This document shows, piece after piece, positions 1 to 43,027 of a stretch of DNA of 43,027 nt. Source of the stretch: a virus; IMG/VR virus record IMGVR_UViG_3300047508_000120, positions 1 through 43,027 of that record, one strand, 5' to 3'. A program made the position numbers and the translations under genes. Below the pieces are notes generated by a model, which saw only the letters and a list, made by a program, of their open reading frames with translations, searched no databases and had not been told where the DNA came from. How positions within the stretch are numbered: the stretch's first letter is position 1; each line of letters opens with the position of its first letter.

Positions 1-127
1 GAGACAGTTAATTGGAGGTGGGCCAGGGTTCAATATGCCTCCAACAACAGGAGTACATGGCTCGCTCCCATGCCATTGATCACACGGAAGAGGCGCTTTC
101 TGACTAAACGGAAACATCAAGTCCCCC
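1..127. repeat. Terminal direct repeat, copy 1 (contig ends overlap)
   Basis: These 127 bases are identical to 42901-43027. A repeat of exactly 127 bases at the two ends of a contig is what a de Bruijn assembler leaves on a circular or circularly permuted molecule, so the unit length is probably 42,900 bp. A physical terminal repeat cannot be excluded. The repeat lies inside a minus-strand gene that is complete only when the ends are joined. Confidence 0.95.
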
Positions 128-183
128 GCCCACCCAGGCCCCGCGAGCCCTAGCACGAGGAGGAGGAATAGCATTGGTTTCAT
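1..183 (-). CDS. Secreted Cys-containing small protein, 5' part (gene crosses the contig join)
   Basis: The ATG at 183-181 overlaps the TGA of the upstream gene (ATGA), preceded by GGAG. Translation runs to base 1 and continues at 42900 down to 42730, giving a 117-residue protein. The N-terminus, MKPMLFLLLVLGLAGPGWA followed by GD, is a clear Sec signal peptide with an Ala-x-Ala-like cleavage site. The mature part has four cysteines, Pro-rich stretches and many aromatic residues. It belongs to the distal end of the leftward operon with three other envelope genes. I recognise no family and infer no function beyond export to the periplasm or beyond. Confidence 0.85.
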   Translation of the reverse strand, partial: MKPMLFLLLVLGLAGPGWAGDLMFPFSQKAPLPCDQWHGSEPCTPVVGGILNPGPPPINCL

Positions 184-893
184 GGCTTCTCCTGTGGTGG
201 CAGACGCTGTTCTACCTTCATGCGTCCAGGAATGGAATTATCAAAATCCCCTTCACATGACCACTGCGGATTGGTGGGCACGAGAGGAGGAGACGCGTGG
301 GCCTGCTGCATACACCAATTCCTCGCATCATCTTGCGCCATGCTGTTTGCCGCGTCAGCGACCTCAAGGAGCGTCTCGCGCCGCACCTGTGCCAGCTTTC
401 CCCACGCCTCATCGACATCTTTGCTCCCCGGCACGAGGCTCATCGCCTTTGCCGCCATCGCGGCAATGGTGCGGTCGCGGGTGGCGACGTCATGCTTGAG
501 CATCTGAATCTCAGTGAGGTTGTCCATATAGGTGACATGCTGTGCTTCGAGCTGCTGGCGAACCTGCTCTGTTTTGGCGATTGCTGCATTCCGTTGACGG
601 TCAGCCTCAGATGCTTGATCGGCCAACTGAACAATTTCATGGTCGCGTTGCTCAAGCTGCTGTCTCACCCTCGCCACCTCCTGCTCCACCGGCTCCACCA
701 ACAGCGGATCATCCGGCCCCACGGCCAGGTGAAGGCGCAAGGCCTGTTCTAGCTTCGCTCGCTGGGCCTTGAAGGCGGCTTCGATAAATGTAATAGCCTC
801 CTCCCGACTCGTCCACGTACCGTCTCGATTTGTATAATCACGGTCCAAGGTATCAATGGCTATTTCCGCCGCCTCGCGGATCGGGTCGGTCAT
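180..893 (-). CDS. Coiled-coil hypothetical protein
   Basis: A 237-residue protein, start ATG 893 overlapping the TGA of the upstream 41-residue gene (ATGA). Residues about 45-125 are rich in heptad-like Glu/Gln/Leu/Arg (for example EQEVARVRQQLEQRDHEI), predicting a long coiled coil. The N-terminus is acidic and helical, and the C-terminal 40 residues look disordered with two Cys. No signal peptide is seen. It ends QEKP, encoded by the GGAGAAGCCATGA junction that also forms the ribosome site and start of the next gene. No family is recognised. A structural or adaptor role is possible but unproven. Confidence 0.8.
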   Translation of the reverse strand: MTDPIREAAEIAIDTLDRDYTNRDGTWTSREEAITFIEAAFKAQRAKLEQALRLHLAVGPDDPLLVEPVEQEVARVRQQLEQRDHEIVQLADQASEADRQRNAAIAKTEQVRQQLEAQHVTYMDNLTEIQMLKHDVATRDRTIAAMAAKAMSLVPGSKDVDEAWGKLAQVRRETLLEVADAANSMAQDDARNWCMQQAHASPPLVPTNPQWSCEGDFDNSIPGRMKVEQRLPPQEKP

Positions 894-1015
894 GAGTTAT
901 CCTTCCTTTCAAGAAGAGCTTTTATCTCAGCAAGTAGATGAGCAATTCGCCAAAACCATCCTATAATAATGATGGTGAGACCTAAAAGCTGTAGTGATAC
1001 CCCAGAGTCACTCAT
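890..1015 (-). CDS. Small single-span membrane protein (41 aa)
   Basis: A 41-residue ORF joined to both neighbours by ATGA overlaps (1015-1012 and 893-890). Residues 8-21 (SLQLLGLTIIIIGWFW) form one hydrophobic segment, followed by an amphipathic charged tail ending LLERKDNS. The short N-terminus and basic-acidic tail suggest a type III or tail-anchored topology. Function unknown; one of several micro-membrane proteins in the leftward operon. Confidence 0.75.
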   Translation of the reverse strand: MSDSGVSLQLLGLTIIIIGWFWRIAHLLAEIKALLERKDNS

Positions 1016-1296
1016 CGCGTCTCCTTGCGGAGGGCGGCGAGCAGTCGAACTCTATCGAGATATTCGCCGTCAAGCTCGGTGGTCATATACGGCATACAGT
1101 TACTTGACACTTGGGCTTTCCATCGCGGTTGATTGATGACGATCCTCCTCACCTTTCCCCGTTCCTTGGCGAGTTCGCGGTGGATGAGTGTCACCGCTTT
1201 TGCCGCAGTAATACAGGGCTCATCGGCAACAAAGAACCGCGCATCCTTCGTAAAAGGATGCACTCTCCGCTCGATCCGCGCACGCTCGCGGGTCAT
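1012..1296 (-). CDS. Hypothetical basic protein (94 aa)
   Basis: A 94-residue cytoplasmic-type protein rich in Arg and Lys. It starts at ATG 1296 in an ATGA overlap with the upstream gene and ends in an ATGA overlap with the 41-residue membrane protein. Two cysteines are present but no metal motif. It contains a central helix-rich stretch (AAKAVTLIHRELAKERGKVRR). I recognise no family; the coupling on both sides supports it being a real gene. Confidence 0.75.
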   Translation of the reverse strand: MTRERARIERRVHPFTKDARFFVADEPCITAAKAVTLIHRELAKERGKVRRIVINQPRWKAQVSSNCMPYMTTELDGEYLDRVRLLAALRKETR

Positions 1297-1526
1297 GGAA
1301 CAATCTCCTTTACTTCATCTAGCAGCTTCTTTGCTGGCCCCCAATCAATCGTAGTGCCCTGTTTCAGGCTGATCTCATGCTTACCAATATGGTAGGTCAG
1401 TACACGACGTACCTGATGCAGGAGTTGATTCACCTCTCCAGCATCATAGTAGTCACGCCATATCAGCATTCCGCCAGCTTTCATAGGAAGAGAATGTTTC
1501 TCTAGTCTCGCTCGCTGCTCGCTCAC
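1293..1526 (-). CDS. Hypothetical protein (77 aa), GTG start
   Basis: The start is a GTG at 1526, preceded five bases upstream by a full AAGGAGG ribosome site that lies in the end of the previous gene (GTGA overlap). The 77-residue product is mixed alpha/beta and soluble, ending LLDEVKEIVP. No domain is recognised. The stop overlaps the next ATG. Confidence 0.75.
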   Translation of the reverse strand: MSEQRARLEKHSLPMKAGGMLIWRDYYDAGEVNQLLHQVRRVLTYHIGKHEISLKQGTTIDWGPAKKLLDEVKEIVP

Positions 1527-1702
1527 TTTTCCTCCTTCGAGCGGGACTCTAGGATGTCGCTAGCGTCCAGTGCGAAGTATGCGCCGCCGGCCCTCACGTT
1601 GAATCGTTCATGTGATATTACGTGCATGACTTCGCCAATATATACATGCCCCTTATAACCGAGATAACTTATCCAATCCCCCACCCCCACCGGGCGCGTC
1701 AT
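1523..1702 (-). CDS. Small hypothetical protein (59 aa)
   Basis: ATG at 1702, inside an ATGA overlap with the upstream winged-helix-like gene; TGA at 1523 forms a GTGA overlap with the next. The protein has a beta-rich pattern of alternating hydrophobics (DWISYLGYKGHVYIGEV) that resembles a small SH3-like or barrel fold, as in many phage genes of this size. That is inference only. Its last codons carry the ribosome site of the downstream gene. Confidence 0.75.
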   Translation of the reverse strand: MTRPVGVGDWISYLGYKGHVYIGEVMHVISHERFNVRAGGAYFALDASDILESRSKEEK

Positions 1703-1920
1703 CGCGGGGCCTCGTATAGATCAGCACAGTTGAGCAATGACAATCCTTTTGGCGTCAGGGTGGTGTAGCCGTCCTTGCATGTAGCGAGTCCTTGCTTGAT
1801 GAGGGCTGCCTTAGTTCGCTTAGAAAGCACATCGCCATCCCAGACGCGCCCGCGCACGTAGATGTTCCATAACTCCTCACCAAGACCGCTGATCGGCTTG
1901 AGTTGTCTAGGCTCGTGCAT
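1699..1920 (-). CDS. Small winged-helix-like protein (73 aa)
   Basis: The ATG at 1920 has GAGGAG five bases upstream; a GTG one codon earlier is less well placed. The sequence has a pattern of short helices then a hairpin: LSKRTKAALIKQGLATCKDGYTTLTPKGLSLL. This resembles the helix-turn-helix plus beta-wing of small DNA-binding proteins. No close family is recognised, so DNA binding is inference. It is coupled to the next gene by ATGA. Confidence 0.7.
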   Translation of the reverse strand: MHEPRQLKPISGLGEELWNIYVRGRVWDGDVLSKRTKAALIKQGLATCKDGYTTLTPKGLSLLNCADLYEAPR

Positions 1921-1944
1921 CACGTCTCCTCGGGCGGCGCGAGG

Positions 1945-1978
1945 GGGCCGCTAGGGCTAGACATAGGCCTCAATCTCC
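1945..1978 (-). other. Remnant of the RusA-like gene 3' end / junction scar
   Basis: Immediately after the HNH gene, the minus strand reads VVMEIEAYV-stop, resembling the present RusA-like C-terminus LLMEIESWVQ-stop. ATGGAGATTGAG here matches ATGGAAATTGAG at the end of the intact gene. It looks like the original gene end displaced by HNH insertion. A 14-codon ORF (MSSPSGPLAPPEET) then leads into the ribosome site of the gene at 1920. Confidence 0.6.
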
Positions 1979-1979
1979 A

Positions 1980-2441
1980 TCACCACTTGCCCCTTCGTTG
2001 TCTAAATCCAAGCGGTTCATTGATCGCCCTGTCAGGGTTCCATCGTAACGTTATTAGGCGTCTTCGCAGTGCATGACGGGACATCTTTAGCGATCTCGCC
2101 CATTCCGCACATGTCTTTGTTTGCCCATTCGCCGTTATTAGAAAATTGCTCCTCTTGTTATTTTGCTGTTCTCGCATAGTGGCCCATCGCACATTTCCTG
2201 GTTCGTAATTCCCATTATTGTTAATCCTATCGATGCTGTGGTTCGGAGTCGGTTTCATTCCTATCTCTCGGATAATATCGTTGAGAAACACGCTGAATTT
2301 TGACCATTGAGGACAGGTGGAAATGCCTCGCCCTCCATAGCGATAATATAAACGGTGTTTCGGATTGATACACCGAGATCGCATATGAGACCATGTAATA
2401 TAAAGTGGGTGTATATTTCGCTTGCTCACTATTGAACCCAT
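1980..2441 (-). CDS. HNH/AP2-type homing endonuclease
   Basis: A 153-residue protein with the hallmarks of phage HNH homing nucleases: HPLYITWSHMRSRC at 11-24, YGGRGI at 35-40, and IDRINNNGNYEPGNVRWAT at 70-88, followed by a C-terminal helical DNA-binding part (TCAEWARSLKMSRHALRRR). The start at 2441 lies inside the last codons of the RusA-like gene. Just after its stop is a second copy of the end of that gene (ATGGAGATTGAG), consistent with insertion at the gene's 3' end. These enzymes cut cognate DNA to spread their own gene. Confidence 0.92.
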   Translation of the reverse strand: MGSIVSKRNIHPLYITWSHMRSRCINPKHRLYYRYGGRGISTCPQWSKFSVFLNDIIREIGMKPTPNHSIDRINNNGNYEPGNVRWATMREQQNNKRSNFLITANGQTKTCAEWARSLKMSRHALRRRLITLRWNPDRAINEPLGFRQRRGKW

Positions 2442-2980
2442 GACTCAATTTCCATGAGAAGTTTGGGAAATTTCTTATTGATCTCATGCCGCCGCCATGC
2501 CACTTCGTAAACCAATCCATCACTCTTAATCACTTTAGTGTAGACCAACAGGTAAAACAGTGCGTCAAGTTGTCCGCTCACGTCTCTCGTTCGCTTGTCT
2601 CCTGGCCAGTAATCACAGGTCAGCCGAATTGGCACACCAATGTTAGGGGCACGCATCAGTTGACTGTGTACCTCCAGATTGGCCTTGGCTCTCCAGTTGA
2701 TAAAATGTTTCTCTGGATAGTGATGCCCATCACGCCGAATCCTCACGCGGTTTTTGCCACTGACTAATTGGCCCGTGATGGCAATATCAAACGTCTGGAA
2801 GGTAGGTGAGGGGGCATGCCTAGGGCTTAGTGTGCTTCCCGATACTTTACGCGTTGGGCCGTGATTAGCCTCGGGACTGTCTTTCCAGTTAGTCATCGCA
2901 GGTCGCTGCGCCGTCCCCCTCACCCGATTCTCCAGCACCTTAAAATCCTCCTCGCTGACATGGCGTGGTCGATAGTTCAT
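2429..2980 (-). CDS. rusA-like: RusA-like Holliday junction resolvase
   Basis: A 183-residue protein started at ATG 2980, which overlaps the upstream TGA (ATGA); the longer frame upstream is out of context. Residues 66-80 (DIAITGQLVSGKNRV) give the RusA opening strand and loop. RDVSGQLDAL at 132-141 carries the acidic pair (Asp133, Asp139), and KVIKSDGLV at 149-157 carries a further Asp. RusA-family enzymes are small dimeric nucleases that resolve four-way junctions; in phages they debranch DNA before packaging. Its extreme C-terminus seems to have been replaced by the incoming HNH gene, which starts within it. Confidence 0.85.
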   Translation of the reverse strand: MNYRPRHVSEEDFKVLENRVRGTAQRPAMTNWKDSPEANHGPTRKVSGSTLSPRHAPSPTFQTFDIAITGQLVSGKNRVRIRRDGHHYPEKHFINWRAKANLEVHSQLMRAPNIGVPIRLTCDYWPGDKRTRDVSGQLDALFYLLVYTKVIKSDGLVYEVAWRRHEINKKFPKLLMEIESWVQ

Positions 2981-3243
2981 TCTATTTCCTGGCAGACCGG
3001 CAAGCTCGGCCCAATGCGGCGTTTTTTGGGATGGGCCGCTCGGTAGCCCTTCATTTTGTCGCGGCATACCAGGCAGCACACGAGGCCAGGGGCTTGAGGG
3101 GCGCTGCAATAATAGCAATGGGTGCGCTCGGGAACTTCGGGTATTGGTGGGTATGCCCGCATTCCACAACAGAGGCATCGAACCACAGGCTCCATGTCCA
3201 TATCCTCGATGACCAACAATCCCTGACAACGGAAGCACCGCAT
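2977..3243 (-). CDS. Zinc-ribbon protein with two CxxC pairs at each end
   Basis: Start ATG 3243 has AGGAGG six bases upstream. The 88-residue protein has MRCFRCQGLL at the N-terminus and CLCCG about 20 residues on, the knuckle pattern of a short zinc ribbon. A second Cys cluster (CYYC, then CCLVC) follows. The family of small MRCFRCxG proteins is, to my knowledge, common in phages and environmental bacteria including Nitrospirota, with no assigned role. Its TGA overlaps the start of the RusA-like gene. Confidence 0.8.
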   Translation of the reverse strand: MRCFRCQGLLVIEDMDMEPVVRCLCCGMRAYPPIPEVPERTHCYYCSAPQAPGLVCCLVCRDKMKGYRAAHPKKRRIGPSLPVCQEIE

Positions 3244-3342
3244 CGCGCCTCCTAAATGTGGGTCTCTCCCCACCTGTCACGCCTAGACTCCGCGCAGGCC
3301 AACTTAGCTATGTACTAGTGACCTTCTTCCCGTTCCATAGCA

Positions 3343-3411
3343 TCAGGCCACCTTCTGGCTCCCGGCGTTCTCGTGCCGCGTTTTCTCCCGTGCGGTCGGG
3401 GGCTGGGTCAT
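3343..3411 (-). CDS. Possible micro-ORF (22 aa)
   Basis: In the 232-bp stretch between the RecT-like gene and the zinc-ribbon gene there is only a chain of tiny overlapping ORFs. This one reads MTQPPTAREKTRHENAGSQ and three more residues. It is preceded by a 19-codon GTG ORF overlapping it by ATGA and followed by an 11-codon ORF. The coupling pattern resembles the rest of the operon, but the sizes make coding doubtful. The stretch could also be a decayed gene. Nothing else was seen here. Confidence 0.25.
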   Translation of the reverse strand: MTQPPTAREKTRHENAGSQKVA

Positions 3412-3475
3412 ACTGCGCCGTTCTGCCAGCAACGGACCAAGCGGGAAGGGTCGTCCGCTAGGCGCACCGTTAAAT

Positions 3476-4264
3476 TCATTTCTTTGCTTTCATCCCCTTC
3501 TGCAATTTCACCATCCTATTGTAGAGCGGTGCCCGTGTCACGGAGGTCAGCCGGGAATCCTTTGTACAATCCTCCCATGCCTGCTTCAATTCATCGTCCG
3601 TCTTGCACTCATCCAGCACCGTTTCATGATCCGCAATGGCGCTCGATTCGTCGAAGACGGAGGCGGGGGCTGGTGGAGGGTCGCCAGTGCGCTCGGCCTG
3701 TGCCGGAGCGTCTTTAGGACTATCGTATCCACCAGCCGTGTCCTGCCGTGCCTCGGCGGGCGCGGGCTTGGGTGATGGAATGGGATGTGCCCCCGCAATC
3801 GTCTCAATCTCTGTCTCATCCAGCATCCCGAGCCCACAGATCGACAGCGTGACGCGTCGCTTGGCCTTCGTTTCGGCCTTCATCATGGCGTTCGCTTTAT
3901 CGGTCGGTGATGTCGGGAGCGGCACCGCGCCGAGACTCTCATCGGTTCGCTCCGTCATGTTCTTGCCCTGCGCCGTCACGCAATAGCAGCCATCCACCAC
4001 TTCACGCCCCACAATGGTAATGCTGATGCCGTGCAGATCACGAAGCTGATCCGTGCAATCCTTCCTGGCATACAGCACCAGCTTGCCATTGAGGGCCAGA
4101 TATTCAAAGGGCCTCGTCAGGGGATTGAGGCCCACGCTTTGGCAGACAGCGTTGTAATAGGAGAGCCGTTCGGCTGGCGTGAGTCTCGCCAGGTCTCCTC
4201 CTAACAAGACCTTCTCCTGTAGGTCGGCGGATACAGTGGAGGGACGGGTTGCTAGGTCTTGCAT
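3476..4264 (-). CDS. Putative recombination / single-strand annealing protein (RecT-like candidate)
   Basis: The start chosen is ATG 4264, with AGGAG nine bases upstream; it lies just before the stop of the upstream HNH gene. The 262-residue protein has the signature of a widespread phage family: LTPAERLSYYNAVCQSVGLN, then PLTRPFEYLALNGKLVLYARKD, then KANAMMKAETKAKRR followed by VTLSICGLGMLDETEIE. Members sit with RusA and nucleases and are usually annotated as RecT-like or unknown; assignment is by memory of the family and is tentative. The C-terminal third is Pro/Ala/Glu-rich and likely disordered, then a short helical end rich in Lys. Confidence 0.65.
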   Translation of the reverse strand: MQDLATRPSTVSADLQEKVLLGGDLARLTPAERLSYYNAVCQSVGLNPLTRPFEYLALNGKLVLYARKDCTDQLRDLHGISITIVGREVVDGCYCVTAQGKNMTERTDESLGAVPLPTSPTDKANAMMKAETKAKRRVTLSICGLGMLDETEIETIAGAHPIPSPKPAPAEARQDTAGGYDSPKDAPAQAERTGDPPPAPASVFDESSAIADHETVLDECKTDDELKQAWEDCTKDSRLTSVTRAPLYNRMVKLQKGMKAKK

Positions 4265-4815
4265 GGTGTTCTCCTCTTTCTTTTTTGATATTGTTCCTTC
4301 TGATATTGGCGTATGCTGTCTCTGTTGGCCCAATAGTAAGCGAGATTGCGCTTACCCATTGTTTCTTTATTCTCCTGGTAATAGGCCTGCCTATACTGCT
4401 TAACCGAGTCAGCATTATTTGCCCACCATAGCGCGAGGCATATTTTGCAAGACCTACCTCGCGGCCATCGCATTATGAGAGTATTTTCTTCGGTGAATTC
4501 ATGACCACGCTTGCAATGAGTCTTGCGAGCATTTCTTGCCGTGATCCCAACTCCACGTAGAACATTTACTGTATTGGTTACGACTTCAAGATGCTCTGGA
4601 TTGACACAACATCTGACTCGGCAGAGATGATCGATCTGGAGACCTAATGGAATAGGTTTCTTATGGCATTCATAGGAATACCTATGCGCCAGCATAGCCC
4701 GACCGTTTACGCTAATCCTTCCATACCCATAAGAATCAACGTAACCAGTCCAGAGCCAGCAACCTGATTCAGTGACCGGAATATAATTCGCCGAGAATCG
4801 TTCAAGAGGCGTCAT
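4252..4815 (-). CDS. HNH endonuclease (HNH_3 type)
   Basis: A 187-residue protein with CWLWTGYVDSYGYGRI at 19-34, then LQIDHLCRVRCCVNPEHLE at 59-77, the HNH_3 core with the catalytic His63 and zinc-type Cys, and a second element KTHCKRGHEFTEENT. The C-terminal 50 residues are repetitive Tyr/Gln/Lys helix (YRQAYYQENKE, YQKEQYQKRK), probably DNA binding. It starts inside the end of the upstream zinc-ribbon gene and its own tail carries the ribosome site and start of the RecT-like gene. Likely a free-standing homing nuclease. Confidence 0.93.
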   Translation of the reverse strand: MTPLERFSANYIPVTESGCWLWTGYVDSYGYGRISVNGRAMLAHRYSYECHKKPIPLGLQIDHLCRVRCCVNPEHLEVVTNTVNVLRGVGITARNARKTHCKRGHEFTEENTLIMRWPRGRSCKICLALWWANNADSVKQYRQAYYQENKETMGKRNLAYYWANRDSIRQYQKEQYQKRKRRTPCKT

Positions 4816-4981
4816 CAGTAATAACCTTCTTCTTTAGTGTAAACTGCGTTTGAAATTCGTCTCGGTAACATGCCTTGCAAATATACATACGAGGAATAAA
4901 CGCCATGGGTGCGTAACAGTATTCGCAGGTCGGCCTGGGCCAGTTCTGGCGCTGCGCTTCGTCATAGGTAATACGGGCCAT
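4802..4981 (-). CDS. Small zinc-ribbon protein (59 aa)
   Basis: The start ATG 4981 follows the stop of the 48-residue gene by five bases; longer in-frame starts would overlap that gene. CEYCYAPMAF and, about ten residues later, CKACYRDEF give a classic CxxC-x(n)-CxxC ribbon. It ends KKKVITDDAS, nearly the same as the KVDEAS end of the gene at 5120, with the next gene starting within these codons. Likely a metal-binding structural or regulatory peptide; role unknown. Confidence 0.75.
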   Translation of the reverse strand: MARITYDEAQRQNWPRPTCEYCYAPMAFIPRMYICKACYRDEFQTQFTLKKKVITDDAS

Positions 4982-4986
4982 GATGG

Positions 4987-5133
4987 CTAGCCAGTCCATT
5001 TCATAAACTTTCCGCACTCTGCGCAGCGAGGGGGCCATTGTCGGCCTGTATGAATCGGGCACCGCTCGCTTGGCGTATCACTTAGCGTGTAACAACAACA
5101 CACATCGGATTCTTTGCACTTATGAGGCTTCAT
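4987..5133 (-). CDS. Small Cys-rich zinc-finger protein (48 aa)
   Basis: Read MKPHKCKESDVCCCYTLSD and onward, ending CAECGKFMKWTG. The ATG at 5133 lies inside the last codons of the upstream gene (GATGAAGCCTCATAA). It has eight cysteines, including CxxC near the C-terminus and CPIH in the middle, so it may bind one or two zinc ions. It is short and easily missed. No family is recognised. Confidence 0.7.
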   Translation of the reverse strand: MKPHKCKESDVCCCYTLSDTPSERCPIHTGRQWPPRCAECGKFMKWTG

Positions 5134-5335
5134 CAACCTTGTGACCCTTGTCGAAAATTAGAAGGTTCCCTTGTCGATGGATAGCGCAGAGTTCGTAGTC
5201 CCCGTCTTCGCAGCGTATGACGATTTTCTCCAGCCCCGGCTTGCCCATCGAGAGGTCGGTGATGCCCACTTCACAGTTCCAAAATTGTTTATGCAGCTCG
5301 TGGTACGACAGCGCCTTGAGGGTGAGGTCGGTCAT
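5120..5335 (-). CDS. Hypothetical protein (71 aa)
   Basis: ATG 5335 overlaps the previous TGA (ATGA); an in-frame ATG at 5344 with a weak site is an alternative. The soluble product has alternating strand-helix character and ends DKGHKVDEAS. Its tail holds the start of the 48-residue zinc-finger gene. The DNA of this tail recurs, slightly changed, at the end of the gene at 4802. No domain recognised. Confidence 0.7.
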   Translation of the reverse strand: MTDLTLKALSYHELHKQFWNCEVGITDLSMGKPGLEKIVIRCEDGDYELCAIHRQGNLLIFDKGHKVDEAS

Positions 5336-5526
5336 CGTGGCCATCCCTTAAATGTTTTCCATCCGTCATGCTTCCAAAACAGATCAGCAAGATGAGGCAT
5401 CGCGCTATTCTTCCAGCCGATCTCCTTGCAATAGGCCAGCCATTCACTGCACAGCTTGGCTTTGCGCGATTCGCTCATGTCATCAGGCTGACCATCTACG
5501 GACACATTCTTGAACGGCTCCCTCAT
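5332..5526 (-). CDS. Hypothetical protein (64 aa)
   Basis: The start at ATG 5526 is preferred because GGGGAGG precedes it and it follows the upstream stop; an ATG at 5580 would overlap that gene by 26 bases. The product is helical in the middle (SRKAKLCSEWLAYCKEIGW) and ends with an aromatic run LFWKHDGWKTFKGWPR. The stop overlaps the next start. No family is recognised. Confidence 0.65.
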   Translation of the reverse strand: MREPFKNVSVDGQPDDMSESRKAKLCSEWLAYCKEIGWKNSAMPHLADLFWKHDGWKTFKGWPR

Positions 5527-5554
5527 CCCCCCTCCCCGTGCCCCCGCCGGGAGG

Positions 5555-5740
5555 TCATGGCTTCCCTCGCATGGCTTCATCTTGTGATTTCGTCAGATGC
5601 CAGCACTTACAGTATCGGCACCTATAGGCCCTGAACGAATCGGTATCTGACGGATTATGACGGAGCACCGATGCCGCAGAGACATGTGCACCGATGCTAG
5701 TCTTAAATTCACGCTTGCCCTTACATCGAGGATCGCTCAT
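5555..5740 (-). CDS. Small Cys-rich phage protein (61 aa)
   Basis: ATG 5740 follows GAGGAGAGAAAG. The protein ends in YRCRYCKCWHLTKSQDE; the CRYCxxWHLT motif is one I know from many small phage proteins, probably a half zinc ribbon. The start region ATGAGCGATC and its upstream sequence repeat those of the gene at 6081. Confidence 0.7.
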   Translation of the reverse strand: MSDPRCKGKREFKTSIGAHVSAASVLRHNPSDTDSFRAYRCRYCKCWHLTKSQDEAMRGKP

Positions 5741-5781
5741 CTTTCTCTCCTCGCCCCCGGACCCCGCACCGGACGGGGTCA
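5735..5781 (-). repeat. Duplicated stop-hairpin-RBS-start junction, copy A
   Basis: On the minus strand this reads a TGA stop, a hairpin with arms GACCCCG/CGGGGTC (5774-5780 and 5760-5766, loop 5767-5773), GAGGA, and ATGAGCGATC. The same order and nearly the same bases occur at 6070-6137. The hairpin overlaps the stop and is not followed by a U run, so it is not a typical terminator. Confidence 0.8.
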
Positions 5782-6081
5782 GGGCTTGCTATTTCGCTGT
5801 GGATATTTCATTGAAAGACGAATATGCTCGCCATGATCGATGGCATTATGGCGCTCTAAATGTTCCATATCCTCAATGCTAACCACTTGCCAGAATGCCT
5901 TATTCCAATACTCGCCGGTATTGTTATAGAACTCGACAACCTTCACATTTGGTGAATTAGTGCGTGGGGTAACGCTGACGATGCCAAAAGGCGAACCATG
6001 GATAACCGGCCCCCTATCTGGCTGTCGCCGCATCACTAAATCTCCCCTGGCGAATAGTTCTCCCGCTATCAGATCGCTCAT
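5779..6081 (-). CDS. Hypothetical protein (100 aa)
   Basis: ATG 6081 with AGGA nine bases upstream. It begins MSDLIAGELFARGDLVMRR and has alternating strands (IVSVTPR, VKVVEFYNN), suggesting a small beta-barrel, then a helical His-rich end (MEHLERHNAIDHGEHIR). Its stop codon is covered by a 7-bp-stem GC hairpin and the gene is flanked on both sides by nearly identical junctions. No family recognised. Confidence 0.7.
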   Translation of the reverse strand: MSDLIAGELFARGDLVMRRQPDRGPVIHGSPFGIVSVTPRTNSPNVKVVEFYNNTGEYWNKAFWQVVSIEDMEHLERHNAIDHGEHIRLSMKYPQRNSKP

Positions 6082-6137
6082 CTTATTCCTCCCCGCCCCT
6101 GGACCCCGCCCCTGGACCCCGCACCGGACGGGGGTCA
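6070..6137 (-). repeat. Duplicated stop-hairpin-RBS-start junction, copy B
   Basis: Second copy of the junction at 5735-5781, with an additional tandem 13-bp unit (CCCCGCCCCTGGA, twice at 6091-6116). Hairpin arms lie at 6115-6121 and 6129-6136. It too covers a TGA stop and leads to ATGAGCGATC. It may protect or pause the transcript. Confidence 0.8.
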
Positions 6138-6290
6138 GGTCGATATGGATGCTGCAATCGCCGCAAATATGAAGCTGCCGAAGGCGAGCGTCCATATCAT
6201 GCCCTCTTTCCCTCTCATTTGATAACCCCAGAACATCGCTGCCGCCAAATTGAGCAATGACAGCACAATCAGCAAGGTTTGCATCGTCAT
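6135..6290 (-). CDS. Two-span micro-membrane protein (51 aa)
   Basis: Starts MTMQTLLIVLSLLNLAAAMF, with a second hydrophobic span near LAFGSFIFAAIAASI, and a short basic loop (MRGKEG) between them. The ATG at 6290 overlaps the upstream TGA. The size and hairpin topology are holin-like, but many phage peptides look this way. It is the last of four consecutive micro-membrane genes. Confidence 0.75.
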   Translation of the reverse strand: MTMQTLLIVLSLLNLAAAMFWGYQMRGKEGMIWTLAFGSFIFAAIAASIST

Positions 6291-6376
6291 GTCCTTTTCT
6301 CATTGACCCAGCACACGAACAGGGCGCCCGCCAGGACTAAAGAAATGCCGATCAGCGTTTCAAGCAGGTCGCTCAT
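6287..6376 (-). CDS. Single-span micro-membrane protein (29 aa)
   Basis: MSDLLETLIGISLVLAGALF and then VCWVNEKRT: an acidic N-end, one transmembrane segment and a basic tail. It has ATGA overlaps on both sides (6376-6373, 6290-6287) and GGAGGAAGAAG before its start. The coupling makes coding likely in spite of its size. Confidence 0.7.
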   Translation of the reverse strand: MSDLLETLIGISLVLAGALFVCWVNEKRT

Positions 6377-6462
6377 GGCTTCTTCCTCCTATCAATGACC
6401 ACGCAGATCGCTATCCCAATGCCCACACCAGCCACAAAGAACATGACTTCATCCATGTTCAT
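6373..6462 (-). CDS. Single-span micro-membrane protein (29 aa)
   Basis: MNMDEVMFFVAGVGIGIAI followed by CVVIDRRKKP: acidic N-end, one hydrophobic span, basic tail, the same plan as its downstream neighbour. ATGA overlaps join it to both neighbours. Its last codons carry the next ribosome site (AGGAGGAAG). Confidence 0.7.
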   Translation of the reverse strand: MNMDEVMFFVAGVGIGIAICVVIDRRKKP

Positions 6463-6698
6463 GGTCTGACCAGCCGTACATTCGGCTTCGGCCCCGTCGT
6501 GCTGCTCGCGTCGTACACGGACCCATAATGTGGCGCGGCCTTGGCCCACTTGCGCTCACGCGTCCACAACTTGGCCACGGCGCCACACTCATCTCGCACC
6601 AATAGGGCAAATTGGACGGCGAGATAGACGGCCACCATGAGGCCAACTAAGACCAGTGAAAACAAATACCAGTACTCAACGAGCAGCGTGTGCGTCAT
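6459..6698 (-). CDS. Membrane protein with one N-terminal span (79 aa)
   Basis: MTHTLLVEYWYLFSLVLVGL opens a hydrophobic segment reaching residue 35, followed by a basic cytoplasmic-type domain (RDECGAVAKLWTRERKWAKA). AGGAG stands upstream of the ATG at 6698, which overlaps the previous TGA. Function unknown. Confidence 0.75.
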   Translation of the reverse strand: MTHTLLVEYWYLFSLVLVGLMVAVYLAVQFALLVRDECGAVAKLWTRERKWAKAAPHYGSVYDASSTTGPKPNVRLVRP

Positions 6699-6931
6699 GA
6701 TGGCTCCTTTCGCTCCGTCAACTTAGTGACGAAGGCCGTGGTGTTCGGGTCTGATTCAATCTCTGCATGATCCAGGAAATCCTGTAAGGCGAGGCGAATC
6801 AGTTCTGCGGGCAGATACCCGAGTATGCCGCCAAGGAGTCGAATGGCATCACGCTGTTCGACGCGAATAGAAACGGTCACCCATCCATTTCCCTTGAGTT
6901 CAGCCTTGCGAATCTTTGGTGACAGCTTCAT
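6695..6931 (-). CDS. Ribbon-helix-helix-like DNA-binding protein (78 aa)
   Basis: Start ATG 6931 with GGAGT upstream. A basic N-terminal strand (GWVTVSIRVEQRDAIRLL) followed by two helices (GYLPAELIRLALQDFLDHAE) matches the RHH plan of the Arc/CopG superfamily. Such proteins bind DNA as dimers through the paired strand and often regulate their own operon. It starts within the end of the previous gene. One of three RHH-type genes in this operon. Confidence 0.65.
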   Translation of the reverse strand: MKLSPKIRKAELKGNGWVTVSIRVEQRDAIRLLGGILGYLPAELIRLALQDFLDHAEIESDPNTTAFVTKLTERKEPS

Positions 6932-7094
6932 CGTGACTCCGTTCAGTCTGTGGAAAGGAGAGGCTTTGATTGCGCCGCCACGCGGTCCACTGCCCTGGCG
7001 CGTCCTCGAATAGAATAAAGCCGTCGTGATCCTCCTCCAGCTCATTCACCATGGCGCGGGGGTAGCGGGCGGCGACTCTCGCAAGAGAAATCAT
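6900..7094 (-). CDS. Hypothetical protein (64 aa) starting MISLARVAA
   Basis: ATG 7094 lies three bases after the stop of the lipoprotein gene. The first nine residues, MISLARVAA, are the same as those of the lipoprotein just upstream, but with different synonymous codons. The rest is soluble and acidic-aromatic (ELEEDHDGFILFEDAPGQW). An internal ATG at residue 21 could be the real start, but it has no ribosome site. Role unknown. Confidence 0.55.
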   Translation of the reverse strand: MISLARVAARYPRAMVNELEEDHDGFILFEDAPGQWTAWRRNQSLSFPQTERSHDEAVTKDSQG

Positions 7095-7096
7095 GA

Positions 7097-7432
7097 TTAT
7101 TCGCTGCTCCATGAGAGTGGTCGATTGAGAATTGATCCGCGAAACGCATTGGCCGCCATACAGGGCTGAAGACTTGCTCTGACAGAAATAAGATCAGGCT
7201 GTCCATGGAACACCTTGCGATCCCTGTACCAGCCAATTTGAGATCCGTAATACGCTCCCTCGAATGGGGCCAGTGGGAGCCACATGGCTCCAGCCCATCC
7301 GACCTGTGCTATCCGTTGTTCCGTACAATCGTACAGCCCTGTGATGGCACCCGTGATGCCCCCGATAATGACGCATCCATTGAGCACGAGAGGACACACA
7401 ACGAGGGCGGCGACGCGGGCGAGGGAGATCAT
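7097..7432 (-). CDS. Predicted lipoprotein (111 aa)
   Basis: MISLARVAALVVCPLVLNGC is a short signal with a lipobox-like LNGC ending at Cys20. A glycine-rich segment (VIIGGITGAITGLYDC) follows, then a mixed domain with Trp/Tyr. The ATG at 7432 overlaps the TGA of the RHH gene. Expected location is the outer or inner membrane by lipid anchor. Glycine-zipper-like GG..G..G suggests membrane contact. No family recognised. Confidence 0.75.
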   Translation of the reverse strand: MISLARVAALVVCPLVLNGCVIIGGITGAITGLYDCTEQRIAQVGWAGAMWLPLAPFEGAYYGSQIGWYRDRKVFHGQPDLISVRASLQPCMAANAFRGSILNRPLSWSSE

Positions 7433-7578
7433 ACACTCCCCCAGTTCTGATAATGCCGCGCCACAATGACGCGCACCATCTGTGAAATCGAGACATCCAT
7501 CCGCTTGGCTTCCAGCGCCAGCTTGCGCTTAATCGCTTCGTCGATCCGCACGTTGAGCCGATCTGATTTCTTCGCCAT
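7429..7578 (-). CDS. Ribbon-helix-helix regulator (49 aa)
   Basis: MAKKSDRLNVRIDEAIKRKL and onward, with RMDVSISQMVRVIVARHY: a basic strand then two helices, the RHH fold of small phage repressors. It has its own promoter (7586-7614) whose predicted start point falls on the ATG, so the mRNA may be leaderless. It lies after the ATPase gene and is coupled to the lipoprotein gene by ATGA. Probably regulates the leftward operon. Confidence 0.85.
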   Translation of the reverse strand: MAKKSDRLNVRIDEAIKRKLALEAKRMDVSISQMVRVIVARHYQNWGSV

Positions 7579-7585
7579 GGTTCAC

Positions 7586-7614
7586 ATTGTCTCACAGTGG
7601 GGTACGGCTGTCAA
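7586..7614 (-). promoter_or_regulatory. Promoter of the RHH regulator gene
   Basis: On the minus strand, a perfect TTGACA (7614-7609), a 17-bp spacer and GACAAT (7591-7586). Seven bases later is the ATG at 7578, so transcription should begin at or next to it. No ribosome site precedes the ATG. TTGTCTCACA (plus strand 7587-7596) over the -10 matches TTATCTCACA at the promoter near 9280, suggesting a shared operator. Confidence 0.7.
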
Positions 7615-7645
7615 TACTTATTTTCAACTTTGAATACCTAGGGGT

Positions 7646-8839
7646 TTATGCGAGGCACTCCCATTTGCCGTCAATTTGCATGAATCGTTTTTTGTACCGA
7701 TAGAGCTTGGATTTGATCGTGGCTTTTTTCTCGCCTGTGAGTTGAGCGAGTTCCTCAAGAGTTTGCCCCTGCTTGGTGAGGAGGGCCTTCGCCAATTGCT
7801 CTTGCACGGGCATCCCGGCAGCCAAGGTCGGCTCCTCAAAGAGATCCGCTGGGGTAATACAGCACGACTCGTCTGTCGTCTCAATGCTGAAGCCGAGCGG
7901 ATCGTGAGCACGCCCGAGATTATTCTTCCGTTGATAGAGCCCAATGGTATTGCCTTCGCGTCGGACCTCCCATGCAATACGGCAGAGATTGGCAAAGAAG
8001 ACCGAGCCGTAGAGGCTGCGCTGTTTTTGATCCTCTTGCGGTTTCGGGGTATGGCCGATCACGAGGCTGGTGCAATTGAGTCCGCGCAAGGCACTATTGA
8101 ACCGGATCGCACTATCGGCCCGTTCGAGTTCTTGCCCGCCCGCCGCCATGGCGAGGGAATCGATAATCAGGATGTCATATTGGGCGTCGGCAATCACTTT
8201 CTTGAGCGCGTCGGCTTCATCGGCCAACGGCTGAAAGCAGCGGCGATAATCCGGGACACTCGTCAAGCGCGGATCGCCCGCTTGGAGGAGCTTCACGCGC
8301 CCGCGCACATCGCGCACGCTCATTTCCCAATCGAGAAACAAGACTTTCCACGGCGTCGGCGCACAATCCAGATGCGTCCCGCTCCTGCCGGACGCCAAGA
8401 GGAGCCCGCAATAGAGGGCGAGCATGGACTTGAGACTATCGCCAGGCCCATAGAGGACCGTGCTATTCTTGTCGTAGAGCAAGGGATTGAGGACAAACCA
8501 GGCCTGCTGATCGTCAAGCGATGGCGTCAGGGATTCAATCGGTTCCCCTTCCCGGAGGGCACGGAGCGTCAACACGCTCACCTGTTCCAGCATACTGACC
8601 CATGGCGCGTCATGCTGACGCTTCATGTCAGCAGCCAGCCGCGTTTTGCTGGTCAAGAGATTGAAGCTTTGATGCGTCAGCGTTTTGGCTTTCCCGGTGC
8701 CGTTGCGATAGAAAATTTCCAATTCACTGGACGTGCCGCGCGGCGATTCACGAATCCTGGCGATACTGATCTCAAAAGGGAGATCCGGCCAGGTAAAGAG
8801 AAAGCCGCTCAAGGAGCGCACGCACACAGGGGCGCTCAT
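7646..8839 (-). CDS. RepA/RecA-like AAA ATPase (replication helicase-type)
   Basis: A 397-residue ATPase: Walker A GPGDSLKS at 131-138, LDWEM at 169-173, Walker B YDILIIDSLA at 221-230, VIGHTPKP later as the sensor-like strand, and a C-terminal helix-turn-helix (QTLEELAQLTGEKKATIKSK). This is the AAA_25/RepA-like pattern of plasmid and phage replicative helicases or helicase loaders. It is the only evident replication protein in the genome, so it probably recruits host polymerase and primase to the phage origin. The start ATG overlaps the previous TAA by one base. Confidence 0.9.
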   Translation of the reverse strand: MSAPVCVRSLSGFLFTWPDLPFEISIARIRESPRGTSSELEIFYRNGTGKAKTLTHQSFNLLTSKTRLAADMKRQHDAPWVSMLEQVSVLTLRALREGEPIESLTPSLDDQQAWFVLNPLLYDKNSTVLYGPGDSLKSMLALYCGLLLASGRSGTHLDCAPTPWKVLFLDWEMSVRDVRGRVKLLQAGDPRLTSVPDYRRCFQPLADEADALKKVIADAQYDILIIDSLAMAAGGQELERADSAIRFNSALRGLNCTSLVIGHTPKPQEDQKQRSLYGSVFFANLCRIAWEVRREGNTIGLYQRKNNLGRAHDPLGFSIETTDESCCITPADLFEEPTLAAGMPVQEQLAKALLTKQGQTLEELAQLTGEKKATIKSKLYRYKKRFMQIDGKWECLA

Positions 8840-9111
8840 TAGATGCCTTCAAAGCTGTCGCGTGAATCGGTCTGCGGATGCTGACGGGCTTTGAGGCGTT
8901 CAATTTCTGCCTGTTTTGCGTTGAGCGATTTGATGAGTTCGCCTACTCGCGTCCATCCATCCCCGTCCTGATCCGAATAACCGCGTTCTTTCTGGGGTTG
9001 CGGTCGTCGCTCTCGTCGTCCCGCTGGATAAGTCAATCCTTGTGCGGCATAGTGGTCACGATAGGAATCACTCACGCGAAAATCTATCATATCTTCATCG
9101 TAGTGACGCAT
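8839..9111 (-). CDS. Hypothetical charged protein (90 aa) before the ATPase
   Basis: Starts MRHYDEDMIDFRVSDSYRDHY; the middle is Arg/Gln-rich and probably disordered, and the end is a helix (VGELIKSLNAKQAEIERLKARQ). It overlaps the small RHH-like gene by about 25 bases and is joined to the ATPase by TAATG. It may act with the ATPase, judging only by position. Confidence 0.7.
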   Translation of the reverse strand: MRHYDEDMIDFRVSDSYRDHYAAQGLTYPAGRRERRPQPQKERGYSDQDGDGWTRVGELIKSLNAKQAEIERLKARQHPQTDSRDSFEGI

Positions 9112-9254
9112 AACAACTCCATTTCTTGTTGGATCAATCGATTCACAAAGGCGTTGAAACTCTCCGGCTCTTCCCGGCTCGATTGATAGGTTTTCCAGGC
9201 GTGCTCTAATTCAGGGGGTAGCTGTACCGTATGAGGATACCGTGGTTCGGCCAT
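9087..9254 (-). CDS. RHH-like small regulator, first gene of the leftward operon (55 aa)
   Basis: MAEPRYPHTVQLPPELEHAW, then a helix pair ending SFNAFVNRLIQQEMELL. The plan of a short strand plus two helices matches small RHH/antitoxin-type DNA-binding proteins. AAAGGAG precedes the ATG at 9254. It is the first gene after the leftward promoter and next to a phased repeat array, so autoregulation is likely but not shown. Confidence 0.65.
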   Translation of the reverse strand: MAEPRYPHTVQLPPELEHAWKTYQSSREEPESFNAFVNRLIQQEMELLCVTTMKI

Positions 9255-9277
9255 TGGTCTTTCTCCTTTCTGGCGCT

Positions 9278-9306
9278 CTTATCTCACAAGATGTGATAGG
9301 TGTCAA
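9278..9306 (-). promoter_or_regulatory. Leftward promoter
   Basis: Minus strand TTGACA (9306-9301), 17-bp spacer, GATAAG (9283-9278), then a 20-odd-base leader with AAAGGAG and the ATG at 9254. Over the -10 lies TATCTCACA-AGA-TGTGATA (9280-9298), an imperfect dyad. The TTATCTCACA part recurs at the RHH promoter near 7590. Confidence 0.75.
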
Positions 9307-9324
9307 GAAAGAAGTGACAGCCCG

Positions 9325-9370
9325 GTAGCACCTCGCAGTACCACCCTACTACGTATAGGGTGGGTGCTAC
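9325..9370. repeat. Nested inverted repeat in the divergent control region
   Basis: Inner arms CCACCCTA (9341-9348) and TAGGGTGG (9356-9363) are perfect with a 7-base loop. Outer arms GTAGCAC (9325-9331) and GTGCTAC (9364-9370) are also perfect. There is no T run, so a terminator is unlikely. The outer arm on the right is the first unit of the GTGCTAC array that follows. Confidence 0.8.
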
Positions 9371-9416
9371 TGCTACTGCTACCGTAGTGCTACTAGAGTG
9401 CTACTGTAGTGCTACT
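9364..9416. repeat. Tandem GTGCTACT iterons, 11-bp phased
   Basis: AGTGCTACT occurs three times at 9386-9394, 9397-9405 and 9408-9416, each exactly 11 bp apart, roughly one DNA turn. A further GTGCTACT is at 9364-9371 with degenerate GCTACT units between. Two copies extend to the dyad GTAG-TG-CTAC. Such phased half-sites are typical of cooperative repressors (RHH proteins use tandem boxes) or of replication initiator iterons. Confidence 0.8.
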
Positions 9417-9695
9417 CAAGGGAGGCGAGATTGTCAAGCACCATCCGTCCCAGCTCCCGTTCCATCCATTTCGGGACCGGCCACTTCCCTCGGTTGGCCG
9501 GCATTTCGAGCCGGGCGAGATGGGCGACGAGGGGGATTAGGGGTGCAGGATACGGAGAATCAGCGCGGTCAGCTTTTCGGCCTGATAGTCCTCGACCGAG
9601 AGATGACGAACGGGTTCACGAGGCGGATGCGTGTCCCGGTCATGGGCCACCGCATCCTGGATCATCTGTACGACTGGATTCCGAACGATCTTCAT
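9412..9695 (-). pseudogene. Small gene split by a one-base frameshift
   Basis: From ATG 9695 the minus strand codes 52 residues, MKIVRNPVVQMIQDAV onward to LTALILRILHP, then stops at 9537. Directly at the stop another frame opens as LIPLVAHLARLEMPANR and continues coherently to LDNLASLE at 9412. The two halves join into one plausible protein of about 94 residues if a -1 shift occurs at the CCCC before TAA. This may be a real frameshift mutation, a sequencing error in a C run, or programmed slippage. No clear ribosome site precedes 9695. Confidence 0.45.
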
Positions 9696-9949
9696 GGTTA
9701 TGCACAGGCAGGGTGCCTGAAGATGGCGGAAACTGTCAAGTACAAAATGCGGCTAATCGCTCTCATCATATCGTATGATTCGCGGCACAAGGGCTGCGCG
9801 GTCACATTAAAATTGCGCCACAGTACTTTATACTATCTATTAGAGCCTGAAGCCCCTGAAGGCCATTGACTCTGAAGAGGCGAATAGGAGCGTTTCGCTC
9901 AGCCTCGTAAGAGTCGCCGCCTATCCGACCTCCCTTCTGTGCTCTTTCC
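9696..9949. other. Control region between divergent blocks
   Basis: No convincing gene. It holds the perfect dyad at 9765-9779 and a TATACT at 9829-9834 without a good -35. A stretch at about 9867-9925 has several short inverted repeats (GAGCG-TTT-CGCTC; GACTC with GAGTC), which could be a structured leader or small RNA; evidence for that is weak. Confidence 0.5.
9765..9779. promoter_or_regulatory. Perfect dyad, candidate operator
   Basis: ATCATA-TCG-TATGAT: six-base perfect arms with a three-base centre, in the divergent control region. The size suits a dimeric repressor site. No partner protein can be named. Confidence 0.55.
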
Positions 9950-9979
9950 TTGACAACCCCAGACCGTTTAGGCTATAGC
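9950..9979 (+). promoter_or_regulatory. Rightward promoter, predicted leaderless transcript
   Basis: TTGACA (9950-9955), 18-bp spacer, TATAGC (9974-9979). The ATG at 9987 begins seven bases after the -10, so the transcript should start at the ATG or within two bases of it. No ribosome site is present upstream. The same seven-base spacing occurs at the RHH promoter on the other strand. Confidence 0.7.
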
Positions 9980-9986
9980 GGCATCT

Positions 9987-10826
9987 ATGGGTGGCCTCAC
10001 CAAAAAAGAACTGGACTACCGCAAATACCTCCAAGCCGAGGACAATGAGCAGTACGATATTGTGCGTGACCGGTGGAGCAAGCTCAATTGGGAGTTGTTG
10101 GATAAGTGTGATGAGGCTGTGGCCGCGTTGCAAAAGGGTGATAGTCCAGCGAAAATATCGCCACTAGTGATTAGTGCTGGGATTGGCTATGATAAGCTCT
10201 ATGCGAAGCGTACCGAACAATCGAAACCGCTCAGTATGCCAGTCCAGTTGATCGAAATGGTGCGTAAGGGTTTACGGCTAGGCAGTAATCAACCAGCGAA
10301 ACCGGCCGTGACACCCCAATATGTAGTGGGTCACGAGACGGTTGGTGAGGATCGGAAGGAGAGAACCATCGAAGGAGGAATAGCTCAACGAAATCAACCA
10401 CAGTCTGATAACGATGATTATGTCAACTCTAAGAGCAACGACTGTGCCAGCCTGTCAGATCGTACAGTTGTTGATGTGGTAGGTCAACATGGTAGCACAT
10501 CGCAGGCACAAGACTTGCCGCAGGTGGCGCCGGCTGACCAGGGGGGAGTGGCTTGCGCTGATCTACAACCCAGCCAGCGGGGGCAGGGTCCTAGCCTGTC
10601 TCGCCAGCCCCAACAGACCCCCCAAATATCTCAACCTATAAAAACGCCTGCGCGTGCCAAGGTTGCCAGGTCGCCTGCCGAGGAAACCGAGCGTCGTCGG
10701 CTGCGAGGTCTGGCGAACCGGGAGCGGCTCCGGCAGCAACGGGCAGACCGGATCGCGGCGGTGAAGCGGATCATTAAGGAGACGGTGCCCTACCAACGTC
10801 CGTCGGAGAAAGGTGGGTTGGTCTAG
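9987..10826 (+). CDS. DNA-binding protein candidate, possible small terminase
   Basis: A 279-residue protein. Residues about 30-75 have a helix-turn-helix-like run (AVAALQKGDSPAKISPLVIS then AGIGYDKLYAKR) that resembles the DNA-binding domain of some small-terminase-like phage proteins. The middle (about 100-215) is low-complexity Gln/Ser/Pro. The end is strongly basic and helical (ETERRRLRGLANRERLRQQR). As the first gene of the packaging and structural block it could be TerS; a regulator is the alternative. The predicted leaderless start supports tight control. Low certainty on function. Confidence 0.8.
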   Translation: MGGLTKKELDYRKYLQAEDNEQYDIVRDRWSKLNWELLDKCDEAVAALQKGDSPAKISPLVISAGIGYDKLYAKRTEQSKPLSMPVQLIEMVRKGLRLGSNQPAKPAVTPQYVVGHETVGEDRKERTIEGGIAQRNQPQSDNDDYVNSKSNDCASLSDRTVVDVVGQHGSTSQAQDLPQVAPADQGGVACADLQPSQRGQGPSLSRQPQQTPQISQPIKTPARAKVARSPAEETERRRLRGLANRERLRQQRADRIAAVKRIIKETVPYQRPSEKGGLV

Positions 10827-10832
10827 GGGGGC

Positions 10833-10860
10833 TTGACTGGCGCACCCACGGTGTTATAGT
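10833..10860 (+). promoter_or_regulatory. Promoter before the small Cys-rich secreted peptide
   Basis: TTGACT (10833-10838), 16-bp spacer and TATAGT (10855-10860), five of six consensus bases at each box. The start would be near 10867, leaving a 30-base leader with CGGAGG before the ATG at 10898. Confidence 0.65.
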
Positions 10861-10897
10861 AGAGATATCGTACTAGTATAACAACGGAGGTGCGGCG

Positions 10898-11059
10898 ATG
10901 CGAATCCTGCGACGAGTGCTCGTGGCGGTGCTATTGCTGGCCATTCCGGTCTTGGCGGTGGCGGATGGCTGTCGGCAGTTTACGGTGATGGATGCGGGGA
11001 CGATGCGGATGTGTACCCAGTGTTGTTATCACGGGCAGTGCCAGGTGACTTGTTTATGA
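10898..11059 (+). CDS. Secreted Cys-rich micro-peptide (53 aa)
   Basis: MRILRRVLVAVLLLAIPVLA then VADGC: a Sec signal peptide with two or three Arg, a long hydrophobic core and an Ala-rich cleavage site. The mature peptide is only about 30 residues with six cysteines (MCTQCCYHGQCQVTC), suggesting disulfide bonds in the periplasm. It has its own promoter and CGGAGG ribosome site, and its TGA overlaps the next ATG. Function unknown; toxin-like or inhibitor-like small exported peptides are possible. Confidence 0.8.
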   Translation: MRILRRVLVAVLLLAIPVLAVADGCRQFTVMDAGTMRMCTQCCYHGQCQVTCL

Positions 11060-11469
11060 AGACCGAGGTGCTGGTGGCCGGTCGTGAGCTGGACGCCCTG
11101 GTAGCGGAGCGGGTGATGGGGTGGGGGTGGGTGAAGCATCGGATGGATGTCAACTCGGCGGCACCGGGCCAGCGGTACTTATGCGAGATTTCAGAGGAGG
11201 GTCGTCGCGGATTTTTTGAGCGATTTTGTGACTATGCGATGCCAGACGATCCGATCTGCGAAGAAGCGAAGCCCTATGTGCCGTCCTATTCCACCGACCG
11301 CACGGCGGCGTGGACGGTGGTGGAGCACTGGAAGGGTGATTTTGAATTGCGCAGGCAGAACGAACATTTTCGCGCCACATTCTTTAAGCCAAGTTATGAA
11401 TACATCGAGTGGGCCGACACGGCCCCCCTGGCGATTGTCTTGGCGGCGCTGAAAGCGGTGGGCGCATGA
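11056..11469 (+). CDS. Phage ABA-sandwich (DUF2591-like) protein
   Basis: Start ATG 11056 overlaps the previous TGA (ATGA). Residues 10-25 (RELDALVAERVMGWGW) and a later PSYSTDRTAAWTVVEHW are the two signatures of the DUF2591 / phage ABA sandwich family, known from many phages without a settled function. 137 residues, the usual size. Coupled to the next gene by ATGA. Confidence 0.85.
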   Translation: MKTEVLVAGRELDALVAERVMGWGWVKHRMDVNSAAPGQRYLCEISEEGRRGFFERFCDYAMPDDPICEEAKPYVPSYSTDRTAAWTVVEHWKGDFELRRQNEHFRATFFKPSYEYIEWADTAPLAIVLAALKAVGA

Positions 11470-11774
11470 CCCCCTGGGAGCGGCAGCGGCAGATGCTCGG
11501 GGTCGAGTCCGTAGAGGCCCGTCCGGTAGAGACATCCGTGCCCTCGCCGCCTGAGCCCATCCGCGAGACGGGCGTCCATCCTGAGACCGGCGTGCCCCGC
11601 ACCGGGCGGGTCAAGGGGAAGTATGCGGGCCAGGCGTGCCTGATCTGTGGGACGGTGATTCCCGCGCAGCGGCCCCGCTGGACGATCGGCAGCATGCTGC
11701 TCCGGGGGCAGTATTGTACGCAGGCCTGCTGGCAGGTGAGCCAGAAGGCGCTCGATGATCGGAAACGGCCATGA
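11466..11774 (+). CDS. Small zinc-finger-like protein (102 aa)
   Basis: ATG 11466 in an ATGA overlap. The first half is Pro/Glu/Val-rich and likely flexible; the second half has CLICGTVIPAQRP and, later, YCTQACWQ, a CxxC-x(n)-CxxxC zinc-binding pattern. Coupled to the next gene by ATGA. Role unknown. A GC-rich stretch near 11594-11615 resembles the GACCCCG hairpin of the leftward operon, perhaps by chance. Confidence 0.7.
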   Translation: MTPWERQRQMLGVESVEARPVETSVPSPPEPIRETGVHPETGVPRTGRVKGKYAGQACLICGTVIPAQRPRWTIGSMLLRGQYCTQACWQVSQKALDDRKRP

Positions 11775-11908
11775 AGACGCTGGGGAGTTATGTGCGCCGC
11801 GCCCTGATGCGGGCGAGAGGGGGCAACGGACGGTCGATGAAAGCGGTGAAAGGGCCAGGCGTGCGGGCGTTTAATAAAGGGCAGGGGCCGAAACGGAAGG
11901 GATCATGA
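11771..11908 (+). CDS. Basic micro-protein (45 aa)
   Basis: MKTLGSYVRRALMRARGGNG and a Lys/Arg/Gly-rich tail ending GPKRKGS. ATGA overlaps on both sides. The strong positive charge suggests nucleic-acid contact. No family recognised. Confidence 0.6.
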   Translation: MKTLGSYVRRALMRARGGNGRSMKAVKGPGVRAFNKGQGPKRKGS

Positions 11909-12039
11909 TGCGTTCACGGCCTCGCGGCGTCTATCGCTATGGCCATCAGGGGCGCTGGATGCGCTGGATACTGCGCGAAACCCTGGCGGGGCGGCTCAAG
12001 AACTATACCTATTTCAAGGAGATCTCGTTATGCCCGTGA
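11905..12039 (+). CDS. Basic micro-protein (44 aa)
   Basis: MMRSRPRGVYRYGHQGRWMR followed by WILRETLAGRLKNYTYF. It overlaps the previous stop (ATGATG) and the next start by ten bases; the ribosome site AAGGAG of the next gene is in its last codons. Probably real by coupling. Role unknown. Confidence 0.55.
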   Translation: MMRSRPRGVYRYGHQGRWMRWILRETLAGRLKNYTYFKEISLCP

Positions 12040-12215
12040 CGATCACCAAAGAAACGTCTGGCTATCAGGTCTCGACGCCGCATGGCGTGAAGGCGAAGCA
12101 CACGACCAAAGAGAAGGCGACCAAGCAGGCGCGGCTGTTGAACGCGGTCGAGCATTCCGACTGGCGTCCGACCAAGAAAACCATGCACAATGGGGATCAA
12201 TTCTCAGGACGGTGA
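12030..12215 (+). CDS. Small conserved phage protein (61 aa), C-terminal FSGR
   Basis: MPVTITKETSGYQVSTPHGV with KAKHTTKEKATKQARLLNAV: a familiar small phage protein pattern of a beta hairpin, then a helix ending in NAVEH. Function unassigned in the family. It ends WRPTKKTMHNGDQFSGR, whose last 18 residues resemble the end of the 25-residue ORF at 12678. AAGGAG lies nine bases before the ATG. Confidence 0.8.
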   Translation: MPVTITKETSGYQVSTPHGVKAKHTTKEKATKQARLLNAVEHSDWRPTKKTMHNGDQFSGR

Positions 12216-12649
12216 CGATGCACGTCGCCGTGACAGAGTGGGCACAGCCAGACCACAAGCAACGGCTGCGAGTAATCGGTATGATGCCCGTGGAGTCGAG
12301 TAATGGCGGAACACGCATCGCAGGCCAACGGTTTCACGATGTCTTTGCGTCGAACCGCATTGCGTAAGAGTTGTCTCGCCAGAGCCTGGACCGTTTTACG
12401 ATGTTTCGCCGCAAGCAGGAGCCGCTTCGCTTTATGACGCCGATAGGAATTTCGTGTATGCTGGAGTCTGGCTTTGCGAAAATCCTGGTCTGTTCTCAAG
12501 CGAATCGCGTTACGCGTACGCTCTGCGGCATTTCGTTGTTCACGATGATCAAGCCTCCATTGCGCGACCGCTTGAATGGCCTTTGCGCGATTCGCCGCAT
12601 AATAGGCCGCACGATGTTGCTTGGCTTTGAGTGGGTCTTTGTACGGCAT
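12197..12649 (-). CDS. HNH-like homing endonuclease, reversed within the rightward block
   Basis: A 150-residue protein: a long Arg/Ala helical N-half that begins MPYKDPLKAKQHRAAYYAAN, then CDACSAITRLHGHHTDYSQP at 110-129 and VVWLCPLCHGDVHRHRP at 132-148. The CxxC / HGHH.DY / WLCPxCH pattern is that of phage HNH-type zinc nucleases. It is the only minus-strand gene in a run of some 31 kb of plus-strand genes, and its end overlaps the FSGR end of its neighbour by 19 bases. It is most likely an inserted mobile gene. Confidence 0.85.
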   Translation of the reverse strand: MPYKDPLKAKQHRAAYYAANRAKAIQAVAQWRLDHREQRNAAERTRNAIRLRTDQDFRKARLQHTRNSYRRHKAKRLLLAAKHRKTVQALARQLLRNAVRRKDIVKPLACDACSAITRLHGHHTDYSQPLLVVWLCPLCHGDVHRHRPEN

Positions 12650-12677
12650 ATGCGGAACCTAGCAGGAGTCCAACCAG

Positions 12678-12755
12678 ATGTCAATATGTAACGAGCACGG
12701 CTGGACGCCGACGCACAAGCAGCCGAAGGAAGGCCAATCCTTCAGTGGACGCTAG
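12678..12755 (+). CDS. Micro-ORF (25 aa) resembling the end of the 61-aa protein
   Basis: MSICNEHGWTPTHKQPKEGQ then SFSGR. AGGAG is placed ten bases before its ATG. W-x-PT-x-K-...-G-x-x-FSGR matches the tail of the gene at 12030, on the other side of the HNH gene. It may be a duplicated gene end left by the insertion rather than a working peptide. The next gene starts with GTG inside its FSGR codons. Confidence 0.5.
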   Translation: MSICNEHGWTPTHKQPKEGQSFSGR

Positions 12756-13125
12756 TCCGTACGAACAGGCCCACGCGGCCTTGCAGCTCACGCCGCAGGA
12801 GCGGGGGTTGTACGAGCGGCATCTCGCCAACCTCAATGGACCCGGCAAAGTGGCGCACCCCGATGGCTCGATTTCGACGCTCTATCAGATGTCGGTGACG
12901 GGGCCAGGCAATCGCGTCTATAATATCCCGACGGTCTATAACGGGAAAATTCTCCATCCCGACGAGGCCATTCGGAACGCGGATCAGCAAGGATGGGAGA
13001 CCTTTCCGTCCTATCCAGATCAAGCGACGGCCGACGCCCGCTATCAACAGATGCACGGCTATATGGACCAAGACGTGGGCAACTATCTCGCGCAGCAGCG
13101 ACAAGGCCAGTTCAGTGGCCGGTAG
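12745..13125 (+). CDS. Phage virion-associated-type domain protein (126 aa)
   Basis: The start is a GTG at 12745 lying in the codons for Ser-Gly of the upstream FSGR end. The domain HPDGSISTLYQMSV, YNIPTVYNGKILHPDEAI and later ADARYQQMHGYMDQD matches a pattern common at the ends of phage structural proteins (dGs.sT...IPTV..Gk.l...eAi..). It ends QGQFSGR, again with the next gene's GTG start inside. It lies directly before TerL. Confidence 0.75.
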   Translation: MDASPYEQAHAALQLTPQERGLYERHLANLNGPGKVAHPDGSISTLYQMSVTGPGNRVYNIPTVYNGKILHPDEAIRNADQQGWETFPSYPDQATADARYQQMHGYMDQDVGNYLAQQRQGQFSGR

Positions 13126-14653
13126 ACGGCAACTCCTCGCCAAAAAACTCCAGACTGAGGGCTTTGCGCTCCCGGTCAATCTCTGGGAGCCCAGTCAACC
13201 CAAATACCTCCCCACCCAAGCGCGATTCGTCGCCGATTGGGACGTGCGCTTTCGCGGCTTCGGCGGCGGCCTGGCGAACGGCAAAACAACCGGCGGCGTG
13301 GCGCTCGCGTACTTCCTCTCCGTCTGCTTTCCCGGCAATTGCGGCTATATCGGGCGCTGGGACGGCAAGGAGCTGATCCAAACCACCATGTCGGAGTTCT
13401 TCCGCTTGGTCCCCGACTCGATGTTCGAGATTCAGAATAAACAGTTGGGCTACCTCCGCTTCAAGCGCCAGTACGGGGGCAGTGAAATCTTCTACGGCGA
13501 TGTGAAGAAAGAGGAATGGGCCAGTTCGCTCAACTTGGGGTGGTTCTGGTTCGACCAAGCGGAGGAGACGGACGAAGCGCGGTGGAACCACGGGGTCTCC
13601 AGGCTCCGGCGTCTCACGCCGCTCTTGGATGAGGACGGCGAACCCCTGAAGGGACCCGATGGCAAAGCCCTGATCGCCCCCACCTATGGCTTTGCCACCT
13701 TCAACCCCGAAGGCACCGCGAGTTACCTCTACCGCTTCTTTCACCCCGATTCGCCCACCAAGAAGACGGACTATACGCTCTATCAAGCGACCACCTACGA
13801 CGGCCTCAAGGCCGGTTTCGTCACGCAGGAATACGTGGACGCCATGCTCGCGGTCTTCCCCGAGCAGGCCCGCAAACGCTATTTGGACGGCTCGTGGGAC
13901 GTGTTCGAGGGCAAGGTCTTTAGCCAGTTCGACCTCGACACGCACGTCATTGAACCGCTCGCGCTCCGCGCCGACTGGGACTACTACGTGAGCATGGACC
14001 ATGGGTTGACGAATCCCACCTCGATCGGCGTCTGGGCGGTCACGCCCTCCGGGGTCAAGATCCGCATTCGGGAGCATTACGAAGGGGGCGGGAAGCCCGT
14101 CTCCTATCATGCGGCCTGTGCCAAAAACCTCGTGAGCGATCTGCCGAAGAAGCCGACGTTTTGGGTGATGGACCCCGCCTGCTGGGCCAAGAACCAATCG
14201 AAGGATAACCGCGTCTATAGCACCGTCGATGAATATAATGAATACGGCGTCTTCCCGGTGCCGGGGCAGAACGACTGGGCACGCGGCTTTAACCGCTTGA
14301 ACGAAGCCTTGGCGGTGCATCCCGAGGCGCTCCATCCGCTCACCGGCCAGGCTGGCTCGCCGCTGCTGCTGTGTGTGTCGAGTTGCACGGCCTGGATTCG
14401 GGAGATGCAAAACTATAAATGGAAGCGGGCGCGAGGCACCGTGCTCAGGAACGCGCCCGATGAAGCGATCGACTATAACGACCATACGATCGACGAAACC
14501 CGCTATCTCTTCAGCCTCCTCGCGGGCGCGACCCGTCCGGTGGCGAGCGAGTCCCCCACGACCCCGCTCGAAAAATGGGCCGCGCTCCGCGCCGCGTACA
14601 ATCCGCTGGCCGAGATCACCACGCCCGGCCCCACCAGTTGGATGAGCATTTGA
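13115..14653 (+). CDS. terL: Terminase large subunit
   Basis: A 512-residue packaging motor. Walker A-type GGGLANGKTTG at 50-60, Walker B-type LGWFWFDQAEE at 141-151 with catalytic Glu, and an RNase H-like nuclease with SMDHG at 293-297 (Asp295) and WVMDPACWAKN at 350-360. It pumps DNA into the prohead and cuts it. The start is GTG 13115 within the end of the previous gene. Size is normal. The portal family next door suggests headful packaging, which would fit the circular assembly. Confidence 0.95.
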   Translation: MAGRRQLLAKKLQTEGFALPVNLWEPSQPKYLPTQARFVADWDVRFRGFGGGLANGKTTGGVALAYFLSVCFPGNCGYIGRWDGKELIQTTMSEFFRLVPDSMFEIQNKQLGYLRFKRQYGGSEIFYGDVKKEEWASSLNLGWFWFDQAEETDEARWNHGVSRLRRLTPLLDEDGEPLKGPDGKALIAPTYGFATFNPEGTASYLYRFFHPDSPTKKTDYTLYQATTYDGLKAGFVTQEYVDAMLAVFPEQARKRYLDGSWDVFEGKVFSQFDLDTHVIEPLALRADWDYYVSMDHGLTNPTSIGVWAVTPSGVKIRIREHYEGGGKPVSYHAACAKNLVSDLPKKPTFWVMDPACWAKNQSKDNRVYSTVDEYNEYGVFPVPGQNDWARGFNRLNEALAVHPEALHPLTGQAGSPLLLCVSSCTAWIREMQNYKWKRARGTVLRNAPDEAIDYNDHTIDETRYLFSLLAGATRPVASESPTTPLEKWAALRAAYNPLAEITTPGPTSWMSI

Positions 14654-14684
14654 TTTCCATGTGGAACTGTGCTAGAGCAGACGA

Positions 14685-16682
14685 GTGGCGAAACCCCGCA
14701 AACCCAAGGCCGACCCCTCCACCCGCACCCGCGTCGATGAGATCGTCAAACAGTATCGCGCCTTCTTTGATGTGACGACCGACCTCCGCACGTCCGTGAA
14801 AGAGGATTTGGATTTCACGGTGGGCGGGCGCAAACAATGGGCGCAAGCCACCTTGGCCGAATTGGACGCGGAGAAACGCCCCGCGCTCTCCTTTAATAAA
14901 GTCGCCCCCACCCTCAACTTCATCTGCGGCCTGCAACAGGAACGCGAAGTCGATTATCGCTACTTTCCCCGTGGCGATGAGGATGAGCAGCTCGGGCGCA
15001 TTCTCACTGCCCAAGTGAAATATGTGATGGACGCCTCGGGGGGACAGCACGAAGAGGCGACCCAATTCCGCCTCGGCGCGATTGGCGGCTGGTGTACGCT
15101 CGAAGTGGGCCATAGCTTCGACTATACCGACGACTTGATTGAAGGCGATGTCACGCTGACCGCCCTGGCGATGAACACGACCTATCTTGATCCCCTAGCC
15201 CGCCGCTACGATAAATGCGATGCCCGCTATCAGGGCAAACTCATGTGGTATGCCGCCGAGGCGGCGCAGAAGGCCTGGCCGGAGTCGGCGGCGAAACTCA
15301 CCGGCATGGCGGATTGGCTCCCCTATGATCCGCTCACGACCGGCGTGCCTGAGCATCTCCTGCGGGAACTCTACGAGAAGGACACCAATCGGATTCGCGT
15401 CTTGCAACATTGGTATAAGGTGCCGGTGACGGCCACGTTGCTCATCAATAAGGCCGAACCGGACCCCGCCAAAGCCGTGCAGCGGGTGAAGGATGGGAAG
15501 GAAGCCGACGCGATCATCAAGGCGGCAGCGGACCAATCCGGGATGCAGGCCGCAGACCAGTATGCCATTGTGCAGGATCAAACGCTGTATGCCCTCGTGA
15601 ATAAACAAACGATGGGCATGATGCCCTTGGCCTCGCCCGATGAAGGCGAGCAGTTCATTGCCCGCGTGAAACAGGATGCGGGGGCGCAAGTGGCCGACCA
15701 ATATGAGATCCTCTCCCGCGAGGCCACGGCGCTCCGCGTCTCGCACCTCACGGGCTGGGAACTGCTGGACGACAAGCCCTCGCCCTACGACGACGACTGG
15801 CGCTATCCGTTCAGCCACTTCTTTTTCTATCACGACGGCGATAATTTCGGCGATATCAAGGGCGTCGTGCGGGATATCAAAGATCCGCAGCGGGAAATCA
15901 ACTGGCACCATAATACGCTCGTCGATACGCTCGCCCGCGCTCCCAAAGGGGCGACGTGGTTCGATAAAGCGAGCAATGCGAACATCCAAGAATTGAAGAA
16001 AAAGCTGCCCCGCGCCGGCTTTATTGGGGAATACGTGGGGCCGAAGCCGCAGTATTGGCCGGCGGCCTCATTTAACCCCGGCGATCTCGCCATGATGGAG
16101 ATGGGCAACGATTTTATCCATTCGATCAGCGGCACCGACAACCTGCAAGCGAATCCGCAACAGAAAACCGTTTCCGGGCAGGCGATTAAGGCCCGCTTTG
16201 CGGGGGGCTTGGTCGCCCTCGGGACGCCGCTTCAGCATTGGGAGCGCACGAAGACCTATACGGGTACGCTCTTGGCGAAACGGGTGCAGCAATTCCATTC
16301 GCCGGAGAAAATGGACCGGATTTTGGGGCAGGATTATAAAATGGCGCAAGTGGCGGGGCTGGACCTCAAGATGATGGTCCCCCCACACGTCATGTACGAG
16401 TCCTATAAGCGGATTGCGGACCTGACGTTTGATGTCGTCGTGGGCTTCCAGGAGGCGAGCACGACCGCAAGGGAAGCGAACTTGAACCGCATGCTGCAAT
16501 TGATGGCGATGGGCATCCCAGTGCCTCCCCCGCTCATTTTGGAAGCCACCGATGTCCCATTCAAAGAAGAAATCAAAGCGGCGTTGCAGAAACAAGGCAT
16601 GCAACAGCCCAATCCTGATTTGGCCAAGGTGCTGACGGGTATGCAGGGCCAAGGAGCGAATGGAGTGAATACCGGAGCATGA
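14685..16682 (+). CDS. Portal protein, P22-like
   Basis: A 665-residue protein starting at GTG 14685. RPALSFNKVAPTLNFICGLQ, QEREVDYRYFP and the long insertion-rich core are the pattern of the P22 gp1-type portal (Phage_P22 portal family), usually about 700 residues. It forms the dodecameric ring at the capsid vertex and docks TerL. It also contains PFSHFFFYHDGDNFGDIKGV and DIKDPQREINW, typical of these portals. It ends in an ATGA overlap. Confidence 0.93.
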   Translation: MAKPRKPKADPSTRTRVDEIVKQYRAFFDVTTDLRTSVKEDLDFTVGGRKQWAQATLAELDAEKRPALSFNKVAPTLNFICGLQQEREVDYRYFPRGDEDEQLGRILTAQVKYVMDASGGQHEEATQFRLGAIGGWCTLEVGHSFDYTDDLIEGDVTLTALAMNTTYLDPLARRYDKCDARYQGKLMWYAAEAAQKAWPESAAKLTGMADWLPYDPLTTGVPEHLLRELYEKDTNRIRVLQHWYKVPVTATLLINKAEPDPAKAVQRVKDGKEADAIIKAAADQSGMQAADQYAIVQDQTLYALVNKQTMGMMPLASPDEGEQFIARVKQDAGAQVADQYEILSREATALRVSHLTGWELLDDKPSPYDDDWRYPFSHFFFYHDGDNFGDIKGVVRDIKDPQREINWHHNTLVDTLARAPKGATWFDKASNANIQELKKKLPRAGFIGEYVGPKPQYWPAASFNPGDLAMMEMGNDFIHSISGTDNLQANPQQKTVSGQAIKARFAGGLVALGTPLQHWERTKTYTGTLLAKRVQQFHSPEKMDRILGQDYKMAQVAGLDLKMMVPPHVMYESYKRIADLTFDVVVGFQEASTTAREANLNRMLQLMAMGIPVPPPLILEATDVPFKEEIKAALQKQGMQQPNPDLAKVLTGMQGQGANGVNTGA

Positions 16683-16966
16683 GCACGATCTACCTACAAT
16701 CGACGACGGATGAGCGGTGGGTGAAAATCGCCTGCGATGAAGACACGAAGTATTGGATTTTCGATGACAGTTGTGAACCAGTCGGGCTCACCTGCGAAGC
16801 CAAACATCAGTGGAGACCCATTTCGGAATCTGACTACTGGCGCATTGTCCGAGCGCATCGTGCCGCGCAGGACCCCGATGTCACGCAGACCACGATGGAG
16901 CACATTCTCCTTGACCGAGCGAAAAGTTTACATGGAACCCATCAAAAGTTTACCACTGAGCGTTAA
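16679..16966 (+). CDS. Hypothetical protein (95 aa) coupled to portal
   Basis: ATG 16679 overlaps the portal stop. Soluble, acidic and Trp-rich at the start (ERWVKIACDEDTKYWIFDDS), helical at the end. No family recognised. It may assist head assembly, by position only. Confidence 0.7.
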   Translation: MSTIYLQSTTDERWVKIACDEDTKYWIFDDSCEPVGLTCEAKHQWRPISESDYWRIVRAHRAAQDPDVTQTTMEHILLDRAKSLHGTHQKFTTER

Positions 16967-17075
16967 GCCAGCGATCGAGGGGGTCACCCCGACGCCACGG
17001 AATATGAAGATCGTTGACTTGCTGAGACAATTGGAGTATCTGAAGAGACAGCTCAAGCAACTGCTCGACACATAA
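16932..17075 (+). CDS. Small helical protein (47 aa)
   Basis: MEPIKSLPLSVKPAIEGVTP and a C-terminal amphipathic helix (VDLLRQLEYLKRQLKQLLDT). Overlaps the previous gene by 35 bases. The helix resembles a leucine-zipper-type coil. Last gene before the strong terminator. Confidence 0.65.
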   Translation: MEPIKSLPLSVKPAIEGVTPTPRNMKIVDLLRQLEYLKRQLKQLLDT

Positions 17076-17107
17076 CACGCTTACACGCGCAGAGCACGCC
17101 GCGTCAG

Positions 17108-17143
17108 AAGCTAATTACGGAATCTTCCGTAGTTAGCTTTTTT
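17108..17143 (+). terminator. Rho-independent terminator between portal and capsid modules
   Basis: Stem AAGCTAA-T-TACGGA (17108-17121) pairs with TCCGTA-G-TTAGCTT (17126-17139) with one mismatch and a four-base ATCT loop. A T run (17138-17143) follows. This is the clearest terminator in the genome, in the middle of the structural genes, with no obvious promoter after it. Confidence 0.88.
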
Positions 17144-17167
17144 ATTGCGTGCGCAAGGAGAGCGATC

Positions 17168-17995
17168 ATGGCGGATGAAACCCTCAATGAGACGGCCTCG
17201 GAAGAGCAACCCGTCCAGGAGGCCATCGCCGACGCATCTTCGACCGAGACCGCGACCACTGAAGCCTCGACGGCCTCTACCACGGTAGAGCAACCCGTTA
17301 CCAGCTCCAGAACGTATGCGGGAAAATTTAGGTCCGATGATGAGTTAGAGCGGGCCTATCTGGAGAGCCAACGCGAAGCCTCGCGCATGGCGGGCGAATT
17401 GTCGGCGCTCAAGCGGACGCCGGACCCGGCCACGAGCACCCCGAAATGGAAAGAACTGGAAGGGGAGCGCAACAAATGGGCGGCGCACATGCGCAACCCG
17501 AATACCGACGAGCAAACGCGCATTCAAGCCGATGAACAGGTGCGGCTCTACGATCGGGAAATCGCCTATGAGCGGGCGAAGCATGACCTCTCGCAGCAAA
17601 CCGTCCGCGCCCAAGCCGAAGGGCAACTCACGCAGGATACCGAAAAGATTTTCACCACCTATAAGACCGATCTCGACAACCCTTCATCGCCACTCTATCA
17701 AGCCTCCATGGGCTGTTATCAGCAATTGATCCACGCGGGCTATCCCGATTCGCTGAACACGAAGGCCCTCGCCGTGGCCTATGCCGCCACGCTCACGGGA
17801 GCGGGGACGACGAAAGCCATTGCGGGAGACCGCTCGGCCATGCTCAAGACCTTGAACCAGCAGGTCAAGCAAGCCGTTGTGACCGGGGCCGGCGGGCCGA
17901 CGCCGACGAAATCGGGGGCGATCACGGCGGAGCAAATTGACCGGATGACGCCCAAGGAGTTTGCGAAATATGAGCGGCAAGTATTAGGAGTCTAA
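17168..17995 (+). CDS. Capsid scaffolding protein
   Basis: A 275-residue, highly acidic, Ala/Thr/Glu-rich start (EQPVQEAIADASSTETATTEA), then coiled-coil-type helix (SDDELERAYLESQREASRMA) and a basic helical end (TPKEFAKYERQVLGV). This composition and the position just before the major capsid gene match scaffolding proteins. AAGGAG precedes the ATG. Confidence 0.85.
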   Translation: MADETLNETASEEQPVQEAIADASSTETATTEASTASTTVEQPVTSSRTYAGKFRSDDELERAYLESQREASRMAGELSALKRTPDPATSTPKWKELEGERNKWAAHMRNPNTDEQTRIQADEQVRLYDREIAYERAKHDLSQQTVRAQAEGQLTQDTEKIFTTYKTDLDNPSSPLYQASMGCYQQLIHAGYPDSLNTKALAVAYAATLTGAGTTKAIAGDRSAMLKTLNQQVKQAVVTGAGGPTPTKSGAITAEQIDRMTPKEFAKYERQVLGV

Positions 17996-17999
17996 GGCC

Positions 18000-19016
18000 A
18001 TGGCACTTGTGAATACCCCCGCACTCGTAACCGATCTCAGTTCGCCGCCTGATGTGACGCAGGCGTATTTTTCGAAGAAACTGCTCACGCGAGCGAAGTA
18101 TCGCAATCTCCACTCCCGATGGGCCGCTGAATCGGAAATCCCCTCGAAGGAAGGGAAGACGATTATTATGCGCCGCTATCTCCATCTGGCGCTGGCCCTC
18201 TCGCCGTTGACCGAGGGCGTGCCGCCCGCTGGGAAGGGCGTCTCGCTGGACGACTTTCAGGCCACCTTGGTCCAACACGGCGATTTCATCGCCTTGACGG
18301 ACTACGCGCAATGGACACAGAAAGATCCGATTCTCCAGCATTGGACGATGCTCTTAGGCGAGCAGGAAGGCTATACCATCGATGCGGTGGACCGCGATAC
18401 CGCCGTCGCCGGGACGGGCGTGATCTACGCCAACGGCACCCAGCGCACCGACGTGAACGAAATTGTGGATTTCAACGATCTGGACCGGGCCATCCGCACC
18501 TTGACGAATAACGGCGCGGAGACGCAGGTCGGGGGCAATCAGTCGAACGAGACCGAGAACAGCTACCCCACGATGCCGGCCTATGCGGCGGTCACCGTGC
18601 CCAATGTCATGTTCGATATTCAAAACATCTCCGGCTACAAATGGGCCTCCGAATATCGCGGGGCGATGGAAGGCGAAGTGGGCCGCTATAAGCAGCTCGC
18701 ATTCTTCACGGCGCCCGATCCCTCGAATCTGGGGGCCGGCGGCAAGGTGTTTCTGGGCGGCGGGGCCTCCAGCACCACCGTCAAGAATACCGCCAGCGTG
18801 GCGAACGTCTATACCATTCTCATCTTCGGGATGAACGGCTTTACGAAAGTGCCGTTGATGGGGAAGACCTCCAGTTTCTATGCCAAGCCCCTGGGGAGTG
18901 CCGGCACAGCCGACCCCTTGGAGCAGGTCGCAACCATCGGCTGGAAAACCATCGGCGCACGGTTGCGCACGAAGGAAGAGTGGCTGGAGCGGATCGAATG
19001 TGCCGCAAGCCTCTGA
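18000..19016 (+). CDS. Major capsid protein, N4 gp56-like family
   Basis: A 338-residue protein. Residues about 50-100 (GKTIIMRRYLHLALALSPLT then EGVPPAGKGVSLDDFQATL) and QHGDFIALTDYAQWTQKDP match the N4-gp56 family of HK97-fold capsid proteins in sequence pattern and length. It builds the icosahedral shell. It lies four bases after the scaffold. Confidence 0.9.
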   Translation: MALVNTPALVTDLSSPPDVTQAYFSKKLLTRAKYRNLHSRWAAESEIPSKEGKTIIMRRYLHLALALSPLTEGVPPAGKGVSLDDFQATLVQHGDFIALTDYAQWTQKDPILQHWTMLLGEQEGYTIDAVDRDTAVAGTGVIYANGTQRTDVNEIVDFNDLDRAIRTLTNNGAETQVGGNQSNETENSYPTMPAYAAVTVPNVMFDIQNISGYKWASEYRGAMEGEVGRYKQLAFFTAPDPSNLGAGGKVFLGGGASSTTVKNTASVANVYTILIFGMNGFTKVPLMGKTSSFYAKPLGSAGTADPLEQVATIGWKTIGARLRTKEEWLERIECAASL

Positions 19017-19022
19017 GCCATT

Positions 19023-19250
19023 ATGCCGATTGATGAGGGTGTGTACTCAGTGTATTTCGACGGGCGACCCACGCAAGACCGTGGGTTGACCCGTGCCGAG
19101 GCGGAACGGCGGGCGCACGAGTGGGCCACGGGCATCGAATCCCATAAGGCCAGCGACAAGCGCCGGGCGCCCTGCGTGGAAGTGAAACTCGACAAAGTGC
19201 TCGTGAAAGAATCAGACGCGCTCTATCGATGGGCGAAACAGGGAGGCTAA
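19023..19250 (+). CDS. Small hypothetical head-module protein (75 aa)
   Basis: MPIDEGVYSVYFDGRPTQDR with an Arg-rich helix (TRAEAERRAHEWATG). Six bases after the capsid stop. Soluble; no family recognised. Confidence 0.7.
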   Translation: MPIDEGVYSVYFDGRPTQDRGLTRAEAERRAHEWATGIESHKASDKRRAPCVEVKLDKVLVKESDALYRWAKQGG

Positions 19251-19252
19251 GT

Positions 19253-19603
19253 ATGGCTGAGGTCAGAAAGCAGAAAGCGTATCCCGATCCCAGTGTCACC
19301 AGTCCGATGGTGGAGTTCTATTTGGAGCGCGGGCAATTCATGGACCCCTCCAAGCGGTACACCATCGGTGTCAATGTCAATGGCTATGAGTTTCGGGCCG
19401 AGTTCGGGAAAAAGAACACGTTGCCACGCGACGTGGTGAAGGTGCTCCAGAACGCCAAGAGCGCGATCCATCCGATGGAGAATGCCAGTAAGGTGGAGAT
19501 CGCCCGAGGCGGTGAAGGACGCCCCCAAAATCAATTGATGGATGGGGGACCTTCGCCGCAATACATCAACGATTATAACGTCGTCATTGAAAAGGAGTTG
19601 TAA
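19253..19603 (+). CDS. Hypothetical head-module protein (116 aa)
   Basis: Start ATG 19253 (MAEVRKQKAYPDPSVTSPMV), two bases after the previous stop, with GGGAGG upstream. Mixed alpha/beta (RYTIGVNVNGYEFRAEFGKK). Probably a minor head protein by position. No family recognised. Confidence 0.7.
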   Translation: MAEVRKQKAYPDPSVTSPMVEFYLERGQFMDPSKRYTIGVNVNGYEFRAEFGKKNTLPRDVVKVLQNAKSAIHPMENASKVEIARGGEGRPQNQLMDGGPSPQYINDYNVVIEKEL

Positions 19604-19605
19604 TT

Positions 19606-19950
19606 ATGTCTGCCGTCGCAACCGTTGTCATTTCTCCCAGCGTGATTCCTGGGGTCGTGTTTTTCAAATATACCTGTGATGCCTCTCCCCTTGCCACCCC
19701 CATCAATATAGGTTTTGTGCCGTCGGTGGTGGTGGTATGGAACGTGACGGATAAAGATGTCGTCACCCTCTGGTCCGCCTCCATGGCGGATGCCACGGCG
19801 ATCACCATTACCACCGCGTCGGCGGCGGTCTCCACGAATGGGGTGACGCCTAATGCGCAGACCGGCGGCACGAATATGGGGTTTACGGTCGGCACCGATG
19901 CCTCGGTGCAGGAAGCCTCGAAAGTGTTTGAAGGGTTCGCCATCCGTTAA
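19606..19950 (+). CDS. Beta-rich structural protein, possible capsid decoration (114 aa)
   Basis: Nearly all beta-type residues, Thr/Val/Ala-rich (VVVVWNVTDKDVVTLWSASM). The composition resembles head decoration or fibre proteins. It follows the capsid cluster. Identity is inference. Confidence 0.65.
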   Translation: MSAVATVVISPSVIPGVVFFKYTCDASPLATPINIGFVPSVVVVWNVTDKDVVTLWSASMADATAITITTASAAVSTNGVTPNAQTGGTNMGFTVGTDASVQEASKVFEGFAIR

Positions 19951-19969
19951 TTTCCGATACGGCCTGATC

Positions 19970-19990
19970 GGAGGCGGTGGTCCCGCCTCC
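19970..19990 (+). other. GC-rich hairpin between structural genes
   Basis: GGAGGCGG (19970-19977) pairs with CCGCCTCC (19983-19990), five-base loop. No T run follows, so it is more likely an mRNA stability or processing element than a terminator. Confidence 0.55.
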
Positions 19991-20012
19991 GTGAGCCGAG
20001 AAAAGGACCACT

Positions 20013-20690
20013 ATGTCTGTCAGTGATAAAAGCGATGGCATGATGGGTCGCCACTTCAGTGATAAACAATTTGAATGGCGTCCTCGGCGCATTTATATTC
20101 CGGTCTCGCAGTTCTCCGGGTTGGCGTATGAGGCGACGACCGGCAACGCGATTAAATCCATTGGCACGGGCACGCCGGACGCCACCAATCTGGCGATCAA
20201 TGAAGTGAATACGTCCGGGATTGTGGGGATGCTCTTTAAGACGGCAGACAATAGCGTCAATCACCTCATGGAAATCCCGCATGATATGGACGTGCAAAAG
20301 CCCGTCTATACCAGCCTCTACTGGACCTCCAATAATACCTCGGGCAGCGTCGATTGGGAAATGTTCTATAAACTCTTCATTCCGGGCACGACCGTCCTCG
20401 GCACGGCGGAAGCGGCGGTGGCGATGGATACGGTCGGGGCGGCCATGACGAGTCCGGGTGTCGCCTATACGATCTCGCGCACCCCTGAGTTCGTGATTAA
20501 CGCCGGCAAGATTCTTGAGAGCACCGAACTCATCCAGTTCACCGTGACGATGCACGCGCTGGTGACGATTACGGCGCCGCTCTTGCTCGGGATGACCATT
20601 CGCTATAGCCCACGTCAGTTGCGTGGACCCGATGGGATGTCGAAGGAAGCGAAGAAACCCATCGCCATTGCCGCCAAACAATATAGCTAA
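20013..20690 (+). CDS. Structural protein (225 aa)
   Basis: MSVSDKSDGMMGRHFSDKQF, then mostly beta with alternating hydrophobic strands (HALVTITAPLLLGMTIRYSP). Position between capsid and tail-fibre-type genes suggests a virion protein. AAAAGGA lies before the ATG. No family recognised. Confidence 0.7.
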   Translation: MSVSDKSDGMMGRHFSDKQFEWRPRRIYIPVSQFSGLAYEATTGNAIKSIGTGTPDATNLAINEVNTSGIVGMLFKTADNSVNHLMEIPHDMDVQKPVYTSLYWTSNNTSGSVDWEMFYKLFIPGTTVLGTAEAAVAMDTVGAAMTSPGVAYTISRTPEFVINAGKILESTELIQFTVTMHALVTITAPLLLGMTIRYSPRQLRGPDGMSKEAKKPIAIAAKQYS

Positions 20691-20707
20691 GGAGAAGAGG
20701 TCTGATC

Positions 20708-20998
20708 ATGGAAGCAAAAAAACCCACCGCCCCACCCGCGCATGAAGCGGCGCCCGTCCAGACCAAGGAGGAGCATCATGCCGAGACGGTCAAGGCGTCC
20801 CTCAAGCAGGTGGAGGACGACCATGCCCATCGACTCGCCCAGTCGAGAGAGACATTCAAGGTCCTCCGTGCCGATCACGATAAATTACGGGACGATGCCG
20901 ATCGGTTGAAGGCCATCATTACGGAGATGAAGGCGCAAATCGCCAAGGTGTCGGACGTGCTGGCGAAAGAGCATGCCCCGTATGCCAATCCGCACTAA
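20708..20998 (+). CDS. Coiled-coil protein (96 aa)
   Basis: A Pro/Ala-rich start, then a single long charged helix (KASLKQVEDDHAHRLAQSRE, LRADHDKLRDDADRLKAI) with heptads. AGGAG lies upstream. Probably oligomeric. Role unknown. Confidence 0.75.
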   Translation: MEAKKPTAPPAHEAAPVQTKEEHHAETVKASLKQVEDDHAHRLAQSRETFKVLRADHDKLRDDADRLKAIITEMKAQIAKVSDVLAKEHAPYANPH

Positions 20999-21022
20999 CG
21001 GAGCGCAACGGCGAGGGTCCTC

Positions 21023-21391
21023 ATGCCGCTGATCAATAGACAGGACATCGCCCGCGCCATTCAGAAAGCCATGGAGAGCCAGGCGCTCCCGACGGCGGGA
21101 GACCCCACGGTCTTTTTGCGCGGCGATGGCACCTGGGCCGCGCCTCCGGCGAATACAGGACCGCAAGGTATTCAGGGCATTCAGGGTATTCAAGGGATGA
21201 CGGGGGCTGCTGGAACGAACGGAGTGAATGGTTTGGATGGCGCACAACCTGATGATCTCCTCGCCCTCATCAACTATGCCTTTTCCCGTATTGTCTTTCT
21301 GGAGCAGGCATTGGGAATCAACTATAACCCTGAGTATGTCCCGGAGCAGGTATCTTTATTATCTGAGGATCTATCATGTCTATTGAAATAG
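21023..21391 (+). CDS. Collagen-like short fibre protein (122 aa)
   Basis: FLRGDGTWAAP at 32-42 is a tail-fibre motif. It is followed by about ten Gly-x-y triplets (GPQGIQGIQGIQGMTG then AAGTNGVNGLDG), a collagen-like trimer stalk, and a C-terminal domain (ALINYAFSRIVFLEQAL). It probably forms a homotrimeric fibre. Overlaps the next gene by 16 bases. Confidence 0.8.
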   Translation: MPLINRQDIARAIQKAMESQALPTAGDPTVFLRGDGTWAAPPANTGPQGIQGIQGIQGMTGAAGTNGVNGLDGAQPDDLLALINYAFSRIVFLEQALGINYNPEYVPEQVSLLSEDLSCLLK

Positions 21392-22044
21392 CAGGACAAG
21401 TCGGCCCGCAGGTATTGGCTGATGGGGCGATCCAACCCTTTCGTCAAGGTCGTACCGGAGAGTTAATTAGTCAACAGTTGCACGGTCGCTATTATGAACA
21501 AGTGCAGCGCGGATTTGTCTATTCCATTGGATCTGGCGTCACGGCGTTGTCGGCCAATACGGTTACTTTGACTAACTCATCCACTCCCATCGTCGGCGTC
21601 TGGAATCCTTCGACCTCACTCGTGAATCTGGTGATCTTGCAGGTGGCACTGGCGGCCTACGCGAATACATTAACGACGCCCGTCGGTCCTGGTGCATTTG
21701 TCATGGCCTCATCGGTCGGCAATACGGCCATTTCGACTGGATCGACCCCGCTCAATCGAAAAACGCTCGTGGCGGCTGGATCGTTTGCCAAAGGATTTCC
21801 TGGTGGGGTGGCACTCACGGGCCTGACGAATAACGTCGTGATCTTCGATGGGCTCGAAATCCCCACGCCTGGTCCCATGACGTTTAGCACGATTACGACG
21901 CCCATACTCTTTGGGGCAGGCGTAGTCAATCTCGATGGCTCGCTGATCATTCCTCCTGGCGGGGTGCTGTCGATTCTGAATACGACCTCTACCACGACAT
22001 TTTCTGTCGTGAGTCGATTGCTCTGGGAAGAGGTGCCGATCTAA
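21376..22044 (+). CDS. Structural protein (222 aa)
   Basis: Beta-rich with many Thr, Ser, Val and Gly (GSGVTALSANTVTLTNSSTP). The composition and place suggest a decoration or fibre-tip protein. TAAG joins it to the next gene one base on. No family recognised. Confidence 0.7.
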   Translation: MSIEIAGQVGPQVLADGAIQPFRQGRTGELISQQLHGRYYEQVQRGFVYSIGSGVTALSANTVTLTNSSTPIVGVWNPSTSLVNLVILQVALAAYANTLTTPVGPGAFVMASSVGNTAISTGSTPLNRKTLVAAGSFAKGFPGGVALTGLTNNVVIFDGLEIPTPGPMTFSTITTPILFGAGVVNLDGSLIIPPGGVLSILNTTSTTTFSVVSRLLWEEVPI

Positions 22045-22045
22045 G

Positions 22046-22933
22046 ATGTCGATCCCCGCTGACCCCACCGTCACCAGTCTCATTACGGACGCGCTCCGTC
22101 ATGCGGGCGTGCCTACGCCTACGACGGGACAGGTCACGGAGTTCATGAACGAGGGGTTTCAAACCGTCAAAACCGATCTCTGGTTGGCCTGTACGCGGGA
22201 TAAACTGCTCGAAACCACCGTGATGGTGATTCTCCCGGTTGGGTCTGGGCAGATCGATACGCCTGCTGATTTCGACCATGAGATTCTTCTGGATGTCTTT
22301 AGTTGTGCCGCGTCGATGGCGTTTACCGCGACAGCAGGAGCGGCCACGACGATGACGGCCCCCGCCACCTTTAGCGCCGATATCAGTTCGATTCGTGGCG
22401 TCTACCTGTTCACGACGGGGGGCACGGGGTTGGGGCAGTATCGGCAGATCACGAACTATGACGACACCACGAAAGTACTCACGATCACGCCGGCCTGGAC
22501 GGTGAACCCGGGGGCCACGACCACCGCCTTCATCGGCCATTTGCGTCGGCGGTTGGTCCTGGATGACCCGACCGGCTGGGCCTCGTCGTTACGGTATCCG
22601 AATCAAGGGTATCCCGCACGCTATAAACTCGTGGGCAGCAGCCCACTCAACACGGACACGCCCGCGATTGAAATCAGTCCAGTGCCCGATACCGCGAATT
22701 ATGCGTTGCTGCTCACCTACGGACCTAATATCACCAGACTCGATGAAGCGGGCAGCCTCTTCGTCAAGCATATTCGGGAACGCCGGTCGCTCTGGGCGCA
22801 GGGCGCCGTAACGCAAGCCATGCGGCGGTACGATGAAGCGCGATACCCCTCAGAGTATTCGCTGTGGCAACTTGCCCTCCAACGCTATGGGGGCCACAAT
22901 CCCACGTACGACCGGGCGGAGGCGGAGCGGTAA
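22046..22933 (+). CDS. Head-tail connector / adaptor-type protein (295 aa)
   Basis: MSIPADPTVTSLITDALRHA and GQVTEFMNEGFQTVKTDLW are a helical start, then a beta domain. Adaptors (P22 gp4-like) next to the portal-type machinery share the plan of helices followed by beta. The end (RRSLWAQGAVTQAMRRYDEA) is helical. Identity is inference from position and pattern. It overlaps the next start (TAATG). Confidence 0.6.
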   Translation: MSIPADPTVTSLITDALRHAGVPTPTTGQVTEFMNEGFQTVKTDLWLACTRDKLLETTVMVILPVGSGQIDTPADFDHEILLDVFSCAASMAFTATAGAATTMTAPATFSADISSIRGVYLFTTGGTGLGQYRQITNYDDTTKVLTITPAWTVNPGATTTAFIGHLRRRLVLDDPTGWASSLRYPNQGYPARYKLVGSSPLNTDTPAIEISPVPDTANYALLLTYGPNITRLDEAGSLFVKHIRERRSLWAQGAVTQAMRRYDEARYPSEYSLWQLALQRYGGHNPTYDRAEAER

Positions 22934-24066
22934 TGCCGACGACGAAAACATTGGTCGATACCGACAGCGCCCAAACGCTCACGAATAAGACGTTGACGGC
23001 GCCGACCCTGACGGCGGCGGCTGTGACCTTGGCGGCGGCTCCGGTCAATGCGCTCGATGCGGCGACGAAGGGGTATGCCGATGGCCTCACGGTGAATCCG
23101 ATCAATAACGGCTCCCTGGCCGCCAGCGTGTCCTCCAACATCCTCACGATTGCTCTCAAAACCGCCAGTGGGGGCACCCCATCGGCCTCTGACCCCGTGC
23201 GCATCACGTTTCGTAATGCGATCGATACAGATGGGTCGCTCGTCACGCGCACGGTGACGAGTGCGGTTACCATGACCTGTGCCTCCGGGTCCAGCTTGGG
23301 CACGGTCAATGGCGTGGCGGCACGGCTCTGGGTGGGCCTGATCGATAATAGCGGGACGGTGGAACTCTGTATCTGGAATCCGTTGATCAACTCGACCCTC
23401 TCGCTGAGAGCGTTTGCGCCGAATACTGATGTCTCGACATTGGCGGAAGGGTCCGGGACAGCGACCAGTGCGCAGCAGCTCTTTTCGACGAATGCCCGCA
23501 CCCTCGTGCCGTTTATCTTGCTCGGCTTCATTGAAATTACGGAAGCGGCGGCAGGCGTCTGGGCAACCGCCCCCACGGTGGTCCAAACCTATCGAGACGG
23601 CTACCGGAAGACCGGAGATATCATCCAGCAAGTCCACAACGTGACCGGAGCGGTGGCCTCCGGCACGACCATCATGCCCAACGATGATACGATTCCGCAG
23701 ATTACTGAGGGTGATCAATATATGACCCAGGCGATTATCCCCATGAGCGGGATCAATCTGCTGGAGGTAGCGCATCAAGGGAATTATGCCAATAGCGACC
23801 CTGGGTTTAACTTAGTCACCGCCCTCTTCCGTGACGCCACCCCGGATGCGTTGGCCGCCTTTCTTGGACGTGGCGAGGTGGCGGGCGCCGTCAGCATTCT
23901 GACGATTCGGGCCATGGTCCAGGCTGGCGGGATTGCCACCACGACGTTTCGCTCACGAACGGGATGCGCGAGCGCCAGCACCACGACGTTCAACGGCGTG
24001 GCGACGGTCAGAAAACTCGGCGGGCTCATGGCGTCCTATATGCGGGTGACGGAGATTATGGTCTAA
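22933..24066 (+). CDS. Tail fibre-like protein (377 aa)
   Basis: Start ATG 22933 (TAATG). DTDSAQTLTNKTLTAPTLTA is a repeat pattern common at the N-terminus of phage tail fibres, then AATKGYAD, another fibre motif, then a beta-rich body with Thr/Ser/Ala. No signal peptide, unlike the later tail genes. Host-binding role is likely but unproven. Confidence 0.75.
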   Translation: MPTTKTLVDTDSAQTLTNKTLTAPTLTAAAVTLAAAPVNALDAATKGYADGLTVNPINNGSLAASVSSNILTIALKTASGGTPSASDPVRITFRNAIDTDGSLVTRTVTSAVTMTCASGSSLGTVNGVAARLWVGLIDNSGTVELCIWNPLINSTLSLRAFAPNTDVSTLAEGSGTATSAQQLFSTNARTLVPFILLGFIEITEAAAGVWATAPTVVQTYRDGYRKTGDIIQQVHNVTGAVASGTTIMPNDDTIPQITEGDQYMTQAIIPMSGINLLEVAHQGNYANSDPGFNLVTALFRDATPDALAAFLGRGEVAGAVSILTIRAMVQAGGIATTTFRSRTGCASASTTTFNGVATVRKLGGLMASYMRVTEIMV

Positions 24067-24069
24067 GCC

Positions 24070-25485
24070 ATGTTACGCGCACGCTATCCAGATAAGTACA
24101 GTGAAATCTCCATGCCGATCCTCGGTGTGAACCTCCGTGACCCGCAACATCTGCTGGGCGATGGCGAATGCGTCCAGATGCGGCATTGCTATTATGACGG
24201 GTCGGTGAAAATCATTCCTGGCACGCGAGCGATTACGCCCACGGCGATGCAAGCCGCCACTCGCGTGACGGGCGGGCATCGATTCTATAAACGCGATGGC
24301 ACGAAGAAACGGCTCGTCGCCTATGGGACGAATATCAGTGAGGTGAATGCGGCGGGCATCGAAACGCGATTGACTTCAAGCGCCACCGCCACGGACCTGA
24401 TGCTCATCTCGACCTGGCCCATCAGCGATCGCGCCTATCTCGCCAATGGGATCGATAATCCCTACTATTACGATGGCGGGTCGTTTGGCCAAGTGGCCGG
24501 CACGAACATCCCCACCCCGCTGTCACGCATCGTGCCGGTGCTGGATCGGCTGATGGCCGTGACGATGAACGGCATTGAGCGCACGAATGCGCGAGACGAT
24601 TCCGTCTGGTCTACCAATAGCGCCTGGGCGACCAAGCGCCCACAACGGCCCGGACTCTTTACGGCCATTCACCCCTACAATATGCGCAACGCGGGGATCA
24701 CCTATCCGGGTCTCATCGCATTTCAAGCGAACGCCTGGTACATCATCACGGGCACCGATTTCGGCAGCGATGTGACGGCGGTGACGGCGAGTGCGACCGA
24801 GGACAGCACCATCCAATTGCTGGACAGTAACGTCGGCACGAGTAGCCCCATGAGTGTCTGCACCGTCCCTGGCGTGGGCATCTTTTGGGTCACGAGCGAT
24901 CTCAATGTGTACTGTCTCCCTGACGGCTCCTTGGTGGGCTTCTATGTGGGGGATAAACTCCAGTCGCGGGTGCTCACGACCGGATTGAATCAGGCCAATC
25001 TCACGAACTTGAACCACATTTGGATGGAATACTTCGATCGCAAACTCCTCCTCGGCTTTCCGTCCGGCACGAAGACCTATGCCGATACCCAGTATTGGCT
25101 GGACCTGCGCTATCTCACGGCAGGTGATCCCAAAGGCTCGGTCTGGTACGGGCCGCATACCGTCAACTCCTGGGGATGCGTCTGGCGCGAAGATCAGGGT
25201 GGGGATCTCTCGCTCTGTGCCGGCGAAGGCAATACGGCGAATGGGGCCATGCTCTACCGGGGCTTTCAATCCGATTTGGTGAGTCATGTGGTCGGCAGCA
25301 CGACCTCGCTGCCGCTCGTCACCTTTCAGGATCGGTTCAAAGGCTACTCCGGGGGGTCCACGCTCAAGTATGTGCGGGATGTACGATGCACCGCCGCGAT
25401 CAGCGGAGGCGCCGCCCAAGCGAGTTTTGCAGATTTAGCGGGATCCGTGCCGATTCGACAACCCTTGAGTGCCTTCAATGTCTAG
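24070..25485 (+). CDS. Tail hub / stabilisation protein, P22 gp10-like plan (471 aa)
   Basis: All-beta protein with repeated blades (PYYYDGGSFGQVAGTNIP, AWYIITGTDFGSDVTAV, FYVGDKLQSRVLTTGL), a pattern of beta-propeller tail proteins such as P22 gp10. Several strands end in Trp-Gly or Tyr-x-Gly. It would lie below the adaptor. Assignment from pattern and gene order. Confidence 0.6.
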   Translation: MLRARYPDKYSEISMPILGVNLRDPQHLLGDGECVQMRHCYYDGSVKIIPGTRAITPTAMQAATRVTGGHRFYKRDGTKKRLVAYGTNISEVNAAGIETRLTSSATATDLMLISTWPISDRAYLANGIDNPYYYDGGSFGQVAGTNIPTPLSRIVPVLDRLMAVTMNGIERTNARDDSVWSTNSAWATKRPQRPGLFTAIHPYNMRNAGITYPGLIAFQANAWYIITGTDFGSDVTAVTASATEDSTIQLLDSNVGTSSPMSVCTVPGVGIFWVTSDLNVYCLPDGSLVGFYVGDKLQSRVLTTGLNQANLTNLNHIWMEYFDRKLLLGFPSGTKTYADTQYWLDLRYLTAGDPKGSVWYGPHTVNSWGCVWREDQGGDLSLCAGEGNTANGAMLYRGFQSDLVSHVVGSTTSLPLVTFQDRFKGYSGGSTLKYVRDVRCTAAISGGAAQASFADLAGSVPIRQPLSAFNV

Positions 25486-25954
25486 CACCTTAGCCGCAGA
25501 ATACGTGACGGCGATCGATGGCAGTGCGATTCCGCCCGCCTCGACGGCCTGGACGCTCACGAGCCCCAATGCGGATGTCTGGGCGCCCGCGATCACGACG
25601 GCAGGCATTGTCTCTGAGACGGACGGGGCGGTAGCCGGAGCGAGTGCGGTGTTCGTGGGGCTGGACGGCACCAAATGGGTGCCCGCCATCTCGAACGGCG
25701 GCATCGTGAGCATGACGAGCAGTGGAATGGTGAGCGTCGGCGATCTCATGGCTGCCCTGGTGGATGCCGCAGGGGTCACTTGGGTGTTTTATGTGGATGA
25801 CGACAATCTCGTGCAAGTGACGACGGCGGCGCTCTTGACCGCGCTCATGCGCTATCCGTCGTTGATCGTCACGTTTCAATCGACTGCTCCGACAGACACG
25901 TTTCAACTCTATAGCGCCCGCTTGCATCTGACCGAGAAACTGCGGAACGCGTAA
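25478..25954 (+). CDS. Structural protein (158 aa)
   Basis: ATG 25478 is within the end of the previous gene (AATGTCTAG). Beta-rich, Ala/Thr/Val (GLDGTKWVPAISNGGIVSMT). Probably a virion component. No family recognised. Confidence 0.7.
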   Translation: MSSTLAAEYVTAIDGSAIPPASTAWTLTSPNADVWAPAITTAGIVSETDGAVAGASAVFVGLDGTKWVPAISNGGIVSMTSSGMVSVGDLMAALVDAAGVTWVFYVDDDNLVQVTTAALLTALMRYPSLIVTFQSTAPTDTFQLYSARLHLTEKLRNA

Positions 25955-25965
25955 GGAGAGCCGCG

Positions 25966-26421
25966 ATGGGATTTTTTAGTGGGCCAAAAGCCTCCTCGAC
26001 CGAGCAGAATACGTCCTTTAGCGGGCTGGACCCGAACGCGAAAAAAGACTGGAGCACGCTCTTTACGGGCGCCCAACAGGGGATTGCCCCCTGGCAGCAG
26101 GCGGGATTCATGCAGGCGATGAAGCAGGCCTTGACGACGTTTAGCGGAGCGAACGCGGCGGCAGGGGGATTGACCGCCTCCTCACTCCCGCAAATCGCCT
26201 CCAGTGCCGCGCAGTACGTGCTCCCGCAGTTTGCCGAGATGAATACCAATCTCCTCGGGAACCTCATGGCGCAACGGCAAATCAGCCGGAGCCAAGGGAC
26301 CAGGACCAGCACGCAGACAGGGCCGCAGATCGGCTATAACTGGGCGAACGATTTCGGCAGTAATGTGACCAAGTGGGCGGCGCCTAGTGGAGGAGAAACG
26401 GCTGCAAAGTTGATTGGATAA
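25966..26421 (+). CDS. Internal virion / ejection-type protein (151 aa)
   Basis: Gln/Ala/Gly-rich helical protein (WQQAGFMQAMKQALTTFSGA then ANAAAGGL) with disordered ends. Size and position before two large helical proteins match the ejection-protein set of podoviruses. AAGGAG precedes the ATG. Inference. Confidence 0.6.
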   Translation: MGFFSGPKASSTEQNTSFSGLDPNAKKDWSTLFTGAQQGIAPWQQAGFMQAMKQALTTFSGANAAAGGLTASSLPQIASSAAQYVLPQFAEMNTNLLGNLMAQRQISRSQGTRTSTQTGPQIGYNWANDFGSNVTKWAAPSGGETAAKLIG

Positions 26422-26424
26422 TTT

Positions 26425-28110
26425 ATGCCAGAAACTTTATCCGCAGACGAACTGCACCAACTCTCCGCGCAGCTTCCGAACTTTCATCAAAGTCCGAAGC
26501 TCAAGTATTTGGCGGAGCGCAAGCTCTTGCCGCAACAAAATGATATTCCGAGCTTTGAGAACCCAGACCTACTTACCTCCTTGCGCCGCTCCACCTATGG
26601 ACTCACCAAGCGTGAAAAGCAATTGGGCAAGCGTCAGCAGGAGGCGCTGGTCCCGTTTGAGCAAGAGCAGGAGATTCGTACCAAACTCCAGGTGATGCAG
26701 GACATTGCGATGGAGCACGCGCCGACCGCCCAACAGGCCCATGCGCAGTACGGGATTCCCTTAGCACCCTCACAGATGCCACTGGAAGGGCCGCCATCTC
26801 CCACGCCGCGCTTTGCGCCACAGGAGTTGCAACAGTTTCAGGAGGCGGGCATGGACCCCTCACTCCTGCACGACTGGAGCCAGATGCAGGATGCGCCGAT
26901 GGCGGGCAGTCTGGAGCAGCAACAGCCGCCCTCGAACACCTTAGAGCCTACGCAACTCAAGCAATTGGAACTGATCCAAGGCGGGCATGGCGTAATCGAT
27001 GAGGGGAAGTATGTGCCGATGGCGCTGGCCAAGCCGAGACCGGACCTGATTTCGCCGGAGCAGTTCTCGCAAGAAGTGCAGCTCCATAAATCGCTAGGGA
27101 ACATTCCTGGTACCGTGGCCGATGAACTCTTGAAAGCGCCTCCAACGCAGGCGCTCCCACGCGCATCCGTCCAGGCGGCTATTGCCGAAGCCTCTAGGCG
27201 ACAACTGGAGAAAGATAAGCAGCAAGGGACGCATACGCTGGACGATACCGCTGTGGCGCTCACGGGTCGCTCGATGGCGGATATCAAAGGTACTGAAACC
27301 GTCACGCCAGAGATGCACCGTCGCGTGCAGCAATTGGTGCCAGGGGCTCCCGCGAAGGTGGGTGACAATCTCAAGCAAATGATCGGCGGGATGAAGACGC
27401 TCATCTTTCCCACGGCGGTGGCCGGAACGAAAGCGGCGGCGACCACCGCAGCCACACAAGCGACCTCGTTGGTGCCGCCTGATAAGCAATCGAATTATAT
27501 TCATGCGCAGACCTTTGCGGACTCGGGCAAACTGATCTATCCGACGAGTACGCAGGACGATCCCTTTACGCAAGCGAAGGCGGCCACCGGAGGCTGGAAG
27601 GAAATTACCGATAAGCAGAAGGAAGCGATTAAGACGATTGAAATCGCCCGTTCGACGCAGCATACGTTGCTGGATCTGGCGCATCAATTGATTACGGCGA
27701 AAGGGCCAGGCGCGGCCTTCGCACAAGGGATGAAGACGCAATTTGGCGCGTTCATTCGGAGCAATCCCATCGCGGGGGCCTTCCTGGGTGATCGGGAAGC
27801 GTTCGCGGGCTGGATGGCGCGGATGGTGGAAGTCGGCGTGCTCACGCAACAGGATATTGGACGCTGGGCCTCCGTCCTCCCCGATGCACGAGAGACGGTG
27901 GGATCAGCCGTGGCGAAAGAAGCGGTGCTCAATATGCTTTTTGATGCGGCGGAGTTGGCGAATCGACGGGCCATTGTCGGGGATCGGCCAGGACTTGATG
28001 CCGCGAAGAAGACGCTCCATGAGCAGATTCTCCAAGCCGAAAAGCTCTATGCCAAAGGCAAGAATCGACCGAGTGCACAAGAGTTGTTTCAGGATGAGTT
28101 TGGAAAGTAA
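26425..28110 (+). CDS. Large internal virion protein (561 aa)
   Basis: Long helical and disordered protein rich in Gln, Glu, Ala and Pro (QQEALVPFEQEQEIRTKLQV). A more ordered helical C-terminal part includes ARMVEVGVLTQQDIGRWASV and AKEAVLNMLFDAAELANRRA. No known enzyme motif. It is probably carried in the capsid and ejected with the DNA. Identification by position and composition. Confidence 0.65.
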   Translation: MPETLSADELHQLSAQLPNFHQSPKLKYLAERKLLPQQNDIPSFENPDLLTSLRRSTYGLTKREKQLGKRQQEALVPFEQEQEIRTKLQVMQDIAMEHAPTAQQAHAQYGIPLAPSQMPLEGPPSPTPRFAPQELQQFQEAGMDPSLLHDWSQMQDAPMAGSLEQQQPPSNTLEPTQLKQLELIQGGHGVIDEGKYVPMALAKPRPDLISPEQFSQEVQLHKSLGNIPGTVADELLKAPPTQALPRASVQAAIAEASRRQLEKDKQQGTHTLDDTAVALTGRSMADIKGTETVTPEMHRRVQQLVPGAPAKVGDNLKQMIGGMKTLIFPTAVAGTKAAATTAATQATSLVPPDKQSNYIHAQTFADSGKLIYPTSTQDDPFTQAKAATGGWKEITDKQKEAIKTIEIARSTQHTLLDLAHQLITAKGPGAAFAQGMKTQFGAFIRSNPIAGAFLGDREAFAGWMARMVEVGVLTQQDIGRWASVLPDARETVGSAVAKEAVLNMLFDAAELANRRAIVGDRPGLDAAKKTLHEQILQAEKLYAKGKNRPSAQELFQDEFGK

Positions 28111-28113
28111 CTG

Positions 28114-29661
28114 ATGGCGACCGTCTTAGCACAACCGAAGAACGAAGCCGAAGCGTCCGCGCAAGCGGCGAAGGCCCAGCAGATCGGGGTGCCTGACCCG
28201 ATTAAGCAGGAGCGATTGAAGCAACTCTGGTCGCGTCGGTCTGAACTCACGACCGAGCAACGCCTGAAGGTCGAGCAGGCGCTCCAGGAGAGCGGCATCA
28301 GCCCAGAAGAGAGCAAGCAAATGGTGCCGCCAGAGGAACCAGGCGCCATGCAAGTGCTCAATGAGGATTATGTGCAACCGGCGATGGAAGGACTCAAAAC
28401 CTTTGGAAAGGAAAACGCCTTGCCGCTGGGCATGCAACTCGGGGCGCAAGCCCTGGGTTCACGACTTGGAATACCCACGTCTGTCAGTGGTCCAGCCGGC
28501 GCAGCGGCGGGCACCTATTTGAATTATATGACGGGGATCACGAAGCCGCCAGAGGAATCCTTGACAGGATTGCCGACGACCTTGGAGGGACCCTTGGCGA
28601 CGGGATTGCTCACGGCAGGTGCCAATCTGTTGACCAAGCCCGTCTTGACGAACCTCCCTGGTTCGCAAGCGGGTCGGCAAGAGATCGGCACAGGACAATT
28701 GCAAAAACTGGAAAGTAGTGTGCGACCTCCCACGCCACGCCCCTCCAGCGCGATGTATGACGCCTTGGCGACAGGTCCCAATCCCAAGGTCCCCATGGGG
28801 CCGCTCTCCAGTAAACTGGTCGAGTTACGCAAAGAGTTTGGCGATCTGGCACGCAATCAAAAGTTGGGTCCCACTGTGGCGGGGAAGGCGACGGATAAAT
28901 CATCGGGAATTATTGGGAAAATTAAATCGTATCAGGACAATCTCACGTATTACCGTGGCGGGTGGCCGATCGATAAACTCCGCAATGAGATGAAGGCGCT
29001 CAATGGCGACATCGGCGCCGCTGAAGCGTCCGGCGGCGCAGAACTGGGGGCGCTCCGGTCGATGAAGAAAGCCATGTGGGAGAGCCTCGAACAATCCGGC
29101 ACCTCCTCGGCTCCGCTTCGGAAGGCCAACCAGCAATTTATGCACGAGATCGCCAGCGATGAATTAGCCGACATTCTCCAAAAGAAGGGCATGAGCTTTA
29201 AGCAGACGCACGGCTATCTGTTGCCAGAAGTCAACCCCGCCGCGATCAAGAACGCGCTGGAGAAACTGCCGGAAGATAGCCTCATTACCAAACATCTGAA
29301 GGCGCAATTGCCGGCGATTCAGAAGACGCTCGATGAATTGGCCGCGATTCCCAAGCTGGAATCGGAAGGCAGCATTAGCACCAAGCTCGGCTCGCCAGGA
29401 CGCTTAATTGCTGGCGCGGCGGCTGGGGCTGGCGGGGCACTCTTTGGGGGCGGCATGGTCGGCACCGCCGCAGGAGCCGCGACGGGTATTGCGGCCTATG
29501 AAGCGATCTCGAAACTCCTGATGAGTCCACGCGGACGGAGTTTGATCGTGAATGTGTTGAAGGCCCAGAACGGCCATTGGACTTCGACGACGACGAGCCT
29601 ACTCGTCAATGCGGCGAGTCATCCACTCTACGACATTGTGAATCCGTCCGAGACGAACTAA
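28114..29661 (+). CDS. Large internal virion protein with membrane-active Gly/Ala segments (515 aa)
   Basis: The start is helical (IKQERLKQLWSRRSELTTEQ). Residues about 110-135 and the C-terminal third are Gly/Ala-rich and hydrophobic (GRLIAGAAAGAGGALFGGGM then VGTAAGAATGIAAYEA). Such segments occur in ejection proteins that form a channel across the envelope. Sits three bases after the previous gene. Role inferred. Confidence 0.65.
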   Translation: MATVLAQPKNEAEASAQAAKAQQIGVPDPIKQERLKQLWSRRSELTTEQRLKVEQALQESGISPEESKQMVPPEEPGAMQVLNEDYVQPAMEGLKTFGKENALPLGMQLGAQALGSRLGIPTSVSGPAGAAAGTYLNYMTGITKPPEESLTGLPTTLEGPLATGLLTAGANLLTKPVLTNLPGSQAGRQEIGTGQLQKLESSVRPPTPRPSSAMYDALATGPNPKVPMGPLSSKLVELRKEFGDLARNQKLGPTVAGKATDKSSGIIGKIKSYQDNLTYYRGGWPIDKLRNEMKALNGDIGAAEASGGAELGALRSMKKAMWESLEQSGTSSAPLRKANQQFMHEIASDELADILQKKGMSFKQTHGYLLPEVNPAAIKNALEKLPEDSLITKHLKAQLPAIQKTLDELAAIPKLESEGSISTKLGSPGRLIAGAAAGAGGALFGGGMVGTAAGAATGIAAYEAISKLLMSPRGRSLIVNVLKAQNGHWTSTTTSLLVNAASHPLYDIVNPSETN

Positions 29662-29675
29662 CGAAAGGATCTACC

Positions 29676-30332
29676 ATGCGCTACCTGCGACTCCTCAGTG
29701 CCCTCCTCTTCCTCTGCGGGATGCCGCTGGTCGCGCAGGCCATTGATTATCCCGCGAGAGTGACCGGCACCACACCGACCTTTAACGAAAATGAAAATCG
29801 TCAGCTCTCCATGGATAAATCAGGCAATACTCGTGTGATCATTAGCGGTGGAGGGGCGAATGCCACGGCCACGGCCACCGCAGCAGCCCCCACCTATGTG
29901 GAAGGCAGCACCACATCGCCACTGTCCCTCGACCTCTCCGGCAACCTGCGCACGACCCTCGGCACGCTCCTCTCCGGCGAAGATCAAACCAACAACCTCA
30001 TCCAGACCAGCGGCGGGGCGGTGCGGCAGACGGTGCTCGTCTCGGCAGTGACCACCAACACCACCAGTGCCGCGCAGATCGTGCCGGTGGGGGTCAAGGG
30101 CTTCTATGGCCAAGTGGTGGGCACGGGAGCCGTCACACAAACGCAGGCGCTCTACTGCGATGTCGATAGCGATGCGGCCAACGGGATTTTACTCGGGACG
30201 CTGACGCTCTCCGGCACGACACGCGATCAAGCCTTAATTCCACGTACCGATCTCCCCTGTTCGTATGTCTATGTCGTCACCACTGCAACCACCGGCACAT
30301 CCGCCGCAGGAGCTTTATATGCGATGTACTAG
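29676..30332 (+). CDS. Exported structural-type protein (218 aa) with signal peptide
   Basis: ATG 29676 follows GAAAGGA; the longer frame upstream overlaps the previous gene and is not used. MRYLRLLSALLFLCGMPLVA then QAIDYPA is a textbook Sec signal with AQA cleavage. The mature part is beta-rich, includes LLSGEDQTNN, a motif shared with the next protein, and has a Thr/Ala low-complexity stretch. Phage tail proteins assemble in the cytoplasm, so export is surprising. Function unknown. Confidence 0.8.
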   Translation: MRYLRLLSALLFLCGMPLVAQAIDYPARVTGTTPTFNENENRQLSMDKSGNTRVIISGGGANATATATAAAPTYVEGSTTSPLSLDLSGNLRTTLGTLLSGEDQTNNLIQTSGGAVRQTVLVSAVTTNTTSAAQIVPVGVKGFYGQVVGTGAVTQTQALYCDVDSDAANGILLGTLTLSGTTRDQALIPRTDLPCSYVYVVTTATTGTSAAGALYAMY

Positions 30333-30762
30333 AAGCCTTCTCTTACTATTGGTACTGCTCTGGACGCTCGACGCCTCGGCGGGGAGTGGAACTTTATCGC
30401 CCGCTGCCACCCCGCCAGTGCGGTTGAATGAACTGCTGTCTGGTGAGGATCAAACCAATGGGGTTTTCAAGGTTGAACAGCGGTTCTCCTTTGTTAATAT
30501 CGTCTTGGCGGCCCCAACTACAACTGTTATTAAGTCTGGTGCGGGATTCCTCCATCTCATTACGGTAAACAAATCTGCGGGAACCGGTGTGATTACGTGT
30601 TACGACAATACAGCCGGATCAGGGACCACGATTGCGACGATTACCTCACCGGTCACTCTCGTGGAAAGCCAATTTACTTTGACGTATGACGTAAGTTTCG
30701 CAACAGGTCTCACCTGTGTCACCTCGACTGCGGCACAGGATATTACCGTGAGCTACCGATGA
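30319..30762 (+). CDS. Exported protein (147 aa) with LLSGEDQTN motif
   Basis: ATG 30319 with GGAG upstream, overlapping the previous gene by 14 bases. MRCTRSLLLLLVLLWTLDAS then AGSG is a Sec signal. LLSGEDQTNGVFKVEQRFSF follows: the GEDQTN...KVEQRFS motif is one I associate with phage tail-region proteins, and the first nine residues are shared with the gene upstream. Two cysteines in the C-half could form a disulfide. Overlaps the next start. Confidence 0.8.
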   Translation: MRCTRSLLLLLVLLWTLDASAGSGTLSPAATPPVRLNELLSGEDQTNGVFKVEQRFSFVNIVLAAPTTTVIKSGAGFLHLITVNKSAGTGVITCYDNTAGSGTTIATITSPVTLVESQFTLTYDVSFATGLTCVTSTAAQDITVSYR

Positions 30763-32492
30763 AACGCCTACTGCTCATCCTGGTGCTCTGTCTCCTGCCC
30801 TCACTCGCGGGAGCCACGACCTACTTTGCCGACCCGGCTGGCGGTGGCGCGGCTTCCTGTGTTGATAGCGGGGCGAACGTCTGTACGCTCACGCGAGCTC
30901 TGACGGTAGCGGCAACCGGGGACACCATTACGGCGGCCTGCGGGACGTATTCGCAAGGCGCAACCACTGTGACCGTTAGCAAAAATATCACCCTGTCTGC
31001 TGTGACATCGCTCTGTGCGATCATCACCGGCACCAACGCCACGGCGATTGTCACGCTCACCGCCAGCAACGATGCGAACGTGCTGACCTTCTCCGGGTTT
31101 GAGATCCAGAATACGGGCGGGGCCACCTCCAGTGGCGTCTCGATCACCAACGTCGCCTATGACGCGTCGGTGACGTTCACGGGTAATCTGATTTCCGTGG
31201 GGGGCACCAATCGTCATCTCGTGGATGCGTATACACGCGGAACCGTGCGGATCACCAACAACACCTTCACGGGGACCGTGGGGGCGCAGGAATGTATTCA
31301 TGCCTTGGTGACACCCTCCTCTGCCAAGAAGCTCGTCGTGACGGGGAACACGTTCACGCTCACCTATAGCGCTTCATCGAACGCGTCAATCCATGTGGAG
31401 CGGGCTGCCGGCAATGCCGTCTCATTCTTTGCCTATGTAGCGAACAATACGATCACCGCCACGATGCCGACCGGGCTGGGCAATGCGATGACGACCATCG
31501 GCATTCGCTTGAAGCGCATTACCATGGGGACGGATTTGAACGGCGTCACGACCCCGCCGATTGTTGAAAACAACACCATTTCAATGACCGCAACGGCGGT
31601 GACGGCGGCGGATGTGTACGCCATTCTGGCGGACAGCACCGACGCGACGGCGCTCGGTGACGGGGTGGTCATTCGCAATAATGTGGCGACCTGCAATGCG
31701 CCGTCCACGCGCTGCATCGCCATTGGGAACGATGGGGTGACAGCGAATAACGTCTCGAATGCGCAGGTCACGGGCAATCGGGTGTACGGTCCATTCTACG
31801 ACGGATCGGCCACACCGCACGGCTTGTCGATTGGCCGCACGGTGAACGCCTATGTCTGGGGCAATACCGTGACTGGATTTGCGGCGGGCATTCTGGTGTC
31901 GATGGGCACGACGCATGTCGTGACGGGGAATCTGATTATCGGGGCCACCTATGCGCCCCTCTTTGCCAAGGCGAATACGTCGGCAACCATCTCCAACAAT
32001 ACCGTCATTATGGATGATGCCCTCTATGGGGTGGTCTTTGGCGGTTTTAAAGCGTGCATGAGCGTGAGCGTCCAAGGGGCCACGAACAATGCTGCCACGA
32101 CCTTCCAAAATAATAACTGCTATGTCCGGTCAGGCACCGGATGGAGCTATGCGGTGGTGGCCAACTCGCAAGTGGCGAACTTCGATCACAACAATGCGTG
32201 GAGCCTCGTCACGCTCACCACGCCCTGGAGTTATCAGAGCACCACCTACGCCACGGTGAGTCTGTGGAACGCAGCGGCGACAGTGGGGACGGACACGAAT
32301 GTCGATCCGGTCTTTGTCGATCCGGCCACTGATTATCGGTTAGCGAACACGTCCACTTTGCGGGGAGCCGGTCTCTTTTGGGGCGCAGCCTGCGCCGACG
32401 TGCGTGGACGCCGATGCTTTATGCCCGTCGATGTCGGTGGCTATCAGACCGGTGGAGGCGATCCGGCCTCAGACAGAACGGCGAGGAACTGA
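30759..32492 (+). CDS. Exported right-handed beta-helix protein (577 aa)
   Basis: MKRLLLILVLCLLPSLAGAT is a Sec signal. FADPAGGGAASCVDSGANVC then TLTRALTVAATGDTITAACG is the opening of pectate-lyase-like beta-helices, followed by repeated NNTF / GN-type rungs (RITNNTFTG, VVTGNTFTL, IVENNTIS, VIRNNVAT). It ends DYRLANTSTLRGAGLFWGAA, the usual C-cap. The fold is typical of tailspikes and secreted polysaccharide lyases. A signal peptide points to the second or to a surface role. Confidence 0.85.
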   Translation: MKRLLLILVLCLLPSLAGATTYFADPAGGGAASCVDSGANVCTLTRALTVAATGDTITAACGTYSQGATTVTVSKNITLSAVTSLCAIITGTNATAIVTLTASNDANVLTFSGFEIQNTGGATSSGVSITNVAYDASVTFTGNLISVGGTNRHLVDAYTRGTVRITNNTFTGTVGAQECIHALVTPSSAKKLVVTGNTFTLTYSASSNASIHVERAAGNAVSFFAYVANNTITATMPTGLGNAMTTIGIRLKRITMGTDLNGVTTPPIVENNTISMTATAVTAADVYAILADSTDATALGDGVVIRNNVATCNAPSTRCIAIGNDGVTANNVSNAQVTGNRVYGPFYDGSATPHGLSIGRTVNAYVWGNTVTGFAAGILVSMGTTHVVTGNLIIGATYAPLFAKANTSATISNNTVIMDDALYGVVFGGFKACMSVSVQGATNNAATTFQNNNCYVRSGTGWSYAVVANSQVANFDHNNAWSLVTLTTPWSYQSTTYATVSLWNAAATVGTDTNVDPVFVDPATDYRLANTSTLRGAGLFWGAACADVRGRRCFMPVDVGGYQTGGGDPASDRTARN

Positions 32493-33757
32493 TGTCACGC
32501 AAGATTAGCCAACGATCAGCTGTCGGGGCGCTCACGGGATCAGAAATCCTGGGCATCATTCAAAATGGGACCGATTACAAAGTGACGGTCACCGCCCTTG
32601 CACAATCACTCGGCACGATCAATGTGAAAGATCCGCTGTATGGGGCTGTGGGGAACGGCGTGGCCGATGATACTGTCGCCCTGCAAGCGGCGATCAACGC
32701 CGCAATCAATTCGACGGGGCTGTCCGTCTTTCTCCCCGCAGGCACATACAAAACAGGCCCCCTTCTCATCAACGACAATGGCGTGCATTTACGAGGAGCG
32801 GGCGTATTTGTCTCGCAACTCTTATTTGTGCCCACGGGGAACGTGACGACGCCGGGGGCGTCCACCGATCCGGGATCGTGCATCACTATCTGTAAGTCGT
32901 CCGGTGCAGCCATACTCTATAACGCCTCGATTGAAGATCTTTACATCAATACTGCGGACACGACCTATACCAAGAACGCGATTCGTGGGGTGGAAACCTC
33001 GCAACTGCTGGTGCGAAACGTCCTCATCGATAAATTCTATGGCGGTGATTCAGCCGGCATCCAAACGATGGGGCACGAACTGACGATTATGGACACGATC
33101 CATGTCGCCGCCTGCGTCCCCTTGCGGATCTCCGTCAGTCCCACGGCCTACTCTGGCGTGAAATACTCTGGCGATCATTTCCATTTCACCAACTGTTATT
33201 TCGTGACGGGGCACGGGGCAGATCCCTCAAACCGATTTCCAGCTACGCTGCCCAGTACCTGCGTCCTCGTGGATGAAGCGGTGTTCCTGTCCAACGTCAC
33301 GTTCGACGGCTATCAATCCTGGGTCGGCGGGAAGTTTGGGTTCTATTGGGTGTCCACCGTGAGCCCCAATACGATCATGTATCAAATTTCGTTTAAGAAC
33401 GTCCGCAAGGAGCAAGGGTGGGGCACAAACGGGGCCGGGTTCTACATCGACCATACGGGATCTGCCGCCATCCCGCGCCAGTTTCTTTTTGAGAATTGTT
33501 ATCTCGTGGACAATCTTGCTGGCTATGTGGGCTGGAAGCTCCGGTTTATCCACAACGTCACAATGGTGAACTGCATGTGGCCGTGGACGGGCACGAAGTA
33601 CGTCATGGATGTGGCGGATGTCTATCAAATTCAATGGATCAATATGTGGGTCGATCCCGCCTCGGACATTCTCAAGGGTGCCAACGTGGGAACGGTCTCA
33701 GCGGCCACGACTCGCGCAGGCTATACGCTGCCGATTAGTGCGATGTGGGTGATCTAA
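32492..33757 (+). CDS. Tailspike-like pectate-lyase-fold protein (421 aa)
   Basis: Start ATG 32492 overlaps the previous TGA (TGATG). Residues 40-80 (VKDPLYGAVGNGVADDTVAL then QAAINAA) and FLPAGTYKTGPLLINDNG are the pectate lyase 3 / tailspike signature. No signal peptide, so it is the best candidate for a real virion tailspike that binds or cuts host polysaccharide. Catalytic residues cannot be named from sequence alone. Confidence 0.88.
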   Translation: MSRKISQRSAVGALTGSEILGIIQNGTDYKVTVTALAQSLGTINVKDPLYGAVGNGVADDTVALQAAINAAINSTGLSVFLPAGTYKTGPLLINDNGVHLRGAGVFVSQLLFVPTGNVTTPGASTDPGSCITICKSSGAAILYNASIEDLYINTADTTYTKNAIRGVETSQLLVRNVLIDKFYGGDSAGIQTMGHELTIMDTIHVAACVPLRISVSPTAYSGVKYSGDHFHFTNCYFVTGHGADPSNRFPATLPSTCVLVDEAVFLSNVTFDGYQSWVGGKFGFYWVSTVSPNTIMYQISFKNVRKEQGWGTNGAGFYIDHTGSAAIPRQFLFENCYLVDNLAGYVGWKLRFIHNVTMVNCMWPWTGTKYVMDVADVYQIQWINMWVDPASDILKGANVGTVSAATTRAGYTLPISAMWVI

Positions 33758-33990
33758 TGACACGACGGGCCTTTCTGCGGTGGACGCTACAACTCACGGC
33801 CTTGGCGGTTTGTGCCCCCCTCGTTGCCGTGGGTGCCGCTTGGGCGGTGAACAATCCCGTAGGGGCGGTGATCACCTTGGATGAAAACGGAGCGCCCATC
33901 CTTGATGAAACAGGCTTGGGTGTTCTGTTGGATGAAGCCAGTGCTGGAAATCGCCTCCCCCTCACCCAACCACGCGCCGCACGGCAATGA
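33757..33990 (+). CDS. Small protein with a Tat-like signal (77 aa)
   Basis: MTRRAFLRWTLQLTALAVCA and a following AAWA: TRRAFLR fits the twin-arginine S/T-RR-x-F-L-K/R motif, with a long hydrophobic segment and cleavage-like AWA. The mature part is only about 47 residues, acidic and Gly-rich (GAVITLDENGAPILDETGLG). It is coupled to the tailspike by TAATG and to the next gene by ATGA. Role unknown; Tat export from a phage gene is unusual. Confidence 0.7.
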   Translation: MTRRAFLRWTLQLTALAVCAPLVAVGAAWAVNNPVGAVITLDENGAPILDETGLGVLLDEASAGNRLPLTQPRAARQ

Positions 33991-33998
33991 GGAGACGT

Positions 33999-36900
33999 AT
34001 GTTGAAATTCATCCCCTTGCTCCTCACCGCCCTGCTCGGCTGGACCGCGCCTGCGTGGGCCACGATTACGGTGGCTGCTGCCGTCACCGCTGCAAGTAGT
34101 GGGGCCTCAACCAGTACGACGATTGCTGCGCCAGCCATTACGTTGACCGCTGGACAGGGCGTAGAGATCTGCACGAAGTGGGAAGGCAACTTTACGGTCA
34201 CGGGAATGGCCAGTGATAAAGGCGATACGGTGGTGCTGCAAAACGCGCAGCAGCACTCAGCCCTCGAACCGTCTGGCCGGTGCGCCCATGTGATCAGCGC
34301 TGTAGGGGGCAGTACGGTGTTCACCACGACCTTCAGCGGAGCCGCGCCCTATCGTCGCATCCATGTCTTTCCCATCACCTATACCGGCACGCTGGCGCTC
34401 GACGTGCAAAGCGCCGCCTCCACCGAAAGCACGACGCTTGACCCGGCCTCAGCCGCCGTCACGACGACGGGCACCGATGAAGTGTGCTTCGGCTTCCAGG
34501 CGGATTATACGACCCAAGCGTTTAGTAATGAAAATATCAACGGGGTCGCCGCCGATGGGCGCAGCACGCAATCGGACTCCAACCTGTTCTACCGTATTTT
34601 GACCAATACCATGACCGGGGCGGCGGGGCTGCATCGCACCGTGCCGGAACGCTGGATCATGCGCTTGGCGTGCCTCAAGGCGACGGGAGGCGGAGCACCG
34701 CCCCCACCGCCAGCGGCCACGGGCACGATTCGCTTCGTCTCCACCACCGGGAGTGATAGCAACAGTTGTGCAGCCTCGACGAACATTGCCACCCCGAAAC
34801 TCACCCTCGCATCCGCGATCGCCTGCATGGTGGCGGGCAATGGGGACGTCCTCTATATGCGCGGCGGCACCTACACCCAATCGATTAACGCGACGAACGT
34901 CCCGAACGGGACCTCCTGGACGAACGCCGCCATGATCGCGGGCTATGCGGGGGAGATCGTCACGCTTAGACCCTCCAGTGGGGCCATTATTAGCTTGGGG
35001 TCTCCGCTCACACACTATCAAATCTATAAAGACTTCATCGTGGATGCGGTGAATCTCCCCGTGGCAGGCGGGGGGATCGCCAGTGAAGACGCCATCTCGT
35101 TTGGCTCAGAAGGCAGCACGATCCATCATATTCGGATGCAGAATTTGGAAGTCAAAAACGCGCCGGGGCACGCGATTGGCGTGCGCGGATCGTTCCATGA
35201 ATTTCTCAACCTGACGTGTCATGCCAACGGACTGGCCGACACCACGAAGTCGGTCCCCTACGACCGAGGCGGGAATTGCTTGTATGTCGTGGCGTCGAAC
35301 ACTCTCGTGAGTGGCGGGCGGTTCTACGACAACACCTGCTATGCGATCCGGTTTGGGGGCTCCGGCGCGGTGGTCGGGAACGACAATCTCGTGACGCATG
35401 TCCATGCCGTCAACAATGGCCGCAACCACGCCTTCAATAACACCGGCATTTGTAGCAGCGGCGGGGGCGGGATCACCTTGTCGAATCGGAACAACGTCGC
35501 GTCCCACAATGTCGTGGACCATAATTGGCACGGCATCGATACGTTTACCGGCGGGTTGGGTGTCGTCACCGGCATGGCCCTCTATAACAACACGGTCACC
35601 GCCAACGATATCGGCATTCAAATTGTGAGTTCCATCGTGAGCGGGGCCATCCTCACCGATAACCACTCAGCCGGCAATACCGCAGGACTCAACTTTCTCG
35701 ATGGTGGCACCGGCACGATCTTAAACACCAATCGGTTCACCGGCGCGATCACAGATTGTACCGTCAGTGCGAGCGATTTCACCCAGAAAGCGGGGTCCTC
35801 CTGCATTAGCGGGTCGAACACCATCATTAGCGGCTTGGCCTTTAATGGGCCGAGGCCGGAGCAAGGTGCCCATGAGATGTTTTCCTATGTATCTGCGACG
35901 ATTAACCAAAATCTGCTCGACGTATCGGTAGGGATGAACCTCAATACCCCGATGTTGCCTGCTGCGGGGATGACGGGGTTTACCGTGGCCTGTACGGGGT
36001 CAGGGTGTCCGGGGACGCCGACCGTGCTCAGTGCCAATCGCTTGACCGGTGCCGATAGTGTCGCACGGTTGACGGTGAATTGGACCTGTGCGGTGGGCCA
36101 GACGGTGACGGTCACCTATAGCGGCACGGGCAACGTCACGGACTCAGCCCTGATCGGCACCGTGAACCAGCCCATGAGTGCATTTACTTCGGCAGCAGTC
36201 ACGAATGCGTGTGGGACGCCGCCGCCTCCCCCACCCGCTGGGGTCACCATCTCCTACGACTTTACTGAAGGCACGGGCATCACCCTTACCGATAGCGCGG
36301 GTGGGGATCAAAACGGGACGCTCACGAACGGTCCCGCCTGGGTCACCACCGGCAAGTTTGGCCCTGGCGTGGCCTTTACCGACGCCAGCAATCAGTATGT
36401 GGCCATCGCCTACGGCACGGGCCTGAACCCCACGACCTCCTCCTGGACCGATTGCATGGGCGTGGACCCTGACACTGGGCTGGAGGGCGCGACACGGGTG
36501 ATCTTTGGCACGGCCAACGGCACCAATCAGCGCATGTATCTCGCCACGTTTGGCGGCACCTGGACACAAGGGGTGCAAGCGAGCGGGTTTGGGTTGAATA
36601 CCGAATTTCCTGTGGGGGCCGGCTTCGCCTATGTCTGCCAAGTCGTGGATGGGACCGCCGACACCGTGACCCTCTATGTGAACGGGGTAGCTGGCAAGAG
36701 CAATCAATCGATCAAGGCCACGACCTCCTACGTACTCGCCTCAGATTTCCGCCTCGGGCAGCAAGGGACCGACCCCACGGCAGGCGTGACGTTTGCGGAG
36801 TTCAAGCACTTCCCCACGGCGCTCACCGCCGCCAATATCGCTACGCTGTATGCCATTTGGGAGCCGCCGACACCGCCTGCCGTGGGCACTTTCAGCATGT

Positions 36901-37778
36901 CGGCGAGTCGCTTCTATGATGCCTTCTATCAGACGGGCACCACGACGGTCGTCCCCCTGAGCGCGATCAGTGCCACCACGACCACCATCCACTCAGGCAT
37001 CCCCTTTGCCCTGGATGTGCAAATCGATTGTACGGTGGCGGATTGCGACCCGGCTGGAGTGAGACTGTCCTACGCGATTCAGCCCCTCTCTACTGGCGTC
37101 AAATCGGCCTTCTTGCCCGTCCCGAATATTGCCGGGCCAGACAGTCTCTCCTTTTTCGGCAGCATCTCCTCTGCGAACATCCTCCAAGGGCCGTTGCCCG
37201 CGACCTGTCTGTCTGGGGCGCTCACCCCCAGTGCCGGCACGACCAATTCCACAATGGACGCGATTCCCGTGTTCGATTTGCCGTTGAACGGCTGTATCGT
37301 GCAACGCTACCTCCTCCAGATGGGGCCAGGGGCGGTCCTCGGGGACATCTATTGGTTCGAGCCCTTCATTCAGACAGGCCAAGCCATGTCCTCTGTGACC
37401 CCTACAGGTGGGGCGAAGCTGACGGTCACCCCCGTGGCAGGCATGTCCGCCCCGACCGGGCTGCATTTCGTGGGCACCACTTCGACAACCCTCGTGCAGT
37501 TCGTCTGGACGCCTGTTGTCGATCCCAATCTGGCTGGCTATATCATCTACTACTCCAGTGTGAGCGGGGGACCGTACACACCGATCGGCATACGTACGCA
37601 AGCCTATGCCTCTGCGTACAATACGCCCATCACACAATTCAGTCTCCAAACGAGTACGGCAGGACAGTATTGTTTTGTCGTACAAGGCTTCAATACGGGG
37701 AACCAACTCTCAGCCAACAGTGGGGAGATTTGCGTGACCAAGACGGGCATTGCCCCGCGTACACTGAGGACGCCATAG
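33999..37778 (+). CDS. Giant exported beta-helix / LamG / FN3 protein (1259 aa)
   Basis: Start ATG 33999 has GAGGAG four bases upstream; an ATG at 33987 has none. MLKFIPLLLTALLGWTAPAW then ATI is a Sec signal. In order: a beta domain to about 235; a PPPPP linker; a right-handed beta-helix (IRFVSTTGSDSNSC, VLYMRGGTY) to about 690; a second PPPPPP linker near 745; a LamG-like lectin domain (ISYDFTEGTGITLTDSAG) to about 960; and a fibronectin type III end (APTGLHFVGTTSTTLVQFVW). This plan is that of cell-surface adhesins or polysaccharide enzymes rather than usual tail fibres. Confidence 0.85.
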   Translation: MLKFIPLLLTALLGWTAPAWATITVAAAVTAASSGASTSTTIAAPAITLTAGQGVEICTKWEGNFTVTGMASDKGDTVVLQNAQQHSALEPSGRCAHVISAVGGSTVFTTTFSGAAPYRRIHVFPITYTGTLALDVQSAASTESTTLDPASAAVTTTGTDEVCFGFQADYTTQAFSNENINGVAADGRSTQSDSNLFYRILTNTMTGAAGLHRTVPERWIMRLACLKATGGGAPPPPPAATGTIRFVSTTGSDSNSCAASTNIATPKLTLASAIACMVAGNGDVLYMRGGTYTQSINATNVPNGTSWTNAAMIAGYAGEIVTLRPSSGAIISLGSPLTHYQIYKDFIVDAVNLPVAGGGIASEDAISFGSEGSTIHHIRMQNLEVKNAPGHAIGVRGSFHEFLNLTCHANGLADTTKSVPYDRGGNCLYVVASNTLVSGGRFYDNTCYAIRFGGSGAVVGNDNLVTHVHAVNNGRNHAFNNTGICSSGGGGITLSNRNNVASHNVVDHNWHGIDTFTGGLGVVTGMALYNNTVTANDIGIQIVSSIVSGAILTDNHSAGNTAGLNFLDGGTGTILNTNRFTGAITDCTVSASDFTQKAGSSCISGSNTIISGLAFNGPRPEQGAHEMFSYVSATINQNLLDVSVGMNLNTPMLPAAGMTGFTVACTGSGCPGTPTVLSANRLTGADSVARLTVNWTCAVGQTVTVTYSGTGNVTDSALIGTVNQPMSAFTSAAVTNACGTPPPPPPAGVTISYDFTEGTGITLTDSAGGDQNGTLTNGPAWVTTGKFGPGVAFTDASNQYVAIAYGTGLNPTTSSWTDCMGVDPDTGLEGATRVIFGTANGTNQRMYLATFGGTWTQGVQASGFGLNTEFPVGAGFAYVCQVVDGTADTVTLYVNGVAGKSNQSIKATTSYVLASDFRLGQQGTDPTAGVTFAEFKHFPTALTAANIATLYAIWEPPTPPAVGTFSMSASRFYDAFYQTGTTTVVPLSAISATTTTIHSGIPFALDVQIDCTVADCDPAGVRLSYAIQPLSTGVKSAFLPVPNIAGPDSLSFFGSISSANILQGPLPATCLSGALTPSAGTTNSTMDAIPVFDLPLNGCIVQRYLLQMGPGAVLGDIYWFEPFIQTGQAMSSVTPTGGAKLTVTPVAGMSAPTGLHFVGTTSTTLVQFVWTPVVDPNLAGYIIYYSSVSGGPYTPIGIRTQAYASAYNTPITQFSLQTSTAGQYCFVVQGFNTGNQLSANSGEICVTKTGIAPRTLRTP

Positions 37779-37779
37779 C

Positions 37780-38247
37780 ATGCAGGAATTGACCTTGAAT
37801 CAATTGATCGACACGCACCCAGACCGTGGAGCCGTGCCGATTGCCTGTGTCAAGGCGATCTGTTTTGTGGAGTCTGCGTTCGATGAGTTTGCGCTGCGCT
37901 ATGAACTGTCCTATAAATGGTTTGTCGGCATGCCTGAGAACCTCACCGCCACGGAGCGCATGGGCCAGATGTGTAGCTGGGGACTCATGCAAGTGATGGG
38001 CGGGGTGGCGCGAGAGGCGGGATTTACCCGGTCCTTTCCCGCGCTCTGCGATCCGTTCCTGGGGCTGCGGTATGGCATCAAGCATTTGCTCAAGTTCTAC
38101 GTGAAGTATGGGGACTGGCCGGATGCCATCTCGGCCTACAACGCAGGCAGCCCCAAAAAGGATGCGGTGGGCAAATACTGGAATCAAGTGTACGTCGATA
38201 AGGTGCTCAAGTACTGGGCGCAGTTTGAAAAACCGACTCAGGTATGA
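37780..38247 (+). CDS. Lytic transglycosylase (SLT-type)
   Basis: A 155-residue enzyme. CFVESAF with Glu31 as the catalytic acid, CSWGLMQVMGG at 65-75, DPFLGLRYGIKHL at 91-103 and AISAYNAGSP at 116-125 are the four motifs of goose-type/SLT transglycosylases. It cuts peptidoglycan without hydrolysis. The lack of a signal peptide and the position before holin-like genes make it the endolysin candidate; a virion-bound role is also possible. Confidence 0.9.
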   Translation: MQELTLNQLIDTHPDRGAVPIACVKAICFVESAFDEFALRYELSYKWFVGMPENLTATERMGQMCSWGLMQVMGGVAREAGFTRSFPALCDPFLGLRYGIKHLLKFYVKYGDWPDAISAYNAGSPKKDAVGKYWNQVYVDKVLKYWAQFEKPTQV

Positions 38248-38248
38248 G

Positions 38249-38371
38249 ATGGCTGTCTATGAGAAGCCTGACGGATTCTGGACTCGGTGTACGTATTGTG
38301 GCAAGCCGTTAAGCCGACAGAACGCTGATCATCACATAAGGAACTGCAAGAAGAAACCGAAAGGAACCTAA
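38249..38371 (+). CDS. C2HC-type mini zinc-finger protein (40 aa)
   Basis: MAVYEKPDGFWTRCTYCGKP with LSRQNADHHIRNCKKK: CxxC then H...C form a small zinc-finger pattern. Ends in TAATG with the membrane gene. A short gene easily missed. Role unknown. Confidence 0.7.
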   Translation: MAVYEKPDGFWTRCTYCGKPLSRQNADHHIRNCKKKPKGT

Positions 38372-38550
38372 TGGATCTCATTTGGCTGATATTAGGCATT
38401 GCACTCCTGGGGCTGTTGGTCTGGGCCATCACGACCTATATCCCTATGGAGCCGATCTTTAAGACGATCATCTACATCGTGGTCGGTGTCGCGATGGTGC
38501 TGTTTCTTGTGCGTCAGTTTGCGGGAAGTGTGCCCAACGTCTTGCGCTGA
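38371..38550 (+). CDS. Thivi_2564-like membrane protein (59 aa), holin candidate
   Basis: Two transmembrane segments (LIWLILGIALLGLLVWAI; TIIYIVVGVAMVLFLV) around the motif YIPMEPIFKTI. This matches the small Thivi_2564 family of phage and bacterial membrane proteins, with no fixed function. Place after the transglycosylase suggests holin. TAATG overlap with the previous gene. Confidence 0.8.
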   Translation: MDLIWLILGIALLGLLVWAITTYIPMEPIFKTIIYIVVGVAMVLFLVRQFAGSVPNVLR

Positions 38551-38567
38551 ACTGGAGCGAGCGATGA

Positions 38568-39203
38568 ATGGACAAGAACAATGGCCCAGGAAATAAACAG
38601 CCAGGGATTGGGGTGGACGCACAGGGAGGTGCGGTCATCGATCCAACCGCTAACGTCATCGCGCTTAACCAGGCGTCTGACCGTCGGCAGGACGACCTGC
38701 GAGCCTCCTTTGAAAAGTATGTCGAGGCGGAGATTCGCCATGTGGAAGACATGGCCAAACTCAGCCGCTCTTATGAGGAGAAGTTAGGCGTTGCAGAATC
38801 GAAGCGAATCGATGCCATTCGGGCCGTCGATGTGGCCGCTGTGGCGACGGCAGCGGAGCGATCCGGCCAGCAAGCGCAAGTGTTGGCCACGCAGGTCTCG
38901 GCCTCAGCAGAAACCTTGCGGGCGTTAGTGGCCACCCAGCAGGCGGCGAACGCGGCGGCAGTCTCCCAAATGGCGACGCAACTGACCGATCGCATCGCCT
39001 TGTTAGAGCGGGCGCAATATGAAAGTAAGGGCAAGGAAGCGGTCTCGGACCCCATGTTGTCCAAACTCTACGATGCCGTGAGATTGCTGAACGATAGTCA
39101 GCAAGTGTCGTCAGGGAAGGGCATGGCGATTGAAAAGGTGATTGCTCTGATCGCTGCGAGTGGCGGCGGGGCTGGATTGCTCGGGTACTTCTTGAGTCAC
39201 TAG
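38568..39203 (+). CDS. Coiled-coil membrane-anchored protein (211 aa), lysis module
   Basis: IDPTANVIALNQASDRRQDDL opens a long helix; ESKRIDAIRAVDVAAVATAA and repeats of Ala/Gln continue it. The end (VIALIAASGGGAGLLGYFLS) is one hydrophobic span. The family, known to me from many phages between the holin and spanin genes, has no settled role; holin-partner or i-spanin-like tether are options. Confidence 0.75.
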   Translation: MDKNNGPGNKQPGIGVDAQGGAVIDPTANVIALNQASDRRQDDLRASFEKYVEAEIRHVEDMAKLSRSYEEKLGVAESKRIDAIRAVDVAAVATAAERSGQQAQVLATQVSASAETLRALVATQQAANAAAVSQMATQLTDRIALLERAQYESKGKEAVSDPMLSKLYDAVRLLNDSQQVSSGKGMAIEKVIALIAASGGGAGLLGYFLSH

Positions 39204-39216
39204 TAGAAAGGACTGT

Positions 39217-39495
39217 ATGGATCGACAACTGATCTCTGCACTCGAAGAACTCCTCAGTATGCCATATCGACTGGATAGGCTCGACCAGAAAATGACGTAT
39301 ATCATTCTGCATCTCCGCCATTTGGAAGAGATGATTGCGGCACAAGGGGAAGCGGGTCCTGAAATTGACCCCAAGAAAGTCGCCGAATTGCTCGCAAGGT
39401 CGAAGGAGTTGCGAACGAGCCTGGCGGCCATTACCGCAAAAAATGAGGCGAACGTCCCGGCCTCTCCACAACCGGGGACACCACCGCAGGGCTAA
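39217..39495 (+). CDS. Helical protein (92 aa)
   Basis: MDRQLISALEELLSMPYRLD and helices with heptad spacing (RLDQKMTYIILHLRHLEEMI), then a Pro-rich tail. GAAAGGA precedes the ATG. No family recognised. Confidence 0.7.
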   Translation: MDRQLISALEELLSMPYRLDRLDQKMTYIILHLRHLEEMIAAQGEAGPEIDPKKVAELLARSKELRTSLAAITAKNEANVPASPQPGTPPQG

Positions 39496-39529
39496 CGCCT
39501 CTGCATCATTTCATAAGGAGATATATACT

Positions 39530-39811
39530 ATGGCGAGTCAAGCAGATATCGATCAGATGAAAAAGGATCTTCAGGAGACCCTCGATGACATGACGAAGGA
39601 CAAGACCATCGTGGCTGGATGGGACACCTATACCGACAGCCTCCGGCAGCAGATCGTGGATCTGTTGACCACCAATGGCGTGCCGCCCGAAGTCATCGCG
39701 CAAGCGGCAACACTAGTTCAATTGTCACGGGACAATTCAGCCGCCTTGGCCGCAGCTACGGCGAAGAACGTGCCAGGTGTGCCACAGGTGCCGGTTCCGC
39801 CTGTCGTCTAG
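39530..39811 (+). CDS. Hypothetical protein (93 aa) with strong ribosome site
   Basis: ATG 39530 follows AAGGAGATATATACT, nearly the T7 gene 10 leader, so high expression is likely. Helical (DIDQMKKDLQETLDDMTKDK) with a Pro/Val tail. No family recognised. Confidence 0.75.
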   Translation: MASQADIDQMKKDLQETLDDMTKDKTIVAGWDTYTDSLRQQIVDLLTTNGVPPEVIAQAATLVQLSRDNSAALAAATAKNVPGVPQVPVPPVV

Positions 39812-39812
39812 C

Positions 39813-39890
39813 ATGGCGCGTTGGATTACCTATGTGATTGCAGGGGCGCTCCTTCTGGGGGCGCTCCTGTTTACGATCTTGCAAGGCTAA
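39813..39890 (+). CDS. Single-span micro-membrane protein (25 aa)
   Basis: MARWITYVIAGALLLGALLF and TILQG: one hydrophobic span with a basic start. Two bases after the previous stop. Its end precedes the next gene by two bases. Size and place fit an accessory lysis peptide. Low certainty. Confidence 0.55.
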   Translation: MARWITYVIAGALLLGALLFTILQG

Positions 39891-39892
39891 GG

Positions 39893-40174
39893 ATGGAGGT
39901 GCCTGTGGGTGCATCATGGTTGACAACGATCTTTGGCGGCGCGGCCATTGTCGGGGCGATTGCCCAACTCATCGCGTTTACGATTGAAGAGGGCGGGATG
40001 CCGCATGATACCTCGACGTGGATCAGCTTTGCCCTCAAGATCATTGTCGGCATTGGGTTGATCCTCTCAAAGAGCTATAACGTGTCGAATAGCCCCACGC
40101 CAGCAGCCGCCACGGTAGTGAGTCCAGCCGATGCGGTGAAGGCGAATCCAGCGGCGGCCCCCAAGGTGCCATGA
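39893..40174 (+). CDS. Two-span holin-like membrane protein (93 aa)
   Basis: Two hydrophobic spans (TTIFGGAAIVGAIAQLIAF; WISFALKIIVGIGLILS) and a Pro/Ala/Val tail. The ATG at 39893 has AAGG too close, so a GTG at 39905 with GGAGGT upstream is a good alternative start. Plan and position fit a class II holin. Coupled to the next gene by ATGA. Confidence 0.75.
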   Translation: MEVPVGASWLTTIFGGAAIVGAIAQLIAFTIEEGGMPHDTSTWISFALKIIVGIGLILSKSYNVSNSPTPAAATVVSPADAVKANPAAAPKVP

Positions 40175-40398
40175 CCACTGTTGCCAGTACAGCAACCTAT
40201 ACGCACTACTTCGAGGGCACGCAGAAAGTTTTTCCGTGTCGCTGTGGCCAGACGCATCGGGGGGACTATGCGGAGGAAGACTACACCCATCACACCTGCT
40301 TCCATACGAGTGCGCTGTTCAAGTTGCCGCTGATTGATGGTGTGCCTGAGCAGGTTGTATGTATGGAGTGTGGGAATCTGTGGGACGTTGAGACATGA
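40171..40398 (+). CDS. Zinc-ribbon protein (75 aa)
   Basis: FPCRCGQTHRGDYAEEDY gives CxC and His; VVCMECGNLWDVET gives the second CxxC. ATGA overlaps at both ends. A small metal-binding protein of unknown role. Confidence 0.75.
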   Translation: MTTVASTATYTHYFEGTQKVFPCRCGQTHRGDYAEEDYTHHTCFHTSALFKLPLIDGVPEQVVCMECGNLWDVET

Positions 40399-40637
40399 AC
40401 CGTGACGAACTGAGACGCGAGATCGAGCAGGCGCAGGCCCGCTATCACAAACCAGACCGATTGCTGAATCAGTGTCCTTTTAGCACTAATATTATTAGCA
40501 GACAAAGCCACACTAAGGATACATTACAAAAGGAGAAGCGTCATGGGATTCACCTTACCGCCGAATCTCTTCCCGCTCGGACTCAAGATGATAGCCGATG
40601 TCAGCGAGTTGATGGGACAAGCGGAGGCCGCGTTTAG
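40395..40637 (+). pseudogene. Possibly truncated gene reading into non-coding sequence (80 codons)
   Basis: Begins MNRDELRREIEQAQARYHKP in an ATGA overlap and looks coding for about 27 codons. After that composition changes to AT-rich non-coding sequence with a palindrome, and the frame overlaps the next gene by 95 bases. It is best seen as a short or truncated gene whose stop was lost. Confidence 0.5.
40477..40498. repeat. AT-rich palindrome in a small intergenic gap
   Basis: CTAATA-T-TATTAG within GCACTAATATTATTAGC: perfect six-base arms with one central base. The surrounding 80 bases are unusually AT-rich for this genome. It may be an operator, pause site or recombination scar. Confidence 0.5.
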
Positions 40638-40842
40638 CGGTCAACCTGGCAGCGGAGACAAGAAAAAGGCGTTTGTAATGGATGCCGCCAAGAAGATGAT
40701 CGAGGATGAAAACTTGATCAATGCGGATCTCACCACACCGGAACAGGAAGCCGCAGCCCTCGATACGGTCGATAAGGGCGTGGAGTTTATCTTTGCGGCT
40801 GCGAACTTGGCGAAGATGTTCACGACGCCAAAGACGGTCTAG
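40543..40842 (+). CDS. Hypothetical protein (99 aa)
   Basis: AAAAGGAG lies eight bases before the ATG. Mostly helical with acidic clusters (EDENLINADLTTPEQEAAAL). No family recognised. Next gene starts two bases after the stop. Confidence 0.75.
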   Translation: MGFTLPPNLFPLGLKMIADVSELMGQAEAAFSGQPGSGDKKKAFVMDAAKKMIEDENLINADLTTPEQEAAALDTVDKGVEFIFAAANLAKMFTTPKTV

Positions 40843-40844
40843 CG

Positions 40845-41165
40845 ATGGCGCTTGATCCGGTCTCGATCGGTGCAACGGTCTTGTCGAAGATCCTCGTGGA
40901 TATCCTGCAATACTTTCAGGCGCGTGAAGACCTGAAGGAACTGGTACGAGAGGAGATCCGCAATGCTGGACTCAAGTCCGCGAACGATGCGTTGGGGTGG
41001 AAGGTCGATGCTCTGGGTGTGCCTGACGGCGGGGCTACTATCCGCGTGCACGACGGTGCCCTGCAAATCACCCTACCAGGTTACTCTGCCAACCCTGGAA
41101 GCGTCACCATTACCCCTCCGGTGCCAACAGGGCCTCCAGCCGGCCCAGTGCCTCCTGCTCCTTGA
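40845..41165 (+). CDS. Lysis-module protein (106 aa) overlapping a lipoprotein gene
   Basis: Helical start (VLSKILVDILQYFQAREDLK) then a beta and Pro-rich end. The first 20 residues are weakly hydrophobic, not a clear membrane span. Two thirds of the gene is overlapped in another frame by a lipoprotein gene, the arrangement seen in Rz/Rz1 pairs. Whether it is the inner partner cannot be told. Confidence 0.65.
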   Translation: MALDPVSIGATVLSKILVDILQYFQAREDLKELVREEIRNAGLKSANDALGWKVDALGVPDGGATIRVHDGALQITLPGYSANPGSVTITPPVPTGPPAGPVPPAP

Positions 41166-41289
41166 GGAGGACTACCGGAATATCGTGCGGGAACTGAAGG
41201 CGGCCTGTTTGGCATTGGCAGGATCAACGGAATCGTGTCAAACGACGATGCCGAATAACCTCAACACGCTCAGAACGGAGAAGCCATGA
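40963..41289 (+). CDS. Rz1-like outer-membrane spanin lipoprotein candidate
   Basis: Start by ribosome site at 40963 (GAGGAG upstream) or at ATG 41008 (GGAAGG upstream). MLWVCLTAGLLSAC is a lipoprotein signal with LSAC lipobox. The mature part is small, with Pro/Leu and four more Cys and an acidic helix (LLLLEEDYRNIVRELKAACL). It overlaps the 40845 gene in a different frame, as o-spanins do with i-spanins. It ends in ATGA with the next gene, which supports real translation. Confidence 0.75.
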   Translation: MLDSSPRTMRWGGRSMLWVCLTAGLLSACTTVPCKSPYQVTLPTLEASPLPLRCQQGLQPAQCLLLLEEDYRNIVRELKAACLALAGSTESCQTTMPNNLNTLRTEKP

Positions 41290-41561
41290 ATAGAACCATG
41301 AAGAAAATGGGGAAGTCACTGATGAAGCAAGGCCGGCAACTGACTGAATTGCTGCATCAGACTCCAGCCGTGAAGGCCAAGCCCAACACACCGAGCGAGA
41401 CGGCCTTCGATAAGGCACAGAAGGATCTGGATACGTCCCTCCGCGCCGTGCATGACGCGCTTTCACAGAAGGATATGACAAAGGCAGAACGGCATGCTGC
41501 GCACGCGCAGAAGCATTTTGACGTGCTGTTCAAGAAGCACCGGAAGGCGGGGAAGGGCTAG
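41286..41561 (+). CDS. Basic helical protein (91 aa), last rightward gene
   Basis: MNRTMKKMGKSLMKQGRQLT, helical and Lys-rich, with HAAHAQKHFDVLFKKH. GGAGAAGCC and an ATGA overlap precede it. Its TAG is part of the CTAG shared with the facing gene. No family recognised. Confidence 0.75.
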   Translation: MNRTMKKMGKSLMKQGRQLTELLHQTPAVKAKPNTPSETAFDKAQKDLDTSLRAVHDALSQKDMTKAERHAAHAQKHFDVLFKKHRKAGKG

Positions 41562-41614
41562 TACTGTCTCCATGTGTCCACTGCTTCTTGGAGTGCTGCT
41601 CGTGATGCTTCTTG
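41531..41614. repeat. Inverted repeats around the convergent gene ends
   Basis: CAAGAAGCA at 41531-41539 is the reverse complement of TGCTTCTTG at 41582-41590 and again at 41606-41614. The loops are long. They might pair in transcripts reaching the convergent point, but there is no T run or clear terminator here. Confidence 0.4.
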
Positions 41615-41788
41615 TAATTCCTTTGAATGTGGTCCTCTGAAAACCACAATGTCTGAAGCCTGATGCTCGCCATTACCAAACACGGTGTAACTGCACGCAA
41701 TTTCCGTAGGGTAGTTACACGGCTCATTTGATTGCCGAGAACACCCCGCAATCCCTAGCAGCAGCACGAGTGCGAGTCCATATTTCAT
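41558..41788 (-). CDS. Predicted lipoprotein (76 aa), last leftward gene
   Basis: MKYGLALVLLLGIAGC is a lipoprotein signal with lipobox IAGC. Mature part small and charged, with two further Cys. Ends at the CTAG shared with the rightward gene. ATG lies one base after the previous stop. Expected to sit in the envelope with its neighbours. Confidence 0.8.
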   Translation of the reverse strand: MKYGLALVLLLGIAGCSRQSNEPCNYPTEIACSYTVFGNGEHQASDIVVFRGPHSKELQEASRAALQEAVDTWRQY

Positions 41789-41789
41789 G

Positions 41790-41987
41790 TTACCATTCCT
41801 CTTTGATTATGACCGCAATGAACAGGAACATTGCGATACCAACCGCGACAATTCCAGTAAGCGCAACAACAGACACGGCGAGATCCCAGGTGTGGACAAG
41901 TCCGCTCATATTAAGCGTGATCAGCAAGACCAACATGAAAACGCATGCGATCCCAAGAATGCTGGCGCACATTATCACGCGTGTCAT
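41790..41987 (-). CDS. Two-span membrane protein (65 aa)
   Basis: MTRVIMCASILGIACVFMLV with LLITL, then LAVSVVALTGIVAVGIAMFL and FIAVII: two strong spans and a short Glu-Glu-Trp end. ATG 41987 overlaps the stop of the PEP-CTERM gene (ATGA); the longer frame upstream is in the other gene. Could help membrane insertion or be a holin; unknown. Confidence 0.8.
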   Translation of the reverse strand: MTRVIMCASILGIACVFMLVLLITLNMSGLVHTWDLAVSVVALTGIVAVGIAMFLFIAVIIKEEW

Positions 41988-42733
41988 ACCCGCCTCCTCG
42001 CCCGCCATACCGCCAGCAGGACCAGCCCGGAGCCGAGCAGCCAGACCGTGCCGGGGATGGGCACGCTGCGCGGCTGTTGCACTTGCGCAAAGGTATTCAC
42101 AGTCAACGCACTCTGCACGCCAGCCGTGACCCATTGCGTCACACTCAGGACGCCGGACTGTGCGGAGGAGCCTTGCTGCACATGCACATCCGCCGTCGCC
42201 ACTTTAAACAGGCCGGTCGGGTCCGTCAGGATGAGCTGGGCGGAGTTGTGCGCCATAAACGCATCCGCGCTATTCCCGTCATTCTGCGGCGCGTTCGTAT
42301 AGGCAATATGGTAGCCGATGCTGACGGTGAGCGGACCCGAGACCGCCGCAGTCACAAAACTATTGCGGTCCAGTTCGCCGTTCATCAGCCCACTCCCAGA
42401 CAGACCGAGCGCGACCCCCAGCTGGGTCGCATCGGAAAAGGACGAGGCGGTCCCAAAGTTCGCTAACGTCCCTGAGACCGTTTGTTGACTATAACCGGTA
42501 TTGTTATAGAAGCCGTCGTTGAACGTGGGAAAGGGTTGCGTCACGGCTCCGGCGTTGAATGCCACGATATCGACATCGAGCAGGGTGACGAATTGCTGCT
42601 GGGAGCGTTGAATCAGATCCACGGGTTCGCTAAACGTCAGCGAGGACCAGTCAAGGACGGCGCTGCCGCTATAGTCGGCGAAGGCTGATGTGGTGAGGGC
42701 GAGAGTGATCAGAATGGTGAGTAGGGTTTTCAT
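41984..42733 (-). CDS. PEP-CTERM-type exported protein (249 aa)
   Basis: Start ATG 42733 has GGAAGGA upstream; a longer frame is not needed. MKTLLTILITLALTTSAFAD is a Sec signal. The mature body is beta-rich. The end (224-249) is VPIPGTVWLLGSGLVLL followed by AVWRARRRV: a VPxP motif, a hydrophobic span and an Arg cluster, as in PEP-CTERM / VPLPA-CTERM sorting signals. Such proteins are cut by host exosortase and linked to extracellular polymer. A phage copy implies use of the host system. It is coupled to genes on both sides. Confidence 0.88.
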   Translation of the reverse strand: MKTLLTILITLALTTSAFADYSGSAVLDWSSLTFSEPVDLIQRSQQQFVTLLDVDIVAFNAGAVTQPFPTFNDGFYNNTGYSQQTVSGTLANFGTASSFSDATQLGVALGLSGSGLMNGELDRNSFVTAAVSGPLTVSIGYHIAYTNAPQNDGNSADAFMAHNSAQLILTDPTGLFKVATADVHVQQGSSAQSGVLSVTQWVTAGVQSALTVNTFAQVQQPRSVPIPGTVWLLGSGLVLLAVWRARRRV

Positions 42734-43027
42734 GGTGTATCCTTCCAGCAGTTTCGCTTGGCATTTGTCCATAGAGTAATTGCTTTGAAATAGGTCTTAT
42801 TGTTACTGGGGAGACGGAACCATTCGTTGAATACTGCCTCATTCCAAATAAATTCGTTTTGAATTGGCTCCATCGCTCGCATCGCCGCTTCCATCTGGGC
42901 GAGACAGTTAATTGGAGGTGGGCCAGGGTTCAATATGCCTCCAACAACAGGAGTACATGGCTCGCTCCCATGCCATTGATCACACGGAAGAGGCGCTTTC
43001 TGACTAAACGGAAACATCAAGTCCCCC
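42730..43027 (-). CDS. Secreted Cys-containing small protein, 3' part (same gene as 183-1)
   Basis: This is the C-terminal part of the 117-residue exported protein whose start is at 183. The reading frame stays open to the window end because 42901-43027 repeats bases 1-127. The mature region carries four Cys and ends in NCWKDTP. Its stop overlaps the ATG of the PEP-CTERM gene (ATGA at 42733-42730), so the two are translationally coupled. No known domain was recognised. Confidence 0.85.
   Translation of the reverse strand, partial: GDLMFPFSQKAPLPCDQWHGSEPCTPVVGGILNPGPPPINCLAQMEAAMRAMEPIQNEFIWNEAVFNEWFRLPSNNKTYFKAITLWTNAKRNCWKDTP
42901..43027. repeat. Terminal direct repeat, copy 2
   Basis: Exact second copy of bases 1-127; see that entry. 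Reading through the join restores one continuous minus-strand gene from 183 to 42730. Confidence 0.95.

Follow-up and report, generated by a model that had tools for sequence, protein, structure and literature searches.

We propose that g47, a gene of a complete phage genome, is an accessory (moron-type) gene that encodes a surface-destined protein of the PEP-CTERM type, that it belongs to an envelope-altering cassette, and that its product is sorted by the exosortase of the host. We put the probability of this reading at about 0.6. The window, which is the whole stretch of DNA that we analysed (43,027 nucleotides), is an IMG/VR virus record (G000).

The two ends of the window are identical over 127 bases (Table 1). 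Since such ends fit a circular assembly with k=127, we take the genome to be complete and circular, with 42,900 bp. Its nearest well-covered relative (G780) has a terminase large subunit (TerL) that is 68% identical, a portal protein that is 63% identical, and a head protein that is 77% identical.

Table 1. Features of the phage genome and of the cassette that contains g47
Feature	Position	Strand	Basis
Direct terminal repeat, identical to 42901-43027	1..127		Exact 127-bp end identity; circular 42,900-bp genome
Exported 117-aa protein gene, 5' part across the circle junction	1..183	minus	Circular reading
Coiled-coil-like early gene, 237 aa, directly upstream of and coupled to the cassette	180..893	minus	Coding, circular reading
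Terminase large subunit (TerL)	13115..14653	+	phrog_2, E 2.3e-23
P22-like portal protein	14685..16682	+	PF16510, E 1.4e-81
Major head protein	18000..19016	+	phrog_1357, E 1.4e-42
Pectate-lyase-like tail protein	32492-33757		PF12708, E 6.3e-12
Lytic transglycosylase (SLT), in the lysis region converging on the cassette	37780..38247	+	PF01464, E 5.4e-11
76-aa lipoprotein, lipobox GIAGC	41558..41788	minus	Sequence
65-aa protein, two predicted TM segments	41790..41987	minus	Circular reading; no family
g47, phage PEP-CTERM-type (VPIPG) protein, 249 aa	41984..42733	minus	ORF, tail profile, hydropathy, coding score
g47 tripartite sorting signal (VPIPG, hydrophobic helix, RARRRV), aa 224-249	41987..42064	minus	Tail HMM; NF041538 and NF038125 at aa 202-247
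g47 Sec signal peptide MKTLLTILITLALTTSAFA, predicted cut before D20	42677..42733	minus	Sequence, hydropathy, rule-based scan
Exported 117-aa protein, 3' part	42730..43027	minus	Circular reading

An earlier note on this DNA had placed a PEP-CTERM gene at 41984-42733, and we confirmed it: the open reading frame runs on the minus strand from an ATG at 42733 to a stop codon that ends at 41984. Its coding score is 66 under a codon model that was trained on long genes of the same phage. The Sec signal that had been described is borne out by MKTLLTILITLALTTSAFA/D, with a classic n-region and h-region and an AxA site. The C-terminus is SVPIPGTVWLLGSGLVLLAVWRARRRV, which bears out the claim of a C-terminal motif with an arginine-rich tail: VPIPG is followed by a helix and by RARRR. 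Kyte-Doolittle peaks are confined to residues 1-19 and about 226-244. A structure prediction had also been suggested. AlphaFold, run on the single sequence, gave terminal helices at 2-15 and 227-248, but the model was uninformative for the body, which is unreliable (pLDDT 38).

By the broad definition of a PEP-CTERM protein, g47 has the proline motif, the TM helix, and the basic cluster at the extreme C-terminus. It also has the N-terminal signal peptide, with no other TM segment by hydropathy and the rule-based scan, and a body without homologs that is poor in cysteine and basic residues and rich in Ser, Thr, and Asn (Cys 0%, Lys 0.5%, Arg 1.5%, Ser 11.8%, Thr 9.3%, and Asn 5.9%). A low-Cys, low-basic body is the skew that Haft et al. 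2006 (PMC1569441) published for PEP-CTERM proteins, and the composition of g47 agrees with it. No homologs of the body were found in IMG/VR, in 84,980 genomes (searched with peptide patterns), or in phage and plasmid records. Searches of 345 genomes from the phylum of a Desulfobulbaceae MAG and of 369 genomes from the class of a Methylomicrobium MAG gave mostly matches to the tail and otherwise chance-level matches.

Curated models match the tail of g47 weakly, and the matches are correctly placed. The earlier note had suggested checking TIGR02595 and TIGR03370 (VPLPA-CTERM), and this check failed: TIGR02595 did not match g47, and TIGR03370, whose cut-off is 25.35 bits, gave 8.8. PF07589 was also below its cut-off (13.8 versus 20.7 bits), as was NF041538 (EDSAP-1), which matched the tail region only (E 9.5e-6; 25.5 versus 100 bits). 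NF038125 matched the tail with E 9.9e-5. No named PEP-CTERM subfamily gave a full-length match to g47 above its cut-off.

Because the curated models match only weakly, we made a profile of the tail from 71 C-termini of bacterial proteins, all of the VP[IL]PG[TA]VWL[LF]G[ST]GL type and taken from reference genomes, with g47 left out. g47 scored 42.3 bits, with an E-value of 1.5e-12 that is conditional on the core motif, since the training set was chosen by that motif; the runner-up among 889 six-frame segments of the genome had an E-value of 0.083. Exactly how far the motif lies from the stop codon, whether a basic end follows, and whether there is a signal peptide did not enter into the choice of the training set. 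The tail of g47 is far beyond chance. With the curated cut-offs failed, the support for placing g47 in this class comes from the purpose-built profile, the anatomy of the protein, and the comparative data given below. These support g47 as a PEP-CTERM-type protein of the VPIPG subtype in a real, complete phage genome.

The genes around g47 are tightly packed. The 117-aa gene (MKPMLFLLLVLGLAGPGWAG/D...) begins with an ATG at 183 that overlaps the stop codon of the gene at 180-893, with a Shine-Dalgarno-like AGGAG upstream, and its own stop codon (42730) overlaps the start codon of g47 (ATGA). The ATG of the 65-aa gene overlaps the stop codon of g47 (GTATGA), and an AGGAGG that encodes two of the arginines in the g47 tail lies 5 nt upstream of that ATG. 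Spacing in the cassette is ATGA or near zero, and all four products are exported or membrane proteins. The 76-aa lipoprotein has Ser at +2, which is the outer-membrane type by the +2 rule. Read in this order, the four genes of the cassette follow directly on one another, with g47 in second place. The cassette spans the two ends of the window and becomes visible on closing the circle. It forms the last part of the early operon and converges on the late genes, which end at 41561. We found no promoter or terminator consensus around it.

Phage accessory genes, or morons, are expected to be absent from the same position in relatives. In G780, the one well-covered relative, the cassette has no counterpart at the place where the early and late genes converge; it thus behaves like an insertion of accessory genes. 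The other cassette proteins had no homolog among 431 loci and only chance-level matches in Pfam, and no homolog of the 117-aa protein was found. Because neither the body of g47 nor the other cassette proteins have homologs in the sets that we searched, homology gives no pointer to a specific activity. Defence-system models did not match either.

Several other genes in this genome deserve mention. Three tail-region genes on the + strand (29676-30332, 30759-32492, and 33999-37778), encoding up to 1259 aa, have clear Sec signal peptides, which is odd for virion proteins. NosD-like repeats and laminin-G-like and fn3 domains occur in these three genes, and a similar protein of 891 aa (MRYLILISALLLGLGSEAWA...) is encoded by G780. 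Two HNH endonuclease genes lie on the minus strand of the early region, at 1980-2441 (phrog_3377) and 4252-4815 (phrog_826). Two ORFs on the + strand, 40845-41165 and 40963-41289, overlap in different frames, and the second has a lipoprotein-like signal. Their arrangement suggests a Rz/Rz1 spanin pair of the embedded type; neither had a hit in Pfam. Sigma-54 promoters have been reported for proteobacterial PEP-CTERM genes, and we found none upstream of g47. There is a perfect sigma-54 -24/-12 site at 10435-10449 on the minus (early) strand, overlying a + strand ORF. It may be due to chance, as such a site was seen in 9% of shuffles.

The earlier note had also suggested looking for the same gene in related viral contigs. 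We found no homolog of the g47 body in IMG/VR, but at least 144 contigs there carry tails of the PEP-CTERM type, and the bodies that bear them are of dozens of unrelated kinds. With a DNA pattern for the VPxP-W tail, we matched 24 IMG/VR contigs. All 24 matches are at the C-termini of ORFs, and nearly all of the complete ORFs have a signal peptide. A pattern for the VPEP type matched at least 120 contigs, and every one of the matches listed is a C-terminal tail (121/121). The 125 distinct proteins among the matches listed have dozens of unrelated bodies; the largest clusters have 31, 19, and 12 members. When we considered the largest other gene near each of 66 tagged proteins, the commonest matches were to terminase, portal, and head families. 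Direct end repeats were present in 10 of the 30 contigs tested. PHROGs had no family for ten representative tagged proteins, and eight viral tagged bodies had no match in 50,697 cultured-phage records. With the tag on well over a hundred contigs, the use of host sorting looks like a common, barely noticed habit of phages.

Some of these loci (L067, L117, L129, L157, and L168) have two adjacent PEP-CTERM-type genes, often with different bodies (in L067, at 7434-8165 and 8165-8971). In others (L079, L100, L112, L128, and L085, of F1/F2), a single-TM gene of 63-75 aa lies directly or one gene downstream of the PEP-CTERM gene. This proximity hints at a link with lysis-type cassettes.

Finding proteins by their tags would bias any estimate of conservation, so we searched for members of the largest phage family (F1) by aligning the body only. 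This gave 49 loci with 47 complete ORFs. In all 47, a hydrophobic, basic-tailed end aligned with the tag, and 34 of them have a strict VPxP within the last 32 residues. The other 13 tails have motifs that include APEP and IPEP, with a degenerate KEP or TEP in nine. Since all of the tails are tag-like while the identity of the bodies falls to about 42%, the sorting tail is kept as the body drifts. F1 seldom occurs in bacteria, with matches in 3 of 398 genomes, all of them partial. The predicted structure of F1 is a confident, mostly-beta fold (pLDDT 80) that had no match in the PDB or BFVD with E < 0.001.

We found no exosortase (PF09721) in any of 75 virus records, and our search confirmed the earlier statement that there is no exosortase gene in the window. 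Any processing of the tag must therefore use a host enzyme. PF09721 was above its cut-off in 35 of 50 bacterial genomes that have a g47-type tail. Records titled Deltaproteobacteria and Desulfo- groups have the most tails of the VPIPG[TA]VW type, which are also found in some Methylococcaceae and other gammaproteobacteria. We regard these taxa as a hint to the host, short of a host call.

The earlier note had read g47 as a means of hijacking the host's export and anchoring system, and our results support this reading in part. In the pathway that we propose, Sec export would remove the signal peptide, judging by its sequence. If g47 follows the published model (PMC1569441, PMC12188702), then the tail of VPIPG, helix, and arginines would keep it in the inner membrane, facing the periplasm, and the host's exosortase would cut near the motif and hand the body to the outer surface or to the exopolysaccharide layer. 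Together with the lipoprotein and the two-TM protein, g47 may alter the envelope of the infected cell. By masking a receptor or the matrix, it could keep further phages off that cell. Superinfection exclusion is the role that we prefer for g47, tentatively and at less than even odds, given its company in the operon, its accessory position, and an analogy to known phage proteins. More broadly, we see about even odds that substrates of the host exosortase are common among the phages that infect exopolysaccharide-making environmental bacteria. These would be unrelated proteins that have converged on one tag, that reach the infected cell's surface or matrix by a pathway which only the host encodes, and that remodel the surface against competing phages.

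The main rival to superinfection exclusion is a role in the matrix: g47 would be sorted likewise, and would loosen or change the exopolysaccharide or biofilm for the spread of progeny, or would hold infected cells together. In the formation of flocs and biofilms, PEP-CTERM proteins are known to work together with exopolysaccharide (PMC9850573, PMC12188702), and the pectate-lyase-like tail protein of this phage would be expected if the host has polysaccharide around the cell. However, we found no enzymatic or sugar-binding domain in g47, and we consider this role possible but doubtful.

It is unlikely that the tail is a mere membrane anchor, with g47 being a single-pass, C-terminally anchored periplasmic protein that is independent of any exosortase. 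Any hydrophobic helix followed by arginines would serve as an anchor, the curated sorting models fall below their cut-offs, and the exosortase of this host is one that we infer. Yet the VPIPGxVWLLGSGL motif is specific, as judged by the tail HMM, and a bare anchor would have no need for a tag that recurs on unrelated phage bodies and persists in F1.

Improbable, in our view, is that g47 aids lysis by helping to disrupt the outer envelope late in infection. The cassette does converge on the lysis region, and small membrane genes of the lysis type lie next to several of the other PEP-CTERM genes of viruses. But g47 is on the opposite strand and is coupled to early genes, the spanin-like pair (40845-41289) and the transglycosylase seem to be already in place on the late strand, and the tagged gene of the cultured phage Tunturi_5 (gp179) sits among recombination genes.

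We rejected host contamination or a chimeric contig, in which a bacterial gene was misassembled into the phage, as highly improbable: the body of g47 is absent from phage libraries and its codons resemble those of the late genes only moderately (r 0.75), but the genome is circular, the start and stop codons of g47 overlap both neighbours, its GC3 of 0.74 is like that of the late genes, and 10 other contigs with end repeats and one cultured phage carry such genes.

Research on sorting by PEP-CTERM and exosortase has dealt with it as a system by which bacteria form matrix and flocs. That phages without an exosortase carry the tag on many unrelated proteins suggests that they tap the host's pathway. 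Their use of it would link infection to the properties of biofilms and flocs in soils, sediments, and activated sludge. The C-terminal tag also predicts the destination of the product even for phage bodies without homologs, so it offers a handle on a large share of the phage genes that have no assigned function.

Phages have envelope proteins for superinfection exclusion or lysogenic conversion, such as Llp of T5, SieA of P22, and Ltp of TP-J34. We know of no such protein with a sortase-like C-terminal tag. Compared by description, these are, like the cassette, small lipoprotein or membrane genes outside the structural modules. They alter the surface of the infected cell, whereas for the cassette the same role is only proposed.

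Like the proteins of the PEP-CTERM/exosortase (EpsH) system (PMC1569441), g47 has a signal peptide, an orphan body that is low in cysteine and basic residues, and a proline motif with a helix and a basic cluster. Unlike them, it is encoded by a phage that has no exosortase, it lies in a coupled multi-gene early operon instead of a single-gene sigma-54 unit, its motif is VPIPG instead of PEP, and it is below the curated cut-offs. VPLPA-CTERM (TIGR03370) and g47 share a VPxPxxxWLxGSGL core at the extreme C-terminus, but g47 is below the cut-off of this model too.

Viral proteins with exosortase tags have already been glimpsed, as a study of a hot-spring virome lists 13 horizontally acquired viral proteins with a putative exosortase interaction domain (TIGR03118; PMC11003980). 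Those proteins are, like g47, exosortase-tag proteins in virus contigs, and are an earlier sighting of them; they were treated as acquired genes only, and the tag, host sorting, and breadth were not analysed there. We found no dedicated analysis of phage-encoded PEP-CTERM proteins in the open-access literature.

When we queried cultured phages with tail consensus sequences, the sole credible match was gp179 of the Tunturiibacter phage Tunturi_5 (XOB77622.1), which is annotated as hypothetical and passes TIGR02595 (19.2 versus 16 bits). The Tunturi_5 paper (PMC11924767) does not mention PEP-CTERM or exosortase. Like g47, gp179 is encoded by a phage and has a signal peptide and a proline motif (TPEPG in gp179) with a helix and basic residues. 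Unlike g47, it has an unrelated body and comes from a jumbo myovirus of an acidobacterium, where its gene lies between exonuclease and SbcD-like genes. Tunturi_5 and Tunturiibacter are a cultured pair, which makes the idea of phage exosortase tags testable.
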